Shown here: positions 1 to 64,000 of the stretch, in pieces | Numbering within the stretch: position 1 is the stretch's first letter | Layout of the letters: each line of letters starts with the position of its first letter | From: Actinomycetes bacterium | GTDB taxonomy: Bacteria > Actinomycetota > Acidimicrobiia > Acidimicrobiales > RAAP-2 | Direction: 5' to 3' | DNA: 64,000 bases | Assembly: GCA_021801235.1 (NCBI GenBank) | Contig: JAJYYG010000045.1 | Location: 1 to 64,000 of the forward strand | Notes under the pieces: generated by a model | What the model was told of the DNA's origin: nothing | Databases searched by the model: none | The model's input: only the letters and a program-made list of their open reading frames with translations | Made by a program: the position numbers and the translations under genes

Positions 1-1
1 G

Positions 2-1276
2 TTGGTCCCCGCGTCGGTGGTGGGGACCAACGCCGAGGCGATCCAGACCCTCCAGTCCTACATCAACATCTTCAACAAGGACTTCGAGCTCTACGGGCGC
101 CACGTGGTGCTCGCACCCTTCAACGGCCAGGGCAACTTCATCAACGAGGACACCGGGACCGGTGCGCCCGAGGCCGAGGCGGACGCCGTCACCGCAGCCA
201 CCTCGCTGCACGCGTTCGCCGACATGTCCCTCATCGACTCGAGCGTCACCTACACCCAGGATCTCCAGGCCCAGAAGGTGATCGCCTTCGGTCTGTACCT
301 CCAGGACCAGCAGTGGTACCAGCAGAACGCCCCCTGGCAGTACACGCCGGGGCCCAACTGCACCAAGTCGGCCGACGCCATCGGGGCGCTGTTCGGCAAG
401 CAGCTGAAGGGACTCCCGGCCCAGTTCGCCGGGGGGGCGCTGAAGACCGAGCCCCGCAAGCTGGGCATCTTCTACTCGAACATCGTCGGCGAGCAGCAGT
501 GCGAGCAACAGGTGGTCCAGTCCCTCGCCTCCTACGGCGTCACCCCGGTGGCCCAGGCCAACCTCGCCTTCAACCTCTCCGAACTGGCCGGCGAGTCTGC
601 CACCGCGGTCGCCCAGATGAAGGCGGCCGGCGCCACCACCATCATCTGCGTCGGGTGCGATCCCATCTCGCCCCGCTTCTACTTCGCCGCCGCCACCCAG
701 GACAACTACTACCCCGAGTGGCTGATCGACTCCGAGTACTCCACCAACGCCAGCGCCACGCCACCCTTCATCCGCCTGCTTCCCGCCGACCAGCGCGCCC
801 ACATCCTCACCATCGGCACCCCGCCGACAGCCAGCTCACTCTCCGAGGCGGTCCACGCCTACGACCTGGGCAACACCGACCCGTCCGCCACCATCTACCC
901 GGCGTACCCACTCGTCTACGCCTCGATCCTCCAGTTCTTCTCCGCGCTCCAGCTGGCCGGTCCCGACCTGACCCCGTCCAACTTCCAGGCGGCGATGCGC
1001 TCCATCCCCCAGTCCTCCCCCGGCGGGGAGCTCGGCGGGTGGAACGGGGCGTCGGGCCCCTACGACGTGGCCTCGAGCTTCCAGATCCTGAGGTGGGACC
1101 AGGGGGCGACCAGCCCGGCCGACGGCCAGCAGGGCACCTACGAGGTGTGCAACGGGGGAGCCAGCTACCCCTTCGACACCTCGCCCCCGCTGCCGGCCCA
1201 CACCCCGCTGCACTGCGCCCTTCCGGCCGAGACTCCCCCGCGGCTGGGCACCGTGCCGTCGACCTCGGCAGCCTGA
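2..1276 (+). CDS. Branched-chain amino-acid ABC transporter substrate-binding protein (5' truncated)
   Basis: The open frame enters from the left edge, so the N-terminus and any signal peptide lie outside the window; 424 residues are visible. The protein looks like a type-1 periplasmic binding protein of the LivJ/LivK class, which captures amino acids or other small acids outside the membrane for an ABC importer. Supporting features are a first-lobe segment with the 'NIFNKDFELYGR' style, a linker with AQMKAAGATTIICV, and a late segment naming an upper ligand-binding lobe (YPLVYASILQFFSALQLAGPDL). No permease or ATPase gene follows; the next gene is convergent. The family is read from overall pattern, so the ligand is unknown. 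Confidence 0.7.
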   Translation: MVPASVVGTNAEAIQTLQSYINIFNKDFELYGRHVVLAPFNGQGNFINEDTGTGAPEAEADAVTAATSLHAFADMSLIDSSVTYTQDLQAQKVIAFGLYLQDQQWYQQNAPWQYTPGPNCTKSADAIGALFGKQLKGLPAQFAGGALKTEPRKLGIFYSNIVGEQQCEQQVVQSLASYGVTPVAQANLAFNLSELAGESATAVAQMKAAGATTIICVGCDPISPRFYFAAATQDNYYPEWLIDSEYSTNASATPPFIRLLPADQRAHILTIGTPPTASSLSEAVHAYDLGNTDPSATIYPAYPLVYASILQFFSALQLAGPDLTPSNFQAAMRSIPQSSPGGELGGWNGASGPYDVASSFQILRWDQGATSPADGQQGTYEVCNGGASYPFDTSPPLPAHTPLHCALPAETPPRLGTVPSTSAA

Positions 1277-1335
1277 CCACCGGTTGGGGCGGGACGGCAC
1301 CGGCACCTCGTCGGCGGCGGGTGGCCGGGAGGGGA

Positions 1336-2865
1336 TCACCCGGACGGCGCACCGCGGGCGAGGGCGTCCGGCGGGACGGTCCCCGCTTCGACCTGCGCCC
1401 ACGTGACCACGTACGTGGCAGGCGGGTGGAGGGTGGCGGTCAACGTCATCGCCATCGAGGTGCCGCCGGCCCAACCTCCGGCGGTCGTGTCGCCGGTCGG
1501 ATCGACGGCCGCACCCATCACCATCGCGCCCACCGGACCGAACGCGTCGAGGATCCCGTGACGGTGTCCCCAGCAGCCCGGCCCGCCGTGCGGAGGACAG
1601 TCGAGGTTGCCGCTGCCGATCCCGTCGTCGTACATCCAGCCGTAGTCGGCGTCGAGCGCGTTCACCGAACCACCTGACCACTCCTCGTCGTCCCCGATCA
1701 CCCCCGGGGGATCCGGCGGGTCACCGGCGGAGTCCGCGCCCCGTCGCGCGTTGGCGTCCATGGCCGCGCTGAGCCCGACGAACGGGGGCAGACCCCGGTC
1801 CACCCGCTCGAGGTCGGTGACGACGAAGAGCTGCGCCGGGACGGTCAGCTGGCCGAACTCCGCCGGTAGGACCATCGGGCCGATCCCCTCGGCCGACCGG
1901 GCGCGGTCGATCGCAGCCAGCACCGTGTCGGTGCAGGCGACCGAGCCGTCCAGGCCGCTCGGGGCACAGGTGCGGTAGTAGTCGGGGTCCGGCGGCTCCG
2001 AACGGGGCGGATCGGGGATGCCCGTGGCGGAGACGCCGGTGGGGGCGGACCGTAGCGGGAGGAGCTCGCCCGACGCTGCCTCGGAACCAGGCTGCGCCCA
2101 CGAACTGGTGAGCGCCGGGCTCCGACCGGTCACCTCGGTGACCACCAGCGCCATCGACGGCCCCCCCGGGTCCACCGGCCGGGTATCGCCCGTCGGATCG
2201 ACGGCGGCCCCCATCACGAGCTCCCCGCCCGGCGGAAAGCCGGCCAGCAGGGTGTTGCGGTCCGCCCAGCACCCCGGTCCGCCCGCCTGCCCGCACCCGC
2301 TCACCCCGCTCCCCGGCCCGTCGTCGTAGAGCCACTGGTCGTCCACGTCGAGCGCGTTGAAGAACCCGGCGTCGGCGTCGGAACGGGTTCCCCGGGCCCC
2401 CCCGCCGGGTGAGGGGGGGAGACCGTCCGATGCCGCCCCCTCCGCGGCCAGGCGGTCGAGACCCGCGGTGATCCCCACCACCGGGCGGAGGTGACGGGCG
2501 GTCCGCTCCGAGTCGACCACCAGGAGCATCTGCCGGTCGAACGGCAGCGACGCGAAGTCGGCGGGGAGGCGCATCGGGCCGATCCCCTCCTTCGCCCTGG
2601 CGTTGTCCACCGCGTCGAGGGCGACCTGCAGGCAACCCGGCGACTGGTCGATCCCCGACATCGCGCACGACTGCATGTAGTCGGGATCGGCGACGACCGA
2701 CGCCGGTGGGTCGGGGACCGGGGTCTGGGACTGCGAGGCGGAGCCCGAACCTGCGGACGGTGCTCCGGCGCAGCCGGTCGCCACGAGAGCGAGCACCACG
2801 AGGAGCAGGTTCGGCCGGCGCCAGACCGGAGGGCTCCTGCGGATCACCCCGGCCAGGGTAGTCAT
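1336..2865 (-). CDS. Lipoprotein with two tandem CAP-like domains
   Basis: A 509-residue secreted protein. The ATG at 2865 opens a short basic n-region, a hydrophobic core and a lipobox (VATGC), indicating a lipid-anchored extracellular protein. After the linker come two homologous units of about 190 residues, each beginning DPDYxxxCxxSGxD, continuing with an EGIGPM-LPA segment, and ending AAVDPTGDT. The second copy keeps GCWGHRHGIL, which resembles the CAP/SCP signature GHRxNIL; the first copy has ADRNTLL there and is probably degenerate. Function is unknown; CAP-like proteins are often secreted hydrolases or binding proteins. It faces the flavoprotein gene divergently, and its 3' end is convergent with the transporter gene. 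Confidence 0.65.
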   Translation of the reverse strand: MTTLAGVIRRSPPVWRRPNLLLVVLALVATGCAGAPSAGSGSASQSQTPVPDPPASVVADPDYMQSCAMSGIDQSPGCLQVALDAVDNARAKEGIGPMRLPADFASLPFDRQMLLVVDSERTARHLRPVVGITAGLDRLAAEGAASDGLPPSPGGGARGTRSDADAGFFNALDVDDQWLYDDGPGSGVSGCGQAGGPGCWADRNTLLAGFPPGGELVMGAAVDPTGDTRPVDPGGPSMALVVTEVTGRSPALTSSWAQPGSEAASGELLPLRSAPTGVSATGIPDPPRSEPPDPDYYRTCAPSGLDGSVACTDTVLAAIDRARSAEGIGPMVLPAEFGQLTVPAQLFVVTDLERVDRGLPPFVGLSAAMDANARRGADSAGDPPDPPGVIGDDEEWSGGSVNALDADYGWMYDDGIGSGNLDCPPHGGPGCWGHRHGILDAFGPVGAMVMGAAVDPTGDTTAGGWAGGTSMAMTLTATLHPPATYVVTWAQVEAGTVPPDALARGAPSG

Positions 2866-2912
2866 CGCACCACTGGTGGGGGAGCCGGCCGGATCGGGCG
2901 TCGTGGCCCGAT

Positions 2913-2942
2913 TGTTCCGGCACCCGGGGCGCGCCGTAGCCT
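2913..2942 (+). promoter_or_regulatory. Promoter of the flavoprotein monooxygenase gene
   Basis: TTGTTC at 2913-2918 and TAGCCT at 2937-2942 are separated by 18 bases and lie 50 bases upstream of the ATG at 2992. This fits a housekeeping actinobacterial promoter. Confidence 0.4.
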
Positions 2943-2991
2943 GGCACCAGGCAACGCCCCGGGGAGTGCCCGGGGTCGCCGGGGGGTCGGC

Positions 2992-4743
2992 ATGGCACTG
3001 GACATCGGCCGGAGGCGGATGGCACGGGCGGTACGGGCGGCCGGTGCCGGCCACGGGCGGCTCCCGTCGGTGACGATCGTCGGCGGGGGGATGTCGGGCC
3101 TGGGTCTCGCCATGCAGCTGGTCCGGGCAGGGTGCCGGTCGTTCACCATCGTAGAGCAGTCGGACGGGATCGGGGGCACCTGGCGCGACAACACCTACCC
3201 CGGCAGCGGCTGCGACGTCCCTTCCCACCTCTACTCGTTCTCGTTCGCGCCGAAGCGGGACTGGTCGCGCCGGTTCGCCGGGCAGCCCGAGATCCTCGGC
3301 TACGCCGAGCGGTGTGTGGATACGTTCGGGCTCCGGCCGCACCTACGCCTCCGCACCAGGGTGGAGGAGGCGCACTTCGACGAGGGGTCGGGAACCTGGT
3401 CAGTGACCGTGACCACCGAGAGGGGGGAACGGGAGGTCCTCCGCTCCGACGTGGTCGTGTTCGCCTGCGGCCAGCTCAACCGCCCGTCCATCCCCGACCT
3501 CCCGGGCCTCCCCGACTTCGCCGGGCCGACGTGGCACTCCGCCCGCTGGGACCACGAAGTCGACCTGGCCGGAAAGCGGGTGGCGGTGGTGGGGTGCGGG
3601 GCCAGCGCCATCCAGTTCGTGCCACCGGTGGCGGACGCCGCCGCCGACCTCACCGTCTTCCAGCGCACGGTCAACTACGTCGCCCCCAAGTCGGACCACG
3701 CCTACGGACCCCTCCAACGATGGCTCTTCACCCACGCCCGTCCCTACGAGCTCGCCTACCGGTGGTGGATCTACTGGTCGCTCGAAGCGCGGTGGCTCGC
3801 GTTCCGCCAGGGCAGCTGGGCCGGTCGGGCGCTGCGGGCCGCGATGGTCAAGGCGATCCGCGCCGGTGTGGTGTCCGACCGGCTGCCGGACGGGGCCGTC
3901 GTCCCCGACTACCCCGTCGGGTGCCGGCGGATCCTGATCTCCAACGACTGGTACCCCACGATCATGCGCCCCGATGTCCACGTGGTCACCGAGCCCATCG
4001 ACCACGTGGAACGCGGGGCCGTGGTCACCGTCGACGGCGTCCGCCACCCGGCGGAGATCCTGATCTTCGGGACGGGATTCGAGACGACCGACTTCCTCCG
4101 GCACGTACGGGTCACCGGGCGCCGGGGACGGACCCTGGCGGAGGCCTGGGAGGGTGGCGCCGCCGCCTACCTGGGAGTGGCCGTCCCCGACTTCCCCAAC
4201 TGCTTCCTCCTCTACGGGCCGAACACCAACCTCGGCCACAACTCGATCCTGTTCATGGTGGAGCGCCAGCTCAACCTGGTGCTCCAGTCCCTGGCCGCCC
4301 TCGCCGGGCGTGCACCGACCACCCCGAACGGAGATGCCTCCCCGGGTGCCGGGGGACGGGAGACGGTCGGGGATGCGCCAGTCACGGCGCCGGTCACCGT
4401 CGAGGTCACCCGCGAGGCCTTCTCCCGCGAGGACGGACGCGTGCAGGCGAAGATGCGCACGACCGCCTGGGTCGGCGCCTGTCACAGCTGGTACAAGAAC
4501 GCAGCAGGTCGGGTCACCAACAACTGGCCCACCTGGACGGTGCGCTACTGGTTCGACACCCTGCGCCTGCGGCCCGACGAGCTGCGTGTGGCCGTCGGTG
4601 GCCCGCGCCCCTCGACGAGCAGCGGCGGCGCCGCGGGCCACGCTTCCCGCGCCGGGAACGAAACGCCACAGCCGGCCGGGACGCCACAGCCGGCCGGGAC
4701 GCCGAGCCCGCTCCCGGCACCGGAGCCGGTCCGACCCGCCTGA
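2992..4743 (+). CDS. Baeyer-Villiger-type flavin monooxygenase
   Basis: A 583-residue FAD/NADPH monooxygenase expected to insert oxygen next to a ketone or hydroxylate a substrate. The N-terminal FAD fold shows VGGGMSGLG near residue 30. The Baeyer-Villiger fingerprint FxGxxxHxxxWD is present at about residues 176-187, followed by a second Rossmann motif (VVGCGASAIQF, about 198-208). A GTGFETTDFL segment and GPNTNLGHNS complete the usual pattern. The C-terminal 60 residues are Pro/Ala-rich and include an exact 18-base tandem duplication, so the tail is probably disordered. The ATG at 2992 is chosen because the dinucleotide fold starts about 27 residues later; earlier in-frame codons would read through the divergent promoter. 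The substrate cannot be named. Confidence 0.82.
   Translation: MALDIGRRRMARAVRAAGAGHGRLPSVTIVGGGMSGLGLAMQLVRAGCRSFTIVEQSDGIGGTWRDNTYPGSGCDVPSHLYSFSFAPKRDWSRRFAGQPEILGYAERCVDTFGLRPHLRLRTRVEEAHFDEGSGTWSVTVTTERGEREVLRSDVVVFACGQLNRPSIPDLPGLPDFAGPTWHSARWDHEVDLAGKRVAVVGCGASAIQFVPPVADAAADLTVFQRTVNYVAPKSDHAYGPLQRWLFTHARPYELAYRWWIYWSLEARWLAFRQGSWAGRALRAAMVKAIRAGVVSDRLPDGAVVPDYPVGCRRILISNDWYPTIMRPDVHVVTEPIDHVERGAVVTVDGVRHPAEILIFGTGFETTDFLRHVRVTGRRGRTLAEAWEGGAAAYLGVAVPDFPNCFLLYGPNTNLGHNSILFMVERQLNLVLQSLAALAGRAPTTPNGDASPGAGGRETVGDAPVTAPVTVEVTREAFSREDGRVQAKMRTTAWVGACHSWYKNAAGRVTNNWPTWTVRYWFDTLRLRPDELRVAVGGPRPSTSSGGAAGHASRAGNETPQPAGTPQPAGTPSPLPAPEPVRPA
4663..4698 (+). repeat. 18-bp tandem duplication in the flavoprotein tail
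   Basis: acgccacagccggccggg occurs twice head to tail (4663-4680 and 4681-4698) and adds a repeated six-residue unit to the Pro-rich C-terminus. Confidence 0.9.
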
Positions 4744-4797
4744 CCCCCGGGGGCGGTGGCGGGTCCCACCCGGTGGGCCCGAGCCTAAGGTCGTGCG

Positions 4798-5892
4798 ATG
4801 CCTGCCTCGCTGACCCAGGCGTTCGCGCAGACCTGGCCCCCGTTCGTCCTCATCGCGGGGCTGCTCGTGGTGGGGGCGGTGGCGGCCTCCGACCGGCTGT
4901 TCGAGGCGGCGGGTGGGGCCCTGGCGCGGCTGCCGGGCGGGGGGTACTCCCTCTTCCTCTCGCTGATGGCCCTGGTGGTGGTGGTCACCGTGGTCCTCAA
5001 CCTCGACACCTCGGTGGTGTTCCTCACGCCGATCGTCCTCCACGCCGCCCGGCGGCGGAAGATGGTGGAGACCGCGTTCCTCTACGGGGTGGTCTTCGTG
5101 TCCAACGCGGCCTCGCTCCTGCTCCCGGGCTCCAACCTGACCAACCTGCTGGTGATCGACGGTCGGAACGTGGACGGGCGCGCCTTCGCCGCGGGGATGG
5201 CCCCGTCGTGGGCGGCCGCCACCGTCGTCACCCTCGTCGTCGTCCTGGTCTGGCGGCGGCGGGACTTCGCCACTCCTCGCGGGTGCCGGGATCTGCCGCC
5301 CGGTGGCTCCGACACCGGGGAGCCGCCGGTGGTGCCCCGTTGGGGAGCCGGTGCGGTCGGGGTCGCCGTCGCCGCGGTGGTGGTGCTGCTGGTTCCTGAT
5401 CCCGCACTCCCCGTCTTCGGCGTGGGCGTGGGCGTCGCCCTTGCGCAGGTCGTCGCCGGACGGATCCCGGTGGGCTCGCTCCGGAGGGCGGCCAACCCCC
5501 TCGTCCTCGGCGGGCTCGCGGTGCTGGCCGTCGCGCTCGGTACGCTCTCGCGCGTGTGGGGGGCACCCGGCCGGCTGATGGCGTCCGCCGGTGGCGTGGC
5601 CACCTCCGCCATCGCGGTGGTGTCGTCGTGCCTCGTCAACAACCTGCCGGCGGCCGTGCTCCTCTCCTCCGCCACCCCGGCGCATCCCCGGGCCCTCCTG
5701 ATCGGGCTCAACCTCGGCCCGAACCTGGCGGTGACCGGCTCCCTGGCGGCGATCTTCTGGTTACGGGTGGCCCGGGCGGAGGGCGCTCAGCCGACGGTCC
5801 GCACCTACAGCGCGGTCGGACTGGTACTGGTACCGCTCTCGGTCGCCGCCGCCCTCGCCGCCCTGGCGGCAGCGTCGCCGGGGGCCGTCTGA
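4798..5892 (+). CDS. ArsB/NhaD-type inner-membrane ion transporter
   Basis: A 364-residue polytopic membrane protein of the ion-transporter superfamily that includes the arsenite pump ArsB. Two diagnostic half-repeat signatures are visible: LNLDTSVVFLTPI followed by SNAASLLLPGSNLTNLL in the first half, and SCLVNNLPAAVLLSS near the end. There are about nine to ten hydrophobic spans. It is shorter than classical ArsB (about 430 residues), and no arsR, arsC or arsA lies nearby, so arsenite export is only one possibility; another anion or Na+/H+ exchange is equally open. A TAAGGT -10 box at 4786-4791 sits six bases before the ATG, so the mRNA is probably leaderless. Confidence 0.7.
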   Translation: MPASLTQAFAQTWPPFVLIAGLLVVGAVAASDRLFEAAGGALARLPGGGYSLFLSLMALVVVVTVVLNLDTSVVFLTPIVLHAARRRKMVETAFLYGVVFVSNAASLLLPGSNLTNLLVIDGRNVDGRAFAAGMAPSWAAATVVTLVVVLVWRRRDFATPRGCRDLPPGGSDTGEPPVVPRWGAGAVGVAVAAVVVLLVPDPALPVFGVGVGVALAQVVAGRIPVGSLRRAANPLVLGGLAVLAVALGTLSRVWGAPGRLMASAGGVATSAIAVVSSCLVNNLPAAVLLSSATPAHPRALLIGLNLGPNLAVTGSLAAIFWLRVARAEGAQPTVRTYSAVGLVLVPLSVAAALAALAAASPGAV

Positions 5893-5929
5893 CCGGGTCG
5901 CACCGGTGCCGGTCCGCTGCCAGACCCCG

Positions 5930-6904
5930 TCACGACCCGAGGTGACCGGCCGGGATCGAACCCAGCCTGCCCGCCTGGTAGTCCTCGAACGCCTGGGCCA
6001 CCTCCTCCCTGGTATTCATGACGAAGGGGCCGTAGGCGTAGACGGGCTCCCGGATCGGCCGTCCCCCGAGGAGCAGGAGCTCGAGCTGCGGAGACCGGGA
6101 CTCCTGGCCCTGGCTCGCGGCCGCCACCACCGTGTCACCCGAACCCAGTACGGCCAACTGCCCGGTCTGCACCGGGCGCCGTTCCTCCCCGACCGTTCCC
6201 CGGCCCGCCAGGACGTAGACCAGCGCGTTGAAGTCGGTCCGCCACGGGAGGACCAGTACGGCTCCAGGGCTCACCGACGCGTGGACCATCGCCATCGGCG
6301 AGTGGGTCGCGCCGGGGCCGGCGTGCCCGGCCAGGTCCCCGGCGATCAGCCGCACGAGGGCGCCCCCGTCCGGCGTGGTGAGGAGAGCGACCCGCCCGGC
6401 GCCGATGTCCTGGTAGCGGGGAGGCGTCATCTTCTCCGCCCGGGGGAGGTTCACCCAGAGCTGGATCCCGTGGAACAGCCCGCCGCTTGCGACCAGATCC
6501 TCCGGCGGGCGCTCGATGTGGAGGATCCCCGAGCCGGCGGTCATCCACTGGGTCGCGCCATTGGCGATCGTGCCACCCCCACCGATCGAGTCCTGGTGCT
6601 GGAACGTACCGTCGATCATGTAGGTGACCGTCTCGAAGCCGCGGTGGGGGTGCCAGGGGGTCCCTTTGGGCTCGCCGGGTGCGTACTCCACCTCACCCAT
6701 CTGGTCCATGTGGACGAACGGGTCGAGCAGGGAACGCTCCACGCCGGCGAAAGCCCTTCGCACGGGGAAGCCCTCTCCCTCGAACCCCGCGGGAGCCGTC
6801 GTCACCGAGAGCACCGGTCGGGCACGGACCGTTCCGGCTGCGGCCCCCTCCGGCGCGACCACCGTCGGGAGCGACCCCCTGTCATCGACGTCCACTGCAG
6901 GCAT
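5930..6904 (-). CDS. Pirin family protein
   Basis: A 324-residue bicupin. Pirin-family proteins bind a metal ion in the N-terminal cupin; some have quercetinase activity or act as redox-responsive cofactors. The N-terminal metal-binding signature is visible as HPHRGFETVTY, with a later H at TAGSGILHIE and E nearby, and the C-terminal half shows the second cupin (HASVSPGAVLVLPW, GRGTVG). The ATG at 6904 is preceded by AGGAGG at good spacing. It is divergent from the RodZ-like gene; the 156-base space between them holds two small palindromes, which might be a redox-regulator site. Family assignment is firm, physiological role is not. Confidence 0.85.
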   Translation of the reverse strand: MPAVDVDDRGSLPTVVAPEGAAAGTVRARPVLSVTTAPAGFEGEGFPVRRAFAGVERSLLDPFVHMDQMGEVEYAPGEPKGTPWHPHRGFETVTYMIDGTFQHQDSIGGGGTIANGATQWMTAGSGILHIERPPEDLVASGGLFHGIQLWVNLPRAEKMTPPRYQDIGAGRVALLTTPDGGALVRLIAGDLAGHAGPGATHSPMAMVHASVSPGAVLVLPWRTDFNALVYVLAGRGTVGEERRPVQTGQLAVLGSGDTVVAAASQGQESRSPQLELLLLGGRPIREPVYAYGPFVMNTREEVAQAFEDYQAGRLGSIPAGHLGS

Positions 6905-6956
6905 GGCGAACCTCCTCGGTGGTCCCCACCCGAGTGGCGGCGACCTATCAGTCCCA

Positions 6957-6976
6957 ACAATAGTTGTGATCGCAAC
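6957..6976. promoter_or_regulatory. Overlapping palindromes between pirin and RodZ-like genes
   Basis: ACAATAGTTGT (6957-6967) and GTTGTGATCGCAAC (6963-6976, 12 of 14 bases symmetric) overlap in the divergent spacer, 53-72 bases before the pirin start. This is an operator-like arrangement; no regulator is identified. Confidence 0.35.
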
Positions 6977-7060
6977 ATTCCGGGGCACCGTCCCCCCTGT
7001 CGGGTGGCCGACCGGCACCAACAGGTACGATCGCCGCAGGTACCAGTCAGGAGACCCCCA

Positions 7061-8155
7061 GTGACCCGGCAACGTGGCGGAGCCACCCGCCGACGCGACC
7101 ACCGCCGACAGCTCCCCGCCTCGCCCGAGGCGATGGGACAGCTGCTGCGCGAGACCCGACTCGAACGCGGTCTCGACCTCGATACGGTGGAGCGTCAGGT
7201 CGGTCTCGCCCCGGGGGTCGTCGGCGCGCTCGAGTCGGGTGCACTGCGGTCGATCGGCGACCGCGAGGCGGCCGCGGCCTGCGTCTCCGTCTACGCCTCC
7301 TTCCTCACGCTCGACGGAGACGCCCTCGGTCGGCAGGCGGCCGAGCTGTGGCCACCGGGACCGGTGGGCGGGCCCCCCCTTCCCGGTGCCCGGCCGAGGA
7401 CCGAGATAGCTGCCACCGGCCTGGTCACCTCGGTCAGCACCGCCCCCGACCATCTGCGGGCCTTCACCCAGACGGGACAGATCCCGCGGGTGGGTGGGGG
7501 GGGGACCTCGGTGCCGTTCGGGACGGGATCGTCGGCGTTCGTGGTCAGCACCGGTCCGCCGACCAGCACCCTCTCGGTGGTCCAGCGCGAGGCGATCCAG
7601 GAGTCGAAGCGGGCGAGGCGCAAGGCCCGGCGGCGGCGGCGCGCCCACTGGACCCTCAAGCTGGCCACCTGGGTCGTCGCCCTGCTGGCGGCCGTTGCCG
7701 TCGCCGGCGTGGTGGTCCAGCAACGTGATCCCCGGTGGTTCGCGCAGCACCACCTGCTCCGGGTGACCGCGCCGGGGGGTGCCCCGGTGGCGGCACCGGC
7801 TCCGCCCGCCACCCGTGCCCGCACCCCGACCTCCGCCGTGGTCGTCCCCACCGGGGGCGGAGGGGGAGCCACGTCCGCCGCCTACACGGTCGCCGCCCGC
7901 CGCTTCACCCTCCGGTTGGCCACAACGGCGCCATGTTGGGTGCAGGTCAGCAGCCCGGCATCGATCAACCCGGTCTTCCAGGGCGTCCTCCCCGCCGGGT
8001 CCACCACGTCCTATCCGACGAACCAGTCCCTCACCGTGCAGGTCGGGGCCTCGGCGGTCCAACTGGTGGTCGTGGTCGGCGGAAGGTCGGTCTTCACCAC
8101 CACGCCGTCCAACGCCCCGTTCACCTACAGCTTCACCGCCGCGCCCGCCTCCTGA
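7061..8155 (+). CDS. RodZ-like helix-turn-helix membrane protein
   Basis: A 364-residue single-span protein. Residues about 25-95 resemble the RodZ/HTH_25 domain (LLRETRLERGLDLDTVE, then VGALESGALRSI). A long linker, a basic patch rich in Arg/Lys and one transmembrane helix (LATWVVALLAAVAVAGVVV, about residue 200) follow, then a Pro/Thr/Gly-rich stretch and a C-terminal all-beta domain of the DUF4115 type, about 80 residues. RodZ proteins link the cytoskeleton to cell-shape or division machinery; in actinobacteria without MreB the role is unclear. The GTG at 7061 is preferred to the ATG at 7133 because AGGAG lies about eight bases upstream. Transcribed divergently from pirin. Confidence 0.7.
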   Translation: MTRQRGGATRRRDHRRQLPASPEAMGQLLRETRLERGLDLDTVERQVGLAPGVVGALESGALRSIGDREAAAACVSVYASFLTLDGDALGRQAAELWPPGPVGGPPLPGARPRTEIAATGLVTSVSTAPDHLRAFTQTGQIPRVGGGGTSVPFGTGSSAFVVSTGPPTSTLSVVQREAIQESKRARRKARRRRRAHWTLKLATWVVALLAAVAVAGVVVQQRDPRWFAQHHLLRVTAPGGAPVAAPAPPATRARTPTSAVVVPTGGGGGATSAAYTVAARRFTLRLATTAPCWVQVSSPASINPVFQGVLPAGSTTSYPTNQSLTVQVGASAVQLVVVVGGRSVFTTTPSNAPFTYSFTAAPAS

Positions 8156-8243
8156 GGCTCGCGCCTGCCCCACCCGGGGTGCCCGCCCCGAGCCACGCTC
8201 CGCTCGCCGACGGGCCCGGCCCGCCCACCGCCCACCGCCCACT

Positions 8244-8269
8244 TGTTACATTTCCTCGCCGGTGTAACA
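8244..8269. promoter_or_regulatory. TGTTACA-N12-TGTAACA operator over the hydrolase promoter
   Basis: A perfect 7-bp inverted repeat (8244-8250 and 8263-8269) overlaps TTGTTA (8243-8248) and TAACAT (8265-8270), which are 16 bases apart and look like -35 and -10 boxes. The TetR gene downstream of the hydrolase is the obvious candidate regulator. Confidence 0.5.
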
Positions 8270-8306
8270 TCCGCGGGTGGGGCCGATCCCACCGGGAGGG
8301 GGCACG

Positions 8307-10709
8307 ATGCGGACGGACGGGGGACGGGAGCCAAAGAGCGCTCGGCGCCACTGGGGGCAGGGTGTCGTGCGGAGCGCCACCGGACATCGGGGCCGGTCGC
8401 TCCGGGGCCGCCGCTTCGGCATGTGCGTGCTCGCCGCTCTCGTCGTCACCACCACGCTCGCCGCATGCGGCAGCCCGGCCGCGACGACGAGCGTGCCCTC
8501 CGCCACCGTGCGGGCCACGTTCACCGGTCACGGCTCCACCGACTCGGCCTACGTCCTCGGCGCCCGACCCGGGACGACGCTGCTGCTGGCGGACGCCGCC
8601 GGGACCGAGGTCGGCCACGGCGTCGCCGACCGGCTCGGCAGCCTCATCGTCCGCGACGTGGCGCCCGGACCGGGGTACACCTTCCGGACGGTGACCGGCG
8701 CAGAGGTGGCGGGAACCCGGCCCTTCCGGGTCCTTTCCCCCTCCGACATCCCACCCGAGAGCTTCTACGCCGACCAGCACATGCACGTGGGGCTCAACTA
8801 CCTCACCATGCGCGACGGGGTGAAGCTGGCGGCCACCGTACGGCTCCCGCCCGGCAAGACGCTGGCGGACGGTCCCTTCCCCACGGTGATCGAGGAGTCG
8901 GGGTACGCCATCGCCGCCCCGCACAGCCTGCTCGACGCCGTGCTCCACACCGGGGGGGAAACGTTGTCCGATCCCCTGCTCCCCTCGACCGCCACCGCCG
9001 TCGGCTCGGTGGTGGCACCCCTCCTCGGGTTCGCCACGGTGAGCCTCCAGATGCGGGGCACCGGCTGTTCGGGAGGGGCCTTCGACCTGTTCGGGCTCAA
9101 CACCACCTACGACGGCTACGACTCGGTGGAGATCGTCGCCTCCCAGCCGTGGGTGAAGAACCACAAGGTGGGCATGGTCGGGATCTCGTTCTCCGGGATC
9201 TCCCAGATGTTCGTGGCGGGGACCCGCCCACCGGGACTGGCCGCCATCGCACCGATGAGCCTGACCAACGACCTCTACGCCACCGGCTTCCCCGGCGGCA
9301 TCTTCAACAGCGGGTTCGCCGGGAGCTGGATCGCCCAGCGGATCTCCGACGCCGAGCCGGCCCCCCAGGGCGGTGAGGAGTACGCCAAGGTCCTCATCGC
9401 CGAGGGCGACAAGCAGTGCCTGGCCAACCAGGCCCTCCACCTCCAGACCCAGAACATCGACTCGCTGCTGGCCACCAACACCCACCGGACCCCCTCGCTG
9501 TACGACCCGCGGTCACCCACCACCTGGGCTCGCAAAGTCACCGTCCCCGTCTTTCTTTCGGGCGCGTTCCAGGACGAGCAGACCGGCGGCCAGTGGCCGG
9601 CGATCGTCGGAGCGCTCGCCCACGACCCCCACGTCTGGGTCACCATGGTCAACGGCACCCACGTGGACTCGCTGGGGCCCGGGACCATCACCCGGTGGGT
9701 CGAGTTCCTCGACCTCTTCGTCGCCGACGAGGTGCCACAGGCGTCGTCGGCGCTCCCCACCCTCGCCGGCGCCCTCTACGAGCAGCTGGCCAACGCTCCG
9801 TCCGGCCCGGTGGCACCGCTGCAGTACACCAACGAGCCCACCGTCGCCGCCGCCCGGGCCGCCTTCGAGAAGCAGGCACGGGTGCGGGTCCTCTTCGACA
9901 ACGGGGGAGGGAGCGCCGGGCCGGGCGCCATGCAGCCCGTCTGGCACGCCGACTTCGCCTCGTGGCCGCCTCCCCAGGCGACGGCGACCACGCTCCACCT
10001 CGGTGTCGGCGGGACCCTCACCGCCGCGTCCCCGGGGTCGTCGACCGTGTCGTTCAAGCCCGACCCGGCGGCGCGACCCGCCACCGACCTGGCCGCCGGG
10101 GGGAATCCCTGGGTGGCCCTCCCGCCCTACGACTGGACCCCGGTCACCGGATCCGACGGGCTCGGCTTCCTCTCCCCGCCACTCGCCCACGACCTGACCG
10201 TGGTGGGTCCGGCGAGCCTCGACCTGTGGATCGAGAGCACCGCGGCCGACACCGACCTGCAGGCGACCGTGTCCGAGGTCCGACCAGACGGGAAGGAGCT
10301 CTTCATGAACACCGGGATCCTACGGGCCAGCGACCGCGCCCTCGACGCCGGCGCGTCGACGGCCACGGATCCCGTACCCACCTACCTCGCCTCCACGGCA
10401 CGCCCGCTGCCCGCCGGACGGTTCACCGAGGTCCGCATCCCCATCCTGCCCTTCGCCTACTCGTTCCGGGCGGGCTCGCGCATCCGCGTGACCGTCACCG
10501 CCCCCGGTGGGGACCGGCCGGTCTGGTCGTTCGACACCTACCAGACGAAAGGGCTGGTGACCGACACCGTCGGGCTGGGCGGCGCCCACCCCTCCGCCCT
10601 GGTGCTGTCGGTCGTCCCCGGGCTCACCCCTCCGGACCCCCAGCCCGCCTGCCCCTCGCTGCGGGGCCAGCCGTGCCGCACCTACGTGCCGGCGGCCAAC
10701 GGAGGATGA
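8307..10709 (+). CDS. CocE/NonD-family hydrolase (X-Pro dipeptidyl-peptidase-like), lipoprotein
   Basis: An 800-residue exported serine hydrolase. The n-region is unusually long and Arg-rich, followed by VLAALVVTTTLAAC, a lipobox-like cleavage site, so the mature enzyme is probably membrane-anchored outside the cell. The alpha/beta-hydrolase (peptidase S15) domain has RDGVKLAATVRLP, then the nucleophile elbow GISFSGISQ, and a VNGTHVDSLG segment with the likely catalytic His. The last 250 residues form the jelly-roll PepX_C domain. Substrates in the family include esters, acylated antibiotics and proline dipeptides. GGGAGGGGG precedes the ATG at 8307; a GTG at 8368 would give a more ordinary signal peptide. 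A TetR gene follows closely, and an operator-like palindrome covers the promoter. Confidence 0.78.
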   Translation: MRTDGGREPKSARRHWGQGVVRSATGHRGRSLRGRRFGMCVLAALVVTTTLAACGSPAATTSVPSATVRATFTGHGSTDSAYVLGARPGTTLLLADAAGTEVGHGVADRLGSLIVRDVAPGPGYTFRTVTGAEVAGTRPFRVLSPSDIPPESFYADQHMHVGLNYLTMRDGVKLAATVRLPPGKTLADGPFPTVIEESGYAIAAPHSLLDAVLHTGGETLSDPLLPSTATAVGSVVAPLLGFATVSLQMRGTGCSGGAFDLFGLNTTYDGYDSVEIVASQPWVKNHKVGMVGISFSGISQMFVAGTRPPGLAAIAPMSLTNDLYATGFPGGIFNSGFAGSWIAQRISDAEPAPQGGEEYAKVLIAEGDKQCLANQALHLQTQNIDSLLATNTHRTPSLYDPRSPTTWARKVTVPVFLSGAFQDEQTGGQWPAIVGALAHDPHVWVTMVNGTHVDSLGPGTITRWVEFLDLFVADEVPQASSALPTLAGALYEQLANAPSGPVAPLQYTNEPTVAAARAAFEKQARVRVLFDNGGGSAGPGAMQPVWHADFASWPPPQATATTLHLGVGGTLTAASPGSSTVSFKPDPAARPATDLAAGGNPWVALPPYDWTPVTGSDGLGFLSPPLAHDLTVVGPASLDLWIESTAADTDLQATVSEVRPDGKELFMNTGILRASDRALDAGASTATDPVPTYLASTARPLPAGRFTEVRIPILPFAYSFRAGSRIRVTVTAPGGDRPVWSFDTYQTKGLVTDTVGLGGAHPSALVLSVVPGLTPPDPQPACPSLRGQPCRTYVPAANGG

Positions 10710-10734
10710 GCGGGCGACCGGCGCGGCGGGTGCC

Positions 10735-11460
10735 GTGACGGGAAGGCGGGCGGGCGGGGCGGGTGCCGTGACGGACATGGCGGGTGCCGGCGAGTCCCCG
10801 TCCGGCGGTCCGGGAAGCGTCACGGGCGCCCGGGATGGGGGGCACCACCCGCCGGACACCCGGGAGCGGCTGCTGCTGTCCGCGGCCGACACCCTCGCCC
10901 GCCGGGGCATCGACGTCTCGATGACCGACATCGCCGCCGCTGCCGGGGTCACCCGCATGACGCTCTATCGCCGGTTGGGGACCCGGGAGGAGCTGCTGGT
11001 GGCGGTGCTCATCCACGAGGGGCGGCAGGTGCGAGGCCGGCTCGCCCCCGTCCTCGACGACCGGACGCGCCCGTTCCCGGCCCGCCTGGTGGACGTCGTC
11101 GCCGAGGTGGTGTCGGCGGTGCGGAGATCGCCGGTGCTCTCCCTCTTCGTCGAGCGCGTCACCCCCACCCAGGTGGAGGAGCTCGACCGTGACGGCGTGT
11201 TCCTGGCCGGCGTCTGGGGGTTCCTCCTCCCGTACTTCGAGGACCCCGATGTCCGCCCTCAGCTCCGGTCCACCCCGGAGCGGAGCGTGGACTGGACCTT
11301 GCGCCAGGTCCTCCTGCAGCTCGTGGTGCGCGGTCGGTCGAACCAGAACGAGGACGAGCTGCGCGACGAGCTCACGACCTTCCTCATCCCTTCGGTCTTC
11401 GTCCCCTGCGGGGCCGGCCCGGGTGGCCCGGGCCAGGGCCCGGGAGCCGGGTCCCGTTGA
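10735..11460 (+). CDS. TetR family transcriptional regulator
   Basis: A 241-residue repressor. The DNA-binding domain starts near residue 42 (TRERLLLSAADTLARRG), with the recognition helix in MTDIAAAAGVTRMTLYRRLG and EELLVAVLIHEG after it. The ligand domain is not diagnostic. It lies 26 bases after the hydrolase gene and may control it through the TGTTACA palindrome at 8244-8269. The start is uncertain: a 16-base segment gcgggtgccgtgacgg is duplicated (10726-10741 and 10759-10774), giving GTG codons at 10735 and 10768 and an ATG at 10777. The stop overlaps the promoter of the next gene. Confidence 0.82.
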   Translation: MTGRRAGGAGAVTDMAGAGESPSGGPGSVTGARDGGHHPPDTRERLLLSAADTLARRGIDVSMTDIAAAAGVTRMTLYRRLGTREELLVAVLIHEGRQVRGRLAPVLDDRTRPFPARLVDVVAEVVSAVRRSPVLSLFVERVTPTQVEELDRDGVFLAGVWGFLLPYFEDPDVRPQLRSTPERSVDWTLRQVLLQLVVRGRSNQNEDELRDELTTFLIPSVFVPCGAGPGGPGQGPGAGSR

Positions 11461-11483
11461 CAGGAGGCGGGTACGCTCGGACG

Positions 11484-12515
11484 GTGTCCGCCGCCTACGT
11501 CCCCGCCGCCGATCGCTACGGAGCGATGCCCTACCGCCGCTGCGGGAGGAGCGGCCTCCGACTGCCGGCCATCTCGCTCGGCCTGTGGCACAACTTCGGA
11601 GACGATCGCCCCGTGGACGGGCAGAGGGCCATCCTCCGGAGAGCGTTCGACCTCGGGATCACCCACTTCGACCTGGCGAACAACTACGGCCCGCCCTACG
11701 GAAGCGCGGAGCGCAACTTCGGTCGGATCCTGCGAGAGGACTTCGGTGCGCTACGCGACGAGCTGGTCATCTCCACCAAGGCGGGTTGGGACATGTGGCC
11801 CGGTCCGTACGGCGACCTCGGATCACGCAAGTACCTGCTCGCCAGCCTCGACCAGAGCCTGTCCCGGCTCGGGCTCGACTACGTGGACATCTTCTACCAT
11901 CACCACTTCGACCCCGAGACACCGCTCGAAGAGACACTCGGGGCGCTCGACACAGCCGTGCGCGCGGGGAAGGCCCTCTACGTGGGCATCTCGTCCTACT
12001 CGGCCGAGCGGACCGTCGAGGCGATCGCCATCCTGGAAGGCCTGGGAACCCCCCTGCTCATCCACCAGCCGTCCTACTCCCTGCTGAACCGGTGGATCGA
12101 GGACCGGCTCCTCGACGTCCTCGGCGAGCACGGCGTCGGGTGCATCGCGTTCTCCCCACTCGCCCAGGGGCTGCTGACCGGACGGTACCTCGACGGGATC
12201 CCCGAAGGATCGCGCGCCTCGCGGGACTCGTCGCTCTCGCCCGACATGCTGAACGAGCGGAACCTCGGCCACGTGCGTGCGCTCGCCGAGATCGCCGGGC
12301 GCCGCGGCCAGACAGTGGCCCAGCTCGCCATCGCGTGGGCGCTGCGGGACCCCAGGATGACCTCGGTGTTGATCGGCGCCAGCAGCGTCTCCCAGCTCGA
12401 GGAGAACCTGGCGTCCCTCGCCAACCTTGCGTTCAGCGTCGAGGAGCTGGCCGAGATCGACCGCCACGCGGTCGAAGGGGGCATCGACCTGTGGCGGGGG
12501 CCCGCTACCAGCTGA
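11484..12515 (+). CDS. gpr: L-glyceraldehyde 3-phosphate reductase (aldo-keto reductase)
   Basis: A 343-residue NADPH-dependent aldo-keto reductase closely resembling Escherichia coli YghZ/Gpr, which reduces L-glyceraldehyde 3-phosphate and detoxifies methylglyoxal. Recognisable segments are RLPAISLGLWHNFGD, HFDLANNYGPPYGSAE, STKAGWDMWPGPYGDLGS and IHQPSYSLLNRW; the catalytic Asp and Tyr (DLANNYG) and Lys (STKAG) are present. Near the end VLIGASSVSQLEEN provides the NADPH site. The GTG at 11484 matches the N-terminus of the family (ADRYGAMPYRRCG) and lies six bases after a TACGCT -10 box, so translation is probably leaderless. It follows the TetR gene with 23 bases between them. Confidence 0.85.
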   Translation: MSAAYVPAADRYGAMPYRRCGRSGLRLPAISLGLWHNFGDDRPVDGQRAILRRAFDLGITHFDLANNYGPPYGSAERNFGRILREDFGALRDELVISTKAGWDMWPGPYGDLGSRKYLLASLDQSLSRLGLDYVDIFYHHHFDPETPLEETLGALDTAVRAGKALYVGISSYSAERTVEAIAILEGLGTPLLIHQPSYSLLNRWIEDRLLDVLGEHGVGCIAFSPLAQGLLTGRYLDGIPEGSRASRDSSLSPDMLNERNLGHVRALAEIAGRRGQTVAQLAIAWALRDPRMTSVLIGASSVSQLEENLASLANLAFSVEELAEIDRHAVEGGIDLWRGPATS

Positions 12516-12577
12516 ACCCACCGGGGTGGGTCCGCTCTCAGAAGCCGGTCAGGTGCAGAGCCGCTCCCGGGACCCGG

Positions 12578-12733
12578 TCAGCGGGACAGCCACGACAGGC
12601 GCTTGGTCCGCGGCTCCGCGCTGCACTGACAGCGGTCGGCGCGGGGCACGTGGCTCAGCACCTGTTCGACATGGAGTCCGCAACCCTTCCAGGAGGGGCG
12701 GCCGCACTTCTTGCACTTCACTTCTCTACACAT
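12578..12733 (-). CDS. 51-residue Cys-rich small protein
   Basis: The frame starts MCREVKCKKCGRPSWKGCG and ends KRLSWLSR. Six cysteines at residues 2, 7, 10, 18, 35 and 37 and one His suggest a small zinc or other metal ribbon. Similar short proteins occur in many actinobacteria, but I know of no assigned function. The ATG at 12733 lies inside a palindrome ATACCC-N4-GGGTAT, the type of site bound by CsoR-like metal sensors, which hints at metal-dependent control. The gene is convergent with gpr and divergent from prfC. The gene call rests on the conserved-looking N-terminal half and good start context; it is too short for coding statistics. Confidence 0.6.
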   Translation of the reverse strand: MCREVKCKKCGRPSWKGCGLHVEQVLSHVPRADRCQCSAEPRTKRLSWLSR

Positions 12734-12747
12734 ACCCCCGAGGGTAT
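12732..12747. promoter_or_regulatory. ATACCC-N4-GGGTAT palindrome over a start codon
   Basis: A perfect 6-bp inverted repeat overlaps the start codon of the 51-residue Cys-rich protein. Copper- and metal-sensing CsoR family operators have the same A/T-flanked C-run/G-run form. No csoR gene is in the window. Confidence 0.45.
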
Positions 12748-13073
12748 CAGGTCGGATCGCGGAAGGGTGCCCACCCTCCCCGGCCGGAGACATCCGGCCG
12801 GGGCGCGGCCGGGGCGGTCCCCGACGGGAAAGGGGCCGCGGGCCGGTAGGATGGGGGCCGACCGATCGGACGCGGTGCGGCGGGCGCCTGTTCTCCGGTC
12901 GGGTCGCTCCTCTCGGCGGACAGGCGAGGGAATGGCCTGTCGTCGGAGACGCCCGGACCGCCAGAGTCGAACGGCGGAACAGCGGAACGGCGACACGGAC
13001 ACGACGACGAGGACCTGATGGATCGGACCGGCACACGGAGGAGGACGTCGGGCGCCACCTGGCAGACCGGGCG
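12748..13073. other. Leader and promoter region of prfC
   Basis: No convincing gene. It contains a perfect 11-bp inverted repeat with a four-base loop (12778-12788 and 12793-12803), then a TAGGAT -10 box at 12847-12852, giving prfC an untranslated leader of about 215 bases. Confidence 0.45.
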
Positions 13074-14651
13074 ATGAGCGACGGCGAGCCCCGGCCGCTC
13101 GAGGCCGGACGGAGGCGGACGTTCGCCATCATCAGCCACCCCGACGCCGGGAAGACCACCCTGACCGAAAAGTTCCTCCTGTTCGCCGGAGCGGTGCAGC
13201 AGGCCGGATCGGTGACGGCTCGGGCGGGGCGCCGGGCCACAACCTCCGATTGGATGGAGCTGGAGAAGCAACGGGGGATCTCGGTCAGCTCCACCGTGGT
13301 GCAGTTCGGTTACCGCGGCCACACGGTCAACCTCCTGGACACCCCCGGCCACCGCGACTTCTCGGAGGACACCTACCGGGTCCTGGCCGCCGCCGACGCC
13401 GCGGTGATGGTCCTCGACGTGGCCAAGGGCGTCGAGCCCCAGACGCTCAAGCTGTTCGAGGTGTGCCGCTCCCGACGGCTTCCGGTCCTCACCTTCCTCA
13501 ACAAGTGCGACCGACCGGGCCGCGAGCCCCTGGAGCTGCTCGACGAGATCGAACGCCAGATCGGCCTCGCTCCCGCCCCGGTCACCTGGCCGGTCGGCGA
13601 ACCGGGCGACTTCCGGGGGGTGCTCGACCGCCGGGACGGGAGCTTCGTGCAGTTCACGCGGAGCGCCCACGGTGCCACCGTCACCGACGAGGAACGGACC
13701 GGAGGGGAGGAGGCCGCGCTCCGCCACGGCACCGCCTGGGACCGGGCGGTCGAGGACTGCGCCCTCTTCGACGCCGTGGGCGCGGACGTCGATCCGAAGA
13801 CGTTCCTGGCCGGGGAGTCCACGCCACTCTTCGTCGGTTCCGCGCTGACCAACTTCGGGGTCCGGCACCTCCTCGACGCCGTGGTCGACCTGGTCCCCGC
13901 CCCCGCGCCCCGCGCCGACGTCGGAGGGGGGCCCCGCCCCCTCGACGCCGGATTCTCCGGGTTCGTCTTCAAGATCCAGGCCAACATGAACCCGGCCCAT
14001 CGCGACCACGTCGCCTTCGTGCGGGTCTGCTCCGGACACTTCGAGCGCGGCATGACCCTTGTCCACGGTCCCACCGGCCGACCGTTCACCACCAAGTACG
14101 CCACCTCGCTCTTCGGGTCCGAACGGCTGACCGTCGACGACGCCTGGCCCGGCGACGTCATCGGACTGGTGAACGCCTCCAACCTGCGCATCGGCGACAC
14201 CCTCCACGACGGAGATCCGGTGACTTTCCCGGCCATCCCGGTGTTCGCCCCCGAGCTGATCGCCGTGGCCCGACCGAAGGACGTCTCGCGGTACAAGCAG
14301 TTCCGCAGGGGACTCGACCAGCTGGCGGCCGAAGGGGTCGTCCAGGTGCTCCACCGGCGGGGAGGCGACCCCAGCCCTGTCCTCGCGGCGGTGGGCGCGA
14401 TGCAGTTCGAGGTCCTGGTGCATCGGCTCGAGCACGAGTTCGGGGCGCCGGTCGACCTCGAACCACCCGCGTCGCGCGCCGTCCGGCGGACCGACCCCGC
14501 CACCGCGTCCTTGCTGGAGGGAACGGCCGGGGTCGAGGTCCTCGAGCGGGAGGACGGCACGCTGCTGGCACTGTTCGCCAATCCCTACCGCTTGGACCGG
14601 ATCGTGATGGACCATCCGGACTGGTTGCTCGATCCGATCGTCACCACCTGA
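13074..14651 (+). CDS. prfC: Peptide chain release factor 3
   Basis: A 525-residue translational GTPase that recycles release factors RF1 and RF2 from the ribosome. The G1 motif SHPDAGKTTLTEK, G3 DTPGHRDFSEDTYR and G4 NKCDRPGREP are all intact. The switch-I segment (SDWMELEKQRGISVSS) is typical for RF3 rather than EF-G. Length equals the family norm, and C-terminal blocks such as VGAMQFEVLVHRLEHEFGAPV are present. The ATG at 13074 immediately precedes the G domain; no strong ribosome-binding site is seen. Transcription probably starts about 215 bases upstream. The last codons and stop are part of a 19-base tandem duplication. Confidence 0.93.
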   Translation: MSDGEPRPLEAGRRRTFAIISHPDAGKTTLTEKFLLFAGAVQQAGSVTARAGRRATTSDWMELEKQRGISVSSTVVQFGYRGHTVNLLDTPGHRDFSEDTYRVLAAADAAVMVLDVAKGVEPQTLKLFEVCRSRRLPVLTFLNKCDRPGREPLELLDEIERQIGLAPAPVTWPVGEPGDFRGVLDRRDGSFVQFTRSAHGATVTDEERTGGEEAALRHGTAWDRAVEDCALFDAVGADVDPKTFLAGESTPLFVGSALTNFGVRHLLDAVVDLVPAPAPRADVGGGPRPLDAGFSGFVFKIQANMNPAHRDHVAFVRVCSGHFERGMTLVHGPTGRPFTTKYATSLFGSERLTVDDAWPGDVIGLVNASNLRIGDTLHDGDPVTFPAIPVFAPELIAVARPKDVSRYKQFRRGLDQLAAEGVVQVLHRRGGDPSPVLAAVGAMQFEVLVHRLEHEFGAPVDLEPPASRAVRRTDPATASLLEGTAGVEVLEREDGTLLALFANPYRLDRIVMDHPDWLLDPIVTT

Positions 14652-14670
14652 ACCGATCGTCACCACCTGA
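14634..14670 (+). repeat. Tandem duplication of the prfC stop region
   Basis: ccgatcgtcaccacctga occurs at 14634-14651 and again at 14653-14670 (period 19), so the stop codon and preceding codons are copied just downstream of the gene. Confidence 0.9.
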
Positions 14671-14740
14671 GCGACGTACCGGGACGCGCCGCCTCGTGGC
14701 GGGAGAACGGGCCTCGCGTGCGACGGTCCGTGGGTTTCGC

Positions 14741-15574
14741 TCAGCCAGTGGCTGTTGCTCCCGGAGGCGTCGGCGGCGTCGCAGATCGCACCCTGCCGGG
14801 CGAGGTCGCGGACCTGAGGGCGGCCTCGGCCTGCCAGGCGTCCGCACGGGCCGCCTTCACGTCCGTCGCCGCCGTTTTGGTCGCCGCCCTGGCCGTCCCC
14901 AGGAGACCGTGGTCGGCGTTCCATTCCGCCGGGGTGTCTCCCTCGAGCGTGGCCGGATCTCCGGCGACCGCTCCGGTGGCGGCAGTGAGCTGACCGGCCA
15001 TCTCGGAGAGGAGCGCCTGCACCTGCGCCTGGTCGGACGGCTTCTCGTGCGACGCGATCCGGGTGGCCGCCGCCTCCAGACGCGGGACCGCCACCGCGGT
15101 GAGGTGGTCGTCCGTGGAGACCAGCCCGACCACCGGGAGCGCGAGCGCGTAGACGCGGTAGCCCGTGAACATCTGGCGGTAGTCGGTGACGGCGGACCGT
15201 ACGGTGGTGGCACCGGCGACCGTGGTCTCGAGTTGCTGTAGACCGGAGACGTCGGAGCTCAGGATTCGGACGAGGGTGGCCTGGTCCGCACCGAGGTCGG
15301 TCTCCGCCTGGACCTTGCCGATCGCGGTGTTCAGCCTCGTGAGGCGAGCCGAGATGTTCGCGGCTGCGGTCGCCTGGACCTGCTGGAGGGTGGGGTGCTT
15401 CGGAAGCGGCACGTCCGGCGCGGGTCTCCCCGGCCCCGGGGCTGACGGGGAGGGCGCCGGGGTGGACGGGGAGGGCGCGGGGGCGCCGGCGAACGCACTG
15501 CCGGCGGTGGCACCGACCGTGGCCAGCGCGACCCCGGCGCCGACCACTGCGAGCAGTCTCGGGGTACGTCTCAT
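14741..15574 (-). CDS. Secreted helical protein of unknown function
   Basis: A 277-residue exported protein. The ATG at 15574, with GAGGAG upstream, opens a signal peptide ending near GSAFAGAPAP. A Pro/Ser linker with repeated PSPSxPxP motifs follows. The rest is strongly helical and Ala-rich (LQQVQATAAANISARLTRLN, LEAAATRIASHE, TAATDVKAARADAWQAEAALR), suggesting a coiled-coil or helical-bundle extracytoplasmic protein. I do not recognise a named domain. It is convergent with prfC and divergent from the methyltransferase gene. A cell-envelope structural role would be a guess. Confidence 0.65.
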   Translation of the reverse strand: MRRTPRLLAVVGAGVALATVGATAGSAFAGAPAPSPSTPAPSPSAPGPGRPAPDVPLPKHPTLQQVQATAAANISARLTRLNTAIGKVQAETDLGADQATLVRILSSDVSGLQQLETTVAGATTVRSAVTDYRQMFTGYRVYALALPVVGLVSTDDHLTAVAVPRLEAAATRIASHEKPSDQAQVQALLSEMAGQLTAATGAVAGDPATLEGDTPAEWNADHGLLGTARAATKTAATDVKAARADAWQAEAALRSATSPGRVRSATPPTPPGATATG

Positions 15575-15811
15575 CGTGGCTCCTCGGCTTGTTGGGAACG
15601 GACACCTCGATGATGCGGGTTCCGCGTGAAGGAGGCATGTGCGAGATGTGAGGATCTGATGAAGACCGGTCGACGGACCGGGCGCATGCCCGGGCACGTC
15701 CGCCGTGGCATCCGTCGGTGGCAGGCGGTCGCGGTCGGCGACGGAGCGGGCGGTAGGGTCACCCCGTGGGTATCTCCCGATCTCACCGTCGGCAGGCCGA
15801 GACGAGTGGCG

Positions 15812-16741
15812 ATGGGGGATGACGCGGTGGCCACGACACCCGGCTGCCCGAACACCGCCGTGCCGGGTCCTCTCGTCGAGGTGGACGATCCGGAGGATCC
15901 ACGGATCGGCCTCTACCGGGAGCTGAAGGACCCGGCACGCCACGCCCGATCTGGCACCCGACCTCCGATCGTCATCGTCGAAGGGAAGCTCGCCGTCCGC
16001 CGGCTCCTTGCATCGACCTATCCGGTCCGGTCGCTGCTGGTCGACGACCACCAGGCGGTGGTCTCCGCCGACCTGGTCGCCGCCACCCGGGCCCGGGGCG
16101 CACCCGTGTTCGTCGGATCCCGCGCCGTGGTGGCGGCCACCGTCGGGTTCGCCCTCCACCGGGGGGTGGTGGCCGCTGCGGAGCGCCCGGCGGAGGAGCG
16201 GCCCGAGCAGGTCCTGGAGGAGGCCGTGTCGGCGTCGGGAACGTCGGGCTGTGCGCCGATCGTCGCCATCCTCGAGGGTCTCAACGATCACGAGAACATC
16301 GGGGCCCTGTTCCGGAACGCCGCGGCGTTCGGGGTGTCCGGCGTCCTCCTCGACGCCACGTGCGCCGACCCGCTCTACCGACGCTCGGTCAGGGTGTCCG
16401 TCGGTCACGTCCTCCGGGTACCGCACGCCCGGCTCGCTCCTTGGCCGCGCGGCCTCGACCGGGTACGGGCCGCCGGATTCGTCGTCGCCGCTCTGGCACC
16501 GGATCCGCGGACCGCCGATGGGAACCGCGTCGCCAGCTTTGCCGACCTCAAGTCCCTGGTCTCGCGGTCCGGTGGGCGCCTCGGCGTGGCCCTGATGGTC
16601 GGCGCGGAAGGTCCCGGCCTCTCCGCCGCGGCCCTCGCCGCGTCGGACGTGGTGGTCACCATCCCGATGGCGGAGGGTGCCGACTCCCTCAACGTGGCGA
16701 CAGCCGCGGCGGTCGCGTTCCACGCACTGGCCGATGTCTGA
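15812..16741 (+). CDS. TrmH/SpoU family RNA 2'-O-methyltransferase
   Basis: A 309-residue SPOUT-class enzyme that transfers a methyl group from S-adenosylmethionine to a ribose 2'-hydroxyl in rRNA or tRNA. Residues about 45-110 form the substrate-binding domain. The catalytic SpoU domain shows motif 1 (ILEGLNDHENIGALFRNA, with the conserved N and R), motif 2 (MVGAEGPGLS) and motif 3 (IPMAEGADSLNVATAAAV), which together build the trefoil knot. The ATG at 15812 is preferred; a GTG six bases upstream is possible. Which RNA is modified cannot be told from sequence alone. It lies in a stretch of single, independently transcribed genes. Confidence 0.85.
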   Translation: MGDDAVATTPGCPNTAVPGPLVEVDDPEDPRIGLYRELKDPARHARSGTRPPIVIVEGKLAVRRLLASTYPVRSLLVDDHQAVVSADLVAATRARGAPVFVGSRAVVAATVGFALHRGVVAAAERPAEERPEQVLEEAVSASGTSGCAPIVAILEGLNDHENIGALFRNAAAFGVSGVLLDATCADPLYRRSVRVSVGHVLRVPHARLAPWPRGLDRVRAAGFVVAALAPDPRTADGNRVASFADLKSLVSRSGGRLGVALMVGAEGPGLSAAALAASDVVVTIPMAEGADSLNVATAAAVAFHALADV

Positions 16742-16876
16742 CCCCTGGCCGAGCGCGTCCTGGCGGGTTGTCCCCAGGCGGTGTGCCGAACCGGGCGTTC
16801 TCGACGCCGCACGACTCCGACGACGGCGCAGGGGACGCGACCCACTGCCGGGCCCGAAATCTGCGAGAGTCGTGCC

Positions 16877-17317
16877 ATGGACCTGAGCGGCTTCGAGCGA
16901 ATCGGCGCTGCGGACCACCATCTCGCGGTGGTGACCACCACGCGGCGCGACGGGACCGCACAGGCATCCGTCGTCAACGCCGGTGTGCTGGCCCATCCGG
17001 TGACCGGCGGTGCGGTCGTCGCGTTCGTCACCAATGGCCCGACGAAGCTCGCCAACCTCCGGCGACGCCCATGGGCCACGGTCGTGGCCCGCTCCGGATG
17101 GCAGTGGGCCGCGGTCGAAGGTCCGTGCGACCTCATCGGTCCGGACGACCCGTTCAGAGGGTTCGCGGAGAGCGACCTCCCCGGACTGTTGCGATCGGTG
17201 TTCGGCGCTGCCGGTGGTACCCACGGGGACTGGGACGAGTTCGACCGGGTGATGCAGGAGGAGCGGCGCGCGGCAGTCCTGGTCCGTCCGGATCGGATCT
17301 ATGCGAACCGCGAGTGA
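16877..17317 (+). CDS. PPOX-class (pyridoxamine-oxidase-like) F420 or FMN-binding protein
   Basis: A 146-residue split-barrel protein of the pyridoxamine 5'-phosphate oxidase-like superfamily. The N-terminal strand LAVVTTTRRDGTAQASVVN and the KLANLRRRPWATVVAR segment, with basic residues for the cofactor phosphate, are typical for small actinobacterial F420-dependent members. Such enzymes reduce biliverdin, nitro compounds or other electrophiles. The reading frame starts at the ATG at 16877. The next gene lies 303 bases downstream with nothing obvious between. The cofactor choice is an inference from lineage. Confidence 0.7.
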   Translation: MDLSGFERIGAADHHLAVVTTTRRDGTAQASVVNAGVLAHPVTGGAVVAFVTNGPTKLANLRRRPWATVVARSGWQWAAVEGPCDLIGPDDPFRGFAESDLPGLLRSVFGAAGGTHGDWDEFDRVMQEERRAAVLVRPDRIYANRE

Positions 17318-17620
17318 CAGGCGGAGTCCAGCACGTTCGGGCGTCCCGGTGGCGGGTGGGGCGACGATGAAGTGCGATCACGAGCACGCCCCCGACACGT
17401 CGGCGGCACCGGGAACCGGATGTCGGGTGCCGGTGCAGCCCTGGCGGAGCGGCGGATCGCGCATTGCTGCCGGTGCAGGTGGGATCCGGAGGGAGCTCCC
17501 ACCTTGCGGCCGGGCGAGCACTGCGCCCGTTCGCCGTGTCGTGCGGTTTCGCGGGCCCCGGACCGTGCCCCGTTTCGGTGGTCCCCCCCACCATGATGGC
17601 CTGCCGGAGCGAGTACGACC
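17318..17620. other. Intergenic stretch without a recognised gene
   Basis: About 300 bases separate the PPOX gene and the methyltransferase gene. I see no supported coding frame, tRNA or strong hairpin. Confidence 0.5.
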
Positions 17621-18424
17621 ATGACGGGATCCGTGGAGGACGCCTGGGCACGGCTCGCCGATCCGTTCGTCGACGGCGCGTATGCGTCCTTCAAAGGACG
17701 GGTCCGTACCTTCGTCCTCCATCAACAGCTCCTGGGACACCTCCCACCACCTCCTGCGACGATCCTGGACGTCGGGGGTGGAGCCGGGCACCAATCGTTT
17801 CCCCTTGCCGCCGCTGGTTATCCGGTCACCCTGCTCGATCCCTCGCCGACGATGCTCGACAAGGCGTCGTTCCGCCTGGCCACCGAGTCCCCAGAGGTAC
17901 GCGAGCGCGTCGATCTGGTCCAGGCGCGGGGCGAGGACGCGGCGGTGGCCACCGGGGGGAGGACCTTCGACGTCGTGCTCTGCCACGGAGTCCTCATGTA
18001 CCTCAATCGCCCGGAGACGATGATCGCCGCGCTCTGCAGGTGCGTCACCCCTGGCGGACTGGTGTCCCTCATGGCCCTGAACGCCAGGACCCTGGCCGTC
18101 CGTCCCGCGGTGGAAGGCCGTTGGGCGGACGCGCTTACGGCGTTCGACGCCACCGGGGAGCCCGGGGTGCTCGGCGTCGACACGCGTGCGGACACGGTCG
18201 ACGGGCTCTCGAAGCTCCTCCTCGAACACGGGGTCGAAGAGGTCGCCTGGTACGGGGTCTGGCTGTTCTCCGACTGGATGACGATCGACCCGTCCGACGA
18301 GGACGAAGCGTCGACCGCGGCGAAGGTCGAGCTGGCGGCGAGCCGCCGGGATCCGTACCGCCAGCTCAGTCGGGTTTTTCATCTGCTCGGCCGGCGTCGG
18401 CCCGACGTACCCGGGAGGGGATGA
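17621..18424 (+). CDS. Class I SAM-dependent methyltransferase
   Basis: A 267-residue methyltransferase. Motif I is ILDVGGGAGHQS at about residues 46-57, followed by an acidic residue at the end of strand 2 (VTLLDPSPTMLDKA), the motif for the adenine region (QARGEDAA) and VVLCHGVLMYL as motif IV. The general layout resembles SmtA/CmoM-like tRNA methyltransferases, but the substrate is unknown. The ATG at 17621 is the only plausible start. This is the last intact gene before the accessory island. Confidence 0.8.
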   Translation: MTGSVEDAWARLADPFVDGAYASFKGRVRTFVLHQQLLGHLPPPPATILDVGGGAGHQSFPLAAAGYPVTLLDPSPTMLDKASFRLATESPEVRERVDLVQARGEDAAVATGGRTFDVVLCHGVLMYLNRPETMIAALCRCVTPGGLVSLMALNARTLAVRPAVEGRWADALTAFDATGEPGVLGVDTRADTVDGLSKLLLEHGVEEVAWYGVWLFSDWMTIDPSDEDEASTAAKVELAASRRDPYRQLSRVFHLLGRRRPDVPGRG

Positions 18425-18534
18425 CCCGGCGTCCCCCGACGAGGGGCGGGTGGCAGGGGAGGCGCCCGGCTGCCCGCGGGACCCGGCGGCGTCATCCCCG
18501 AAGCGTCAAGACCCCCGGTTCATGCCCATCCGAT

Positions 18535-18716
18535 GTCCAGGGGAGAGCCGATTCGCGGGTGAGCAGCTCCGCGGGCAAGGCTTCGACCGTTTCACCGAGC
18601 TCAATCAGGCGATCTTGCACAGCGTCGAAGATGAGCCCGTCACGCAGGTCCCTGCCCTCGAGGTGGGTGTGGATGGCGGCGATGGCGTCTTCGAGGCGTC
18701 GACGCTCCCGGCGACG
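18535..18716 (-). pseudogene. HEPN (DUF86) toxin remnant
   Basis: Read leftward, codons from 18716 give RRRERRRLEDAIAAIHTH, then RDLRDGLIFDAVQDRLIELG and EALPAELL, a clear match to the start and middle of HEPN/HepT RNases. The frame then degenerates just after 'LPW', so the region carrying the catalytic RxxxxxH motif is absent. No start codon precedes the homology; the position where a GTGAGT start would be expected has sequence that reads through. It lies directly after, and in another frame from, the nucleotidyltransferase remnant, as expected for a former MntA-HepT pair. Confidence 0.55.
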
Positions 18717-18717
18717 C

Positions 18718-19113
18718 AGCGCGCTACCGCCCCGGCGAGCGCCTCGGTCGCCACGCCCGGCTTGAGATCGCCTGTGGGTACCAGGTCGACGGTCGCCCCG
18801 AGCCGCTCCTCCAACTCCGCCTGGCAGGGTCCCACGGTCACCAGACCCACCCCTCTCAGAATGTCGGCTGGCAGGTCCACGTCGCCCCCATCGCCGTCCT
18901 CCCCACGGGCGACGCTGCCGGAGACCCGGGCATTGCTCAACCCATGGCGAGACGACACCTCCTGCAGTTCGACCCGGTGAGCCTGCACCCGCTGGCCGAG
19001 CGTTCCGCTGGCTGGCCCGGTCGCCGAAGGCTCGGAGAGGCGTCTGTCCAACCCCAACGCGATGGCGGCCACCAGCCGGGCCAGTGCCGGGGCCGATCGC
19101 TGGCGGGCAACGG
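18718..19113 (-). pseudogene. HTH-nucleotidyltransferase (MntA-type antitoxin) remnant
   Basis: Leftward reading yields a nucleotidyltransferase core: RVSGSVARGED then GGDVDLPADI (family form GSxARG...SDVDL), QAELEERLGATVDLVPTGDL and VATEALAGAVA. The preceding segment RQRSAPALARLVAAIALGLD resembles the end of an XRE helix-turn-helix domain, as in actinobacterial HTH-nucleotidyltransferase fusions. There is no ATG, GTG or TTG at the expected domain boundary (an ACG sits where the domain begins), the HTH start is unreadable, and the normal stop is missing, so the frame runs on to 18605. MntA-type proteins AMPylate and silence HepT toxins. Confidence 0.5.
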
Positions 19114-19361
19114 CGTTCGCATTGCCAGAGCGTCTACCCACGCCGTATTCGGTACACCGTGTGTGTCCTGCGGAAACGCGGTTCTCCGGGCCGCTGCGGC
19201 TGCCCCCGGGCCATGGGTGGCGTTCAGGATTCGAGGATGACATTTGGGGCTCGCAAGCAATTCGCGGCGTGACGGCCCGGGCTGACGCTCAGGGTGACGG
19301 CCGTCCGGAGCTTGAAAAACGAACGGGGTGCGGTGCCCCGGCAGCCAATCAGGGAGGACAG

Positions 19362-19464
19362 ATGTCTCTGCAGCACGGGATTGCCAAAGCAAGGCCGTTG
19401 ATCAGCGTCCAGGAGGCGGCACTCCTGCTCGGTGAGGCGCGCTCGATGGTCTACCGAGCCGTCG
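19362..19464 (+). pseudogene. Truncated excisionase-type (MerR-like) helix-turn-helix gene
   Basis: AGGGAGG precedes the ATG at 19362, and the first 34 codons give LISVQEAALLLGEARSMVYR, the opening helices of an excisionase/HTH_17 DNA-binding domain. The wing that should follow is missing: from about 19460 the frame is the antisense of the AbiEii-like gene end. The two genes appear joined tail to tail by a deletion or rearrangement. Confidence 0.45.
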
Positions 19465-20229
19465 GAACTCCTCGACCATCAGGGAACCGAGCGCCGACAG
19501 GTCGCCGGCTTCGGCACGCTCGGCCGGGGACACGTTGCGCAGCCATCGTGCCGTCTGGTCGGAGCGATCGACGAACAGCCCTTCCAGGGATGACACGCAC
19601 CAGGTGCCGAGGTCGGCCGGCGCTCCGCCCAGCTCCTCGGCGATCTCGTGGAGATGGCCGGTCCGAAGAAGCCGGTAGACGTCGTAGGCGTCGCTCTCGC
19701 GCTTGGCCACCGTTGCACCGCGGCGGGTCCCGATGGATTGGAGCTTCGCCGCCACGAGGGCGGCTGGACGAGCGAGCCGAATCCGGCATCGCGCCAGGAC
19801 ATTCCCACCGCGGTTGGTCAGATCGACGAGGGTCAGGGTGACGAGCTCTGCTGTCTCGGCCATCCACCAGTGCGAGAGGACGAACATGCGGTGGCGGTCG
19901 TCGTCGGGCAGTGCGTCGAGGTCGAGGATCGGTTCCACCCCGATGACGTCGACCTTCGTGCCGTCGGGAAGCAGCACTCCCGTGGACGTCTCACTCTGCG
20001 CGATCCCGAGCAAGGTCACCTTCGGTTCGGGGTCGACCTGGCGCGACAGGGTGTCGATGTCGCGGGTCGGTCGGTGGGCATCCTCCAACCGGGCCATCAC
20101 AGCCAGACCACCGATGAGGGCCCAATCCGTCAGCCCGGCACGGTCCACCTCGCCAAGGTGGCCGAAGAGGTTGGCCATGGCACCCGAGGGATCGGCCGCC
20201 AGGATGATCTCAGTGGGTTCACCAGACAC
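19402..20229 (-). CDS. AbiEii-like nucleotidyltransferase toxin
   Basis: A 275-residue nucleotidyltransferase expected to be the toxin of a type IV toxin-antitoxin or abortive-infection pair. GGLAVMARLEDAHRPTRDID matches the nucleotidyltransferase motif I, and a following helix-rich region includes AALVAAKLQSIGTRRG and KRESDAYDVYRLL, typical for the AbiEii fold. The GTG start at 20229 overlaps the antitoxin stop by 11 bases, which implies translational coupling. The last 20 residues (after MVEEFRRLG) are low-complexity and antisense to a broken HTH gene, so the natural C-terminus may have been replaced. Confidence 0.72.
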   Translation of the reverse strand: MSGEPTEIILAADPSGAMANLFGHLGEVDRAGLTDWALIGGLAVMARLEDAHRPTRDIDTLSRQVDPEPKVTLLGIAQSETSTGVLLPDGTKVDVIGVEPILDLDALPDDDRHRMFVLSHWWMAETAELVTLTLVDLTNRGGNVLARCRIRLARPAALVAAKLQSIGTRRGATVAKRESDAYDVYRLLRTGHLHEIAEELGGAPADLGTWCVSSLEGLFVDRSDQTARWLRNVSPAERAEAGDLSALGSLMVEEFRRLGRPSSAPHRAGVPPPGR

Positions 20230-21274
20230 GACGGAAGCCTTCGGGCGGCTCGAAGTCCTCGAGGATCTCCTGGCCCCGTGCGCCGCTGCGCGTCAGGTCC
20301 AGCGCGGCGATCACCGGATGGACCACCGGCCACTCCGTGTTCGACAGCCCTCGTCGAGCCGCGTCGAAGCGGTGGGTCACGACATACCGCAGCGGGGCGA
20401 CGGTGACGGTCGCACCCCGGCCAGCATCCGGAGGCGCCTCGCCGTAGAGCTGCTTCGCTATCCGCAGGGTACGGTCATCGGGCACATAGAAGTCCGGGGG
20501 TGCGTCGCCCTGCAGCGGGAGCGGGGCGCCCCACGTGGCTGCCGCCACGTCACCTCGCAGCACCCAACCCGTGGTGGTCTCGATGTCGTCAAGACCGAGA
20601 CCGAGCTGCGCTGTGCAGCTTGCGTCGCCCGGATGCGGCGTCTCGGTCAGGGAGACGTGGCGTTCCCGTGTGCCCCACCGGCCCGCCAGGGCCCAGAAGA
20701 GTTCGGGCCCGACGGGTTCCGTCGACGCTTCCCGGACGAGGGATTCGGCTCGGAGCTCTGCGAGGGCCGTCGACACCGAGCTCACCGCGACCCCGGCCTC
20801 CTTCGCGATCCCTCGCACGGTCAGCGGTCCCGGTGCCGCCAGGAGGCACACCGCGACCGCCTGTCCTGTCCCCGTGTCGAGTGGGCTGCGTCGCGGCACT
20901 TCGACCAGCGGGTCGATGCGGGCGTCGACCCGCACCCGGTCGAGCCACAGGCGGACGTGGCCCCGCCGGTCCAGGTAGCCCCAGCCGGCCTGTTCGAGCA
21001 TCTCCTTGTCCATGGACGTCAGGCGGTCGGCCACCAGGACGTGGTGGGCCGGGTCGTCGCGGTAGCGGGTGACGACCTGACGGATTCCGGCCGGGGAGGG
21101 AGAGCGTCTTACCTCGACGACGACTGGCCGGTCCTCGCCGTCGAGCCGGATGACCAGGTCGGCTGTGCCATCGTCAACGGGCACGTCGTCTCGCGAAGAG
21201 GTGACGGGAAGATCGAGACGGGCCAGGACATCCAGCAGATCGGCTCCGCCCTCCTTCTCGGTGATGTGAGCCAT
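20219..21274 (-). CDS. AbiEi-like antitoxin / transcriptional regulator
   Basis: A 351-residue protein upstream of, and overlapping, the toxin gene. Residues about 35-110 look like a nuclease-like fold (ADLVIRLDGEDRPVVVEVR, with the lysine of a PD-(D/E)xK site replaced by R). Residues about 138-182 form a winged helix (AVAVCLLAAPGPLTVRGIAK, then VSSVSTALAELR). AbiEi-type antitoxins bind the operon promoter and repress it. A 15-bp inverted repeat sits 19 bases before the ATG at 21274, as expected for autoregulation. I infer that the protein both represses transcription and counteracts the toxin; direct antitoxin activity is not shown by sequence. Confidence 0.68.
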   Translation of the reverse strand: MAHITEKEGGADLLDVLARLDLPVTSSRDDVPVDDGTADLVIRLDGEDRPVVVEVRRSPSPAGIRQVVTRYRDDPAHHVLVADRLTSMDKEMLEQAGWGYLDRRGHVRLWLDRVRVDARIDPLVEVPRRSPLDTGTGQAVAVCLLAAPGPLTVRGIAKEAGVAVSSVSTALAELRAESLVREASTEPVGPELFWALAGRWGTRERHVSLTETPHPGDASCTAQLGLGLDDIETTTGWVLRGDVAAATWGAPLPLQGDAPPDFYVPDDRTLRIAKQLYGEAPPDAGRGATVTVAPLRYVVTHRFDAARRGLSNTEWPVVHPVIAALDLTRSGARGQEILEDFEPPEGFRRVW

Positions 21275-21292
21275 GCGGACAGGATAGCTGAT

Positions 21293-21329
21293 CTGTACCG
21301 ATGTTCGATAATACCGAACGTCGGTACAG
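21293..21329. promoter_or_regulatory. 15-bp inverted-repeat operator of the AbiE-like operon
   Basis: ctgtaccgatgttcg (21293-21307) pairs with cgaacgtcggtacag (21315-21329) across a seven-base AT-rich spacer, with one mismatch. It lies 19 bases upstream of the antitoxin ATG and probably overlaps its promoter. Confidence 0.65.
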
Positions 21330-21361
21330 GCCCCATCGGTCGTGGCTCAGCCAGCAACCGC

Positions 21362-21657
21362 CTCCTCGCTCTCGAAGCCGTTCAGGGATCACCGCGTCGA
21401 GGGACGTCGACTGGAAGTACTGGAGGGAATGCAGATGGAGGTCGTCGGGGAGCTTCGATCCGAGCCGCACTTTCAAGAAGGAGCGGCCGAGCGTGTCGGG
21501 GTACGGAGGCAGCTACCCGTCCAGCGCGGCCGAGAACACGAATCCTTCGTCGGGAACGGTGGCATTCCCGAAGGCAGCGAGATCCTCCGGTTCCGCACGG
21601 ACCGTCCGGAGGGCCGCGATGGTCCCGTGTGTCAACACCGGCTGAAACTTGACCCCC
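21362..21657 (-). pseudogene. Tyrosine recombinase (phage integrase) C-terminal relic
   Basis: The leftward frame reads PDEGFVFSAALDG, then an in-frame TAG at 21513-21515, then RSFLKVRLGSKLPDDLHLHS and LQYFQSTSLDAVIPERL. This is the C-terminal catalytic part of a tyrosine integrase, but the box-II motif HxLRH has become HSLQY, losing the catalytic Arg and His, and the domain stops before the active tyrosine. The 5' part is cut off at about 21657, next to a possible insertion-sequence end. It is not functional, but marks the island as once mobile. Confidence 0.6.
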
Positions 21658-21678
21658 CTGCCGGGATCACCGACTCGT

Positions 21679-21702
21679 CTTCCGCAGGTCGCCTGACGGC
21701 TT
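21679..21702 (+). repeat. Left terminal inverted repeat of the insertion sequence
   Basis: The 24-bp sequence beginning cttccgcaggtcgcctgacg is the exact reverse complement of 23838-23861; its last base is part of the transposase stop codon. Confidence 0.85.
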
Positions 21703-23444
21703 CACGGCCATTTCGTCGCTGACCTCGTAAGGCGATCTGGTTCGTAGTCGGCGGTCGGCACCCCGATGAGATCGAGGAGCTGCCGCTGGAGCGGCGTGAG
21801 ATCGGGGGCGAAGGTGTCGACCTGTCCGCCACCTCGATCGAAGGTGACGAGGAAGGCATCGGCGAAGGCGTCGAACACCCTGGCCGCGGTGGGTGCCGAG
21901 CAGTCCCGGTCCTCTGGATAGAGGGGGAGTGCGTCGAGGCCTTCGCGTGTCATGCCGCGGCGAAGCTGACGTTCGACAAGGGCGTGAACAAGCAGTGTGA
22001 CGTAGCAGCAGAACCCGAAGGCTTCGATGCGTGACGGCGAGTTCAGCCACACCGGAGCCACGTGCAACGGCCCCTTCAGGAGCCGGTGGCGGCACTCGAG
22101 GTTGGGCTGCCACCGATAGGAGGCGAACAGTGCGGCGGCGCTGAGATCCCGCTCGTTGGTCACGAGAGGCCAACACCCGTCGGATGCGGCCTCTGCCCTC
22201 GCTCTGTCGTGGCGGATGGTGGCGGTCACCGAAGAGCGCGTCGTCTCGACCCTGCGGTAGTCGGTGTTCTTTCCCGGACGGCCCGGCTTCGCTTGGCGAT
22301 GGCGGACCTCGGTGGTCTCGGCCACCGTCGCCTCGATAAATCGCTCCACGCCCGTTGCCGCCAACGCGTCGGACAGGGCCTGATGCACCTGGGCTCGGGT
22401 GATGAGCTTGCACCGTGGGCTGGCCAGGCGCACGTTGAGCTGTTCGATCGCGTCGGTCCCGGCGCGGATCTGTTGCGCACGGTGCTCGGCATCCCGAGCG
22501 ATCTTGGACGACGAACGCAGCCAGAGCACCCGGAAACCCTCGGCGGACGGCCACGGCGCCTGGGTGGCCCACCACACCTCTTCGGGGTCGCCGTCCCTGC
22601 GGCCGGGATGACGGGCGACTTCGCTCCAGGTGGCCTCGTGGGTACCGAGCCAGGTCCGAAACGCACCGTCCTCGCTCCGGGTCTTCGGGAGAACGGTGAC
22701 GAAACGTCCGCCCAGCTTGTCGATGTGCTCCATGGCCGCTCGGGAGGTGAGCTTGCAGTCTGCGACGTACAAGAAGTCCGACCTGCCGGCGAGAAGGCGC
22801 AGTTGGTCCCAGGTCGGGACATGCGTCGGGTCGTCCGCGGTGTTGCCGTCGGCCAGACGAAAGCACACCGGCACGGCCCCGTCGGCCGACACCGTCAGGA
22901 TCCACACCAGCTGTTTCAGGTCCGGACGGTGGTCCTTGCTGTGGCCGTGGCGCACCGCCGGCGTCGGCTTTCCCCGGTGACGGGAACCGTCGGCTGCGCC
23001 ATAGGTTCCCGACAGCTTGATCGAGGTGGAGTCGTTGTGGAGTTCGTCGAGGTGGAGATCGAACTGGTCGATCACCCGGGCGATGAGCGCGCTCAGCATC
23101 GAGGCCCGGTCCGCGTCGAAGAGGCAGTCGAGGGAACGCCCGATCTTGTCGTCGTTGAGCGCCCCGAACCACTCGGGTTCGATGCCGAGGGGGCCCGAGA
23201 CGTGTCCGCTGGCCCACCGCCCGAGCGCATAGAGCGGCTCGCGGGCCACGCACAGGTTGCGGATGAGCACGCCGAGAGCGACACCGGCAGGCACGGTCAT
23301 CCGGGCATCGCTTGCGACATAGGTGGCCAGCAGGCCATCGACGCCGCAACGGTCGAGGAACCCGTCCACGACCGGCAACGCCCCACCCTCGCCACCGTCG
23401 GACCACCGGCTCCGGCCAGATCGCCAGTATGCTACTGTCGACAC
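21702..23444 (-). CDS. IS1634 family transposase
   Basis: A 580-residue DDE transposase of the IS4/IS1634 group. Characteristic segments are LHNDSTSIKLSGTYG around the first Asp, LVWILTVSADGAVPVCFRLA, LYVADCKLTSRAAM around the second Asp, and a C-terminal YRWQPNLECRHRLLKGPL segment around the catalytic Glu, with the Y-x3-W/R-x-E-x-R signature. The protein appears uninterrupted. The GTG at 23444 is chosen because family N-termini begin shortly before GFLDRCGVDGLL; an earlier TTG would overlap the divergent gene. The stop codon lies within the left inverted repeat, so the element is compact and probably intact. Confidence 0.85.
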   Translation of the reverse strand: MSTVAYWRSGRSRWSDGGEGGALPVVDGFLDRCGVDGLLATYVASDARMTVPAGVALGVLIRNLCVAREPLYALGRWASGHVSGPLGIEPEWFGALNDDKIGRSLDCLFDADRASMLSALIARVIDQFDLHLDELHNDSTSIKLSGTYGAADGSRHRGKPTPAVRHGHSKDHRPDLKQLVWILTVSADGAVPVCFRLADGNTADDPTHVPTWDQLRLLAGRSDFLYVADCKLTSRAAMEHIDKLGGRFVTVLPKTRSEDGAFRTWLGTHEATWSEVARHPGRRDGDPEEVWWATQAPWPSAEGFRVLWLRSSSKIARDAEHRAQQIRAGTDAIEQLNVRLASPRCKLITRAQVHQALSDALAATGVERFIEATVAETTEVRHRQAKPGRPGKNTDYRRVETTRSSVTATIRHDRARAEAASDGCWPLVTNERDLSAAALFASYRWQPNLECRHRLLKGPLHVAPVWLNSPSRIEAFGFCCYVTLLVHALVERQLRRGMTREGLDALPLYPEDRDCSAPTAARVFDAFADAFLVTFDRGGGQVDTFAPDLTPLQRQLLDLIGVPTADYEPDRLTRSATKWP

Positions 23445-23487
23445 CCAGGGAGGTGGATCCCCTGGCAAGCTGGAAGGGGAGGTCGAG

Positions 23488-23826
23488 ATGGCGAGACCGA
23501 ACGCACGCGACGACGAACGGCGCTCGAAGATCACCGATCGGATCGGTGAGATCGGCTTCGCGCTCCCGGGCACGCTCATCGTGCGCCGGACGAGCTGCAA
23601 GAAGGAGGGCTGCCGCTGCATGGCGGACCCGCCCCAGCTCCACGGTCCCTACTTCCAGTGGACCCGAAAGGTGAACGGCAAGACGGTCACCCGCCTGTTG
23701 ACCCAGGAACAGATGGACCGCTACGGCCAATGGTTCGACAACGCCAAACGGGCACGGACGCTGCTCAGCGACCTCGAGGACCTCTCCCTCCGCATCGCGG
23801 AGCGTGCCGAAGGCTGGGGCGACTGA
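23488..23826 (+). CDS. DUF6788-like passenger protein
   Basis: A 112-residue basic protein with an ATG at 23488 preceded by GGGGAGG. The central RRTSCKKEGCRCMADPPQ includes three close cysteines, resembling a small zinc knuckle, followed by GPYFQWTRKVNGKTVTRLL. This matches the small DUF6788-type proteins often seen beside transposases. It is transcribed divergently from the transposase and lies wholly inside the terminal repeats. The role is unknown; DNA-end binding or control of transposition would be reasonable guesses. Confidence 0.65.
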   Translation: MARPNARDDERRSKITDRIGEIGFALPGTLIVRRTSCKKEGCRCMADPPQLHGPYFQWTRKVNGKTVTRLLTQEQMDRYGQWFDNAKRARTLLSDLEDLSLRIAERAEGWGD

Positions 23827-23837
23827 AGATCAGCAGG

Positions 23838-23861
23838 AAGCCGTCAGGCGACCTGCGGAAG
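23838..23861 (-). repeat. Right terminal inverted repeat of the insertion sequence
   Basis: A 24-bp sequence ending acctgcggaag; exact inverted copy of 21679-21702. Confidence 0.85.
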
Positions 23862-24142
23862 ATGAGACGGATCTGTCAGGAGAGCCAGTTTTCCAGCCGA
23901 GGCAAGCGGGCGTCGTGACGGGTCGGGCGCCACGAGGGCGCGTCCGAACACGCGGCCCGGCTTGACCGGTGGACCGCGCCGAGAAGTGTAGATATGCCGG
24001 TGATCCCGACAGGTGGTTGTCGTCGTTCCGGATCGGCATTCTGTGCGGGGTGGGATGCTCGCGTTCGCTGGATCGGGGCCGAGCCTGCTTGGCTCGTTGA
24101 GCGGCCGCTTTGTCGTTCTGGCACGCCTCTGACTCGTGGCGG
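23862..24142. other. Spacer between insertion sequence and vapBC
   Basis: About 280 bases with frames open on the minus strand but no recognisable protein. I see no RNA gene here. Confidence 0.45.
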
Positions 24143-24520
24143 TCAATAGGCCGGACGAAGGCCGGTGAACATCGGGAAATGACGAACATTCATCGTCATC
24201 AGCTCCGCGTCGAGCAGTAATGCAGTGGCGGCGATCAGGTAGTCTGCGTCGTCAATCCCGCCGTAGGCACGTCGGTGGTGCCGGGCAAGCTCGCCGGCGG
24301 CGCGGGAGATGCTTTCGTCGACCGGGACCCAGGTGACAACCGAGAAGAACTGCTCCAGAGCATCGATCTCCTTGGTTCGCACGCCAGCGAGGAGTTCGAA
24401 GCGGACAACTTCGCTCGAGATCACCGGCTCCTCTCCGTCGACGAGCCTCCGGAGGAGATTGACCGCTGGCTGGGCGCCACGCAGATGATCGATGGCAACG
24501 CTCGTGTCGACCAACTTCAT
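24143..24520 (-). CDS. vapC: VapC-type PIN-domain ribonuclease toxin
   Basis: A 125-residue PIN-domain protein. The acidic active-site residues are visible: D5 in [13 protein letters not shown] in [12 protein letters not shown] in [12 protein letters not shown] and the final acidic or polar position near NVRHF. VapC toxins cleave tRNA or rRNA and are neutralised by the VapB partner encoded just upstream. The ATG overlaps the antitoxin stop by four bases (ATGA), indicating coupled translation. The length is average for the family, and the gene appears intact. Confidence 0.88.
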
Positions 24521-24807
24521 CCGAGACCCTGGCGGTTCAGGCGTTCGTCTAGGTCCCCACGTAGCGCGTCGACGTAGTCCGCGCCCGTCATCCGCCGGCC
24601 GCGGAACGTCCCGGCACTCGCCTCGAGGGCTCGGAGCCGCTCGGCCTTGGTCTTCTCCCCGAAGGTGTTCCGCACGGCGCGTCGGACCAGCTCTGATCGC
24701 GATGCCCCGGTCGCCCGGGCCACACGGTCGAGTAGCTCCAGTTCGTCTTCGCCAAGATAGATCTGAGTTCGTCCCGTAGCACCACTATACACCGTGTGGT
24801 GTCCCAT
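24517..24807 (-). CDS. vapB: VapB-type ribbon-helix-helix antitoxin
   Basis: A 96-residue antitoxin. The N-terminal strand [18 protein letters not shown] and helix [14 protein letters not shown] form a ribbon-helix-helix DNA-binding domain; the acidic/basic C-terminal tail ([14 protein letters not shown]) would wrap the toxin. The start is taken as the ATG at 24807, but codons up to about residue 13 are poorly matched to the family. A partly symmetric sequence accac...gtggt near 24782-24800 could be an operator, in which case a later start is possible. Confidence 0.8.
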
Positions 24808-25317
24808 TTGCGAAGTCCTCGCCAACGACCGAGGGTCAGTCGAGGAAAGGACTCCCCTCCGGATCCATGGTCGGGATTGTCATTGCCGGCCTTGGCACGT
24901 GAGGTTCGACATCATCCCTGTGTCTACTGGTGGAGCGCGTCGAGCCATGCCGTTCTGCGTGCCGACTGGCACCCTGCGACGGGCGAGAACAGCCCGCTGA
25001 TCTGAGCGACGCGTTCTGCTCAGAGACAGTGAGCTCGGCTAAGTTCCCGAACCGGCGATCGGCGTCGGTCGACAGCGTGCAGCTGTCACCCTTCGTGGCG
25101 TGACCCAGGCGTGACCGACGGGGCAGCCCGTCCCGGTACGACCAGCGGGCTCTACCAGCTCCGGGGCCGCAGGCGGCCGCGCCGACAGGCAGCTGACCCG
25201 GACGAACGCCAACTCCACCGAGTCGTAGTCGGACAAGAGCTCTGTTTGTAGCACGATGGATGCTGCGCTCACGGGGCTGCGCCCAGTCGTGGAAGTGGCC
25301 TCCCGCCAGGACTTTTG
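24808..25317. other. Half-kilobase without a recognised gene, next to tRNA-Ile
   Basis: No frame here resembles a known protein. The region lies on the 3' side of the tRNA, where integrative elements usually enter. I searched by eye for a copy of the tRNA 3' end that would mark an attachment site and saw none. Confidence 0.5.
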
Positions 25318-25394
25318 TGGTGGGGCTAGCAAGAATCGAACTTGCGACCTCAGCATTATCAGTGCTGCGCTCTAACCGACTGAGCTATAGCCCC
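25318..25394 (-). tRNA. tRNA-Ile (GAT anticodon)
   Basis: Leftward reading gives GGGGCTATAGCTCAGTCGG, a normal D arm, the anticodon loop CTGATAA (GAT at 25358-25360), a GGTCGC variable stem and the TTCGATTC T-loop. The acceptor stem GGGGCTA/TAGCCCC is perfect, followed by discriminator A and an encoded CCA (25318-25320). Confidence 0.95.
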
Positions 25395-25641
25395 AACTGT
25401 GAAACGTGCCTGTTCCGCTCCCCCCGGACCACTCCGGTCAGACTCTTCCGAGACGACCGCCCCTGCCACCGCCCGTCCACATGGCGCGTGGAGCAGGGGC
25501 GGCGGTGAGACGGCCGAAGGACAGAGGAACACGGCGTCAGAGAGTGTACGTCGGTCACAACCCCGTCACCGACAGACCGGACCGGGAAGGCCACACCCTC
25601 GGAGGGCGCGGTCCCGTCCCGCCACCGATCCGGGACCACCC

Positions 25642-26811
25642 TCACTCCCTGCTCAGGATCAAGCCGCTGGTCGGCACGCCGGTCCCCGCCGTCACGAGCA
25701 CGTGCGCGACATCCGCGACCTGGTTGACCGAGGAGCCCCGGACCTGCCGGACCGCCTCGGTGATCCCGTTCATCCCGTGGATGTAGGCCTCCCCCAGGAG
25801 CCCCCCGTTGGTGTTGATCGGCAGGCGACCCCCGAGGGACAGGTTCTCGACCGTCGCGAAGTGCCGCGCCTCGCCCCGGCCGCAGAACCCGAGCTCCTCG
25901 AGCTGCATGAGCACGAACGGCGTGAAGTGGTCGTAGAGGAAGGCGGTCGAGATGTCCGCCGGCGCCAGCCCCGACATCTTCCACAACCGGTCCCCCACCA
26001 CGCCCATCTCCGGCAGTCCGAGCAGGTCGTCCCGGTAGTAGCTCGTCATCATCCCGCTGTCGAAGGTGGCACCCTGGGCGGCCGCGGTCACCACGGCCGG
26101 CTTCTGGCGGAGGTCCCGGGCCCGCTCGACCGAGGTGACGACCAGGGCCACCCCGCCGTCGGACTCCTGGCAGCAGTCGAGCAGCCGCAGCACCGGCTCC
26201 ACCACCCACCGCGACGCCTGGTGGTCCCCGATGGTGATCGGCCGTTCGTAGAACCAGGCGTCGGGGTTCGTCGCCGCGTGCTTGCGGTCGACCACGGCGA
26301 TCGCCCCGAAGTCCTCGTTGGTGACGCCGTAGACGTCCATGTAGCGGCGGGCGTGGAGAGCCACCCAGGAGGCCGGCGTCAGCAGCCCCCACGGCGCGTA
26401 CCACGACAGGAAGGGAGGCATCCCGCCGGTCATCGAGCCGGCGAAGTTGCCGAAGCGCGATCCGGACCGCTCGTTGAAGGCCCGGTAGCAGACGACCACT
26501 CCGGCCACCCCGGTGGCTACCGCCATCGCCGCCTGGAGCACGACTGCCGCCGCCGCCCCACCCCCGTAGGGGACGCGGGAGAACAACGAAAGCTCGTCGA
26601 TGCCCAGGTTGCGCCCGACCTCCATCTCCTCGCTCGAGTCGAGCGTGAAGGTGACGAGCCCGTCCACCTCGGCCGGCGCCAGTCCCGCGTCGTCCAGCGC
26701 GGCCCGCACCGCCTCGCAGGCGAGCTGGAGCTCGCTGCGTCCGGATGCCTTCGAGAACTCGGTCTGGCCGACGCCTGCGATGGCGGCCCGGCCACCCAGC
26801 GTCCCGCTCAC
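25642..26811 (-). CDS. Thiolase-fold lipid-transfer protein, Ltp2/SCP-x-like retro-aldolase
   Basis: A 389-residue thiolase-like protein lacking the catalytic cysteines of true thiolases. In actinobacterial steroid degradation, Ltp2 with the DUF35 part of ChsH2 cleaves a beta-hydroxy-acyl-CoA side chain by retro-aldol reaction. Two tyrosines, Y293 in FLYDHF and Y343 in EAYIHG, are spaced as I recall for the pair needed for catalysis in Ltp2. The GTG start overlaps the stop of the MaoC gene (GTGA). It is the last gene of a five-gene leftward operon: monooxygenase, MaoC, DUF35, MaoC, aldolase. The order of the last four matches chsH2-chsH1-ltp2 of mycobacteria. The substrate may be a sterol or another branched side chain. 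Confidence 0.75.
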   Translation of the reverse strand: MSGTLGGRAAIAGVGQTEFSKASGRSELQLACEAVRAALDDAGLAPAEVDGLVTFTLDSSEEMEVGRNLGIDELSLFSRVPYGGGAAAAVVLQAAMAVATGVAGVVVCYRAFNERSGSRFGNFAGSMTGGMPPFLSWYAPWGLLTPASWVALHARRYMDVYGVTNEDFGAIAVVDRKHAATNPDAWFYERPITIGDHQASRWVVEPVLRLLDCCQESDGGVALVVTSVERARDLRQKPAVVTAAAQGATFDSGMMTSYYRDDLLGLPEMGVVGDRLWKMSGLAPADISTAFLYDHFTPFVLMQLEELGFCGRGEARHFATVENLSLGGRLPINTNGGLLGEAYIHGMNGITEAVRQVRGSSVNQVADVAHVLVTAGTGVPTSGLILSRE

Positions 26812-27257
26812 GACCGGTCGCCGGCCCGCGGGAGGCGGACGTCGGCGGTCCCGGTCACGTGGTCACCGAGGTCACAGACCGCCCGGAAGGTCACCTCGAC
26901 GACCCCCTCGTCCCCTTCCTCCCGCAGGCCGCTGACCTCACCGGCGTAGGTGAGCGTGTGGCCCGGGAACGTGGGCACGCCGAGCCTGATGGCGAGCCGG
27001 GTCACCATGGCGTCGGGCCCCGCCCAGTCGGTCAGGAACCGGCTGCAGTAGCCGGTGTCCGAGAGGATGTTCATGAAGATGTCGGGCGCGCCCTGGGCGT
27101 TGGCGAACGCCCGGTCGTGATGGGCGGGCATGAAGTCGCGGCTCGCGATCGCCCCGGCCACGATGCGCGTCGCCGTCACGTCGAGGACGAGCGGGGGCAG
27201 CGCGTCCCCCACCGCGAGCGAGTCGAATGCCAGCGTCTCGGGGGCGCCGGCACTCAC
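26808..27257 (-). CDS. MaoC-like hotdog protein (ChsH1-like)
   Basis: A 149-residue single-hotdog hydratase. The typical catalytic motif is SRDFMPAHHDRAFANAQG, with D and H in the usual order, followed by DIFMNILSDTGYCSRFL. In the ChsH1-ChsH2 complex, ChsH1 provides one hotdog of an enoyl-CoA hydratase. Here it overlaps both neighbours by four bases (GTGA at each junction), so stoichiometric translation is likely. Its position just before the aldolase equals that of chsH1 before ltp2. Confidence 0.72.
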   Translation of the reverse strand: MSAGAPETLAFDSLAVGDALPPLVLDVTATRIVAGAIASRDFMPAHHDRAFANAQGAPDIFMNILSDTGYCSRFLTDWAGPDAMVTRLAIRLGVPTFPGHTLTYAGEVSGLREEGDEGVVEVTFRAVCDLGDHVTGTADVRLPRAGDRS

Positions 27258-27658
27258 CGGTCCACCTCCGGGGTGAACTGGGGCAGGACCACCCCGTTGT
27301 CGAACGTCTCGAACGTCACGTGCACCGCCATGCCCATCCGCACCTCCCCGGGGCCAACCCCGACGATGTTGGTCACCATCCTGGTCCCCTCCTCCAGCTC
27401 CACGACCGCCACGACGTAGGGGTACTCCATAAAGGGCAGCTCGGGGTGGGCGGGCATCACGAAGCTGAACACGGTGCCCCGGCCCGACGCCTCCACCGCC
27501 TTCCATTCGAGTGACCGGCACCACGGGCACATCGGCCGCGGGGGATGGCGGAACCGGCCACAGGCGGCACAGCGTTGGAGGAGGAGCCACCCCTCCGCCA
27601 CCCCTTCCCAGAAGAAGGCGGTGTCCGGGGTGACCGTGGGAGCCAGTCGGGTGCTCAC
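27254..27658 (-). CDS. DUF35 OB-fold protein with zinc ribbon (ChsH2 C-terminal-like)
   Basis: A 134-residue stand-alone DUF35 protein. The N-terminal part has the zinc ribbon CAACGRFRHPPRPMCPWC, with four cysteines, followed by an OB-fold (GTVFSFVMP, YVVAVVELEEGTRMVTNIVG). DUF35 domains serve as acyl-CoA binding partners for thiolase-like aldolases. In mycobacteria this unit is fused to a MaoC domain in ChsH2; here it is a separate gene, overlapping the MaoC gene upstream and the ChsH1-like gene downstream by four bases each. Confidence 0.78.
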   Translation of the reverse strand: MSTRLAPTVTPDTAFFWEGVAEGWLLLQRCAACGRFRHPPRPMCPWCRSLEWKAVEASGRGTVFSFVMPAHPELPFMEYPYVVAVVELEEGTRMVTNIVGVGPGEVRMGMAVHVTFETFDNGVVLPQFTPEVDR

Positions 27659-28209
27659 GAACCGGTCCGCGGGTCGAATTTCAGGATCCGGAACCGTTGC
27701 CGGCCGACGACCTCGCCGCCCGCGTCGCGATAGACGGTCAACCACGTCACGAAGCGCCCGCGCCCCATCCTCGTGACCTTCTCCTCCGAGACCGACTCGA
27801 ACGTCGTGGACGCCGAGACCAGGTCGCCGGGCCGAAGGTAGCGGACGATCTCGAACTCCGAGTTGGTGGCGAGGGTGGCCGTGTAACCCGCCTGGTCGAA
27901 CACGGCGAGCGGGGACCGTCCCTGGGCGGGCCGGGGTGCCCCGCCCCGCTCGGCGATCCCGGTGATCACCGGCGTCGCCATGGTCCACGTCTGGAGCATG
28001 AGCGGCGGGGCCACGATGCCGCCGAACCGGGAGGCGGCGGCCGCACCGCCGTCGGTGTAGACGGGGTTCGCGTCCTCGAAGGCCGCCGCCCAGTGCCGGA
28101 TCATCGGCTCGTTCACCGGATCGGGTGCCACCGCCTCCTCGTGGGAGCTGACGTTCGTCCCGACCAGCGCGGCGAACCTCGCCTCGAGGTCGTCTTCGGT
28201 GGTGGACAC
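27655..28209 (-). CDS. MaoC-like hotdog protein (ChsH2 N-terminal-like)
   Basis: A 184-residue hotdog protein. The start is a GTG at 28209, followed by ARFAALVGTNVSSHEEAV, DPVNEPMIRHWAAAFEDANP and VYTDGGAA, typical for the N-terminal hotdog of ChsH2 and FAS1-N-like hydratases. It would pair with the ChsH1-like protein to form a hydratase for an unsaturated acyl-CoA. Together with the following DUF35 gene it looks like a split ChsH2. It begins six bases after the monooxygenase stop. Confidence 0.72.
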   Translation of the reverse strand: MSTTEDDLEARFAALVGTNVSSHEEAVAPDPVNEPMIRHWAAAFEDANPVYTDGGAAAASRFGGIVAPPLMLQTWTMATPVITGIAERGGAPRPAQGRSPLAVFDQAGYTATLATNSEFEIVRYLRPGDLVSASTTFESVSEEKVTRMGRGRFVTWLTVYRDAGGEVVGRQRFRILKFDPRTGS

Positions 28210-28214
28210 CGCTG

Positions 28215-29717
28215 CTACTCCCCGCCGGCGGTACCGGCCGCCACCGCCGCACCCGGGCACGCCGCGGACTCGAAGTCGCGCGGGTCGATGACCGCGGTGC
28301 GACGCGCGAACTCGCTCATCGACATCGGCCACTGGGTCACGATGCGACCGGTCCGGGACCGGTAATAGCCGGTGCAGTCGGCCTGCCAGACGGCGATCGA
28401 GGCGATGGCCCGCTGGACCTCGTCGTTGTAGGCGTCGCACACCTCCGGGCGGGGGTCCACCCAGGCGATGCCCTCCCGCTCCATCCGCTCCAGGTGGGCG
28501 AGGATGTGGGCGACCTGGGCCTCGATCATGGTAAGGATGCTGCCGTTGTTGGTGTTCGGTCCGTAGAGCATGAACAGGTTGGGGAAGCCGGGGGTGGTGA
28601 TCCCGAGGTAGGCCTGCGCCCCGTCGGCCCACACGTCGCGGATGCGCCGGCCGCCGCGCCCCACCACGTCGATCACCGAGACGAAGCGGGTGGTGGTGAA
28701 CCCGGTCGCCAGGACGATCGTGTCGACCCGCCGCTCGATGCCGTCGACGGTGAGGACTCCCGTCGGGGTGATCCGTTCGATCGTCTCGGTGACCAGCTCC
28801 AGGTTGGGCCGGTTGAACGCCGCGAAGTAGGAGTTCGAGAAGAGCGGCCGCTTGCAGCCGAAGGGGTGCGTGGGGCGGAGGCGGGCCCGGACGTCGGGAT
28901 CCTCGACCACGTCGATGGCGGCCAGCCCGATTGCCTCCCGCTCCGCCAGCGCGCCCGGATCCGAGAAGGTCATGCCCGCGTCCATGTGCCGGTAGATCTC
29001 GTCCCGGATCGCCTGGATGATCTCAGGATGCTGGCGGAAACGCTCGAGCTCCTCTTGCGAGTAGGGCGTGTCCACCTTGGGCAGGACCCAGTTGGCCGTG
29101 CGCTGGAAGAGATGGACCTGGCCCGCGGCCGCTGTGATCTCGGGCACCAGCTGTACGGCGCTCGCCGCCGACCCGATCACCGCGATCCGCTCGCCGGTGA
29201 TGTCGTGGCCGGCATCCCAGCGCGACGAGTGGACCGTCGCCCCCTCGAACGTCCCGATGCCCTCGATGTCGGGCGGGACCGGCTCCCTGAACATCCCCAC
29301 CGCGCTCACGAGCACGTCGGCGACGACCGCTCCGCCGGTGGAGTCGATCCGCCAGGTGGCGGTCTCCTCGTCCCAGGTGGCCCCGGTCACCTCGGTGCCG
29401 AATCGGCAGTAGGGGAGGATGCCGTACCGGTCGGCGATCGCCTCGAAGTAGGCGAGGATCTCCGGCTGGGGTGGATACGGCCGGCTCCAGTCCACCTTGG
29501 GCGCCCAGCTGAACGAGTAGAGCGCGGCCTGCACGTCGCATGCGCAGCCCGGGTAGGTGTTGATGCGCCAGGTGCCCCCGGGCCCGTCGCACCGCTCGAG
29601 GACGACGAAGTCGTCGATCCCCGCGTCGAGCAGCTCCTTGGCCACGCAGAGCCCCCCGGGGCCCGCCCCGATCACGGCGACCCGCACGCGCCGTCCCTGT
29701 CCGTGATCCTGGCTCAC
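28215..29717 (-). CDS. Baeyer-Villiger monooxygenase, cyclohexanone-type
   Basis: A 500-residue FAD/NADPH flavoprotein. The FAD motif IGAGPGGLCVAKEL is near the N-terminus, the Baeyer-Villiger fingerprint FEGATVHSSRWD at about residues 157-168, and the second Rossmann motif IGSAASAVQLVPE follows. FTTTRFVSV and GPNTNNGSILTMIE are as in cyclohexanone-type enzymes. It is the first gene of the leftward operon and would convert a ketone to an ester or lactone. The GTG at 29717 is preferred over an upstream TTG because GGAGG lies eight bases ahead. The promoter contains the shared TCAA-N6-TTGA element and faces the double-MarR gene. Confidence 0.85.
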   Translation of the reverse strand: MSQDHGQGRRVRVAVIGAGPGGLCVAKELLDAGIDDFVVLERCDGPGGTWRINTYPGCACDVQAALYSFSWAPKVDWSRPYPPQPEILAYFEAIADRYGILPYCRFGTEVTGATWDEETATWRIDSTGGAVVADVLVSAVGMFREPVPPDIEGIGTFEGATVHSSRWDAGHDITGERIAVIGSAASAVQLVPEITAAAGQVHLFQRTANWVLPKVDTPYSQEELERFRQHPEIIQAIRDEIYRHMDAGMTFSDPGALAEREAIGLAAIDVVEDPDVRARLRPTHPFGCKRPLFSNSYFAAFNRPNLELVTETIERITPTGVLTVDGIERRVDTIVLATGFTTTRFVSVIDVVGRGGRRIRDVWADGAQAYLGITTPGFPNLFMLYGPNTNNGSILTMIEAQVAHILAHLERMEREGIAWVDPRPEVCDAYNDEVQRAIASIAVWQADCTGYYRSRTGRIVTQWPMSMSEFARRTAVIDPRDFESAACPGAAVAAGTAGGE

Positions 29718-29804
29718 CGTCACCTCCAACCGCTCGGGGGACCGTCATCGCACGACGCGCCCACCGGCGTACCCCGGCTCGACGCGGGCTCGTTTCCGGT
29801 CCTA

Positions 29805-29868
29805 CTACTACAGCGGTCTTGCTCATCATGTCAAGCAGGGTTGAGTAACGTGCCTCCCGCGGTACACT
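29805..29868. promoter_or_regulatory. Bidirectional promoter with TCAA-N6-TTGA operator (copy 1)
   Basis: tcaagcagggttga at 29831-29844 lies between two back-to-back promoters. Leftward: TTGACA (complement of 29829-29834), 18 bases, TAGTAG (complement of 29805-29810). Rightward: TTGAGT at 29841-29846, 16 bases, TACACT at 29863-29868, six bases before the MarR ATG. Nearly the same arrangement recurs at 33164-33228. Confidence 0.65.
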
Positions 29869-29874
29869 GCAGGG

Positions 29875-30975
29875 ATGCCAGCGCGCGGCCCGAACGTGTC
29901 AGCGCCCGCACCTGGTGGCCGGGCTGCACCGGCAACCGTCGTCCTGCTCGCAGCCCTCGCCCGCGACGTGCAGTTGCGACTCGGCGAGCACCTCGCCGAG
30001 TCGGGCGACCACGGGCTCCGCCGCAGCTTCGCCCCCCTCCTCCAGCTGATCGCCGACGGTGAGCTGGCGAGCGGTCGCATCGCCACCGAGCTCGGGGTCA
30101 GCCCCCAGGCGGCCAGCCGGGCAACGGTCACCCTCGAGGCGCTCGGCTACGTCGCCCGGCGGCCCAACCCGGACGACCGGCGCTCCCGCCTCGTCGGCCT
30201 CACCGACCGAGGGAGGCGCCTTCTCGAGGGGGCCGCCCGGACGCTCGCCGAGTGCGAGGCGTCCTACGCCGGCCTGGTGGGCGAGGACGCCGTCTCCCAC
30301 CTGCGGGCCGATCTCGAGGACCTGCGGGAGGGGTTCGAGCTGCAGGCGGAGCCCGGGACAGGGCTCCACCGGACGGGCACCCGCTCGATCGGGGTGGTCA
30401 TCCTCCTCAGCCTCGACGCCAAGGCGCAGGTCCTGCGGACCGTCACCGGGTGCGGCCACGAAGCCCTGCGCTCCTCGCTCGACGAGCTGCTCGTCACCAT
30501 CGGGTCCGGGTCGGCGCGCGTCAGCGACCTGGCCCGCAACCAGCAGGTGAGCCGTCAGGCGGTGAGCATGGCCGTCCAGGAGCTCGAATCCCTCGGCTAC
30601 GTCCGTCGCCGACCCGACGAGACCGACGGCCGCGGCATCGTCCTCAGCCTGACCGAACGGGGTGCCGCTCTCGCCGCCGCCATCGCCGCGGCCGAGCGCC
30701 GACTCGAGGACCGCTACCGCGACATCCTGGGCGTCCCTCGCCACGAGCGTCTCCGGGAGGTGCTCGGAGACCTGGTCGCGGCACTCGGCGTCCCTGCAGG
30801 CAGTCCGGGCCCACTGCCCGGCGGGCGAACCGGGTGGACGGCGACGGACGCGCGGGCACCGCTCGAGGACCTGGCCCGGCACCTGCGCGACGAGCTCGGT
30901 GAGCGGAACGCGGCGAGGCTCGCCCTGCTGCTCGCCGGCGGGACGACCCGCGACGGTGCCGGCCGGCGCCGTTGA
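29875..30975 (+). CDS. Double MarR-domain transcriptional regulator
   Basis: A 366-residue protein with two complete MarR winged-helix domains in one chain. The first recognition region is GRIATELGVSPQAASRATVT with wing RRPNPDDRRSRLVGLTDRG (about residues 65-105); the second is SDLARNQQVSRQAVSMAVQE with wing RRRPDETDGRGIVLSLTERG (about residues 216-258). MarR proteins normally dimerise, so the fusion could act as a pseudo-dimer. It is divergent from the monooxygenase operon and its -35 box is part of the shared operator, so it probably controls itself, that operon and the dehydrogenase genes. The ATG follows a -10 box by six bases, indicating a leaderless mRNA. Confidence 0.82.
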   Translation: MPARGPNVSAPAPGGRAAPATVVLLAALARDVQLRLGEHLAESGDHGLRRSFAPLLQLIADGELASGRIATELGVSPQAASRATVTLEALGYVARRPNPDDRRSRLVGLTDRGRRLLEGAARTLAECEASYAGLVGEDAVSHLRADLEDLREGFELQAEPGTGLHRTGTRSIGVVILLSLDAKAQVLRTVTGCGHEALRSSLDELLVTIGSGSARVSDLARNQQVSRQAVSMAVQELESLGYVRRRPDETDGRGIVLSLTERGAALAAAIAAAERRLEDRYRDILGVPRHERLREVLGDLVAALGVPAGSPGPLPGGRTGWTATDARAPLEDLARHLRDELGERNAARLALLLAGGTTRDGAGRRR

Positions 30976-31007
30976 CACCCCCCGGAGGGGCCACCGATCG
31001 GCACCTG

Positions 31008-31937
31008 TCAGCGGGGGACCATCGAGCGCAACGCGGCCACCGCCTCGTCCACACCCTCCCCGGCCTGTCCGACCAACCCGCCCAGCGAGACGAACCCGTG
31101 GATCATGCCGGCATGGCGTGACACCCGCGCCTCGACCCCGGCCTCCACCAGCTTCGCCGCGTAGGCCTCCCCCTCGTCACGCAGCGGGTCGTACTCCGCG
31201 GTGACGACCAGCGCGGGCGGCAGTCCACCCAGGTCCCGCGCGAGCAACGGAGAGGCGTCGGGGTCGGCAGGGTCGGATCCACCGAGGTAGTGCTCCTTGA
31301 ACCACGCCATCATGTCGATGGTGAGCAGGTAGCCCTCTGCGTTCTCGTCATGGGAGGGGTGGGGGCCGGCGAAGTCCGTCACCGGATAGAAGAGCAGCTG
31401 GAACGCGATCGGGGGACCTCCAGCATCGCGGAGCCGGCGGGCGGTGACGGCGGCCAGGTTCCCCCCGGCGCTGTCCCCGCCCACGGCGATGCGGGCCGGG
31501 TCGCCGCCGAGCTCGGCGCCATGCTCCCGGACCCAGGTGGTTGCCGCTTCGGCGTCCTGAACGGCGGCGGGGAACGGATGCTCGGGCGCGAGCCGGTAGT
31601 CGACGCTCACCACGACGGCGGGCACTGCGGTGGCGAGCTGCTGGCAGAGTCCGTCGTGGGTCGCGATGCCCCCGATCACGAACCCGCCACCGTGGAAGTA
31701 GACGAGCGTCGGGATCGGTCCCCCGGCCGCGGGCCGGTAGATCCGTACGGGGATCGCGCCGCCGGGGCCGTCGATCATCCGGTCTTCGGTGTCCGCCGGC
31801 TGGGCCGGTCGCCCGTCGAGCGCGGCCATCGCCGCATAGCTCTCCCGGGCCGCCTGAGGTGTCTGTGCGGTCATCGGAGGGCCGTCGGCGGCAGCGATCT
31901 GCTCGAGGAGCTGGGCGATCTGGGGGTCGAGGGGCAT
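31008..31937 (-). CDS. Hormone-sensitive-lipase-type alpha/beta hydrolase (esterase)
   Basis: A 309-residue carboxylesterase. The oxyanion-hole motif HGGGFVIG and the nucleophile elbow GGDSAGGN are intact; the acid is in LRDEGEAY and the catalytic His in GMIHGF. HSL-type enzymes hydrolyse short- to medium-chain esters. The ATG at 31937 has GGAAGGA upstream. It is 80 bases downstream of the alcohol dehydrogenase gene in the same direction, so the two may be cotranscribed. In context it could hydrolyse the ester made by the Baeyer-Villiger enzyme, giving alcohol and acid. Confidence 0.88.
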   Translation of the reverse strand: MPLDPQIAQLLEQIAAADGPPMTAQTPQAARESYAAMAALDGRPAQPADTEDRMIDGPGGAIPVRIYRPAAGGPIPTLVYFHGGGFVIGGIATHDGLCQQLATAVPAVVVSVDYRLAPEHPFPAAVQDAEAATTWVREHGAELGGDPARIAVGGDSAGGNLAAVTARRLRDAGGPPIAFQLLFYPVTDFAGPHPSHDENAEGYLLTIDMMAWFKEHYLGGSDPADPDASPLLARDLGGLPPALVVTAEYDPLRDEGEAYAAKLVEAGVEARVSRHAGMIHGFVSLGGLVGQAGEGVDEAVAALRSMVPR

Positions 31938-32017
31938 GTGGGTTCCTTCCGTCGTGGGTGGTGTCACTCTGATGGCTCCCGATCTTGACTGGTCCTGCGG
32001 GGTCGGGTAGGTCCGCC

Positions 32018-33130
32018 TCAGTCGAAGCTCAGGACGCCCCGGATGTTGCGGCCTTCGAGCATGTCCGCATACCCCTGGTTGACCGCCTCGAGTGGGTAGG
32101 TCCGGGTCACCATCGAGTCGAGGTCGAGCTGGCCCTGGTCGTAGAGGCGCAGCAGGTGGGGGATGTCCTCGCGGAAGTTCGCGGAGCCGAAGATCGTGCC
32201 CACCAGCTGCTTGCCGGAGAGGGCCAAGGAGGCCATCGAGATGGTGACCGCCGTCTCGGCGGCAGGGTGGATGTTCGTCACCACCACACGGCCGCGTTTG
32301 GCCGTGAGCTCGAGGATCTGCCCCACAAGACGGCCGTCGCCCACCCCCATGGTGCAGATGACCTTGTCGGCGCCCTTGCCCCAGGTGACGTCCAGGATCT
32401 GCGGGAGGGCCTCCGCGATCGACGCCGCCGTGTGGGTGGCCCCGAAGGTCCTGGCCATGTCGCGCTTGAAGTCCACCGGGTCCACCGCGAAGATCCGCTC
32501 GGCGCCGGCCAGCCGGGCCCCCTGCACTGCGGCCGACCCGAGGCCGCCGACACCCACGACCGCGACGTCGTCACCCGGTCGGACTGCGGCGGCGTAGACG
32601 GCCGACCCCCACCCGGTGGTCACCCCGCAGCCGACGAGGCAGGCCTTCTCCAACGGATAGTGGTCGAGGATCCTGACGCAGGAGGCCTGGTTCACGACCG
32701 TGTGGTGGGCGAAGGTCCCGAGGCAGGTCATGGTCGAAAGATCCCGCCCGTCCAAGGCGTGATGGCGGGAAGTGCCGTCGGTCCGGAGCCCGGTGAGGAG
32801 CTGTGCCCCGACGTCGCAGAGGCTGGAACGGCCCCGCGCGCACGACGGGCAGGCGCCGCAGGCGGCCACGAACCCGAAGACCACGTGGTCACCCGGGGAG
32901 AGGTCCGGCACGCCCTCTCCGACCTGCTCGACGACGCCGGCGCCCTCGTGGCCACCGATCACGGGCAGCAGGGCCCCCAGATCGCCGTTGCGCACGTGCT
33001 CGTCGCTGTGGCACATGCCCGAGGCGGCCAGGCGGACGAGCACCTCACCCCGCCCCGGGGGATCGAGCTCGACCTCCTCGATGCTCCACGGTTCGCCCGT
33101 CCGCCAGGCCACGGCCGCCTGCGTCTTCAT
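32018..33130 (-). CDS. Zinc-dependent alcohol dehydrogenase, NDMA-dependent type
   Basis: A 370-residue medium-chain dehydrogenase. Catalytic-zinc ligands are in GMCHSDEH and GGHEGAGVV, with another Cys in LVGCGVTTGWGS; the structural-zinc loop is CGACPSCARGRSSLC. The NAD-binding motif is VVGVGGLGSAAVQG. The overall pattern is that of actinobacterial NDMA-dependent alcohol dehydrogenases, which often keep the cofactor tightly bound and are linked to mycofactocin; no mycofactocin gene is seen here. The ATG at 33130 has GGAGG nearby. Its promoter shares the operator with the divergent aldehyde dehydrogenase gene. Confidence 0.87.
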   Translation of the reverse strand: MKTQAAVAWRTGEPWSIEEVELDPPGRGEVLVRLAASGMCHSDEHVRNGDLGALLPVIGGHEGAGVVEQVGEGVPDLSPGDHVVFGFVAACGACPSCARGRSSLCDVGAQLLTGLRTDGTSRHHALDGRDLSTMTCLGTFAHHTVVNQASCVRILDHYPLEKACLVGCGVTTGWGSAVYAAAVRPGDDVAVVGVGGLGSAAVQGARLAGAERIFAVDPVDFKRDMARTFGATHTAASIAEALPQILDVTWGKGADKVICTMGVGDGRLVGQILELTAKRGRVVVTNIHPAAETAVTISMASLALSGKQLVGTIFGSANFREDIPHLLRLYDQGQLDLDSMVTRTYPLEAVNQGYADMLEGRNIRGVLSFD

Positions 33131-33163
33131 CGGTCCTCCCACCTCGGTGCCGGGGTTCCCCGT

Positions 33164-33228
33164 TTCCTATTCCTCGGTTCACATCATTGTCAAGTGGGGT
33201 TGAGTATTGCGGTCCCGGGGCGTACGCT
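33164..33228. promoter_or_regulatory. Bidirectional promoter with TCAA-N6-TTGA operator (copy 2)
   Basis: tcaagtggggttga at 33190-33203 matches copy 1 at 12 of 14 bases, with further identity outside. Leftward: TTGACA (complement of 33188-33193), 18 bases, TAGGAA (complement of 33164-33169). Rightward: TTGAGT (33200-33205), 17 bases, TACGCT (33223-33228). It serves the alcohol dehydrogenase and aldehyde dehydrogenase genes. Confidence 0.65.
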
Positions 33229-33338
33229 CTCGGCACGGCGCCGACCGGTCGTGGTGGCGCCCCGCTCGACGCCGTGCGTCCCGGGGAGGTGCCCCGTCCC
33301 GGCGTCGGCGAACGCAGCTGGTTCGGGAGGGGGGACGC

Positions 33339-34829
33339 ATGACGACGTCGGAGCGAGCGGCGGCACCCTCCGGAGGAAGGGCTGCCGGGGCAGGCGACCT
33401 GCTGGACGACTACGGCCTCTACGTCGACGGTCGGTGGGTGGCTCCCGAGCGGGGCAGGTTCGACGACTGCTGCCCGACCACGGGGGAGGTGGTGGCCCGC
33501 GTGCCCGACGCCGACGTCGGCCAGGTGGCCGCGGCGATCGGCGTGGCCCGGAGCACCGCCGATGGCGGGGTGTGGTCCGGAGCGGATCCGGCCTTCCGTG
33601 CCGCCTGCCTGACCCAGCTCTCCGACGCCCTCCGACGCCACCGCGGGGAGCTGGTTGCCCTCTCCCGTGTGGAGTGGGGTAACACCGCCAGCGGCGATCT
33701 CCTCCAGATCGATGCCGGCACCCACCTCGCAGCGGGCACCGCCCCGCTCGCCGCGCTCCCCACCGAGGAGACCGAGGCGGGCCCCGCCGGCCCGGTCGTG
33801 GTGCGCCACGCTCCCGTCGGCGTGGTGTCGGTGATCACCCCCTGGAACTTCCCCCACACCATCAACCTGCTCAAGGTCGCCCCGGCGCTCGCCGCGGGGA
33901 ACACGGTGGTGCTCAAGCCCTCCCCGCTCGCACCGATGGCGGCGCTCGCGCTGGCCCACCTGGTGGACACCGAGACCGACATCCCCGCCGGGGTGCTCAA
34001 CGTGGTCCCCACCTCCAGCCAGGAGGCGAGCGAGGCCCTGGTGCTCGATCCCCGGGTCGACATGGTGAGCTTCACCGGCTCGACGGCGACGGGTCGGGTG
34101 ATCATGGCGATGGCCGGCAGGACGCTCAAGAGGCTACTGCTCGAGCTCGGCGGAAAATCGGCCTGCATCCTCCTCGACGGCGTCGATCTCGACGCGTTGC
34201 TCGGTCGCCTCGCCTTCGAGTGCTGCACCATGCACGCAGGTCAGGCGTGCATCCTCCAGAGCCGGCTCCTCGTTCCCGTGCGACTCCACGACGAGGTGGC
34301 CGAGCGCCTGGGCGCGTTGGTGGCGGCCACCCGGGTCGGCGACCCGGTCGAGGGAGCCGAGATGGGACCCCTCATCAGCGCCGCGCAGCGGTCCCGCGTG
34401 GAGGCCCTGGTCGCGACGGCCCTCACCGAGGGGGCCCGGGTGGTGACCGGGGGCCGGCGTCCCGGCGGGCTCGACCACGGCCACTTCTACGAGCCGACCG
34501 TGCTGACCGGGGTGGCGCCCTCTTCGACGATCGCCCAGTCCGAGGTGTTCGGACCGGTCCTGTCGATCCTCGCCTACCGGGACGAGGACGAGGCGGTGGC
34601 GATCGCCAACGACTCCGCCTACGGCCTCTCCGGAGCGGTCCACGGGCCCGATCCGGAGCGGGCCACCGCGGTCGCCCGCCGGTTGCGGACCGGCCAGGTC
34701 GCGGTGAACGGGGCGACGCCGGCGGGCGCCCCCTTCGGCGGGTTCAAGCAGAGCGGCCTCGGCCGGGAGGGCGGCCTGTCCGGCCTACGCCAGTACACCG
34801 AGACACAAGCCATCGGGGTCCCCCGCTGA
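33339..34829 (+). CDS. NAD(P)-dependent aldehyde dehydrogenase
   Basis: A 496-residue aldehyde dehydrogenase. The N-terminal cofactor domain shows VITPWNFPHTIN and KPSPLAPMAAL; the general-base Glu is in LLELGGKSACI and the nucleophile Cys in MHAGQACILQSRL. The C-terminal VFGPVLSILAY and FGGFKQSGLGREGG are as usual. It oxidises an aldehyde to a carboxylic acid, the logical step after the divergent alcohol dehydrogenase. A GGGAGGGG ribosome-binding site precedes the ATG. The stop overlaps the start of the next gene by one base (TGATG), so the acyl-CoA ligase is cotranslated. Confidence 0.92.
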   Translation: MTTSERAAAPSGGRAAGAGDLLDDYGLYVDGRWVAPERGRFDDCCPTTGEVVARVPDADVGQVAAAIGVARSTADGGVWSGADPAFRAACLTQLSDALRRHRGELVALSRVEWGNTASGDLLQIDAGTHLAAGTAPLAALPTEETEAGPAGPVVVRHAPVGVVSVITPWNFPHTINLLKVAPALAAGNTVVLKPSPLAPMAALALAHLVDTETDIPAGVLNVVPTSSQEASEALVLDPRVDMVSFTGSTATGRVIMAMAGRTLKRLLLELGGKSACILLDGVDLDALLGRLAFECCTMHAGQACILQSRLLVPVRLHDEVAERLGALVAATRVGDPVEGAEMGPLISAAQRSRVEALVATALTEGARVVTGGRRPGGLDHGHFYEPTVLTGVAPSSTIAQSEVFGPVLSILAYRDEDEAVAIANDSAYGLSGAVHGPDPERATAVARRLRTGQVAVNGATPAGAPFGGFKQSGLGREGGLSGLRQYTETQAIGVPR

Positions 34830-36568
34830 TGGAGCCTCCCGCCGCCTCGGCGCAGTCGCCGTCCGGGGCAGACGCCGATGGCACCGGGGGCGTGGACGCG
34901 TCCGACGCGGTGCCGGGGACGGTGGCGGCCCTGCTGCTCGCCCGGGCCGACGACGACGCCGTCGGGCTCCTGGCCGGGGACCGGACGTACTCGTGGCGGG
35001 AGGTGGTGGCTGCCAGCCTCCGAAGGGCTGCTGCTGCGCTGGCCATGCGGCCGCAGGACCCCGCCGCGCCGTTCCACATCGGGGTCCTGCTCCCCAATAC
35101 CCCGGACTACCTGTTCTGGTTGGGCGGAGCGGCCCTGGCCGGTGCCACGGTCGTCGGGATCAACCCGACCCGCCGGGGGAACGAGTTGGCCCGCGACCTC
35201 GCGTTCACCAACTGCCACGCCCTCGTGACCGACGCCGGTGGGGCGGACTTGCTCGCCGGGCTCGACACCGGCGTCCCACCGGAGCGCATCGTCCGGGTCG
35301 ACAGTGGTGGGGCGCTGCCCGGATCGGGCATGCCGCCGGTGAGCCCGTCACCCCGCCGCACGGACCTGCTGCTCCTTCTGTTCACCTCCGGCACCACGAA
35401 CGCCCCGAAGGCGGTCCGGTGCACCCAGGGCCGGCTGGCCGACATCGCGGAGCGGGCATCGGCCGCCTACGGCTTCGCCCGATCCGACGTCTGCTACTGC
35501 CCCATGCCGCTGTTCCACGGCAACGCCGTCATGGCCCTGTGGGCCCCCGCCCTGGCGGTCGGGGCCTCGGTGGCCCTCACCCCCAGGTTCAGCGCCAGCC
35601 GGTTCATCCACGACGTCCGCCGCTACCAGGCCACCCGCTTCACCTACGTGGGCAGGGCTCTCGCCTACGTGCTCGCCACCCCGGAGCGCCCCGACGACGC
35701 GGACACGCCACTGGCGGTCGGCTTCGGCACCGAGGCCTCGGCGCGCGACCGGGCGGAGTTCGAGCGCCGCTTCGGTTGCACGCTCGTCGAAGGGTACGGC
35801 TCCTCCGAGGGCGGAGCCGCCATCACCCGGACCGCCGACACGCCGCCGGGAGCGCTCGGTCGAACCGCCGACGACGTGGTCGTGGTCGACCCCGACACCG
35901 GTGTCGAGAAGACCCGGGCCCGGCTCGGCGCCGACGGGCGGTTGGAGAACCCGGAGGAGGCGATCGGCGAGCTGGTCAACCGCTCGGGCGGCGGCCGGTT
36001 CGAGGGCTACTGGCGCAACCCGGGAGCCGATGCCGAACGGGTGCGCGACGGCGCCTACTTCACGGGCGACCTCGGCTACATCGACAAGGACGGCTTCGTC
36101 TGGTTCGCCGGGCGCAAGGACGACTGGCTGCGGGTCGACTCCGAGAACTTCTCGGCCGCCCCGGTCGAGCGCATCCTCGAACGCCACCCGGACGTCGTAG
36201 CCGCCGCCGTCTACGCGGTCCCCGACCCCCGCACCGGCGACCAGGTGATGGCTGCGGTCGAGCTCCGGCCGGGCACCGGTGCCGCGGTCTTCACCGACAG
36301 CCTGGTTCCGTTCCTGGACGACCAGCGGGATCTGGGCACCAAATGGGCGCCCCGGTTCGTGCGGATCGTCGACGCGCTCCCTCTCACCGCGACCGGGAAG
36401 ATCACCAAGCAGCCCCTGCGGCGGGAGGCCTGGCGGTGCAAGGACCCGGTCGTCTGGTGTCCCCCCGGTGAGGCCCGGTACCGGCCGGTGACCCCGGGCG
36501 ACGTCGCCGGGATCGAGGCGGCCTTCGCCGGCTCCGGCCGGGAGGCGCTGGCTCCGGCCGGGCCGTAA
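34829..36568 (+). CDS. FadD17-like acyl-CoA synthetase
   Basis: A 579-residue AMP-forming acyl-CoA ligase. The phosphate-binding loop LLLLFTSGTTNAPKAV, the VEGYGSSEGGAAITR segment, the YFTGDLGYIDKDGFVWFAGR core and the C-terminal lysine region (LTATGKITKQ) are present. The pattern MPLFHGNAVMALW and GVLLPNTPDYLFW closely matches mycobacterial FadD17, whose gene is regulated together with cholesterol genes. It would activate a carboxylic acid, such as the dehydrogenase product, to a CoA thioester. An ATG at 34829 overlaps the stop of the dehydrogenase gene. Substrate class is inferred from context. Confidence 0.85.
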   Translation: MEPPAASAQSPSGADADGTGGVDASDAVPGTVAALLLARADDDAVGLLAGDRTYSWREVVAASLRRAAAALAMRPQDPAAPFHIGVLLPNTPDYLFWLGGAALAGATVVGINPTRRGNELARDLAFTNCHALVTDAGGADLLAGLDTGVPPERIVRVDSGGALPGSGMPPVSPSPRRTDLLLLLFTSGTTNAPKAVRCTQGRLADIAERASAAYGFARSDVCYCPMPLFHGNAVMALWAPALAVGASVALTPRFSASRFIHDVRRYQATRFTYVGRALAYVLATPERPDDADTPLAVGFGTEASARDRAEFERRFGCTLVEGYGSSEGGAAITRTADTPPGALGRTADDVVVVDPDTGVEKTRARLGADGRLENPEEAIGELVNRSGGGRFEGYWRNPGADAERVRDGAYFTGDLGYIDKDGFVWFAGRKDDWLRVDSENFSAAPVERILERHPDVVAAAVYAVPDPRTGDQVMAAVELRPGTGAAVFTDSLVPFLDDQRDLGTKWAPRFVRIVDALPLTATGKITKQPLRREAWRCKDPVVWCPPGEARYRPVTPGDVAGIEAAFAGSGREALAPAGP

Positions 36569-36660
36569 CGGGAGGCCGGGGCCACAGCGCGACGTCCGGC
36601 ACCCCTCCCCGTGGCGGATCGGGGACGAGGCGCGCGCTGGTGGGAGGTCCGCCGGGACGC

Positions 36661-39144
36661 TCACTCCGCGGCGGAGGACTCCCCGGCCACGGGTGCCACC
36701 GCCGCCACCGCATCGCCGCCGTCGAGGTTCATCACCCGCACACCGGTGGCGTCACGCCCCTGCGAGGCGATCTCCCGGACCGGCATCCGGATGACCACCC
36801 CGCCGGTGGAGACCAGCAGGAGCTCGTCGTCCAGGGCGGCCATGAACGCGGCTACCACCTTCCCGCGCCTCGCCGTCAACTTGATCCCGCGCACGCCCTG
36901 GCCGCCGCGCGCCTGGCGGTTGAACCGCTCGAGCTTGGTCCGCTTGCCGAACCCGGCATCGGTCACCAGCAGGATGTCGGCGTCGTCCCGGGCCACGTCG
37001 CACGAGACGACCCGGTCCTCGGTCTTGAGACGGACCCCCCGCACCCCCGCCGCATCGCGGCCCATGGCGCGCACGTCGCCCTCCGAGAACCGGATGGTCA
37101 TCCCGGTCTGGGTCACGAGGAACAGGTCGTCGTCTCCGGTGGTCTCCACCACCCGGACCAGCTCGTCCCCCTCCCGCAGATTGATGGCGATGAACCCCTC
37201 GCGCCGGGACTTGTCGTACTCGCTGAAGGGAGTCTTCTTCACCTGACCCAGCCGGGTGGCGAAGACCAGGAAGTGATCGGCCGAGAAGTCGCGTGTGCCG
37301 ATCACCGCCTGGATCGTCTCGTCCGGCGAGAGGGGGAGCAGGTTCACGATGGCGGTCCCCCTCGCCGTCCGCTCCTTCATCGGGATCTCGAGGGCCCGCA
37401 GACGGAACACCCGGCCCCGGTTCGAGAACAACAGCAGGTGGGCGTGCGACGAGGTGTGCACCACGTCGCTGATCAGGTCCTCTTCCTTGAGCTTCGCTCC
37501 CTGCACGCCCCTGCCTCCGCGTCCCTGGGTGCGGAACGAGTCGGCGGAGACCGCCTTGATGTACCCGGCGCGTGACATGGTCACCACCAGCTCCTCGTCG
37601 TCCACCAGGTCCTCGACGTTCATATCGCCGGGATCGTGCGTGATCCGGGACCGCCGCGGGCTGGCGAACTTCTCCCGGATCTCCGCGAGCTCGGAGGCGA
37701 TGACCCCCCGGAGCTTGACCGGATCCGCGAGAATCGACTCCAGCTCGGCGATCTCCTCGAGCAGCTTCGCCATCTCCTCTTCGAGGTTGGCGCGGCCGAG
37801 CCTGGTGAGACGGGACAGCGTCATGTCGAGGATGTGGTTCGCCTGCTCCTCCGAGAACTCGAAGGGGGCGTTGCGGAGCGCCTCCAACGCGGCCGGTCGG
37901 TCGTCCGAGCCCCGGATGGCGGCGATCACCGCGTCGAGCATGTCGATCGCCTTCAGCAGGCCCTCGACGACATGGGCCCGGGCCCGGGCCTTGGCCAACA
38001 GGAATTCCGAGCGCCGGGTGACCACCTCGACCTGGTGGGCGATGTAGTGGGTGAGCATCTGCGACAGGTTGAGCGTCCGGGGCACCCCGTCGACCAGCGC
38101 CACCGCGTTGACGCTGAACGACGTCTGCAACGGGGTCTGCTTGAACAGGTTGTTGAGCACCACGTTGGCGTTGGCATCCCGCTTCAGACGGATGACCAGT
38201 CGGGTGGCTCCTCCCGCCGAGTCGTCCTGGAGCTCGGCGATGCCGTCGAGATCGCCGGCCCGGACCAGGTCCTCGATCTTCTTGGACAGCACCGCGATCG
38301 AGGTCTGGTACGGCATCTCCGAGACGACGATCCGGGTGGCACCGTCGCGTCCCTCCACGATCTCCGCCACGGCCCGCAGCTTGATGGAGCCGCGCCCGGT
38401 CCGGAAGGCGTCGAGAATTCCCTGGCGCCCGAGGATGAGTGCCCCCGTCGGGAAGTCCGGACCTTTGACGAACTCCATCAGGTCGTCCGGCGTCGCCTCC
38501 GGGTGGTGGAGGAGGTGGGTGGTCGCGTCGATGACCTCCCCGAGGTTGTGCGGGGCGATGTTGGTGGCCATTCCGACGGCGATGCCCTGGGAGCCGTTCA
38601 CCAGGATGTTGGGGAAGCGCGACGGGAGCACCGTGGGCTCCTCCGACGTCGCGTCGTAGTTGGGCTGGAAGTCGACGGTGTCCTGGTCGATGCCGGCCAT
38701 GAGCTCGAGCGCCAGCGCGTCGAGCCGGCACTCCGTGTACCGCATGGCCGCCGGTCCCTCGTCGGGGCCGGTCCCTCCGAAGTTCCCGTGCCCGTCGATC
38801 AACGGGTGGCGCATCGAGAACTCCTGCACCATCCGGGCCAGCGCCTCGTAGATCGACGAGTCGCCGTGGGGGTGGTAGGAACCCATGACGTCGCCGACCA
38901 CCTTGGCGCACTTGGTGTGAGGCCGATCCGGTCGCAGTCCCTGGTCGAACATCGAGTAGAGGATGCGTCGGTGCACCGGCTTGAGACCGTCGCGGACGTC
39001 GGGAAGGGCCCGGGAGACGATCACCGACATGGAGTACTCGAGGAACGAGCGCTCCATCTCCTCTTGGATCTCGATGGGCTCGACGAAGCCCGACGTCGTC
39101 CCACCGTCGGTGGGGTCCGTGCGGTCGCTGTCCCGTGCTGCCAT
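36661..39144 (-). CDS. gyrA: DNA gyrase subunit A
   Basis: An 827-residue gyrase A subunit, which breaks and rejoins DNA. The catalytic tyrosine is Y136 in AAMRYTECRL. The quinolone-determining region reads HPHGDSSIYEALARM, with serine at the Escherichia coli Ser83 position and glutamate at Asp87. The loop after GNFG (GTGPDEGPAA) is about one residue longer than in reference proteins. The C-terminal beta-pinwheel includes several GRGGRGVQG/ARGGQGVRG-like blades, including the GyrA box. The ATG at 39144 has AAGGAAG upstream. It lies 107 bases after gyrB in the same direction. Confidence 0.97.
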   Translation of the reverse strand: MAARDSDRTDPTDGGTTSGFVEPIEIQEEMERSFLEYSMSVIVSRALPDVRDGLKPVHRRILYSMFDQGLRPDRPHTKCAKVVGDVMGSYHPHGDSSIYEALARMVQEFSMRHPLIDGHGNFGGTGPDEGPAAMRYTECRLDALALELMAGIDQDTVDFQPNYDATSEEPTVLPSRFPNILVNGSQGIAVGMATNIAPHNLGEVIDATTHLLHHPEATPDDLMEFVKGPDFPTGALILGRQGILDAFRTGRGSIKLRAVAEIVEGRDGATRIVVSEMPYQTSIAVLSKKIEDLVRAGDLDGIAELQDDSAGGATRLVIRLKRDANANVVLNNLFKQTPLQTSFSVNAVALVDGVPRTLNLSQMLTHYIAHQVEVVTRRSEFLLAKARARAHVVEGLLKAIDMLDAVIAAIRGSDDRPAALEALRNAPFEFSEEQANHILDMTLSRLTRLGRANLEEEMAKLLEEIAELESILADPVKLRGVIASELAEIREKFASPRRSRITHDPGDMNVEDLVDDEELVVTMSRAGYIKAVSADSFRTQGRGGRGVQGAKLKEEDLISDVVHTSSHAHLLLFSNRGRVFRLRALEIPMKERTARGTAIVNLLPLSPDETIQAVIGTRDFSADHFLVFATRLGQVKKTPFSEYDKSRREGFIAINLREGDELVRVVETTGDDDLFLVTQTGMTIRFSEGDVRAMGRDAAGVRGVRLKTEDRVVSCDVARDDADILLVTDAGFGKRTKLERFNRQARGGQGVRGIKLTARRGKVVAAFMAALDDELLLVSTGGVVIRMPVREIASQGRDATGVRVMNLDGGDAVAAVAPVAGESSAAE

Positions 39145-39251
39145 TGCTTCTTCCTTGCCGTCGGCGGGCCGTCCCGCGGTTCATGGGTGTCGGGGCTGGG
39201 ATCCGGGAGGTGGGGTCGGCCCGGCCGGATCCGGGCCCCGTCGCGGTCCTC

Positions 39252-42789
<3,538 letters not shown>

Positions 42790-42809
42790 GGCCACGACGG
42801 GACGGAGGT

Positions 42810-43964
42810 TCAGGAGACTCGCACCGGCATGAGGAGGTAGCGGAAGTCTGTCTGCTCGGAAGCCCGCACGGTGGCCGGCTTGGTGGCGTCCACCGTCTCC
42901 AACACGACCTCGTCCCCACTGACCGCCTCCACACCGTCGATCAGGTAGGTGGGATTGAAGGCCACCGTGAGATCGGTGCCGTCGAAGTCGGCGTCCACCG
43001 TCTCGCTCGCGTCTCCGATCTCCTGGGAGACCACGGTCAGATCGACGCCACCCTGACGCATCGAGAGCCGTACCGGGGTCGTGTTGTCGCGGACCAGGAG
43101 CCGGACCCGCCGGAGTGCGTCCAACAGCGAGTCCTTGCCGACGTGGAGCCGGTTGGGGTACTCGGCCGGGATCAGCTGCCGGTAGTCGGGATAGCTCCCG
43201 TCGAGAAGCCTGGTGCTCACCTGTACGTCGCCGGAGGTGAATGTGACCTCGTGCTCACCGACGGAGAGGCCGACGTGGAGCACCGGTTGATCGCCGCCCT
43301 GGTCCCCGGCTGCCCCCCGACCACCGCGCGCGGGACCGGCAAGCGGCGAGAGCCGCTGGAGCTCGGCCAGCGCCCGGGCCGGGACCAGGATCTGGGGAAC
43401 TTCGAGCACAGAGCCCGCCTCGGGGATGTCGCGCAACGACAGGCGGTAGGAGTCCGTCGCCACCAGGCGGATGCCCCCGGCCTCCGAGGCGATCAGCACC
43501 CCGGTCAGCAGCGGTCGGGCCTCGTCGTTGGAGGCGGCCCGCACCACCTGCCGCAAGGCGTCGAGCAGCGACGCGGCCGGAAGGGAGACGGTGGGCTCCG
43601 GCGGAACCGGAAGTTCCGGAAAGTCCTCCAGGGAAAAGGTGCGGAGGCTGAACCGTGACCGGGCTGCCCCTACCTCGACCTTGTCGTCCTCGGACGCGAT
43701 GGTGACCGCACCGGGCTCGAGCGATCGGACGATGTCGGCCAGGAGCTTCGACGGGGTCACGCAGGCGCCGTCGGTGATTCCGATCACCTCGGTGGTCGCG
43801 TGGACGGTGAGGTCGAGATCGGTCCCCACCACCGACAGACGGTTGCCGTTGCACTCGAGGCGGATCCCTCCGAGCGCTCCTTCCATGGACGAGCGCGAGC
43901 TGACCGCTCTTCCGGCGGTCGTGAGGACTTCGACGAGCGAGTCGTGTTCGCAGCGGAACTTCAC
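42810..43964 (-). CDS. dnaN: DNA polymerase III sliding clamp (beta subunit)
   Basis: A 384-residue beta clamp with three related domains. Recognisable parts include the N-terminal MKFRCEHDSLVEVL, central SRFSLRTFSLEDFPELP, and the C-terminal DFRYLLMPVRVS ending. A Gly/Arg-rich insertion (ARGGRGAAGDQGGDQ, around residues 212-227) lies in the middle domain and is not part of the standard fold, probably a loop extension. The GTG start at 43964 has AAAGGA upstream. The gene is the first after the origin-like spacer, downstream of dnaA in the same direction. Confidence 0.96.
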   Translation of the reverse strand: MKFRCEHDSLVEVLTTAGRAVSSRSSMEGALGGIRLECNGNRLSVVGTDLDLTVHATTEVIGITDGACVTPSKLLADIVRSLEPGAVTIASEDDKVEVGAARSRFSLRTFSLEDFPELPVPPEPTVSLPAASLLDALRQVVRAASNDEARPLLTGVLIASEAGGIRLVATDSYRLSLRDIPEAGSVLEVPQILVPARALAELQRLSPLAGPARGGRGAAGDQGGDQPVLHVGLSVGEHEVTFTSGDVQVSTRLLDGSYPDYRQLIPAEYPNRLHVGKDSLLDALRRVRLLVRDNTTPVRLSMRQGGVDLTVVSQEIGDASETVDADFDGTDLTVAFNPTYLIDGVEAVSGDEVVLETVDATKPATVRASEQTDFRYLLMPVRVS

Positions 43965-43984
43965 GGTGGGGTCCTTTCTGGATG

Positions 43985-44305
43985 CACCGTAGGTGCTGTT
44001 TGTAATTCTTTAATTACAGGAGTGGTGGTAATAAGGGGTGTGGATTGTGGATGAGGACACATCAGCCCAGTTGGGAAGGGGTCTCGTTGTCCACCGTCCG
44101 TCCCCTGTATCCCGGTCGGAGGACGGATGAGGTCGGGCGCGCCGACGGGGTTGTGGACGGACGCCCCGGAATTCACAGTCCGGACACAGGAGCGATCGAG
44201 GATATCCACACCCGGTGCACAGCCTATGGATAGGCAGGCCGGCGACTCGGCGAGCTGCCGGTGGTCGTGTCCGATGGGAGGTCCGCTCCCAGGGTGGGTG
44301 GTACC
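43985..44305. other. Candidate chromosomal replication origin (oriC), dnaA-dnaN spacer
   Basis: An AT-rich patch (about 43998-44034, including tttgtaattctttaattac) adjoins several DnaA-box-like 9-mers: TGTGGATTG (44039-44047), TGTGGATGA (44046-44054), TTGTCCACC (44087-44095), TGTGGACGG (44152-44160) and ATATCCACA (44202-44210). Boxes deviate from TTATCCACA by one or two bases, as is common in GC-rich actinobacteria. Position and composition together make this the likeliest origin. Confidence 0.7.
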
Positions 44306-45718
44306 TCACCCGTTCTTGATCCGGAGGATGAGCTCGGTCACCTGGTTGTAGATCTGGTGGCGTTCCTTCATCAGGTTGGTGATCTTGTCCACTGCATGCA
44401 TCACCGTGGTGTGGTCCCGGCCACCGAACTCGCGGGCGATGGCCGGGTAGCTGAAGTCGGTGAGGTCGCGGAAGACGTACATGCCGATCTGCCTGGCCGT
44501 GACCAGCGGGCGGCGCCGGTTCGGCCCGCAGATCTCTTCCACACTGAACCCGAACGTCTCCGAGGTGGCCTCGAGGATCATCTGCGGGGTGATGCGGCGG
44601 GGCTGGTCTGCGGAGACGATGTCCGAGAGGACGTGCTCGGCGAGCTCCCGGCTCAGCGGTTGCCGGTTGAGGCTGGCGTACGCGGTGACCCGGATGAGGG
44701 CGCCTTCGAGCTCGCGGATGTTGTCCTTGACGTGGGTGGCGATGAATTCGAGGACCTCATGGGGAACCGCGACCTGCTCACGTTCCGCTTTGGTCTGGAG
44801 GATGGCCAACCGGGTCTCGAGCTCGGGCGGCTGGACCTCGGTGATCAATCCGGACAGGAAGCGGCTGCGCAGGCGGTCCTCGAGGGTGGCGATGGACTTC
44901 GGTGGCCGGTCGGAGGTCAGCACGATCTGTTTGGACGCTCCGTAGAGGGAGTTGAAGGTGTGGAAGAACTCCTCCTGGAGGGACTCCTTCCCTTCCATGA
45001 ACTGCACGTCGTCGATGAGCAGGACGTCGCACTCCCGGTACCGCCGTTTGAAGGAGGTGGTGGCGTTGGTGCGGATGGCATCGACGAACTCGTTCATGAA
45101 CGTCTCCGTCGAGACGTAGCGGACGTGGCGACCGTTGAAGTTCTCGACCACGTAGTTCCCGATGGCATGGAGCAGGTGGGTTTTCCCGAGACCCGCGTCT
45201 CCATAGATGAATAGCGGGTTGTAGGAGCGGGCGGGGGATTCGGCGACGGACTGGGCGGCGGCGTGGGCGAACCGGTTGGACGAGGCGATGACGAACGTCT
45301 CGAACGTGTAGCGGTTGTCGAGCACCGGCGATTCGAAGCGGCGGTCGCTCCCCGATGGTCCGGGACGGCTGGGGGAGGAGGTCCGGACCGGCCCGTCGTC
45401 TCGGCGGCCGTCGGGCCGGCCGGTGTCCCGTTCGTCGCCGGGCATGGTTTCCTCGGAGGGTTCGTAGAGGGGTGCGACGACTTCGAGCCGGATCCCGACC
45501 GGCCGGCCGGCTGTAGTCGCCACCGTGTCCTGGACGAGGCCGAGGAACCGCGACTCGACGCGGTCCCGGATCAACGTGTTGGGGACGCCGAGGGTCATCT
45601 CGTCACCGGAGACGGAGAGCGGGGTGATGCCGGAGAGGTAGGCCTGCCAGATCGCATCCGACACCTGTTCGCGCAAGGCCTGGGAACAACGTGTCCACAA
45701 CTCGTTCGTGTCGTTCAC
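44306..45718 (-). CDS. dnaA: Chromosomal replication initiator DnaA
   Basis: A 470-residue AAA+ initiator. Domain I ([20 protein letters not shown]), a short Pro/Ser/Arg-rich domain II, domain III with Walker [14 protein letters not shown], Walker [17 protein letters not shown] and the Arg finger region, and domain IV with the DNA-binding signature [15 protein letters not shown] are all present. The GTG at 45718 is chosen because GGAGG lies just upstream; an earlier ATG would shift the start into the spacer. It is the first gene of the leftward origin cluster. Confidence 0.97.
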
Positions 45719-46077
45719 TTGGGCCTCCGCCCTTGACTGCCCTGGTCGGTCCACAACGATCTCCACAGGTGTGGATTACCTCGGGTCCGGTCTCGATTGA
45801 TGGCGGCACCGGCGCTCTCCGGCTGCCGGGTTGCCGTCCGACTTCGCAGACGCCCGGAGCCGATCTCTCCACCCCGTGTCCGTCCGGTGTATCCGTCGTG
45901 TCGGGAACGGTACACCGTGTCGCTTCGGGCCGCTGAAGGGGAACGGGCCCGGCGTGCGGTAGAGGATGCCGGTGTTGTGGCCTAGGATGGTGGCAACTGC
46001 CCGCGCGTTGGCGACGGGTCCCCTTGTGCCACCGGACCACCTGGTTGGCACCGCAGGGTGAGGAAGGAAGTGGAGTT
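45719..46077. other. dnaA-rpmH divergent spacer with DnaA-box-like sites
   Basis: Contains ATCTCCACA (45758-45766) and TGTGGATTA (45770-45778), arranged as an inverted pair 48-60 bases upstream of the dnaA start, suggesting DnaA autoregulation or a second origin segment. TAGGAT at 45983-45988 is the probable -10 box for rpmH. Confidence 0.55.
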
Positions 46078-46212
46078 GTGAAGCGTACCTACCAGCCCAA
46101 CGTGCGCAAACGCGCCAAGACACACGGATTTCGGAAGCGGATGTCGACCAAGGCGGGTCGGGCTGTGATCCGTTCCCGTCGCCTGAAGGGGCGGCAACGG
46201 CTGTCGGCCTGA
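46078..46212 (+). CDS. rpmH: Ribosomal protein bL34
   Basis: A 44-residue basic protein starting [20 protein letters not shown] after a GTG at 46078, with GGAAGG upstream. It is a universal component of the 50S subunit in its usual place opposite dnaA. Confidence 0.97.
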
Positions 46213-46226
46213 GGGGGCGCACTCCC

Positions 46227-46610
46227 CTGACCGCTTCCCGGGCCCGGTCCATCCGGTCGCGGGACGTCTTCGAGCAGCTGCGCTCGAACGGTCGGCGGTT
46301 CCGGTCGGGGCCGATCGTCGTCACACAGGTGGGTGGTGCGTCGATCGAGGGCGTGCAGTTCGGGTTCGCACTGGGAAAACACCTCGGAGGAGCGGTGCAA
46401 CGCAACCGGCTCCGACGGCAGCTCCGGGCGATCGCGGTCGACGTGGCGGAAGACGCAGCCCCTGGGGCCTACCTGGTGAGTGCCAGATCCGAGGCCATCG
46501 GCCTCCCGAGTGAACAGTTGAGGAAAGCGATGACCGAGGCAGTGCAGAGGGCGTCGAGCCGGCAGGAAACGCACTCCTCTGGCTTCCGGTCGCGCGGTGG
46601 GACGCCATGA
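46227..46610 (+). CDS. rnpA: Ribonuclease P protein component, probable CTG start
   Basis: A 127-residue protein subunit of RNase P, which helps the catalytic RNA process tRNA precursors. Homology begins LTASRARSIRSRDVFEQLRS and includes FGFALGKHLGGAVQRNRLRR, the RNR signature. No ATG, GTG or TTG occurs in frame between the rpmH region and this segment. The CTG at 46227 is preceded by GAGGGGG with nine-base spacing, so initiation at CTG is the simplest reading; a CTG at 46209 overlapping the rpmH stop is an alternative, as is a sequencing error. A GTG at 46329 would remove a conserved third of the protein. It ends ATGA-overlapped with yidD. Confidence 0.85.
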   Translation: MTASRARSIRSRDVFEQLRSNGRRFRSGPIVVTQVGGASIEGVQFGFALGKHLGGAVQRNRLRRQLRAIAVDVAEDAAPGAYLVSARSEAIGLPSEQLRKAMTEAVQRASSRQETHSSGFRSRGGTP

Positions 46611-46936
46611 GGGACGGGCGGACGGGCGTGACCGATGAGGCCGTGCTCCAGATGATGCCGCAGGGTGGTGGGCAGGACAGTGGTTCCCCGGGTGGCCATG
46701 GGCCGCGCGTGCTGGTCGTCCGGGGGATGACGGGTTCGATCCACGTCTACCAGAAGCTCCGGAGCGGTCGTCCCACCGGCTGTCGGTACCTGCCGACGTG
46801 CTCCCAGTACGCAGAGGAGTCGATCCTCCGCTTCGGTCCCTTCCACGGGACCTGGCTGGCCCTGCGCCGGCTGGCGCGGTGCCATCCGTGGGGCGGGCAC
46901 GGCATCGACCCGGTACCGGAGAGGAGCCGGCCGTGA
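46607..46936 (+). CDS. yidD: Membrane protein insertion efficiency factor YidD
   Basis: A 109-residue small protein. The core YQKLRSGRPTGCRYLPTCSQ, then YAEESILRFGPFHGTWLALR and CHPWGGHGIDPVP are the full YidD signature with three cysteines. It assists YidC-dependent insertion at the membrane. The N-terminal 35 residues before RVLVVRG are an extension rich in Gly, Gln and Met. It overlaps rnpA and yidC by four bases each. Confidence 0.94.
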   Translation: MRDGRTGVTDEAVLQMMPQGGGQDSGSPGGHGPRVLVVRGMTGSIHVYQKLRSGRPTGCRYLPTCSQYAEESILRFGPFHGTWLALRRLARCHPWGGHGIDPVPERSRP

Positions 46937-48270
46937 GCTCTCTCGTGCACGCGATCGGGGGGATCTTCCAACCGCTCCTGAAGGCGGTGGCGGACCTGCT
47001 TGCCGTCTTGTATGCGGCGATCCCGAACTATCCGATCGACATCGTCATCTTGACCGTCATCATCATGGCGCTCCTCACCCCTCTCACGGTGAAGAGCACG
47101 AAGAACATGGCCGCAATGCAGGCCCTCGGTCCGGAGATGAAGAAGCTCCAGCAGAAGTACAAGGGAGCGGAGAACAGAGTACTCCTCAACGAGGAGATGA
47201 TGAAGCTCTACAAAGAGCATCAAGTCAACCCTGCGTCGGGGTGTCTCCCCATGTTGCTGCAGATGCCGGCGTTCCTCGTGCTGTACGACGTGGTACGGGG
47301 GATCACCAACACGGTCACTATCCCGGCCAAGCATTACACCACGGCCGCCGGTCTCAAGATCTATCAACCGGCACAGACCATCGCTCAGCCGCGGTACATC
47401 GGCAAGAACACGAAGATGTACCACGACATCGTGGCCTCCCATGGGCAGTTGAACGCGTTCGGGATGAACTTCTCAGACAAGCTCCTCTCCCACCACAGTT
47501 CCCTGTTTGTGGCCCTTCCTTTTCTGCTCCTCGTCGTGGCTTCAGTCGGGCTCCAATACCTCCAGATGAGTCGCTTGAATGCCCGTAATCCGAACGCGAA
47601 TGCCGCCAATCCACAGGCGGCAATGATGCAGAAGTATATGCCTCTTATATTCGGTCTTATTTATCTTAATGTTCCCGCTATCATTAACGTCTATTTCATC
47701 ACGTCCAGCGCGATCCGGATCGGCACGCAAGAGGTGCTCTTCCGGAAGGGCATGGTTGCCGGACCCGGTCGGGCCGCCCCCGGCGGGGCGAAGGACCGGT
47801 CCAGCGGCCCCGGACCGAAGTCCACCACCCAGGGGTCGGGTGGGAAGGCAACCGGTCAGAAGGGATCCTCGGAGAAGGAGATCCCCAGGGGACGCCCCTC
47901 CTCCCGGTCGCAAGGAGCAGTGAAGGGTCCGGCCGCCGGAGGAAGGAACGGATCATCGAGGGTCGAACGGTCGGCGACGCCCTCCGAGAAGGGAACGGTG
48001 GCGCGCAATGGATCCGGCGGAGCGGTGAAGGACGCCGACGAGGCGACGGGTGCCGTGCCCGGAGGGTCGCGGCCCGCGCCGGGTCGCGTAGCCAAGAGCA
48101 CAAACGGGGCTGGCGGAACGAACAAGAGCACCAATGGTTCTGGTGAAACGAAGGGGAACGGTTCCAGGAGCACCTCTTCGGAACGGGCGGCCGAGCAGGA
48201 GGCCCAGAGCACCGTGGGTCCGAAGGCACACCCGCGTTCCAAAGCCAAGCGCGAACGAAAGGACAGATAG
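46933..48270 (+). CDS. yidC: Membrane protein insertase YidC/Oxa1
   Basis: A 445-residue insertase. The conserved core has PIDIVILTVIIMALLTPLTV, the cytoplasmic coiled coil with PEMKKLQQKYKG and SGCLPMLLQMPAFLVLYDVV, with two or more further membrane helices. It lacks the large periplasmic domain of Gram-negative homologues, as expected. Residues after about 275 form a 170-residue, basic, Gly/Ser/Lys-rich tail that is probably disordered and could bind ribosomes or RNA. Codons in the last membrane helix (47635-47700) are strikingly AT-rich compared with the rest. The GTG overlaps the yidD stop. Confidence 0.94.
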   Translation: MSSLVHAIGGIFQPLLKAVADLLAVLYAAIPNYPIDIVILTVIIMALLTPLTVKSTKNMAAMQALGPEMKKLQQKYKGAENRVLLNEEMMKLYKEHQVNPASGCLPMLLQMPAFLVLYDVVRGITNTVTIPAKHYTTAAGLKIYQPAQTIAQPRYIGKNTKMYHDIVASHGQLNAFGMNFSDKLLSHHSSLFVALPFLLLVVASVGLQYLQMSRLNARNPNANAANPQAAMMQKYMPLIFGLIYLNVPAIINVYFITSSAIRIGTQEVLFRKGMVAGPGRAAPGGAKDRSSGPGPKSTTQGSGGKATGQKGSSEKEIPRGRPSSRSQGAVKGPAAGGRNGSSRVERSATPSEKGTVARNGSGGAVKDADEATGAVPGGSRPAPGRVAKSTNGAGGTNKSTNGSGETKGNGSRSTSSERAAEQEAQSTVGPKAHPRSKAKRERKDR

Positions 48271-48274
48271 CCAA

Positions 48275-49348
48275 GTGGAATGGGTGGAAGCCAGCGGAAG
48301 AACGCTCGTCGAAGCGAGGGAGGCCGTCTTCGACCTTCTCGGCGTGGCCGAGGAGGACGCCGAGGTCGTGGTGGTCAGTGAGCCGAAGGCAGGTTTGTTC
48401 GGGAGGGTGCGAGGCGAGGCGCGGGTCCAGGCGCGGGTGTTGCCGAAGGCGCCACCAGCCAAACGGGGCCGCCGTCAACGTTCCGACCGGAAGGGTCAGG
48501 AGCGTTCGGGAGGCTCCTCCGGGGGGAAGGAGACTCCCTCGACGAACGGTTCGACCGGCGATCAGGAGAGCTCGCGTGCCGGATCCGCTGGTGGGAGCGA
48601 TGGACGCCGCGTGTCGACCGCGGCCAAGGAATCCAATCGTACGGGGGGTCGATCGGGGGCTGACCAGCCATCCATGAACGGCCGTGAGACGGGTGCCGGT
48701 TCGAACCGGTCCCGTGGGCGTCGGTCAAGGGCTGGCGGGGAGGAGCGCTCCGCGACCGGAGGGAATGAGGTCGCCGGGGGTGCATCAGAGGATGAGAGGA
48801 CAGGCAGATCGCCGGTCGCTGGATCAACCAGGAGCGGTTCCGACCGGAAGTCGGAGGAGAGAGAGAGTGACATGGAAGAGTCGTTGACCCTTCAGCAGCA
48901 GGGTGCAGCCGGTCAGGAGTTCATGAGCGGACTGCTTCGAGAGTTCGGCGTTCAGGGATCGGTGGAGGTACGGGAGATCGACGACGAGACCGTGGAGCTC
49001 GCGGCCACCGGGGACGACCTTGGTCTGTTGGTCGGACCGAAGGGCTCCACGTTGAGCGCCGTGCAGGATCTGGTGAGGACGTACGTGCAGCGGCAGTCAG
49101 AAAGTCGAACCGACCGCATTCTGGTCGATATCGGTGGCTACCGTGAGAAGAGGACGGCGGCGCTCCGGAGGTTCGCTGAAGGAATTGTGACCGAGGTGCG
49201 CGAGTCCGGAGCGGAGCGGATGCTCGAACCGATGAATGCGGCTGACCGCAAAGTGGTCCACGATACGGTCAACGACCTGGAGGGAGTGTCGACCCGGTCG
49301 GAGGGGGAAGACCCGAACCGTTACGTCGTGATCTTTCCAGAACCCTGA
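48275..49348 (+). CDS. jag: Jag/KhpB RNA-binding protein
   Basis: A 357-residue RNA-binding protein. Jag-N domain at residues 1-55 (VEASGRTLVEAREAVFDLLG, then EPKAGLFGRVRGEARV), a KH domain (GLLVGPKGSTLSAVQDLVR, about residues 250-268), and an R3H domain near the end (MNAADRKVVHDTVNDL). Between Jag-N and KH lies a Ser/Arg/Gly-rich linker of about 145 residues, far longer than usual. KhpB pairs with KhpA to control cell elongation and RNA. The GTG at 48275 is four bases beyond the yidC stop. Confidence 0.93.
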   Translation: MEWVEASGRTLVEAREAVFDLLGVAEEDAEVVVVSEPKAGLFGRVRGEARVQARVLPKAPPAKRGRRQRSDRKGQERSGGSSGGKETPSTNGSTGDQESSRAGSAGGSDGRRVSTAAKESNRTGGRSGADQPSMNGRETGAGSNRSRGRRSRAGGEERSATGGNEVAGGASEDERTGRSPVAGSTRSGSDRKSEERESDMEESLTLQQQGAAGQEFMSGLLREFGVQGSVEVREIDDETVELAATGDDLGLLVGPKGSTLSAVQDLVRTYVQRQSESRTDRILVDIGGYREKRTAALRRFAEGIVTEVRESGAERMLEPMNAADRKVVHDTVNDLEGVSTRSEGEDPNRYVVIFPEP

Positions 49349-49393
49349 GGTCTGTTGGTTGGGAGGAAGTCTTCTGGGTGTCGTTTGGGTAGG

Positions 49394-49430
49394 GTGGTGC
49401 CGGCCGGAAGGCCGGCACCACTGCTTTTCC
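49394..49430 (+). terminator. Rho-independent terminator after jag
   Basis: A perfect 12-bp inverted repeat, gtggtgccggcc (49394-49405) and ggccggcaccac (49410-49421), with a four-base loop, is followed by tgcttttcc. It closes the rpmH-rnpA-yidD-yidC-jag operon. Confidence 0.85.
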
Positions 49431-49591
49431 GGGTGCAGATGAGTGGTCGGCTCGACGAGGTGGAGATCACGGAATGTGTTGAGCCGTCGTCTCGTGGGCG
49501 TGTGCCGGAACCATCAGTCGTGGGGGTTTGGATATCCGGTCGGCCCATCCTCTCGTAGGAGTATCCGGAGTCTTGAGAGAGGGATCGCATC

Positions 49592-50242
49592 GTGGATCAG
49601 GGCGCGAAGAACAACATGGACCAGCTCGAGGCAGTTCTCCTTCGATCCCAGAAGCTCGGTTTTCTGGGAAGCATGCCCGTCCGCGTCCAGATCGAACACG
49701 CGAACGGCTTCGGAGAGGTGGTCGAACGCCGTCTGCGGGGGAATCCCGAGCGGATGCTCGATCTCGGGAGCGGGGGGGGAGTTCCGGGACTGGTACTGGC
49801 TCACCGCTGGGTGCAGGCTTCGGTGGTACTTCTTGACTCGAACCAACGCAGGGTGGCATTCCTGGAATCGGAGATTCACCGAATGGAGAAGGCAGCGCAG
49901 GTGACAACCTGTTTGATTCGTGCCGAAGCTGCCGGTCGGGATGTCTCATTGCGGGGAAGCTTCCCCGTCGTTACCTCCCGCTCCTTTGGCCCACCAGCGG
50001 TTACCGCTGAGTGCGCGGCACCGCTTCTCGAGCTCGGTGGCCTACTGGTGACATCCGAGCCCCCGGACTCAGACACGGATTCTCGATGGGATCGGCGAGG
50101 CCTGGAGGAGTTGGGTCTTGCCCCACTTGAATTGGTGCGGATTGGAAACCGGTTCACCTATCACCTGGTCCAGAAGGTATCGGAGACGGATCCCCGTTAT
50201 CCGAGGAGAGTGGGAATCCCGTCCAAACGTCCGATTTTCTGA
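49592..50242 (+). CDS. rsmG: 16S rRNA (guanine527-N7)-methyltransferase
   Basis: A 216-residue methyltransferase. Motif I is RMLDLGSGGGVPGLVLA, followed by VVLLDSNQRRVAFLE and VVTSRSFGPPAVTAECA, as in RsmG/GidB. It methylates G527 of 16S rRNA; loss gives low-level streptomycin resistance. The GTG at 49592 is chosen; an ATG 24 bases later is also possible. It lies between the jag terminator and parS. Confidence 0.92.
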   Translation: MDQGAKNNMDQLEAVLLRSQKLGFLGSMPVRVQIEHANGFGEVVERRLRGNPERMLDLGSGGGVPGLVLAHRWVQASVVLLDSNQRRVAFLESEIHRMEKAAQVTTCLIRAEAAGRDVSLRGSFPVVTSRSFGPPAVTAECAAPLLELGGLLVTSEPPDSDTDSRWDRRGLEELGLAPLELVRIGNRFTYHLVQKVSETDPRYPRRVGIPSKRPIF

Positions 50243-50250
50243 TCCATCGG

Positions 50251-50270
50251 GATGTTTCACGTGAAACATC
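50251..50270. promoter_or_regulatory. parS centromere site
   Basis: TGTTTCACGTGAAACA at 50253-50268 is a perfect parS consensus, extended to a 20-bp perfect palindrome (50251-50270). ParB would bind here, 73 bases before parA. Confidence 0.95.
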
Positions 50271-50343
50271 CCTTGGTCCTTGACCTCGGCCTCAATCAAC
50301 GAGAGTATGTTCCGCCAGGGCGAGTTCTTCCGAGGAGACGACC

Positions 50344-51459
50344 ATGCGTGACCGTCCAGGAGATCGAGGTCAAGGCTCCTCTAGAAAGAAGAAGAGGAGA
50401 TCGCAGATCCTCGCAGTCCCCTCGGGTGAAGTCGACCTTCCTTCCAATGAGAGGAACGACATGGACCCGAAGGGTGAGAGAGGCGTTGTAGCGACGAGAT
50501 CGGATTCGACGCGCGAACACCGGGTCGAGGCTGAGGAGCCGTCCGTTGATCCACCCTTCAACCCTGGAGAGTTCGATTCCGGTTCAGGAGAGGGGAGTGA
50601 GGTGGAGAGTGTCGATCCCGAGGTGACTGCCGGAGTCGAGCCTCCCCTTCCTGTCCAGGGCCAGGCATGGGTCCAGGCCGCTTCACAGAACCCACTCCCC
50701 CGCATCATTGCGGTGGCCAACCAAAAAGGGGGGGTGGGAAAGACGACGACCTCTGTCAATCTGGGTGCAGCTCTTGCTGAATTGGGATTCAGGGTCCTGG
50801 TGATCGACCTGGATCCGCAGGGGAATGCCACCACAGGGCTCGGGATCGACGCCCGGAACTTCGAGAGCTCCATGTACGACGTCATCATGAGAGAGAGTTC
50901 GCTGGAGGACTGCATCGAACCGACGAGTATGAAAAACCTCTTTGTGGCGCCGGCAACTATCGATCTAGCTGGGGCGGAGATCGAGTTGGTCCCGGCATTC
51001 AGCCGGGAGATGAAGTTGAAGCGAGCGATCGAGACGGTCGTCGACGACTTCGACTACTTTCTGATCGATTGCCCGCCCTCGCTCGGGCTGATCACCATCA
51101 ACGCGCTGGCTGCGGCAGACGAGGTGCTCGTTCCGATCCAGTGCGAGTACTACGCCCTGGAAGGTCTGAGCCAGCTCATGCGAAACGTCCATCTGGTGGC
51201 GTCGAATCTCAACGAAGGGCTGGATGTCTCTACCATCGTGCTCACCATGTACGACGCGAGGACCAAACTGTCAGATCAGGTGGCTGCAGAGGTAAGGGAC
51301 CATTTCGGAACGAAGGTTTGTCGGAATGTGATTCCGAGAACGGTCCGGCTGTCGGAGGCGCCTTCGTTCGGCCAGCCGATCACCGCGTTCGACCCGTCGT
51401 CCCGTGGAGCGATCGCATACAGAGAACTAGCCAAGGAGGTCAGTGGTGGCGCGTCGTAG
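50344..51459 (+). CDS. parA: Chromosome partitioning ATPase ParA
   Basis: A 371-residue ParA/Soj ATPase. The deviant Walker A (IAVANQKGGVGKTTTSVNLG), Walker B region (YFLIDCPPSLGLITINA) and the IDLDPQGNATTGLG segment are intact. ParA forms ATP-dependent gradients on the nucleoid to move ParB-parS complexes. An N-terminal extension of about 118 residues, acidic and Pro/Gly-rich, precedes the ATPase domain. The ATG at 50344 has GAGGAG upstream; a later ATG at 50461 would shorten but not abolish the extension. parB overlaps its end. Confidence 0.95.
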   Translation: MRDRPGDRGQGSSRKKKRRSQILAVPSGEVDLPSNERNDMDPKGERGVVATRSDSTREHRVEAEEPSVDPPFNPGEFDSGSGEGSEVESVDPEVTAGVEPPLPVQGQAWVQAASQNPLPRIIAVANQKGGVGKTTTSVNLGAALAELGFRVLVIDLDPQGNATTGLGIDARNFESSMYDVIMRESSLEDCIEPTSMKNLFVAPATIDLAGAEIELVPAFSREMKLKRAIETVVDDFDYFLIDCPPSLGLITINALAAADEVLVPIQCEYYALEGLSQLMRNVHLVASNLNEGLDVSTIVLTMYDARTKLSDQVAAEVRDHFGTKVCRNVIPRTVRLSEAPSFGQPITAFDPSSRGAIAYRELAKEVSGGAS

Positions 51460-52405
51460 CGGCTTGGGAAGAGGTCTCGGTGCGTTGATCCCGACAGAGG
51501 TGGTCGGAGACCGTTCGACGGCATTGCGAGAGGTTCCGATCGGGAGTATCCGGCCGAACCCACTCCAGCCCCGTTCCCACTTCGACGAGGAGACGATGTC
51601 TTCTTTGGCGGCATCCATCAAGGAGCTCGGCGTCCTCCAACCCGTCCTTGTCCGGGTGTCGCCGGATGGTGGGCCGGACGAGTTCGAGTTGATCGCGGGA
51701 GAGCGGAGGTGGCGGGCTGCCCGGCGAGCAGGTCTTCAGACCATCCCGGTTCTCATCCAGACGGCAGACGAAGCGCACAGCCTCGAAAAGGCCCTGGTTG
51801 AAAACTTGCACCGTCAGGACCTCAACGTTCTCGAGGAGGCCTCCGCTTACCAACAGCTCATCGAAGAGTTCGACTATACGCACGACCAGGTGGCGGTGCG
51901 GGTGGGGAAGAGCCGGACGGCGGTGACCAACACTCTCCGGCTGCTCCAGTTGCCGGCAGGCGTTCAACGACTGGTGGCCGAAGGCCAGATCAACGCCGGA
52001 CATGCACGCGCCCTTCTCGGTACGCCCGACCGTTCGTTCCAGGAGGCAGCCTCGCAACGGATCATCGCGGAGGGATTGAGTGTGAGGATGGTGGAGGAGC
52101 TGGTGCGGGAACATTCCAGCGTTAGTGCTGGCCTCGAACCCACCCCTGAGGATGGTGCCGCAACGGCGCTGGGTGCCGCCTCCGGTGCTCGAGGAGAAGA
52201 GGGCGCTCCGCGGAGGGCCCTCTCCCAGCTTCCTCCGCCGGGGATCCTCGAACTCGAGGAGCTTCTTTCGGCTCATCTGAACACTCGGGTGAAGGTCGAT
52301 CTCACCTCGAAGCGCGGCAAGGTCATCGTGGACTTCTCGACGCTCGAAGATCTGGAGCGGATCTACAAACTGATGGTCAACTCTTCCTCGAGAGTCATGG
52401 GTTAG
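51443..52405 (+). CDS. parB: Chromosome partitioning protein ParB
   Basis: A 320-residue CTP-dependent DNA clamp. The N-terminal ARRSGLGRGLGALIP is typical; the CTP-binding domain has ELIAGERRWRAARRAG and KALVENLHRQDLNVLEEA; the helix-turn-helix is DQVAVRVGKSRTAVTNTLRL, which recognises parS at 50253-50268. The C-terminal dimerisation domain ends KVIVDFSTLEDLERIYKLM. A GTG at 51443 with AAGGAGG upstream lies inside the parA coding end. Confidence 0.96.
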   Translation: MVARRSGLGRGLGALIPTEVVGDRSTALREVPIGSIRPNPLQPRSHFDEETMSSLAASIKELGVLQPVLVRVSPDGGPDEFELIAGERRWRAARRAGLQTIPVLIQTADEAHSLEKALVENLHRQDLNVLEEASAYQQLIEEFDYTHDQVAVRVGKSRTAVTNTLRLLQLPAGVQRLVAEGQINAGHARALLGTPDRSFQEAASQRIIAEGLSVRMVEELVREHSSVSAGLEPTPEDGAATALGAASGARGEEGAPRRALSQLPPPGILELEELLSAHLNTRVKVDLTSKRGKVIVDFSTLEDLERIYKLMVNSSSRVMG

Positions 52406-52534
52406 TCTCTTCGAAATTCACTTTAGGAAGTAATAGCTAGACATAATGGGAGAAGTGACCACTCAGAGTGGTAAATAGCTGAAGAGACAGTTGACCTTCA
52501 TCCACAACCTGTGCATGACGTTGTGGATGAAGGT
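52405..52534. repeat. Set of inverted repeats downstream of parB
   Basis: The convergent 195-base spacer between parB and the amidase holds three structures: gtctcttc/gaagagac (52405-52412, 52481-52488); accact-cag-agtggt near 52459-52473 nested inside it; and a perfect 15-bp repeat accttcatccacaac (52494-52508) and gttgtggatgaaggt (52520-52534) with an 11-base loop. The last contains two TCATCCACA motifs facing each other, one base from a DnaA box. The region is distinctly AT-rich and has no U-run. Confidence 0.8.
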
Positions 52535-52600
52535 GACAGCACCCTCAGGTCGAGGTGAAGATGGTCGATCGGAGGTCGGCGGCGAGGCCGGATGGGAAGG

Positions 52601-53599
52601 TCAGTCCCACGAGCTGTCGACCCATTCGGCGAGAGCGTCGACGACGGCCTGGGCAACCTCCGGAGCGTGTTCGACGACGACGGACGCCGGGCCGATCTCG
52701 CAGATGACCGCCGGCATCCGGGTCTCGCGCAGCAGGGGAAGCGACATTCCCTGGCTGCCACCGTCCTCCACTCCGAGTGCGGCCGAGACGGCCAACTGCA
52801 TGAGGTCGGCGAGACGGCGGCCCCCGGGGGACGAGTAGCGGTATCCCGAGTAGTAGGACGTGGTGCACCGCCGGTGCCCGACGTCGACGCGCAGGCCCAC
52901 GTAGACCTCCGCTCCCCCGGAGTTCGCCTCGGCGGCTTGGATCGACCCGTCCGGGTGGTGGAGGGTGGACACCGACGCGCCGCGCCGGACCAGCAGGCGC
53001 CCGACCGCCCCGGCCAGGGCGTCGAGACCGCCCTCCTCCCCGATCGCCACCCGCCGCCCTTGGAGGGTGCGGGGCGAGCTGCGGAGCTCCTCACGGTCCC
53101 GTACCGAGGTGACCAGCTCGGTGCCGTCGTGCCGCGACCCGAACCGCAACAGCTCGGCGACGGTGGAGGCGCCGGCGATCCCGTCGACGGGGAGGCCGAC
53201 GTTGCGTTGGAACTCACCCAGCCCGGCAGCGGTGAGGTCCCCGAAGATGCCGTCCACCCTGCCGGTGTCGAAGCCGAGGGCGCTGAGTCGTTGCTGGAGC
53301 TCGGCCACGTCGTCGCCTCTGAGCATGGGGGTACGCCGGTAGAGGAACCGATCGCCGAGCCGGCGGCCGGCTTCCACCAGGGCCGACCAGGTCTGGTCTC
53401 CGCAGACCCCGTCCACCCGGAGGCCGCGGCGGTACTGGAACGCCTCGACTGCCGCGCGGGTCCCGTCTCCGTAGTGCCCCGGCGGATCGAGCGCGACCGA
53501 GAGGCCGAGGTCTCTCAGGCGCTGTTGGACGTCGAGCACGGCCGCGCCACCGTCGCCGACCGAAAGACGGACCGATCCCGGCGGGCTCAACCGCACCAC
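52601..53599 (-). CDS. Peptidoglycan-binding amidase-like protein (CwlM position), probably inactive
   Basis: A 332-residue protein with two N-terminal peptidoglycan-binding domains (VLDVQQRLRDLGLSV and DDVAELQQRLSALGF regions) and a C-terminal Amidase_3-like domain from about residue 180. The amidase zinc-binding signature normally DPGHGG reads VAIGEEGG (184-191), and the LHxD segment reads GLRVD (235-239); only the last E (CEIG, 300-303) seems kept. Catalysis is therefore doubtful. In mycobacteria CwlM occupies this place next to trxA/trxB and is a regulator of MurA rather than a hydrolase. The GTG at 53599 starts the frame; the gene is convergent with parB. Confidence 0.78.
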   Translation of the reverse strand: MVRLSPPGSVRLSVGDGGAAVLDVQQRLRDLGLSVALDPPGHYGDGTRAAVEAFQYRRGLRVDGVCGDQTWSALVEAGRRLGDRFLYRRTPMLRGDDVAELQQRLSALGFDTGRVDGIFGDLTAAGLGEFQRNVGLPVDGIAGASTVAELLRFGSRHDGTELVTSVRDREELRSSPRTLQGRRVAIGEEGGLDALAGAVGRLLVRRGASVSTLHHPDGSIQAAEANSGGAEVYVGLRVDVGHRRCTTSYYSGYRYSSPGGRRLADLMQLAVSAALGVEDGGSQGMSLPLLRETRMPAVICEIGPASVVVEHAPEVAQAVVDALAEWVDSSWD

Positions 53600-53627
53600 C
53601 GACCGCGAGCGGAGCCGCGGCCGCGCC

Positions 53628-53954
53628 TCAGAGGTACGCGGACAGCTCCTGGACGAGTTGCCCCTTGCCCTTCGCCCCCACGATCCGGACGGCAGGCTCG
53701 CCCTCCTTGAAGAGGATGAGGGTGGGGATGCTCATCACGTCGAACCTCCGGGTGATGTCGAGGTTGTCGTCGATGTTCAGCTTGGCGATCGAGAGTTTCC
53801 CGGCGTGCTCGGACGCGATCTCCTCGAGGATCGGAGCGATCATCTTGCACGGGCCACACCACTCGGCCCAGAAGTCGACCAGGACCGGAACCTCCGACGC
53901 CTTGACATGCTCGTCAAAACTAGCGTCGCTCAGAGTCGCGATCGAACCGCTCAC
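53628..53954 (-). CDS. trxA: Thioredoxin
   Basis: A 108-residue thioredoxin with the redox site FWAEWCGPCKMIAP and the cis-proline region MSIPTLILFKEG. It reduces protein disulfides and is regenerated by TrxB encoded just upstream. The GTG at 53954 is favoured because GGGAGGAG lies about seven bases before it and the length equals the family norm; an ATG at 53975 would add seven residues. Confidence 0.94.
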   Translation of the reverse strand: MSGSIATLSDASFDEHVKASEVPVLVDFWAEWCGPCKMIAPILEEIASEHAGKLSIAKLNIDDNLDITRRFDVMSIPTLILFKEGEPAVRIVGAKGKGQLVQELSAYL

Positions 53955-54126
53955 CGGCTGGCTCCTCCCTGTCATGACCGGTCCCCCCACTGCGAGAACC
54001 GACCGCATCCTGTTGCACTGCCTGCTCTTCCGGAAACCCCCCGGGGGGCCGATCCATTCCCGGCGATGACCGCCCGCCGCCGTTCCCCGGACCGGCGCTC
54101 CCACCTCCGCCCGGCTCCGGACGGGG

Positions 54127-55089
54127 TCAATCGTCCTCCTGCTCCTCGAGCCAGCGTTCGGCGTCGATGGCGGCCATGCACCCGGACCCCGCCGCGGTGA
54201 TCGCCTGGCGGTACTCGTGGTCCTGGACGTCGCCGCAGGCGAAGACACCGTTGACGCTCGTCTGGGTGCCCTCGAACGTCCGCAGGTACCCCGTGTCCTC
54301 CAGCTCGAGCTGGCCCTTGAACAGGGCGGTGTTCGGCTCGTGCCCGATGGCGACGAACAACCCCGAGATCTCGAGGATCGACTTGGCTCCGGTGACGACA
54401 TCGCGCAACTCCACCCCGGTCACCGTGCTGTCGCCGAGTACCTGCTCCACCACCGAATTCCACCGGAAGGTGATCGTCGGATGGTTCCGGGCGCGGTGCT
54501 GCATCACCTTCGAGGCGCGCAAGGTGTCCCGCCGGTGGACGACCGTGACCGATTTGGCGAACCGGGTGAGGAAGAGGGCCTCCTCGAGCGCAGAGTCACC
54601 CCCCCCGATCACCGCCACATGCTGGTCGCGGAAGAAGAAGCCGTCGCATGTGGCGCACGTCGACACGCCGTGGCCGAGCAGCCGAGCCTCGTCGGGCAGA
54701 TCGAGCATCAGCGAGCGGGCCCCGGTGGCGACGATCAACGAGCGGGCCTGGTAGGTGGGCTCAGCCGCGTCGGGGTCACCGACCCAGACCCCGAAGGGGC
54801 GCGACGAGAGGTCGACCCGCGACACCTTGGCCGTCACGTACTCGGTGCCGAAGCGGGCGGCCTGCTCGCGGAAGGTCTGCATGAGCTCGGGTCCCATGAT
54901 CCCGTTGACGAATCCCGGGAAGTTCTCGATCTCGGTGGTCAACATGAGCTGACCGCCGGGCTGGTCGCTGGTCGACGACGGCTCACCTTCGATCACCAGC
55001 GGGTCCAGACGCGCCCGGGACGTGTAGATGGCGGCGGTCAGGCCGGCGGGACCGGACCCGATGATGATGACGTCGCGGAGCCCGGTCAT
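54127..55089 (-). CDS. trxB: Thioredoxin reductase
   Basis: A 320-residue FAD/NADPH disulfide reductase. The FAD motif IIIGSGPAGLTAAIYTSRA, redox-active CATCDG, the NADPH motif VIGGGDSALEEALFL and the C-terminal FACGDVQDHEYRQAITAAG are all present. It keeps thioredoxin reduced. The ATG overlaps the stop of the membrane-protein gene upstream by four bases, and trxA follows after about 170 bases. Confidence 0.96.
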   Translation of the reverse strand: MTGLRDVIIIGSGPAGLTAAIYTSRARLDPLVIEGEPSSTSDQPGGQLMLTTEIENFPGFVNGIMGPELMQTFREQAARFGTEYVTAKVSRVDLSSRPFGVWVGDPDAAEPTYQARSLIVATGARSLMLDLPDEARLLGHGVSTCATCDGFFFRDQHVAVIGGGDSALEEALFLTRFAKSVTVVHRRDTLRASKVMQHRARNHPTITFRWNSVVEQVLGDSTVTGVELRDVVTGAKSILEISGLFVAIGHEPNTALFKGQLELEDTGYLRTFEGTQTSVNGVFACGDVQDHEYRQAITAAGSGCMAAIDAERWLEEQEDD

Positions 55090-55436
55090 CGGGGCGCCGC
55101 CGCAGGGATCTTTGCGAAGCGCCGGCTCCACGCCACCAGTCCCACCACGACGAAGACGGCACCCACCAGGAGGTCGGAAGCCCACACCCGCCCGTCGAAC
55201 ACGTACACGGTGAGCAGGCGGACCGCGGCGATGGAGAGGAGTGCCACGGTGACGGTGGCGGCGGCGGCCACGATGACGCCGAACACGACCGCCCGGGCCA
55301 CGAGCGTGAGCGGCCGGACCGTCTTGTCGCGGAGCACCTCGACCACTGCGTCGACGAGGTCGGCGGCCCGTGCCGGCCAATCGCCGGCTGCGGGAGCGCC
55401 CGGCGACGGCCGGGGATCAGGGGTGGTGTTGGCCAT
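55086..55436 (-). CDS. Small membrane protein of unknown function
   Basis: A 116-residue protein with a Pro-rich N-terminal 20 residues, an amphipathic helix (RAADLVDAVVEVLRDKTVRP) and two predicted transmembrane helices (VVFGVIVAAAATVTVALLSI and SDLLVGAVFVVVGLVAW), which could be holin-like or phage-shock-like. I do not recognise the family. It overlaps trxB by four bases and sits where sigM and its anti-sigma gene lie in mycobacteria. Confidence 0.65.
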   Translation of the reverse strand: MANTTPDPRPSPGAPAAGDWPARAADLVDAVVEVLRDKTVRPLTLVARAVVFGVIVAAAATVTVALLSIAAVRLLTVYVFDGRVWASDLLVGAVFVVVGLVAWSRRFAKIPAAAPR

Positions 55437-55510
55437 GGGACCAGGTTAGCCGGACCGGTGGCGGGCGCCGCAGGTCGGGCGGGGACGTCACCGGTGTGGC
55501 CGGGTGGGAG

Positions 55511-56353
55511 TCAGGCGCCGGTGATGACGCAGAGCCCGATCGTCCCCGGTCCGGTATGGGTGCCGACCACCGGACCGAGGTCCACGACCACCAGCGGATG
55601 CGCGGAGGTTACCCCCGCGAGCATCCCGACGAACGTGTCGATGTCCGTGGCCGATCCGTTGCACACGGCGATCCGGTCGAGGGGACCGAACCCGCTCGCC
55701 TTGTCGGCCAAGTAGCGAAGGGACCGGGCGCGCGTCCGCTGCTTCGACTCCTCGGCCACGGCGCCGTCGACCACGGTGACCACCGGCTTGATGGAGAGGA
55801 GCGATCCGAGCAGTGCCCGCGCACTGCCGATGCGCCCGCCCTTCTCCAGATGCTCGAGGGTGTCCACCACGCCGAACACACGGGTGCGGGCGATCAGCTC
55901 GCCGACCCGGGCCTCCACCTCTTCGAGGGTGGCCCCGGACGCGGCGCGCTCGGCGGCGTCCAGGACGACGAGGCCCTGGCCCATGGTCATCAACCGCGAG
56001 TCGACGACCCGCACCGGGATCCGGTCGGCCACCGCAGCGGCCGCTGTGGTCGCCGATTGCAGCGTGGCCGAGACGGCGCCGGAAAGCGTCACGCAGACGA
56101 CCCCGTCGTACCCCTCCTCGGCGGCGGCCAGGAAGGCCTCCTGGAAGGATCCCGGGGAGGGCGCCGACGTCTCGGGGAGCTCCGCACTGCCCGCACACCG
56201 GCGCCAGAACTCCTCGGCCGACAGGGTCGACCCGTCGACGAACTCCTCGGAGCCGAACCGGATCGAGAGCGGTACGACCACCACCCCCTGTTCCCGGGCG
56301 AGCGACGCCGGAATGTCGCAGGCGCTGTCAGTGACCACCCGGACCCGGGCCAT
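55511..56353 (-). CDS. DegV family fatty-acid-binding protein
   Basis: A 280-residue DegV protein. The N-terminal VVTDSACDIPASLAREQG, the TSAPSPGSFQEAF segment (with the conserved T-S-x-P-S) and RVVDSRLMTMGQG are typical; the C-terminal KPVVTVVDGAV is as usual. DegV/FakB proteins bind an acyl chain and present it to the kinase FakA; no fakA is visible. The ATG has GAGGAG upstream. The start overlaps the murJ end by 26 bases. Confidence 0.9.
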   Translation of the reverse strand: MARVRVVTDSACDIPASLAREQGVVVVPLSIRFGSEEFVDGSTLSAEEFWRRCAGSAELPETSAPSPGSFQEAFLAAAEEGYDGVVCVTLSGAVSATLQSATTAAAAVADRIPVRVVDSRLMTMGQGLVVLDAAERAASGATLEEVEARVGELIARTRVFGVVDTLEHLEKGGRIGSARALLGSLLSIKPVVTVVDGAVAEESKQRTRARSLRYLADKASGFGPLDRIAVCNGSATDIDTFVGMLAGVTSAHPLVVVDLGPVVGTHTGPGTIGLCVITGA

Positions 56354-58175
56354 GGATCTCCTCCTCGTCGCCCGGCGGGTCGCGCACCGGTCGCAGGAGG
56401 CGCACCGATGGTCCCGTCGGGCCGGTGCCGAGTCTGCCACGGAACGGGGGTGGGGAGGGGGAAGCCGTCGAGGGGACCGGGGTGCCCGCCGGCGGACCCA
56501 TCCGCGGCGGACCGTTCGGACCCTCCGGGTCGCGGGGCCACCTCACGCCGGTCGTCCGGTCCCTGCGGTGTCGCCGGTCGCGAGCGCCGAGCGCGGTGGC
56601 GGTGCCGACGTAGGCGACCGAGCCGACGAGGATGGCGAACCCCACGCGGACCAGCAGGGCGGTGCCGTGGTCGGCGCTGGAGACGTCCACCGCCAGCACG
56701 GTCGCCACCGCCATCACCACGGACGACAGCGCCACGCGCTTCAAGGGACGGGTGATCTGGTCTCCACCGAGGCCACCGGCCCGGTCCCGGACGATGCGGA
56801 GGGCGAGCAGGGCCGCCACCGTGTAGGCGATCGACATCGACAGCGCCAGTCCCCGCACACCGAGCGGACCCACGAGGAGCAGGCCGAAGGCGACGTTGAC
56901 GCCGTTCTCGACCAGATAGAGGAAGAAGACCGTCCGGGTGTCCTGCATCGACTGGAACACACGGACCAGGTAGAGGAAGAGGCTGAACCCGGGCAGACCG
57001 AGCGTGAACATCGCCAGGGCGGCCGCGGTGCCCGACCCGTCCGCCAGGGTGGTCGACCCGTGGACGAGGATGAGGTCGATCAGGGGCCGGGCGAGGATGA
57101 GCATCCCGACCGAGGAGGGGATGATGATGGCCAGGATCCCGCGCATCCCGAAGGCCAGCCGGCTCCGGAAGCCGGCCCGGTCGCCGACGGCCCAGCGGGC
57201 GGAGAGCGACGGGGTCACCGCGCTCATGACCGAGACGGCGACGACGCCGTAAGGGAGCTGGAAGAAGGTGAAGGCGTAGGTGTAGGCGGACACCGCGCCC
57301 TGGGGACGAACGCCGTCCGCCAGGGTGAGGATGACGACCAGGGCGGCCTGGCTGGTGATGACGAAGGCGAAGGTCCAGCCGGCCAGGTGGACGATGGTGC
57401 GCACGGCCTCGTGGGCGGGCTCCCACCGGAAGCGCAGGTGGAGGTTCGCCCGGCGCAACGAAGGGAGCAGCAGGGCGGCCTGCGCGACGACGCCCATGGT
57501 GGTCCCGAGCCCGAGGAGCACCAGGGCGTGACGCTGGTGGTCCACCGCGGCCAACGTCGGGTGGGGAACCAGGGCGTGGAACCAGATGAGCACGGCGACC
57601 ACCACCACGTTGTTGGCGATGGCGACGAACATGGGGACGGCGAACTTGTGGCGGGCGTTGAGCAGGGCGGTGAAGAGCCCGATGAGGCCGTAGCAGGCCA
57701 GTTGGGGGACGAACCAACGCAGCAGCTCGATGGCCACCGCCTGTTGCTGGGCCCGTTCGGGACTGTGGTTCGCCGACGTGTAGAGGTGGATGATCGCCGG
57801 AGTGAGGAGCCAGAAGAGCACGGTGGCCACCGCCAGGACGGCGATGGTGATGGTGGTCACCGCGGAGATGGCCCGCCACGCCTCGCGGCCGGACCGGGTG
57901 GCCAGTCGATCCGAGAAGACGGGCACGAAGGTGGCGGCCAGCACGCCGCCGATGACGATGTCGTGCATGATGTTGGGGGTGGTGTTGGCCAGGTTGTAGG
58001 CGTCGGCCGTCCCCAGGGTTCCCAGGACGTAGGTGAGCGCCACGATGCGTCCGATCCCGGTGAGCCGGGAGAGGGCGGTGCCGATCCCCATCCCGATGGT
58101 GGCCCCCGCCAGACCTCCCTTCGAGGGGGCCAGGCTGCCGGTCTGCGGCGTGTCGTCGATCCCGCTCTCGCTCAT
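56328..58175 (-). CDS. murJ: Lipid II flippase MurJ (MviN)
   Basis: A 615-residue polytopic membrane protein. The N-terminal ALSRLTGIGRIVALTYVLG and NLANTTPNIMHDIVIGGVL, with later RHKFAVPMF and RVFQSMQDTRTVFFL, match actinobacterial MurJ, with about 14 helices. It flips the peptidoglycan precursor lipid II to the outer leaflet. After the last helix comes a cytoplasmic Arg/Pro/Gly-rich tail of about 85 residues, but no kinase-like domain as in mycobacterial MviN. It overlaps the upstream DUF6049 gene by four bases and degV by 26. Confidence 0.93.
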   Translation of the reverse strand: MSESGIDDTPQTGSLAPSKGGLAGATIGMGIGTALSRLTGIGRIVALTYVLGTLGTADAYNLANTTPNIMHDIVIGGVLAATFVPVFSDRLATRSGREAWRAISAVTTITIAVLAVATVLFWLLTPAIIHLYTSANHSPERAQQQAVAIELLRWFVPQLACYGLIGLFTALLNARHKFAVPMFVAIANNVVVVAVLIWFHALVPHPTLAAVDHQRHALVLLGLGTTMGVVAQAALLLPSLRRANLHLRFRWEPAHEAVRTIVHLAGWTFAFVITSQAALVVILTLADGVRPQGAVSAYTYAFTFFQLPYGVVAVSVMSAVTPSLSARWAVGDRAGFRSRLAFGMRGILAIIIPSSVGMLILARPLIDLILVHGSTTLADGSGTAAALAMFTLGLPGFSLFLYLVRVFQSMQDTRTVFFLYLVENGVNVAFGLLLVGPLGVRGLALSMSIAYTVAALLALRIVRDRAGGLGGDQITRPLKRVALSSVVMAVATVLAVDVSSADHGTALLVRVGFAILVGSVAYVGTATALGARDRRHRRDRTTGVRWPRDPEGPNGPPRMGPPAGTPVPSTASPSPPPFRGRLGTGPTGPSVRLLRPVRDPPGDEEEIHGPGPGGH

Positions 58176-60499
58176 GGGGGGCCCGCGTCGTCGTCGGCCC
58201 GCGCTTCGGCCCTCCGGCGGATACCGGTCCGGACCCACCAGGCGGCGAGCACCAGGACCGCCCCGACGGAGAGGAGGACACCGACGATCGACGTGGCGGT
58301 GGACCGGATGGTGACCACCCCGCTGGTGAGGATCAGCCCCCCGGCGGGGGCTTGGAGGGTGATGGTGAGCTTGAACTCACCGGAGGCGCGGGTGACGACG
58401 CCGATGTAGAAGCTGTTGGTCGACGTGGTGAGGGTGACCGTCCGGGTGTAGCGCGAGGTGCCGTTGGCGAACAGGAGCTTGTCGCTGCTCAGCGTCAGGA
58501 GACCGGTGACCGGTCCGGCCAACGCCGGCGACTTGGAGATGGTCACCGGCACCTGGCCCTTGCGGGCGGTGAGGGTGATCGACTGGTCGCCCGACAGGGA
58601 GATCTGGCCGATCCGGGCGTCGACCGCCGATCGGGTGTTGGTGAGCACACCGGTCTGCTGGGCCGGGCGGAGCGCATCGGATTCGGAAGCGAGCACCAGG
58701 TCGCCGAGTGCCTGGGTGGGAGCGGGTCGCCCGGGTCCCTGCCCGACCAGGGCCGAGGCGAGGCTGTCGATCCGTCCCCGCTCGGTGCGGACGGCCCCTG
58801 CCGGCAGTCCGCTGCCGGCGGGGGGGAGCAGGCGACATCCCGCGCTGCACGGCTTCGCCGGCAGTGCCTGGAACGCCTGCGCCACGGTGACCCCCCGGAG
58901 GATCGTGCTCGACTGGAGCCCTCCGAGGAGCGTCTGGACCAGGGCGGGGAGCGGAGCCCAGCCGGTCGGAGGGACGGCGACGACCACACGTGGTGTGACG
59001 AGGTTCGGCTGCTCGAAGTAGATCTGGGCGAGCACGGCCAGGATCTGGGAGGCGGCGAGCACCGGGTCACCCGGGTCGGCGGTGAACCGGTCGGTGACGT
59101 CCGGATTGGAGGCGAGGACGGCGAGAGCGGACCCCTGGGAGGTCCCGAGGGTGAACGGGACAGCTCCGGACCCGTCGACCGGGGAGGAGGTGAGGGCGGA
59201 CGGTGGCACGACGAGCTGGTGGTAGCCGAGGCCGGCGAGCTGGTTGGCGGTGGCGTCGTCGAGCCCCCCGTCGGTGAACCAGACGCCGGTGCCCCCGGCG
59301 GTGGAAGGTGTGGGGCTCCGGTCGATCAGCGCCCCGTCGAGGAGCTGCGCACCGCGGGCGACCTGGCTGGCAAGCTCGGAGCCAAGTCCGGCGTCGACCA
59401 GGGCGGACGCGTCGACCTGGGTGTAGGGGGCGGCGGTGAACTGGTGGGCCGAGGGGTCGGCGGCCAGGGCCGCCATGGCGGCGACCGTGGCCTGGTGGCC
59501 GTGGGCGTCCAGCAGCTGCACGGTCTGCCCGCTGGCGGCCACCGTCACCGGCACGGTCGGGGAGGCGGCCAGGGCCGCCATCGTCTGGCCCAGCCCGGAG
59601 AGGGTCCCGGCCGGAGCGGGGGCGAGGGCCGCGAACGGATCGGCGAGTAGGGCCGGGACGCTCGGGTCGCGGGCCGGTCCGGTCACCGTGTCCAGCGGGA
59701 GCACCAGGGCCACGCGCAGGGTCTGGTAGGCGGGCGGGCTCGTCACGTAGAGCAGGTCGGTGGTGAGGGAACCCACGTCGGTGCCGGTGGCAGTGTCCAC
59801 CAGCACCAGGCGTACCGGGAAGACCCCTTCCTGGCACGTCCCGGTGCCGGACCGCAGGTGGACCACCAGATTGCCGGGGGTGATGGCGGCGTCACCGAAG
59901 GTGGTGGCGTCGACCTGGAGCGGGAGCTGGACGCCCCCGGCGGTGGGTCGCAGCGCCCCCCAGGGGAGCGGGGAGGTGGTGGCGGAGAGCGGCGTCCCCT
60001 GTGGCCCTGCCGCCGCCAGGGAGAGGTCGAGGCTCGAGACGCTGGTCAGGCAGGGGTAGACGGCCACCGACACGCCGAGGTCGGAGGATGCCGGTGCGCC
60101 GGGCCCCGTGCGGAGGGCCAGGTCGAACGTCGGCTGGGCGGGTGTCACCCACGGTGTCTGCGAGGCGAGCAGGAGCGCGGGTGCAGAAACCGTCGACGTC
60201 GCCGCCACCGGGGTCGCCGCCACCCCGGGACCCTGCGTGGCGCCGGGGCCGTCCGGGGGGACCACCGCCGTTGCCGACCCGCCGGAGGACTGACCGGCCG
60301 AGGCGGGACCCGCCGGCAAGAGCAGGAGGAACGCGGCGAGCACCGCGGCTCCCACGCGCACCGCGGCTCCCACGCGGACCGCCGGGCGGGAGGGAGCACG
60401 GCGGTCCACCCCGGTGGACGGGGCGGCTCCGTCCCCTGCGGGCACACGGCCCTGGGGGCGGCTGCCACTGGGGCGCAGGCTGCCTGGATCCCGGATCAC
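58172..60499 (-). CDS. DUF6049-type secreted/membrane protein
   Basis: A 775-residue exported protein with an Arg-rich N-terminal segment, a signal peptide (AAVLAAFLLLLPAGPASAG), a very long extracytoplasmic part and a single C-terminal transmembrane helix (VGVLLSVGAVLVLAAWWV) ending in a short basic tail. Actinobacteria keep a protein of this form upstream of murJ, between it and the CCA-adding enzyme. Function unknown; coupling to MurJ suggests envelope synthesis. The signal region contains an exact 18-base duplication (VRVGAA repeated). The GTG start at 60499 lies 42 bases from the divergent gene. Confidence 0.82.
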   Translation of the reverse strand: MIRDPGSLRPSGSRPQGRVPAGDGAAPSTGVDRRAPSRPAVRVGAAVRVGAAVLAAFLLLLPAGPASAGQSSGGSATAVVPPDGPGATQGPGVAATPVAATSTVSAPALLLASQTPWVTPAQPTFDLALRTGPGAPASSDLGVSVAVYPCLTSVSSLDLSLAAAGPQGTPLSATTSPLPWGALRPTAGGVQLPLQVDATTFGDAAITPGNLVVHLRSGTGTCQEGVFPVRLVLVDTATGTDVGSLTTDLLYVTSPPAYQTLRVALVLPLDTVTGPARDPSVPALLADPFAALAPAPAGTLSGLGQTMAALAASPTVPVTVAASGQTVQLLDAHGHQATVAAMAALAADPSAHQFTAAPYTQVDASALVDAGLGSELASQVARGAQLLDGALIDRSPTPSTAGGTGVWFTDGGLDDATANQLAGLGYHQLVVPPSALTSSPVDGSGAVPFTLGTSQGSALAVLASNPDVTDRFTADPGDPVLAASQILAVLAQIYFEQPNLVTPRVVVAVPPTGWAPLPALVQTLLGGLQSSTILRGVTVAQAFQALPAKPCSAGCRLLPPAGSGLPAGAVRTERGRIDSLASALVGQGPGRPAPTQALGDLVLASESDALRPAQQTGVLTNTRSAVDARIGQISLSGDQSITLTARKGQVPVTISKSPALAGPVTGLLTLSSDKLLFANGTSRYTRTVTLTTSTNSFYIGVVTRASGEFKLTITLQAPAGGLILTSGVVTIRSTATSIVGVLLSVGAVLVLAAWWVRTGIRRRAEARADDDAGPP
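60341..60376 (-). repeat. 18-bp tandem duplication in the DUF6049 signal peptide
   Basis: caccgcggctcccacgcg occurs at 60341-60358 and 60359-60376; the duplicated codons lengthen the n-region of the signal peptide. Confidence 0.9.
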
Positions 60500-60540
60500 C
60501 TCGGACGGCAGCCTACGCCAGCCGCACTACCCTCGGCGGC

Positions 60541-61929
60541 GTGCTCCCCGAACGTGTGCAGCCGCTCATCGAGGCGACCGCGGGCCTGGCCGCCCGGTTC
60601 GCCGAGGCTGGTTACGCGCTGTATCTGGTCGGCGGCTCCGTGCGGGACGCCATCGTCTCGGGGGGGGGACCACCGTCCGGGGACGGCGACCTCGACTTCA
60701 CCACCGAGGCGCGTCCCGACGCGATCGAGGACATCGTCTCCGGCTGGGCGGATGCGGTCTGGACGCAGGGGAAGCGCTTCGGCACCATCGGCTGCATCCA
60801 CGCCGGCCGGCGTTACGAGATCACCACCCACCGGGCCGATGCCTACGACCCCGACTCCCGCAAGCCCGAGGTGGCGTTCGGCGACGTGATCGAGGACGAC
60901 CTCGCCCGACGGGACTTCACCATCAACGCCATGGCGCTCCGGCTCCCGGACCTCGAACTGATCGATCCGTTCGAGGGACTGGCCGATCTGGCCGTCCACC
61001 GGCTCCGGACCCCGCTCGATCCGGAGGTGTCGTTCTCGGACGACCCCCTGCGGATGCTCCGGGCCGCCCGGTTCATCGCCAAGCTCGAGCTCGAGCCCGA
61101 CCCCGCCCTGGTGCAGGCCGCCAAGGACGGCCACGAGCGACTGGCGATCGTCTCGGCGGAGAGGATCCGGGACGAGCTCGACAAGATCATGGTCGTCCCC
61201 GTCCCTTCGACTGCGCTGTGGTTCGCGGTGCGGACCGGGCTGGCCGGTGAGTTCCTGCCCGAGCTTCCCGGCCTGGCGCTCGAACAGGATCCGATCCACC
61301 GGCACAAGGACGTGCTGGCCCACACGCTGGCAGTCGTGGACAAGACGAGCCCCGACCGCCTGCTGCGGCTCGCCGCGCTCTTCCACGATGTCGGGAAGCC
61401 GAGGACGAGGGCGTTCGTCGACGGCGGCGTCACCTTCCACCACCACGAGGTGGTGGGTGCCCGGATGACCCGGCAGCGGATGACCGCCCTCAAGTACCCG
61501 AAGGACGACATCGACATCGTGGTCGAGCTGGTCAACCTCCACCTCCGGTTCCACACCTACCGGTTGGGGTGGACCGATCGTGCTGTCCGGCGCTACGTGC
61601 GCGACGCCGGTCCCCTGCTCGACCGGCTCAACGAGCTGACCCGCTGCGACTGCACCACCCGGAACGCGGCCAAGGCCAAGGCCCTGGCCCGGAGGATGGA
61701 CGAGCTCGAGGCCCGGATCGACGACCTCCGTCAGCAGGAGGAGCTCGACGCCATCCGGCCCGACCTCGACGGGGCACAGGTCATGGCCCACCTCGGCGTG
61801 GCACCCGGCCCGGTGGTCGGCAGGGCGCTCTCCTTCCTTCTCGAGCTACGCATGGACGAGGGACCGCTCGGCGAGGACGAGGCGCGCCGACGCCTGACGT
61901 CGTGGTGGGACCAGCAGCAGACGGGCTGA
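60541..61929 (+). CDS. cca: CCA-adding tRNA nucleotidyltransferase
   Basis: A 462-residue class II nucleotidyltransferase with YLVGGSVRDAIVSGG, the catalytic DGDLDFTTEA (DxD), RRDFTINAMALRL and ERIRDELDKIM, followed by an HD domain (HRHKDVLAHTLAVVDKTS, LAALFHDVGKPRTR). It repairs tRNA 3' ends. A TACCCT -10 box at 60528-60533 is seven bases before the GTG at 60541, so the mRNA is leaderless. It is divergent from DUF6049-murJ and convergent with ino1, matching the conserved mycobacterial arrangement apart from a missing Nudix gene. Confidence 0.94.
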   Translation: MLPERVQPLIEATAGLAARFAEAGYALYLVGGSVRDAIVSGGGPPSGDGDLDFTTEARPDAIEDIVSGWADAVWTQGKRFGTIGCIHAGRRYEITTHRADAYDPDSRKPEVAFGDVIEDDLARRDFTINAMALRLPDLELIDPFEGLADLAVHRLRTPLDPEVSFSDDPLRMLRAARFIAKLELEPDPALVQAAKDGHERLAIVSAERIRDELDKIMVVPVPSTALWFAVRTGLAGEFLPELPGLALEQDPIHRHKDVLAHTLAVVDKTSPDRLLRLAALFHDVGKPRTRAFVDGGVTFHHHEVVGARMTRQRMTALKYPKDDIDIVVELVNLHLRFHTYRLGWTDRAVRRYVRDAGPLLDRLNELTRCDCTTRNAAKAKALARRMDELEARIDDLRQQEELDAIRPDLDGAQVMAHLGVAPGPVVGRALSFLLELRMDEGPLGEDEARRRLTSWWDQQQTG

Positions 61930-61942
61930 CCGCCGGTCTGGC

Positions 61943-63040
61943 TCAGGGCTCCGGCCAGGTGGGACCGGCTTCTCCACGGGCGAACGCCTCCACCATCTGG
62001 TGGGCGTCGTCGTCGTGGTACTGCACCGGGGGGGACTTCATGAAGTACGCGGAGGGTCCGAGGAGGGGACCGCCGATGCCACGGTCCAGCGCCAGCTTGG
62101 CGCAGCGGACGGCGTCGATGATCACGCCCGCCGAGTTGGGGGAGTCCCAGACCTCCAGTTTCAGCTCGAGGTTCAACGGGACGTCGCCGAAGTTGCGCCC
62201 CTCCATGCGGATATAGGCCCACTTGCGGTCGTTGAGCCAGGGGACGTGGTCGGAGGGCCCGATGTGGACGTCGTCGGCCGAGAGGACGCTGTCCTCGATC
62301 TGGCTGGTGACCGCCTGGGTCTTCGATACCTTCTTGGACTCGAGCCGGCTCCGCTCGAGCATGTTCTTGAAGTCCATGTTCCCGCCCACGTTCAACTGGT
62401 ACGTGTGGTCGAGCGCGAGCCCCCGGTCCTCGAAGAGCCGGGTGAGGATCCGGTGGACGATCGTCGAGCCGACCTGGCTCTTGATGTCGTCGCCCACGAT
62501 CGGCAGGCCCGCGTCGGTGAATCGGCGGGCCCACTCGGGGTCGGAGGCGATGAACACCGGGATGGCGTTGACGAACCCGACCCCGGCCTCGAGGCAGGCT
62601 GCCGCGTAGAACCGCTGCGCCTCTTCCGAGCCGACCGGCAGGTAGCTGACGAGGACGTCCGCCTGCGACGCCCGGAGCACCGCCGCCACGTCGACCGGCT
62701 CCGCCGGCGACTCCTCGACCGTCTCGCGGTAGTACTTGCCGAACCCGTCGAGCGTGGGTCCGCGTTGGACGGTGACGCCGAGCTCCCCGACGGCGGCGAA
62801 CCGGATGGTGTTGTTCTGCCCGGCGAAGATGGCCTTGCCCAGGTCGGTCCCGACCTTGGCGGCGTCGGCGTCGAAGGCGGCCACGAACTCGAGATCGCGC
62901 ACGTGGTAGCCACCGAGCTCGACGTGCATGAGACCGGGGACGGTGTCCGACGGGTCCGCGTCTCGGTAGTACTCGACCCCCTGGATGAGGGAGCTGGCAC
63001 AGTTGCCGACCCCGGCGATAGCCACTCGGATGGTGTTCAT
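61943..63040 (-). CDS. ino1: Inositol-3-phosphate synthase
   Basis: A 365-residue NAD-dependent isomerase that turns glucose 6-phosphate to inositol 3-phosphate, the precursor of mycothiol and phosphatidylinositol. [20 protein letters not shown] is the NAD motif; [30 protein letters not shown] and [18 protein letters not shown] are family blocks. The ATG overlaps the padR stop by four bases, so synthesis is coupled to the regulator. Confidence 0.95.
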
Positions 63041-63744
63041 GGAACGGTTCCCTTCACGGTGTGGTCCTCCCCGTCGCGGCGGCGAGGACGGGTGTCGTCC
63101 GGTCGGACGACCGGGCCTGTCTGCTGTTGCTGTTGCTGCTCGAGCCGCTCGGACTCGATGAGCCGGTCGAGCCACGAGATGTCGTGCTCGGTGGTCTCCG
63201 TGCTGTGCTCGACCAGCGAGCGGGTGTAGCTGTCGAAGGCGGAGCCCGCCTCCACTCGAGCCCGGTCGGCGGCGAGCCGTCCGGCGAGCTGGGCCCGGCG
63301 CCGTTCGAGCAGCCCGAGTCGCGCCGGAGGGGCGAGATGACGGGCGAACGCCAGACGCAACCCGAAGCTGCGGGCGTCATCGGTGCCGGCCGGCTCGTCC
63401 GAGGCGAGCAGCTCCTCGAACTGCTTCCGGCCGAGATCGGTGATCCGGTAGACCTTGCGCGCCCGCTTCGTCCCCCGGGGCGTGCCGTCCCGGCGGGACC
63501 GGAACGCGGCCAGCTCACCGCCCAGGGAGCCGGTCGCCGGGACCGGCTCCGCGGACCGCCTCCCTGGCCCGGGCAGCTCGGAGCTGACGACGGCGCCTGC
63601 CGCCTCCAACCGGGCGAGCGCCGGGTAGAGCGAACCGAAGGAGATGTTGGCGAACAGGCCCAGGTCGTCACGGAGGCGCTTGCGGATCTCGTAACCGTGG
63701 AACTCGCGCTCCTGGAGGAGGCCGAGGATGGCCAGGTCGAGCAT
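63037..63744 (-). CDS. PadR family transcriptional regulator
   Basis: A 235-residue regulator with an N-terminal winged helix ([51 protein letters not shown]) and a C-terminal helical domain. A 30-residue Arg/Pro/Ser insertion separates the wing strands. The last 20 residues include a run of six glutamines and basic residues. The ATG at 63744 matches the family start. It lies upstream of ino1 in one operon, as in other actinobacteria, and probably represses it through the AT-rich palindromes upstream. Confidence 0.88.
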
Positions 63745-63816
63745 CTCAGGAAGGCCCGGGCCCGGGCCGGCGCGAGGCAACCGTCAGCCTGTGTGTGAAC
63801 GTGTCCACGCAAGGAT

Positions 63817-63837
63817 GATATATCAACTCGATATATC
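63817..63837. promoter_or_regulatory. Paired GATATATC sites upstream of padR
   Basis: Two identical self-complementary octamers GATATATC (63817-63824 and 63830-63837), 13 bases apart, stand out in GC-rich DNA 73-93 bases before the padR start. This resembles PadR operators. Confidence 0.6.
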
Positions 63838-63966
63838 GACGCAACACTCATGGCCGCCCGCCCCGGTGGGTGATCGCGGAATCCGGGCCCGGCGGGAGGT
63901 CTCCCACCCGACCGGAGAACGGGTCCGGGAGGCGACCGACGTGGCGGAGGGGTTACCCTGACTGGC

Positions 63967-64000
63967 GTGAGCTTCCGCCCAGGAGCGCTCGAGGGTGCCC
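63967..64000 (+). CDS. Start of a leaderless gene cut by the window end
   Basis: TACCCT at 63954-63959 is followed after seven bases by a GTG at 63967 and an open frame to the edge (11 codons, VSFRPGALEGA). The promoter/start arrangement is the same as for the CCA-adding enzyme. The product is unknown. Confidence 0.35.
   Translation, partial: MSFRPGALEGA

Follow-up and report, generated by a model that had tools for sequence, protein, structure and literature searches.

A ten-gene actinobacterial island combining an Ltp2-type aldolase with a Baeyer–Villiger monooxygenase is a predicted catabolic regulon of a double-MarR protein

An uncultured actinobacterium carries, beside its replication origin, a ten-gene island (25642–36568) that may constitute one catabolic regulon under a double-MarR protein, with a beta-branched substrate and an order of steps in which the aldolase acts first; we put the probability of this whole statement at roughly 0.5. 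That the genes serve a single co-regulated pathway is quite likely. The order of steps, from alcohol to acid, acyl-CoA, aldolase, Baeyer–Villiger monooxygenase (BVMO), esterase and back to alcohol dehydrogenase (ADH) and aldehyde dehydrogenase (ALDH), is proposed more tentatively, at slightly less than even odds. In the literature searched no description of a BVMO/Ltp2/double-MarR cluster was found.

All ten genes are coding open reading frames with high third-position GC wherever the ORF caller resolved them, and each has a domain match. The ten adjacent genes claimed by the initial annotation are thus real, and its family assignments were correct except for the ligase. The features are as follows:

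25642–26811, minus strand: Ltp2-type thiolase-fold aldolase of the clade termed Ltp2-b (NF005892; PDB 6OK1; tree; motif)
26808–27257, minus strand: ChsH1-like MaoC (R)-hydratase subunit (PDB 4W78/4WNB, ChsH1-ChsH2 complex)
27254–27658, minus strand: stand-alone DUF35 protein, zinc ribbon and OB fold (PF12172, PF01796; PDB 6OK1 chain B)
27655–28209, minus strand: FAS1/MaoC domain protein (PF13452; PDB 4W78/4WNB)
28215–29729, minus strand: type I BVMO, start codon uncertain (solved-structure matches; fingerprints)
29831–29844, no strand: predicted operator TCAAGCAGGGTTGA, between the BVMO and double-MarR genes
29875–30975, plus strand: double-MarR regulator of 366 aa, a single chain with both MarR domains (PF12802, two stretches)
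31008–31967, minus strand: hormone-sensitive-lipase-type esterase or lactonase, LipP1 family (NF058653; Abhydrolase_3)
32018–33130, minus strand: NDMA-dependent (mycofactocin-type) zinc ADH (TIGR03989)
33190–33203, no strand: predicted operator TCAAGTGGGGTTGA, between the ADH and ALDH genes
33339–34829, plus strand: ALDH (PF00171; tree)
34829–36568, plus strand: CasI-like acyl-CoA ligase (NF052587, below cut-off; junction with ALDH)

The Ltp2 operon contains three 4-base gene overlaps of the GTGA type, and the start of the ligase gene overlaps the ALDH stop by 1 base; these overlaps mark operon units. Together with one operator-like site shared by both divergent promoter regions they argue that the arrangement is not due to chance. 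A tRNA-Ile was considered as attachment site of the island, and no repeat of this tRNA was found in the window, that is, the whole 64 kb stretch that was analysed.

The operator motif, TCAAN6TTGA, was found by comparing three intergenic regions. An inverted-repeat search of the region between the BVMO and double-MarR genes alone had yielded nothing, the arms being only four bases long. The 2.79 Mb genome contains three copies of the palindrome. Two of them fall within the window (chance 0.05), one in each divergent promoter region of the island; an 18-mer is common to both sites, with one mismatch to the pattern. Among 40 BVMO loci of relatives, the palindrome is situated upstream in exactly four, namely those located beside a double-MarR gene, at about 93–115 nt from the aligned BVMO start. 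Orthologues of the regulator adjoin the BVMO gene in genomes G048 and G484, and a shortened one does so in G460. The distant relative G484 has just two genomic copies of the palindrome, both at the double-MarR locus, and in G048 one of three copies lies between the regulator and the BVMO gene. Since the predicted operator is present in both divergent regions and follows the regulator in other genomes, the regulon under the double MarR that had been proposed at the outset gains support. Four transcription units would start from the two divergent promoter regions, each region with one palindromic operator; at neither of these sites did a consensus scan detect a complete sigma-70 promoter. A specific predicted operator makes the regulon, and via the regulon its inducer, testable. 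The single-sequence AlphaFold model of the regulator is of unusably low quality (pLDDT 43.6), but the order of helices and strands shows two repeats.

The aldolase passes the curated subfamily model PRK07855/NF005892 (655.9 bits, cut-off 469) and matches the Ltp2 structure 6OK1 with an E value of 8.5e-171. Its catalytic Y293-DHF and Y343 are intact and match the catalytic residues Tyr294 and Tyr344 of TcLtp2 (PMC12329534). The YDHF motif and the second tyrosine are kept in 80 of 81 compared aldolases, the remaining row being truncated. In the tree the island aldolase lies outside the Ltp2 clade of the canonical chs operons, in a distinct clade comprising 41 rows (support 100/100), which is set apart by ten diagnostic positions, some of them adjoining the catalytic tyrosine. 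By these sequence comparisons Ltp2-b is a sister clade of the steroid Ltp2. The ChsH1-like protein matches 4W78/4WNB (E about 2e-30) and keeps the RDF....HHD motif. Counterparts of the two parts of ChsH2 are encoded by two genes in different frames with a GTGA overlap: the FAS1/MaoC protein corresponds to the N-terminal part (4W78/4WNB, E about 9e-29), and the stand-alone DUF35 protein (zf-ChsH2 and OB_ChsH2_C) to the C-terminal part (6OK1 chain B, ChsH2(DUF35), E 1.2e-37). Within the Ltp2-b clade ChsH2 is always split in this way into separate MaoC and DUF35 genes.

A close actinobacterial system is the igr/chs operon for cholesterol and cholate (ChsE1-ChsE2-ChsH1-ChsH2-Ltp2; CasI and CasL-CasP in Rhodococcus jostii RHA1). 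The island has in common with it ChsH1, the two ChsH2 halves, a YDHF/tyrosine aldolase of the Ltp2 type and a CasI-like ligase, but it differs in the split ChsH2, the lack of the acyl-CoA dehydrogenase (ACAD) pair, the separate clade of its aldolase and the BVMO gene heading the operon. In the atf1-chsH4-chsE6-kstR3 operon of Mycolicibacterium neoaurum the aldolase cuts C22-C23 in a Sal-type reaction; there, too, a stand-alone DUF35 protein adjoins a thiolase-fold aldolase, but hydratase pair and BVMO are missing and the regulator is another one (PMC10398937). The island defines a lineage that is sister to the steroid side-chain aldolase system, has a split ChsH2 and often lacks ACADs; Mycobacterium colombiense, M. 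gastri, M. scrofulaceum and M. genavense are among its named carriers.

The BVMO contains both fingerprints, FxGxxxHxxxW[PD] as FEGATVHSSRWD at residue 161 and [AG]GxWxxxx[FY]P[GM]xxxD as GGTWRINTYPGCACD at residue 51. Two dinucleotide-binding motifs GxGxx[GA] were looked for: the first reads GAGPGG and the second GSAASA, as it likewise does in the relatives read. The nearest solved structures are cyclohexanone monooxygenases, phenylacetone monooxygenase and steroid monooxygenase. The ligase had been labelled FadD17-like. It is closer to CasI (NF052587, 729 bits, cut-off 900) than to FadD17 (NF005897, 499 bits, cut-off 850), neither cut-off being reached, and the FadD17 identity was dropped in favour of CasI-like. 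The ADH is of the NDMA-dependent type (524 bits versus a cut-off of 440), and the genome encodes the mycofactocin maturase MftC (641 versus 265). The esterase is assigned to LipP1 (397 versus 350).

Whether these genes are scattered in relatives, a point raised by the initial annotation, has a divided answer: the full set occurs only here, no relative examined having more than overlapping sub-blocks, but pairs and triples that overlap one another are met repeatedly in different families of the class. In G466, two ACADs, MaoC, DUF35, ChsH1, Ltp2-b, ADH and BVMO follow each other in one row. In L288 the BVMO orthologue comes after aldolase and ADH in a single gene run. BVMO is associated with MaoC and ChsH1 in G033 and G484. 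The tree places the island ALDH in a subfamily (SH-aLRT 99) whose genes are linked to BVMO genes in relatives (G009 and G033, where the two adjoin) and to Ltp2-b in mycobacteria; at 28 Mycobacterium/Nocardia loci they lie next to the Ltp2-b module. Genomes with both a close BVMO and a close MaoC number 7 versus 1.6 expected, by a statistic that ignores phylogeny. The BVMO is also found in aldolase-free contexts, with amidohydrolase, LLM or CoA-transferase genes. The island ties the Ltp2-b lineage to Baeyer–Villiger oxidation and appears to join in one pathway two reactions that cut carbon chains and are usually found separately.

In the order that we propose, the substrate of the enzymes would be beta-branched and resemble a sterol or terpenoid. 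The mycofactocin ADH would oxidize an alcohol to the aldehyde, the ALDH would yield the acid and the CasI-like ligase the acyl-CoA. A 2-enoyl-CoA would be formed by an ACAD from elsewhere, or the substrate would already be unsaturated. Hydration by ChsH1/MaoC would give a tertiary 3-hydroxyacyl-CoA, and retro-aldol cleavage by Ltp2-b/DUF35 acetyl- or propionyl-CoA and a ketone. The BVMO would convert the released ketone to an ester or lactone, to be hydrolysed by the esterase, and the new alcohol would return to ADH and ALDH. If the aldolase feeds the BVMO in this manner, branched chains would be shortened without carboxylation. We favour this order because an Ltp2-type aldolase, whose cleavage of a tertiary alcohol leaves a ketone (PMC8399759), makes the substrate of a BVMO. 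Against it, the primary alcohol required by the ALDH would not arise from an internal ketone, in the D-ring or elsewhere.

The island contains no ACAD, as had been noted initially. A ChsE-like ACAD pair is present in the same genome on contig C28, beside a second, canonical Ltp2 cluster (ChsE-like/ChsH/Ltp2/P450), and could supply the island pathway. The order ACADa-MaoC-DUF35-ACADb-ChsH1-Ltp2 is common to the C28 cluster and the mycobacterial Ltp2-b clusters, so the ACADs look ancestral and subsequently lost. For these reasons we do not take the missing ACAD as proof of an unsaturated substrate.

The initial annotation had placed the BVMO first: ketone to ester, then esterase, ADH, ALDH, ligase, desaturation elsewhere, hydration and aldolase. 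The gene families permit this order, the BVMO has its best matches of known structure among cyclohexanone monooxygenases, and the esterase belongs to Abhydrolase_3. Pathways of the cyclohexanone (chn) type consist of BVMO, lactone hydrolase, ADH and ALDH. The island has the same four enzyme classes, likened by class and not by sequence, and this part would work like the chn route; unlike chn, the island adds a CoA ligase and the hydratase/retro-aldolase complex, and its ADH is of the mycofactocin type. However, G466 pairs BVMO and aldolase, and the 18 kb read there showed no recognisable esterase, ALDH or ligase to connect them in this order. Moreover, a plain methyl ketone would need suitable branching of ring or chain to give the tertiary beta-hydroxyacyl-CoA on which an Ltp2-type aldolase depends. 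The ketone from the aldolase and the L288 gene run agree no less well with a BVMO that acts after the aldolase; we regard a BVMO-first route as unlikely.

A regulon in which two steroid routes converge is improbable in our estimation. In it, ALDH, the CasI-like ligase, the hydratase and Ltp2-b would convert C22 acids to propionyl-CoA and a 17-ketosteroid, and BVMO and esterase would convert C21 20-ketosteroids to a 17-hydroxysteroid. Ltp2 and the ChsH1/H2 relatives are steroid enzymes, the C3 side chain of steroids is activated by CasI (PMC8399759), a BVMO converts progesterone to testosterone acetate (PMC12239570), and the genome has the canonical cluster on C28. The pdc system of Caenibius tardaugens for progesterone, which acts in steroid side-chain removal, likewise has a type I BVMO beside its own regulators; unlike the island it has two monooxygenase genes (BVMO and LLM) and two regulators, and it is without hydratase, aldolase, ligase and double MarR (PMC12239570). 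No LLM monooxygenase gene as such a partner is present in the island. A genome-wide search (genome 88% complete) gave no match to KshA_C and no convincing one to an HsaC/BphC-type dioxygenase (best 20.6 bits). Furthermore, the ligase stays under the CasI cut-off, the aldolase lies outside the canonical clade with its ten diagnostic positions, and the genome already has a canonical copy.

More doubtful still is a route that does without a carboxylase and degrades beta-methyl-branched isoprenoids, such as acids derived from geraniol, farnesol or phytol. Here ADH, ALDH and ligase would give an already unsaturated 2-enoyl-CoA, hence no ACAD would be needed; the Ltp2-b complex would hydrate and cleave it to acetyl-CoA and a methyl ketone, and BVMO and esterase would shorten the latter to a primary alcohol, on which the same enzymes would act again. 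That Ltp2-b clusters repeatedly lack the ACAD pair fits this route.

That independent gene blocks, two or more, were merely joined near the origin is very improbable, for although the full set is not kept as one block and its sub-blocks match arrangements of different lineages, the two near-identical predicted operators in both promoter regions, the gene overlaps and the recurrent pairwise links in other families speak against it.

The third genomic operator-like site, on contig C113, precedes a Fur-like regulator and a rubrerythrin-like gene and looks unrelated to the island.

The ten adjacent genes at 25642-36568 were confirmed. They lie on a 132 kb contig (C35) of a 2.79 Mb draft genome that is 88% complete. 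From start sites and gene junctions four transcription units were deduced, and the island and its flanks are arranged as follows:

25318-25394, minus strand: tRNA-Ile, one flank of the island
Minus strand: unit BVMO-MaoC-DUF35-ChsH1-Ltp2, with GTGA overlaps at three junctions
29730-29874: first divergent promoter region
Plus strand: unit of the double-MarR regulator (dMarR), from start sites and junctions
Minus strand: unit ADH-esterase, from start sites and junctions
33131-33338: second divergent promoter region
Plus strand: unit ALDH-ligase, genes overlapping by one base
36661-39144, minus strand: gyrA, the other flank
36661-45766, minus strand: gyrA, gyrB, the gene in the recF position, dnaN and dnaA in series

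With the row from gyrA to dnaA at its side, the island adjoins the replication origin region. Past the tRNA gene, 19402-24520 encodes a PIN-domain protein, a DUF4277 transposase-like protein and an AbiEi/AbiEii-like toxin-antitoxin pair, which suggests a mobile-element hot spot; a search of the window for a repeat of tRNA-Ile found none.

Domain scans bore out every gene family named in the initial annotation. Over its full length the aldolase agrees with both the curated Ltp2 model and the Thermomonospora curvata Ltp2 of known structure, and its Y293DHF motif and Y343 are the counterparts of the catalytic residues Tyr294 and Tyr344 (PMC12329534). The hydratase pair (MaoC and ChsH1, the latter retaining the RDF....HHD motif) matches the solved ChsH1-ChsH2 complex, and DUF35 matches the ChsH2 portion of the solved Ltp2 complex. 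The ligase scored 729 bits with CasI, an enzyme that activates the C3 side chain of steroids (PMC8399759), 518 with FadD1 and 499 with FadD17, each below the respective cut-off. The cut-offs of the NDMA-dependent and LipP1 models were exceeded by the ADH and the esterase, respectively, and the genome encodes the mycofactocin maturase MftC. The BVMO has intact fingerprints and is nearest to solved cyclohexanone, phenylacetone and steroid monooxygenases. A second FMO/BVMO-like gene on the same contig (2491-4743, plus strand) shares 43% identity with it over 400 residues. The island holds a modified form of the known ChsH/Ltp2 side-chain cleavage system, here joined to a BVMO-esterase-dehydrogenase set.

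The expectation that relatives would keep these genes together held in part: overlapping blocks recur, but the complete set was found only in this genome. The relatives' genomes (G-numbers) show these arrangements:

BVMO beside dMarR: G048, G484, G460
BVMO-MaoC-ChsH1, with ALDH, esterase and ADH close by: G033
BVMO with fused MaoC-ChsH1: G484
ALDH beside BVMO: G009
CasI-like ligase beside MaoC-DUF35-ChsH1-Ltp2-b: G024, G036
ALDH beside MaoC-DUF35-ChsH1-Ltp2-b: mycobacteria
BVMO2-cupin-ACADa-ACADb-MaoC-DUF35-ChsH1-Ltp2-b-ADH-BVMO, all in one direction: G466

A single clade (SH-aLRT 99) unites the window's ALDH with those from G009, from G033 and from 28 mycobacterial or Nocardia loci, so that, depending on the lineage, one subfamily is tied either to the BVMO or to the aldolase module. 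Close BVMO and close MaoC genes coincide in seven genomes against 1.6 expected, a figure uncorrected for phylogeny. At locus L321 (7250-8260) MaoC and ChsH1 form one 336-aa fusion beside a BVMO, accompanied by two amidohydrolases and an LLM oxidoreductase.

A ketone is the substrate consumed by a BVMO. Ltp2-type enzymes cleave a tertiary 3-hydroxyacyl-CoA to a short acyl-CoA and a ketone (PMC8399759). This chemistry is that of the enzyme families rather than of the island proteins themselves. Since one reaction yields the ketone and the other takes it, the simplest joining would place the aldolase before the BVMO: ADH, ALDH and ligase would open the route, followed by an acyl-CoA dehydrogenase (ACAD, an optional step), hydratase and aldolase; BVMO and esterase would then act, and the released alcohol could re-enter at ADH and ALDH. 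The BVMO-first order of the initial annotation is possible. In G466, however, ACADs, hydratase, aldolase, ADH and BVMO form one group with no recognisable esterase, ALDH or ligase close by, which suits the aldolase-first order better. A two-route steroid scheme is likewise possible, although full steroid degradation is weakened by the lack of a KshA_C match and of an HsaC-type dioxygenase in the 88% complete genome.

Relatives of the aldolase were sampled as the best 80 from named genomes by similarity to the window's alignment, and their frequencies are not class-wide; carriers of this kind of block were Acidimicrobiia and other actinobacterial MAGs. Of the 83 aldolases placed in a tree, 41, including that of the window, fall on one side of a branch (support 100/100). 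We name this group Ltp2-b. MaoC and DUF35 are separate genes in all 41, whereas they are fused in 38 of the 42 on the opposite side, which includes the genome's own copy on contig C28. Both groups share YDHF and Tyr; ten positions distinguish them, including 335 and 338 near the catalytic Tyr343. Many non-tuberculous mycobacteria and Nocardia vaccinii belong to Ltp2-b. Of the 41 loci, 21 have no ACADs, among them all ten of the window's subclade, whose fork has moderate support (93/94). Mycobacterial Ltp2-b loci with ACADs have the order ACADa-MaoC-DUF35-ACADb-ChsH1-Ltp2, as in C28, and because of this shared order loss of the ACADs is the simpler explanation. The C28 cluster (L006, 880-7499) is of the canonical type: besides Ltp2 it has a ChsH2 in fused form, a pair of ACADs and a divergent P450, and it is also conserved among several MAGs of the Acidimicrobiales. 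One contig (L189) assigned to a Klebsiella pneumoniae MAG bears an Ltp2-b cluster akin to those of actinobacteria; the bin is probably mislabelled or contaminated.

The proposal of one regulon was strengthened by a predicted operator in both divergent promoter regions, which makes it concretely testable. The motif TCAAN6TTGA was derived by comparing the intergenic regions between BVMO and dMarR of three lineages. It occurs twice in the 64 kb window (0.05 expected by chance), once per divergent region, and both sites sit in a shared 18-mer with zero and one mismatches. The whole genome holds three copies; the third (C113, 2911-2924), upstream of a Fur-like regulator and a rubrerythrin-like gene, is probably a chance occurrence unrelated to the regulon. 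G484 has two copies, both at its dMarR locus, and G048 three, one of them between dMarR and BVMO. Among 40 BVMO loci the motif lies upstream of the BVMO in four, namely those with a dMarR gene beside it. A consensus scan found no full promoter at the window sites; both arms of each contain TTGAC- or TTGAG-like hexamers, through which a single bound protein might shut off both directions. The regulator is rare: 60 relatives gave one clear orthologue, and a class sample of 395 genomes added a second. In G460, one of the four motif-bearing loci, its relative (L319, 7811-8569) is shortened and lacks the second DNA-binding domain, and an operator-like site is still found upstream of the BVMO.
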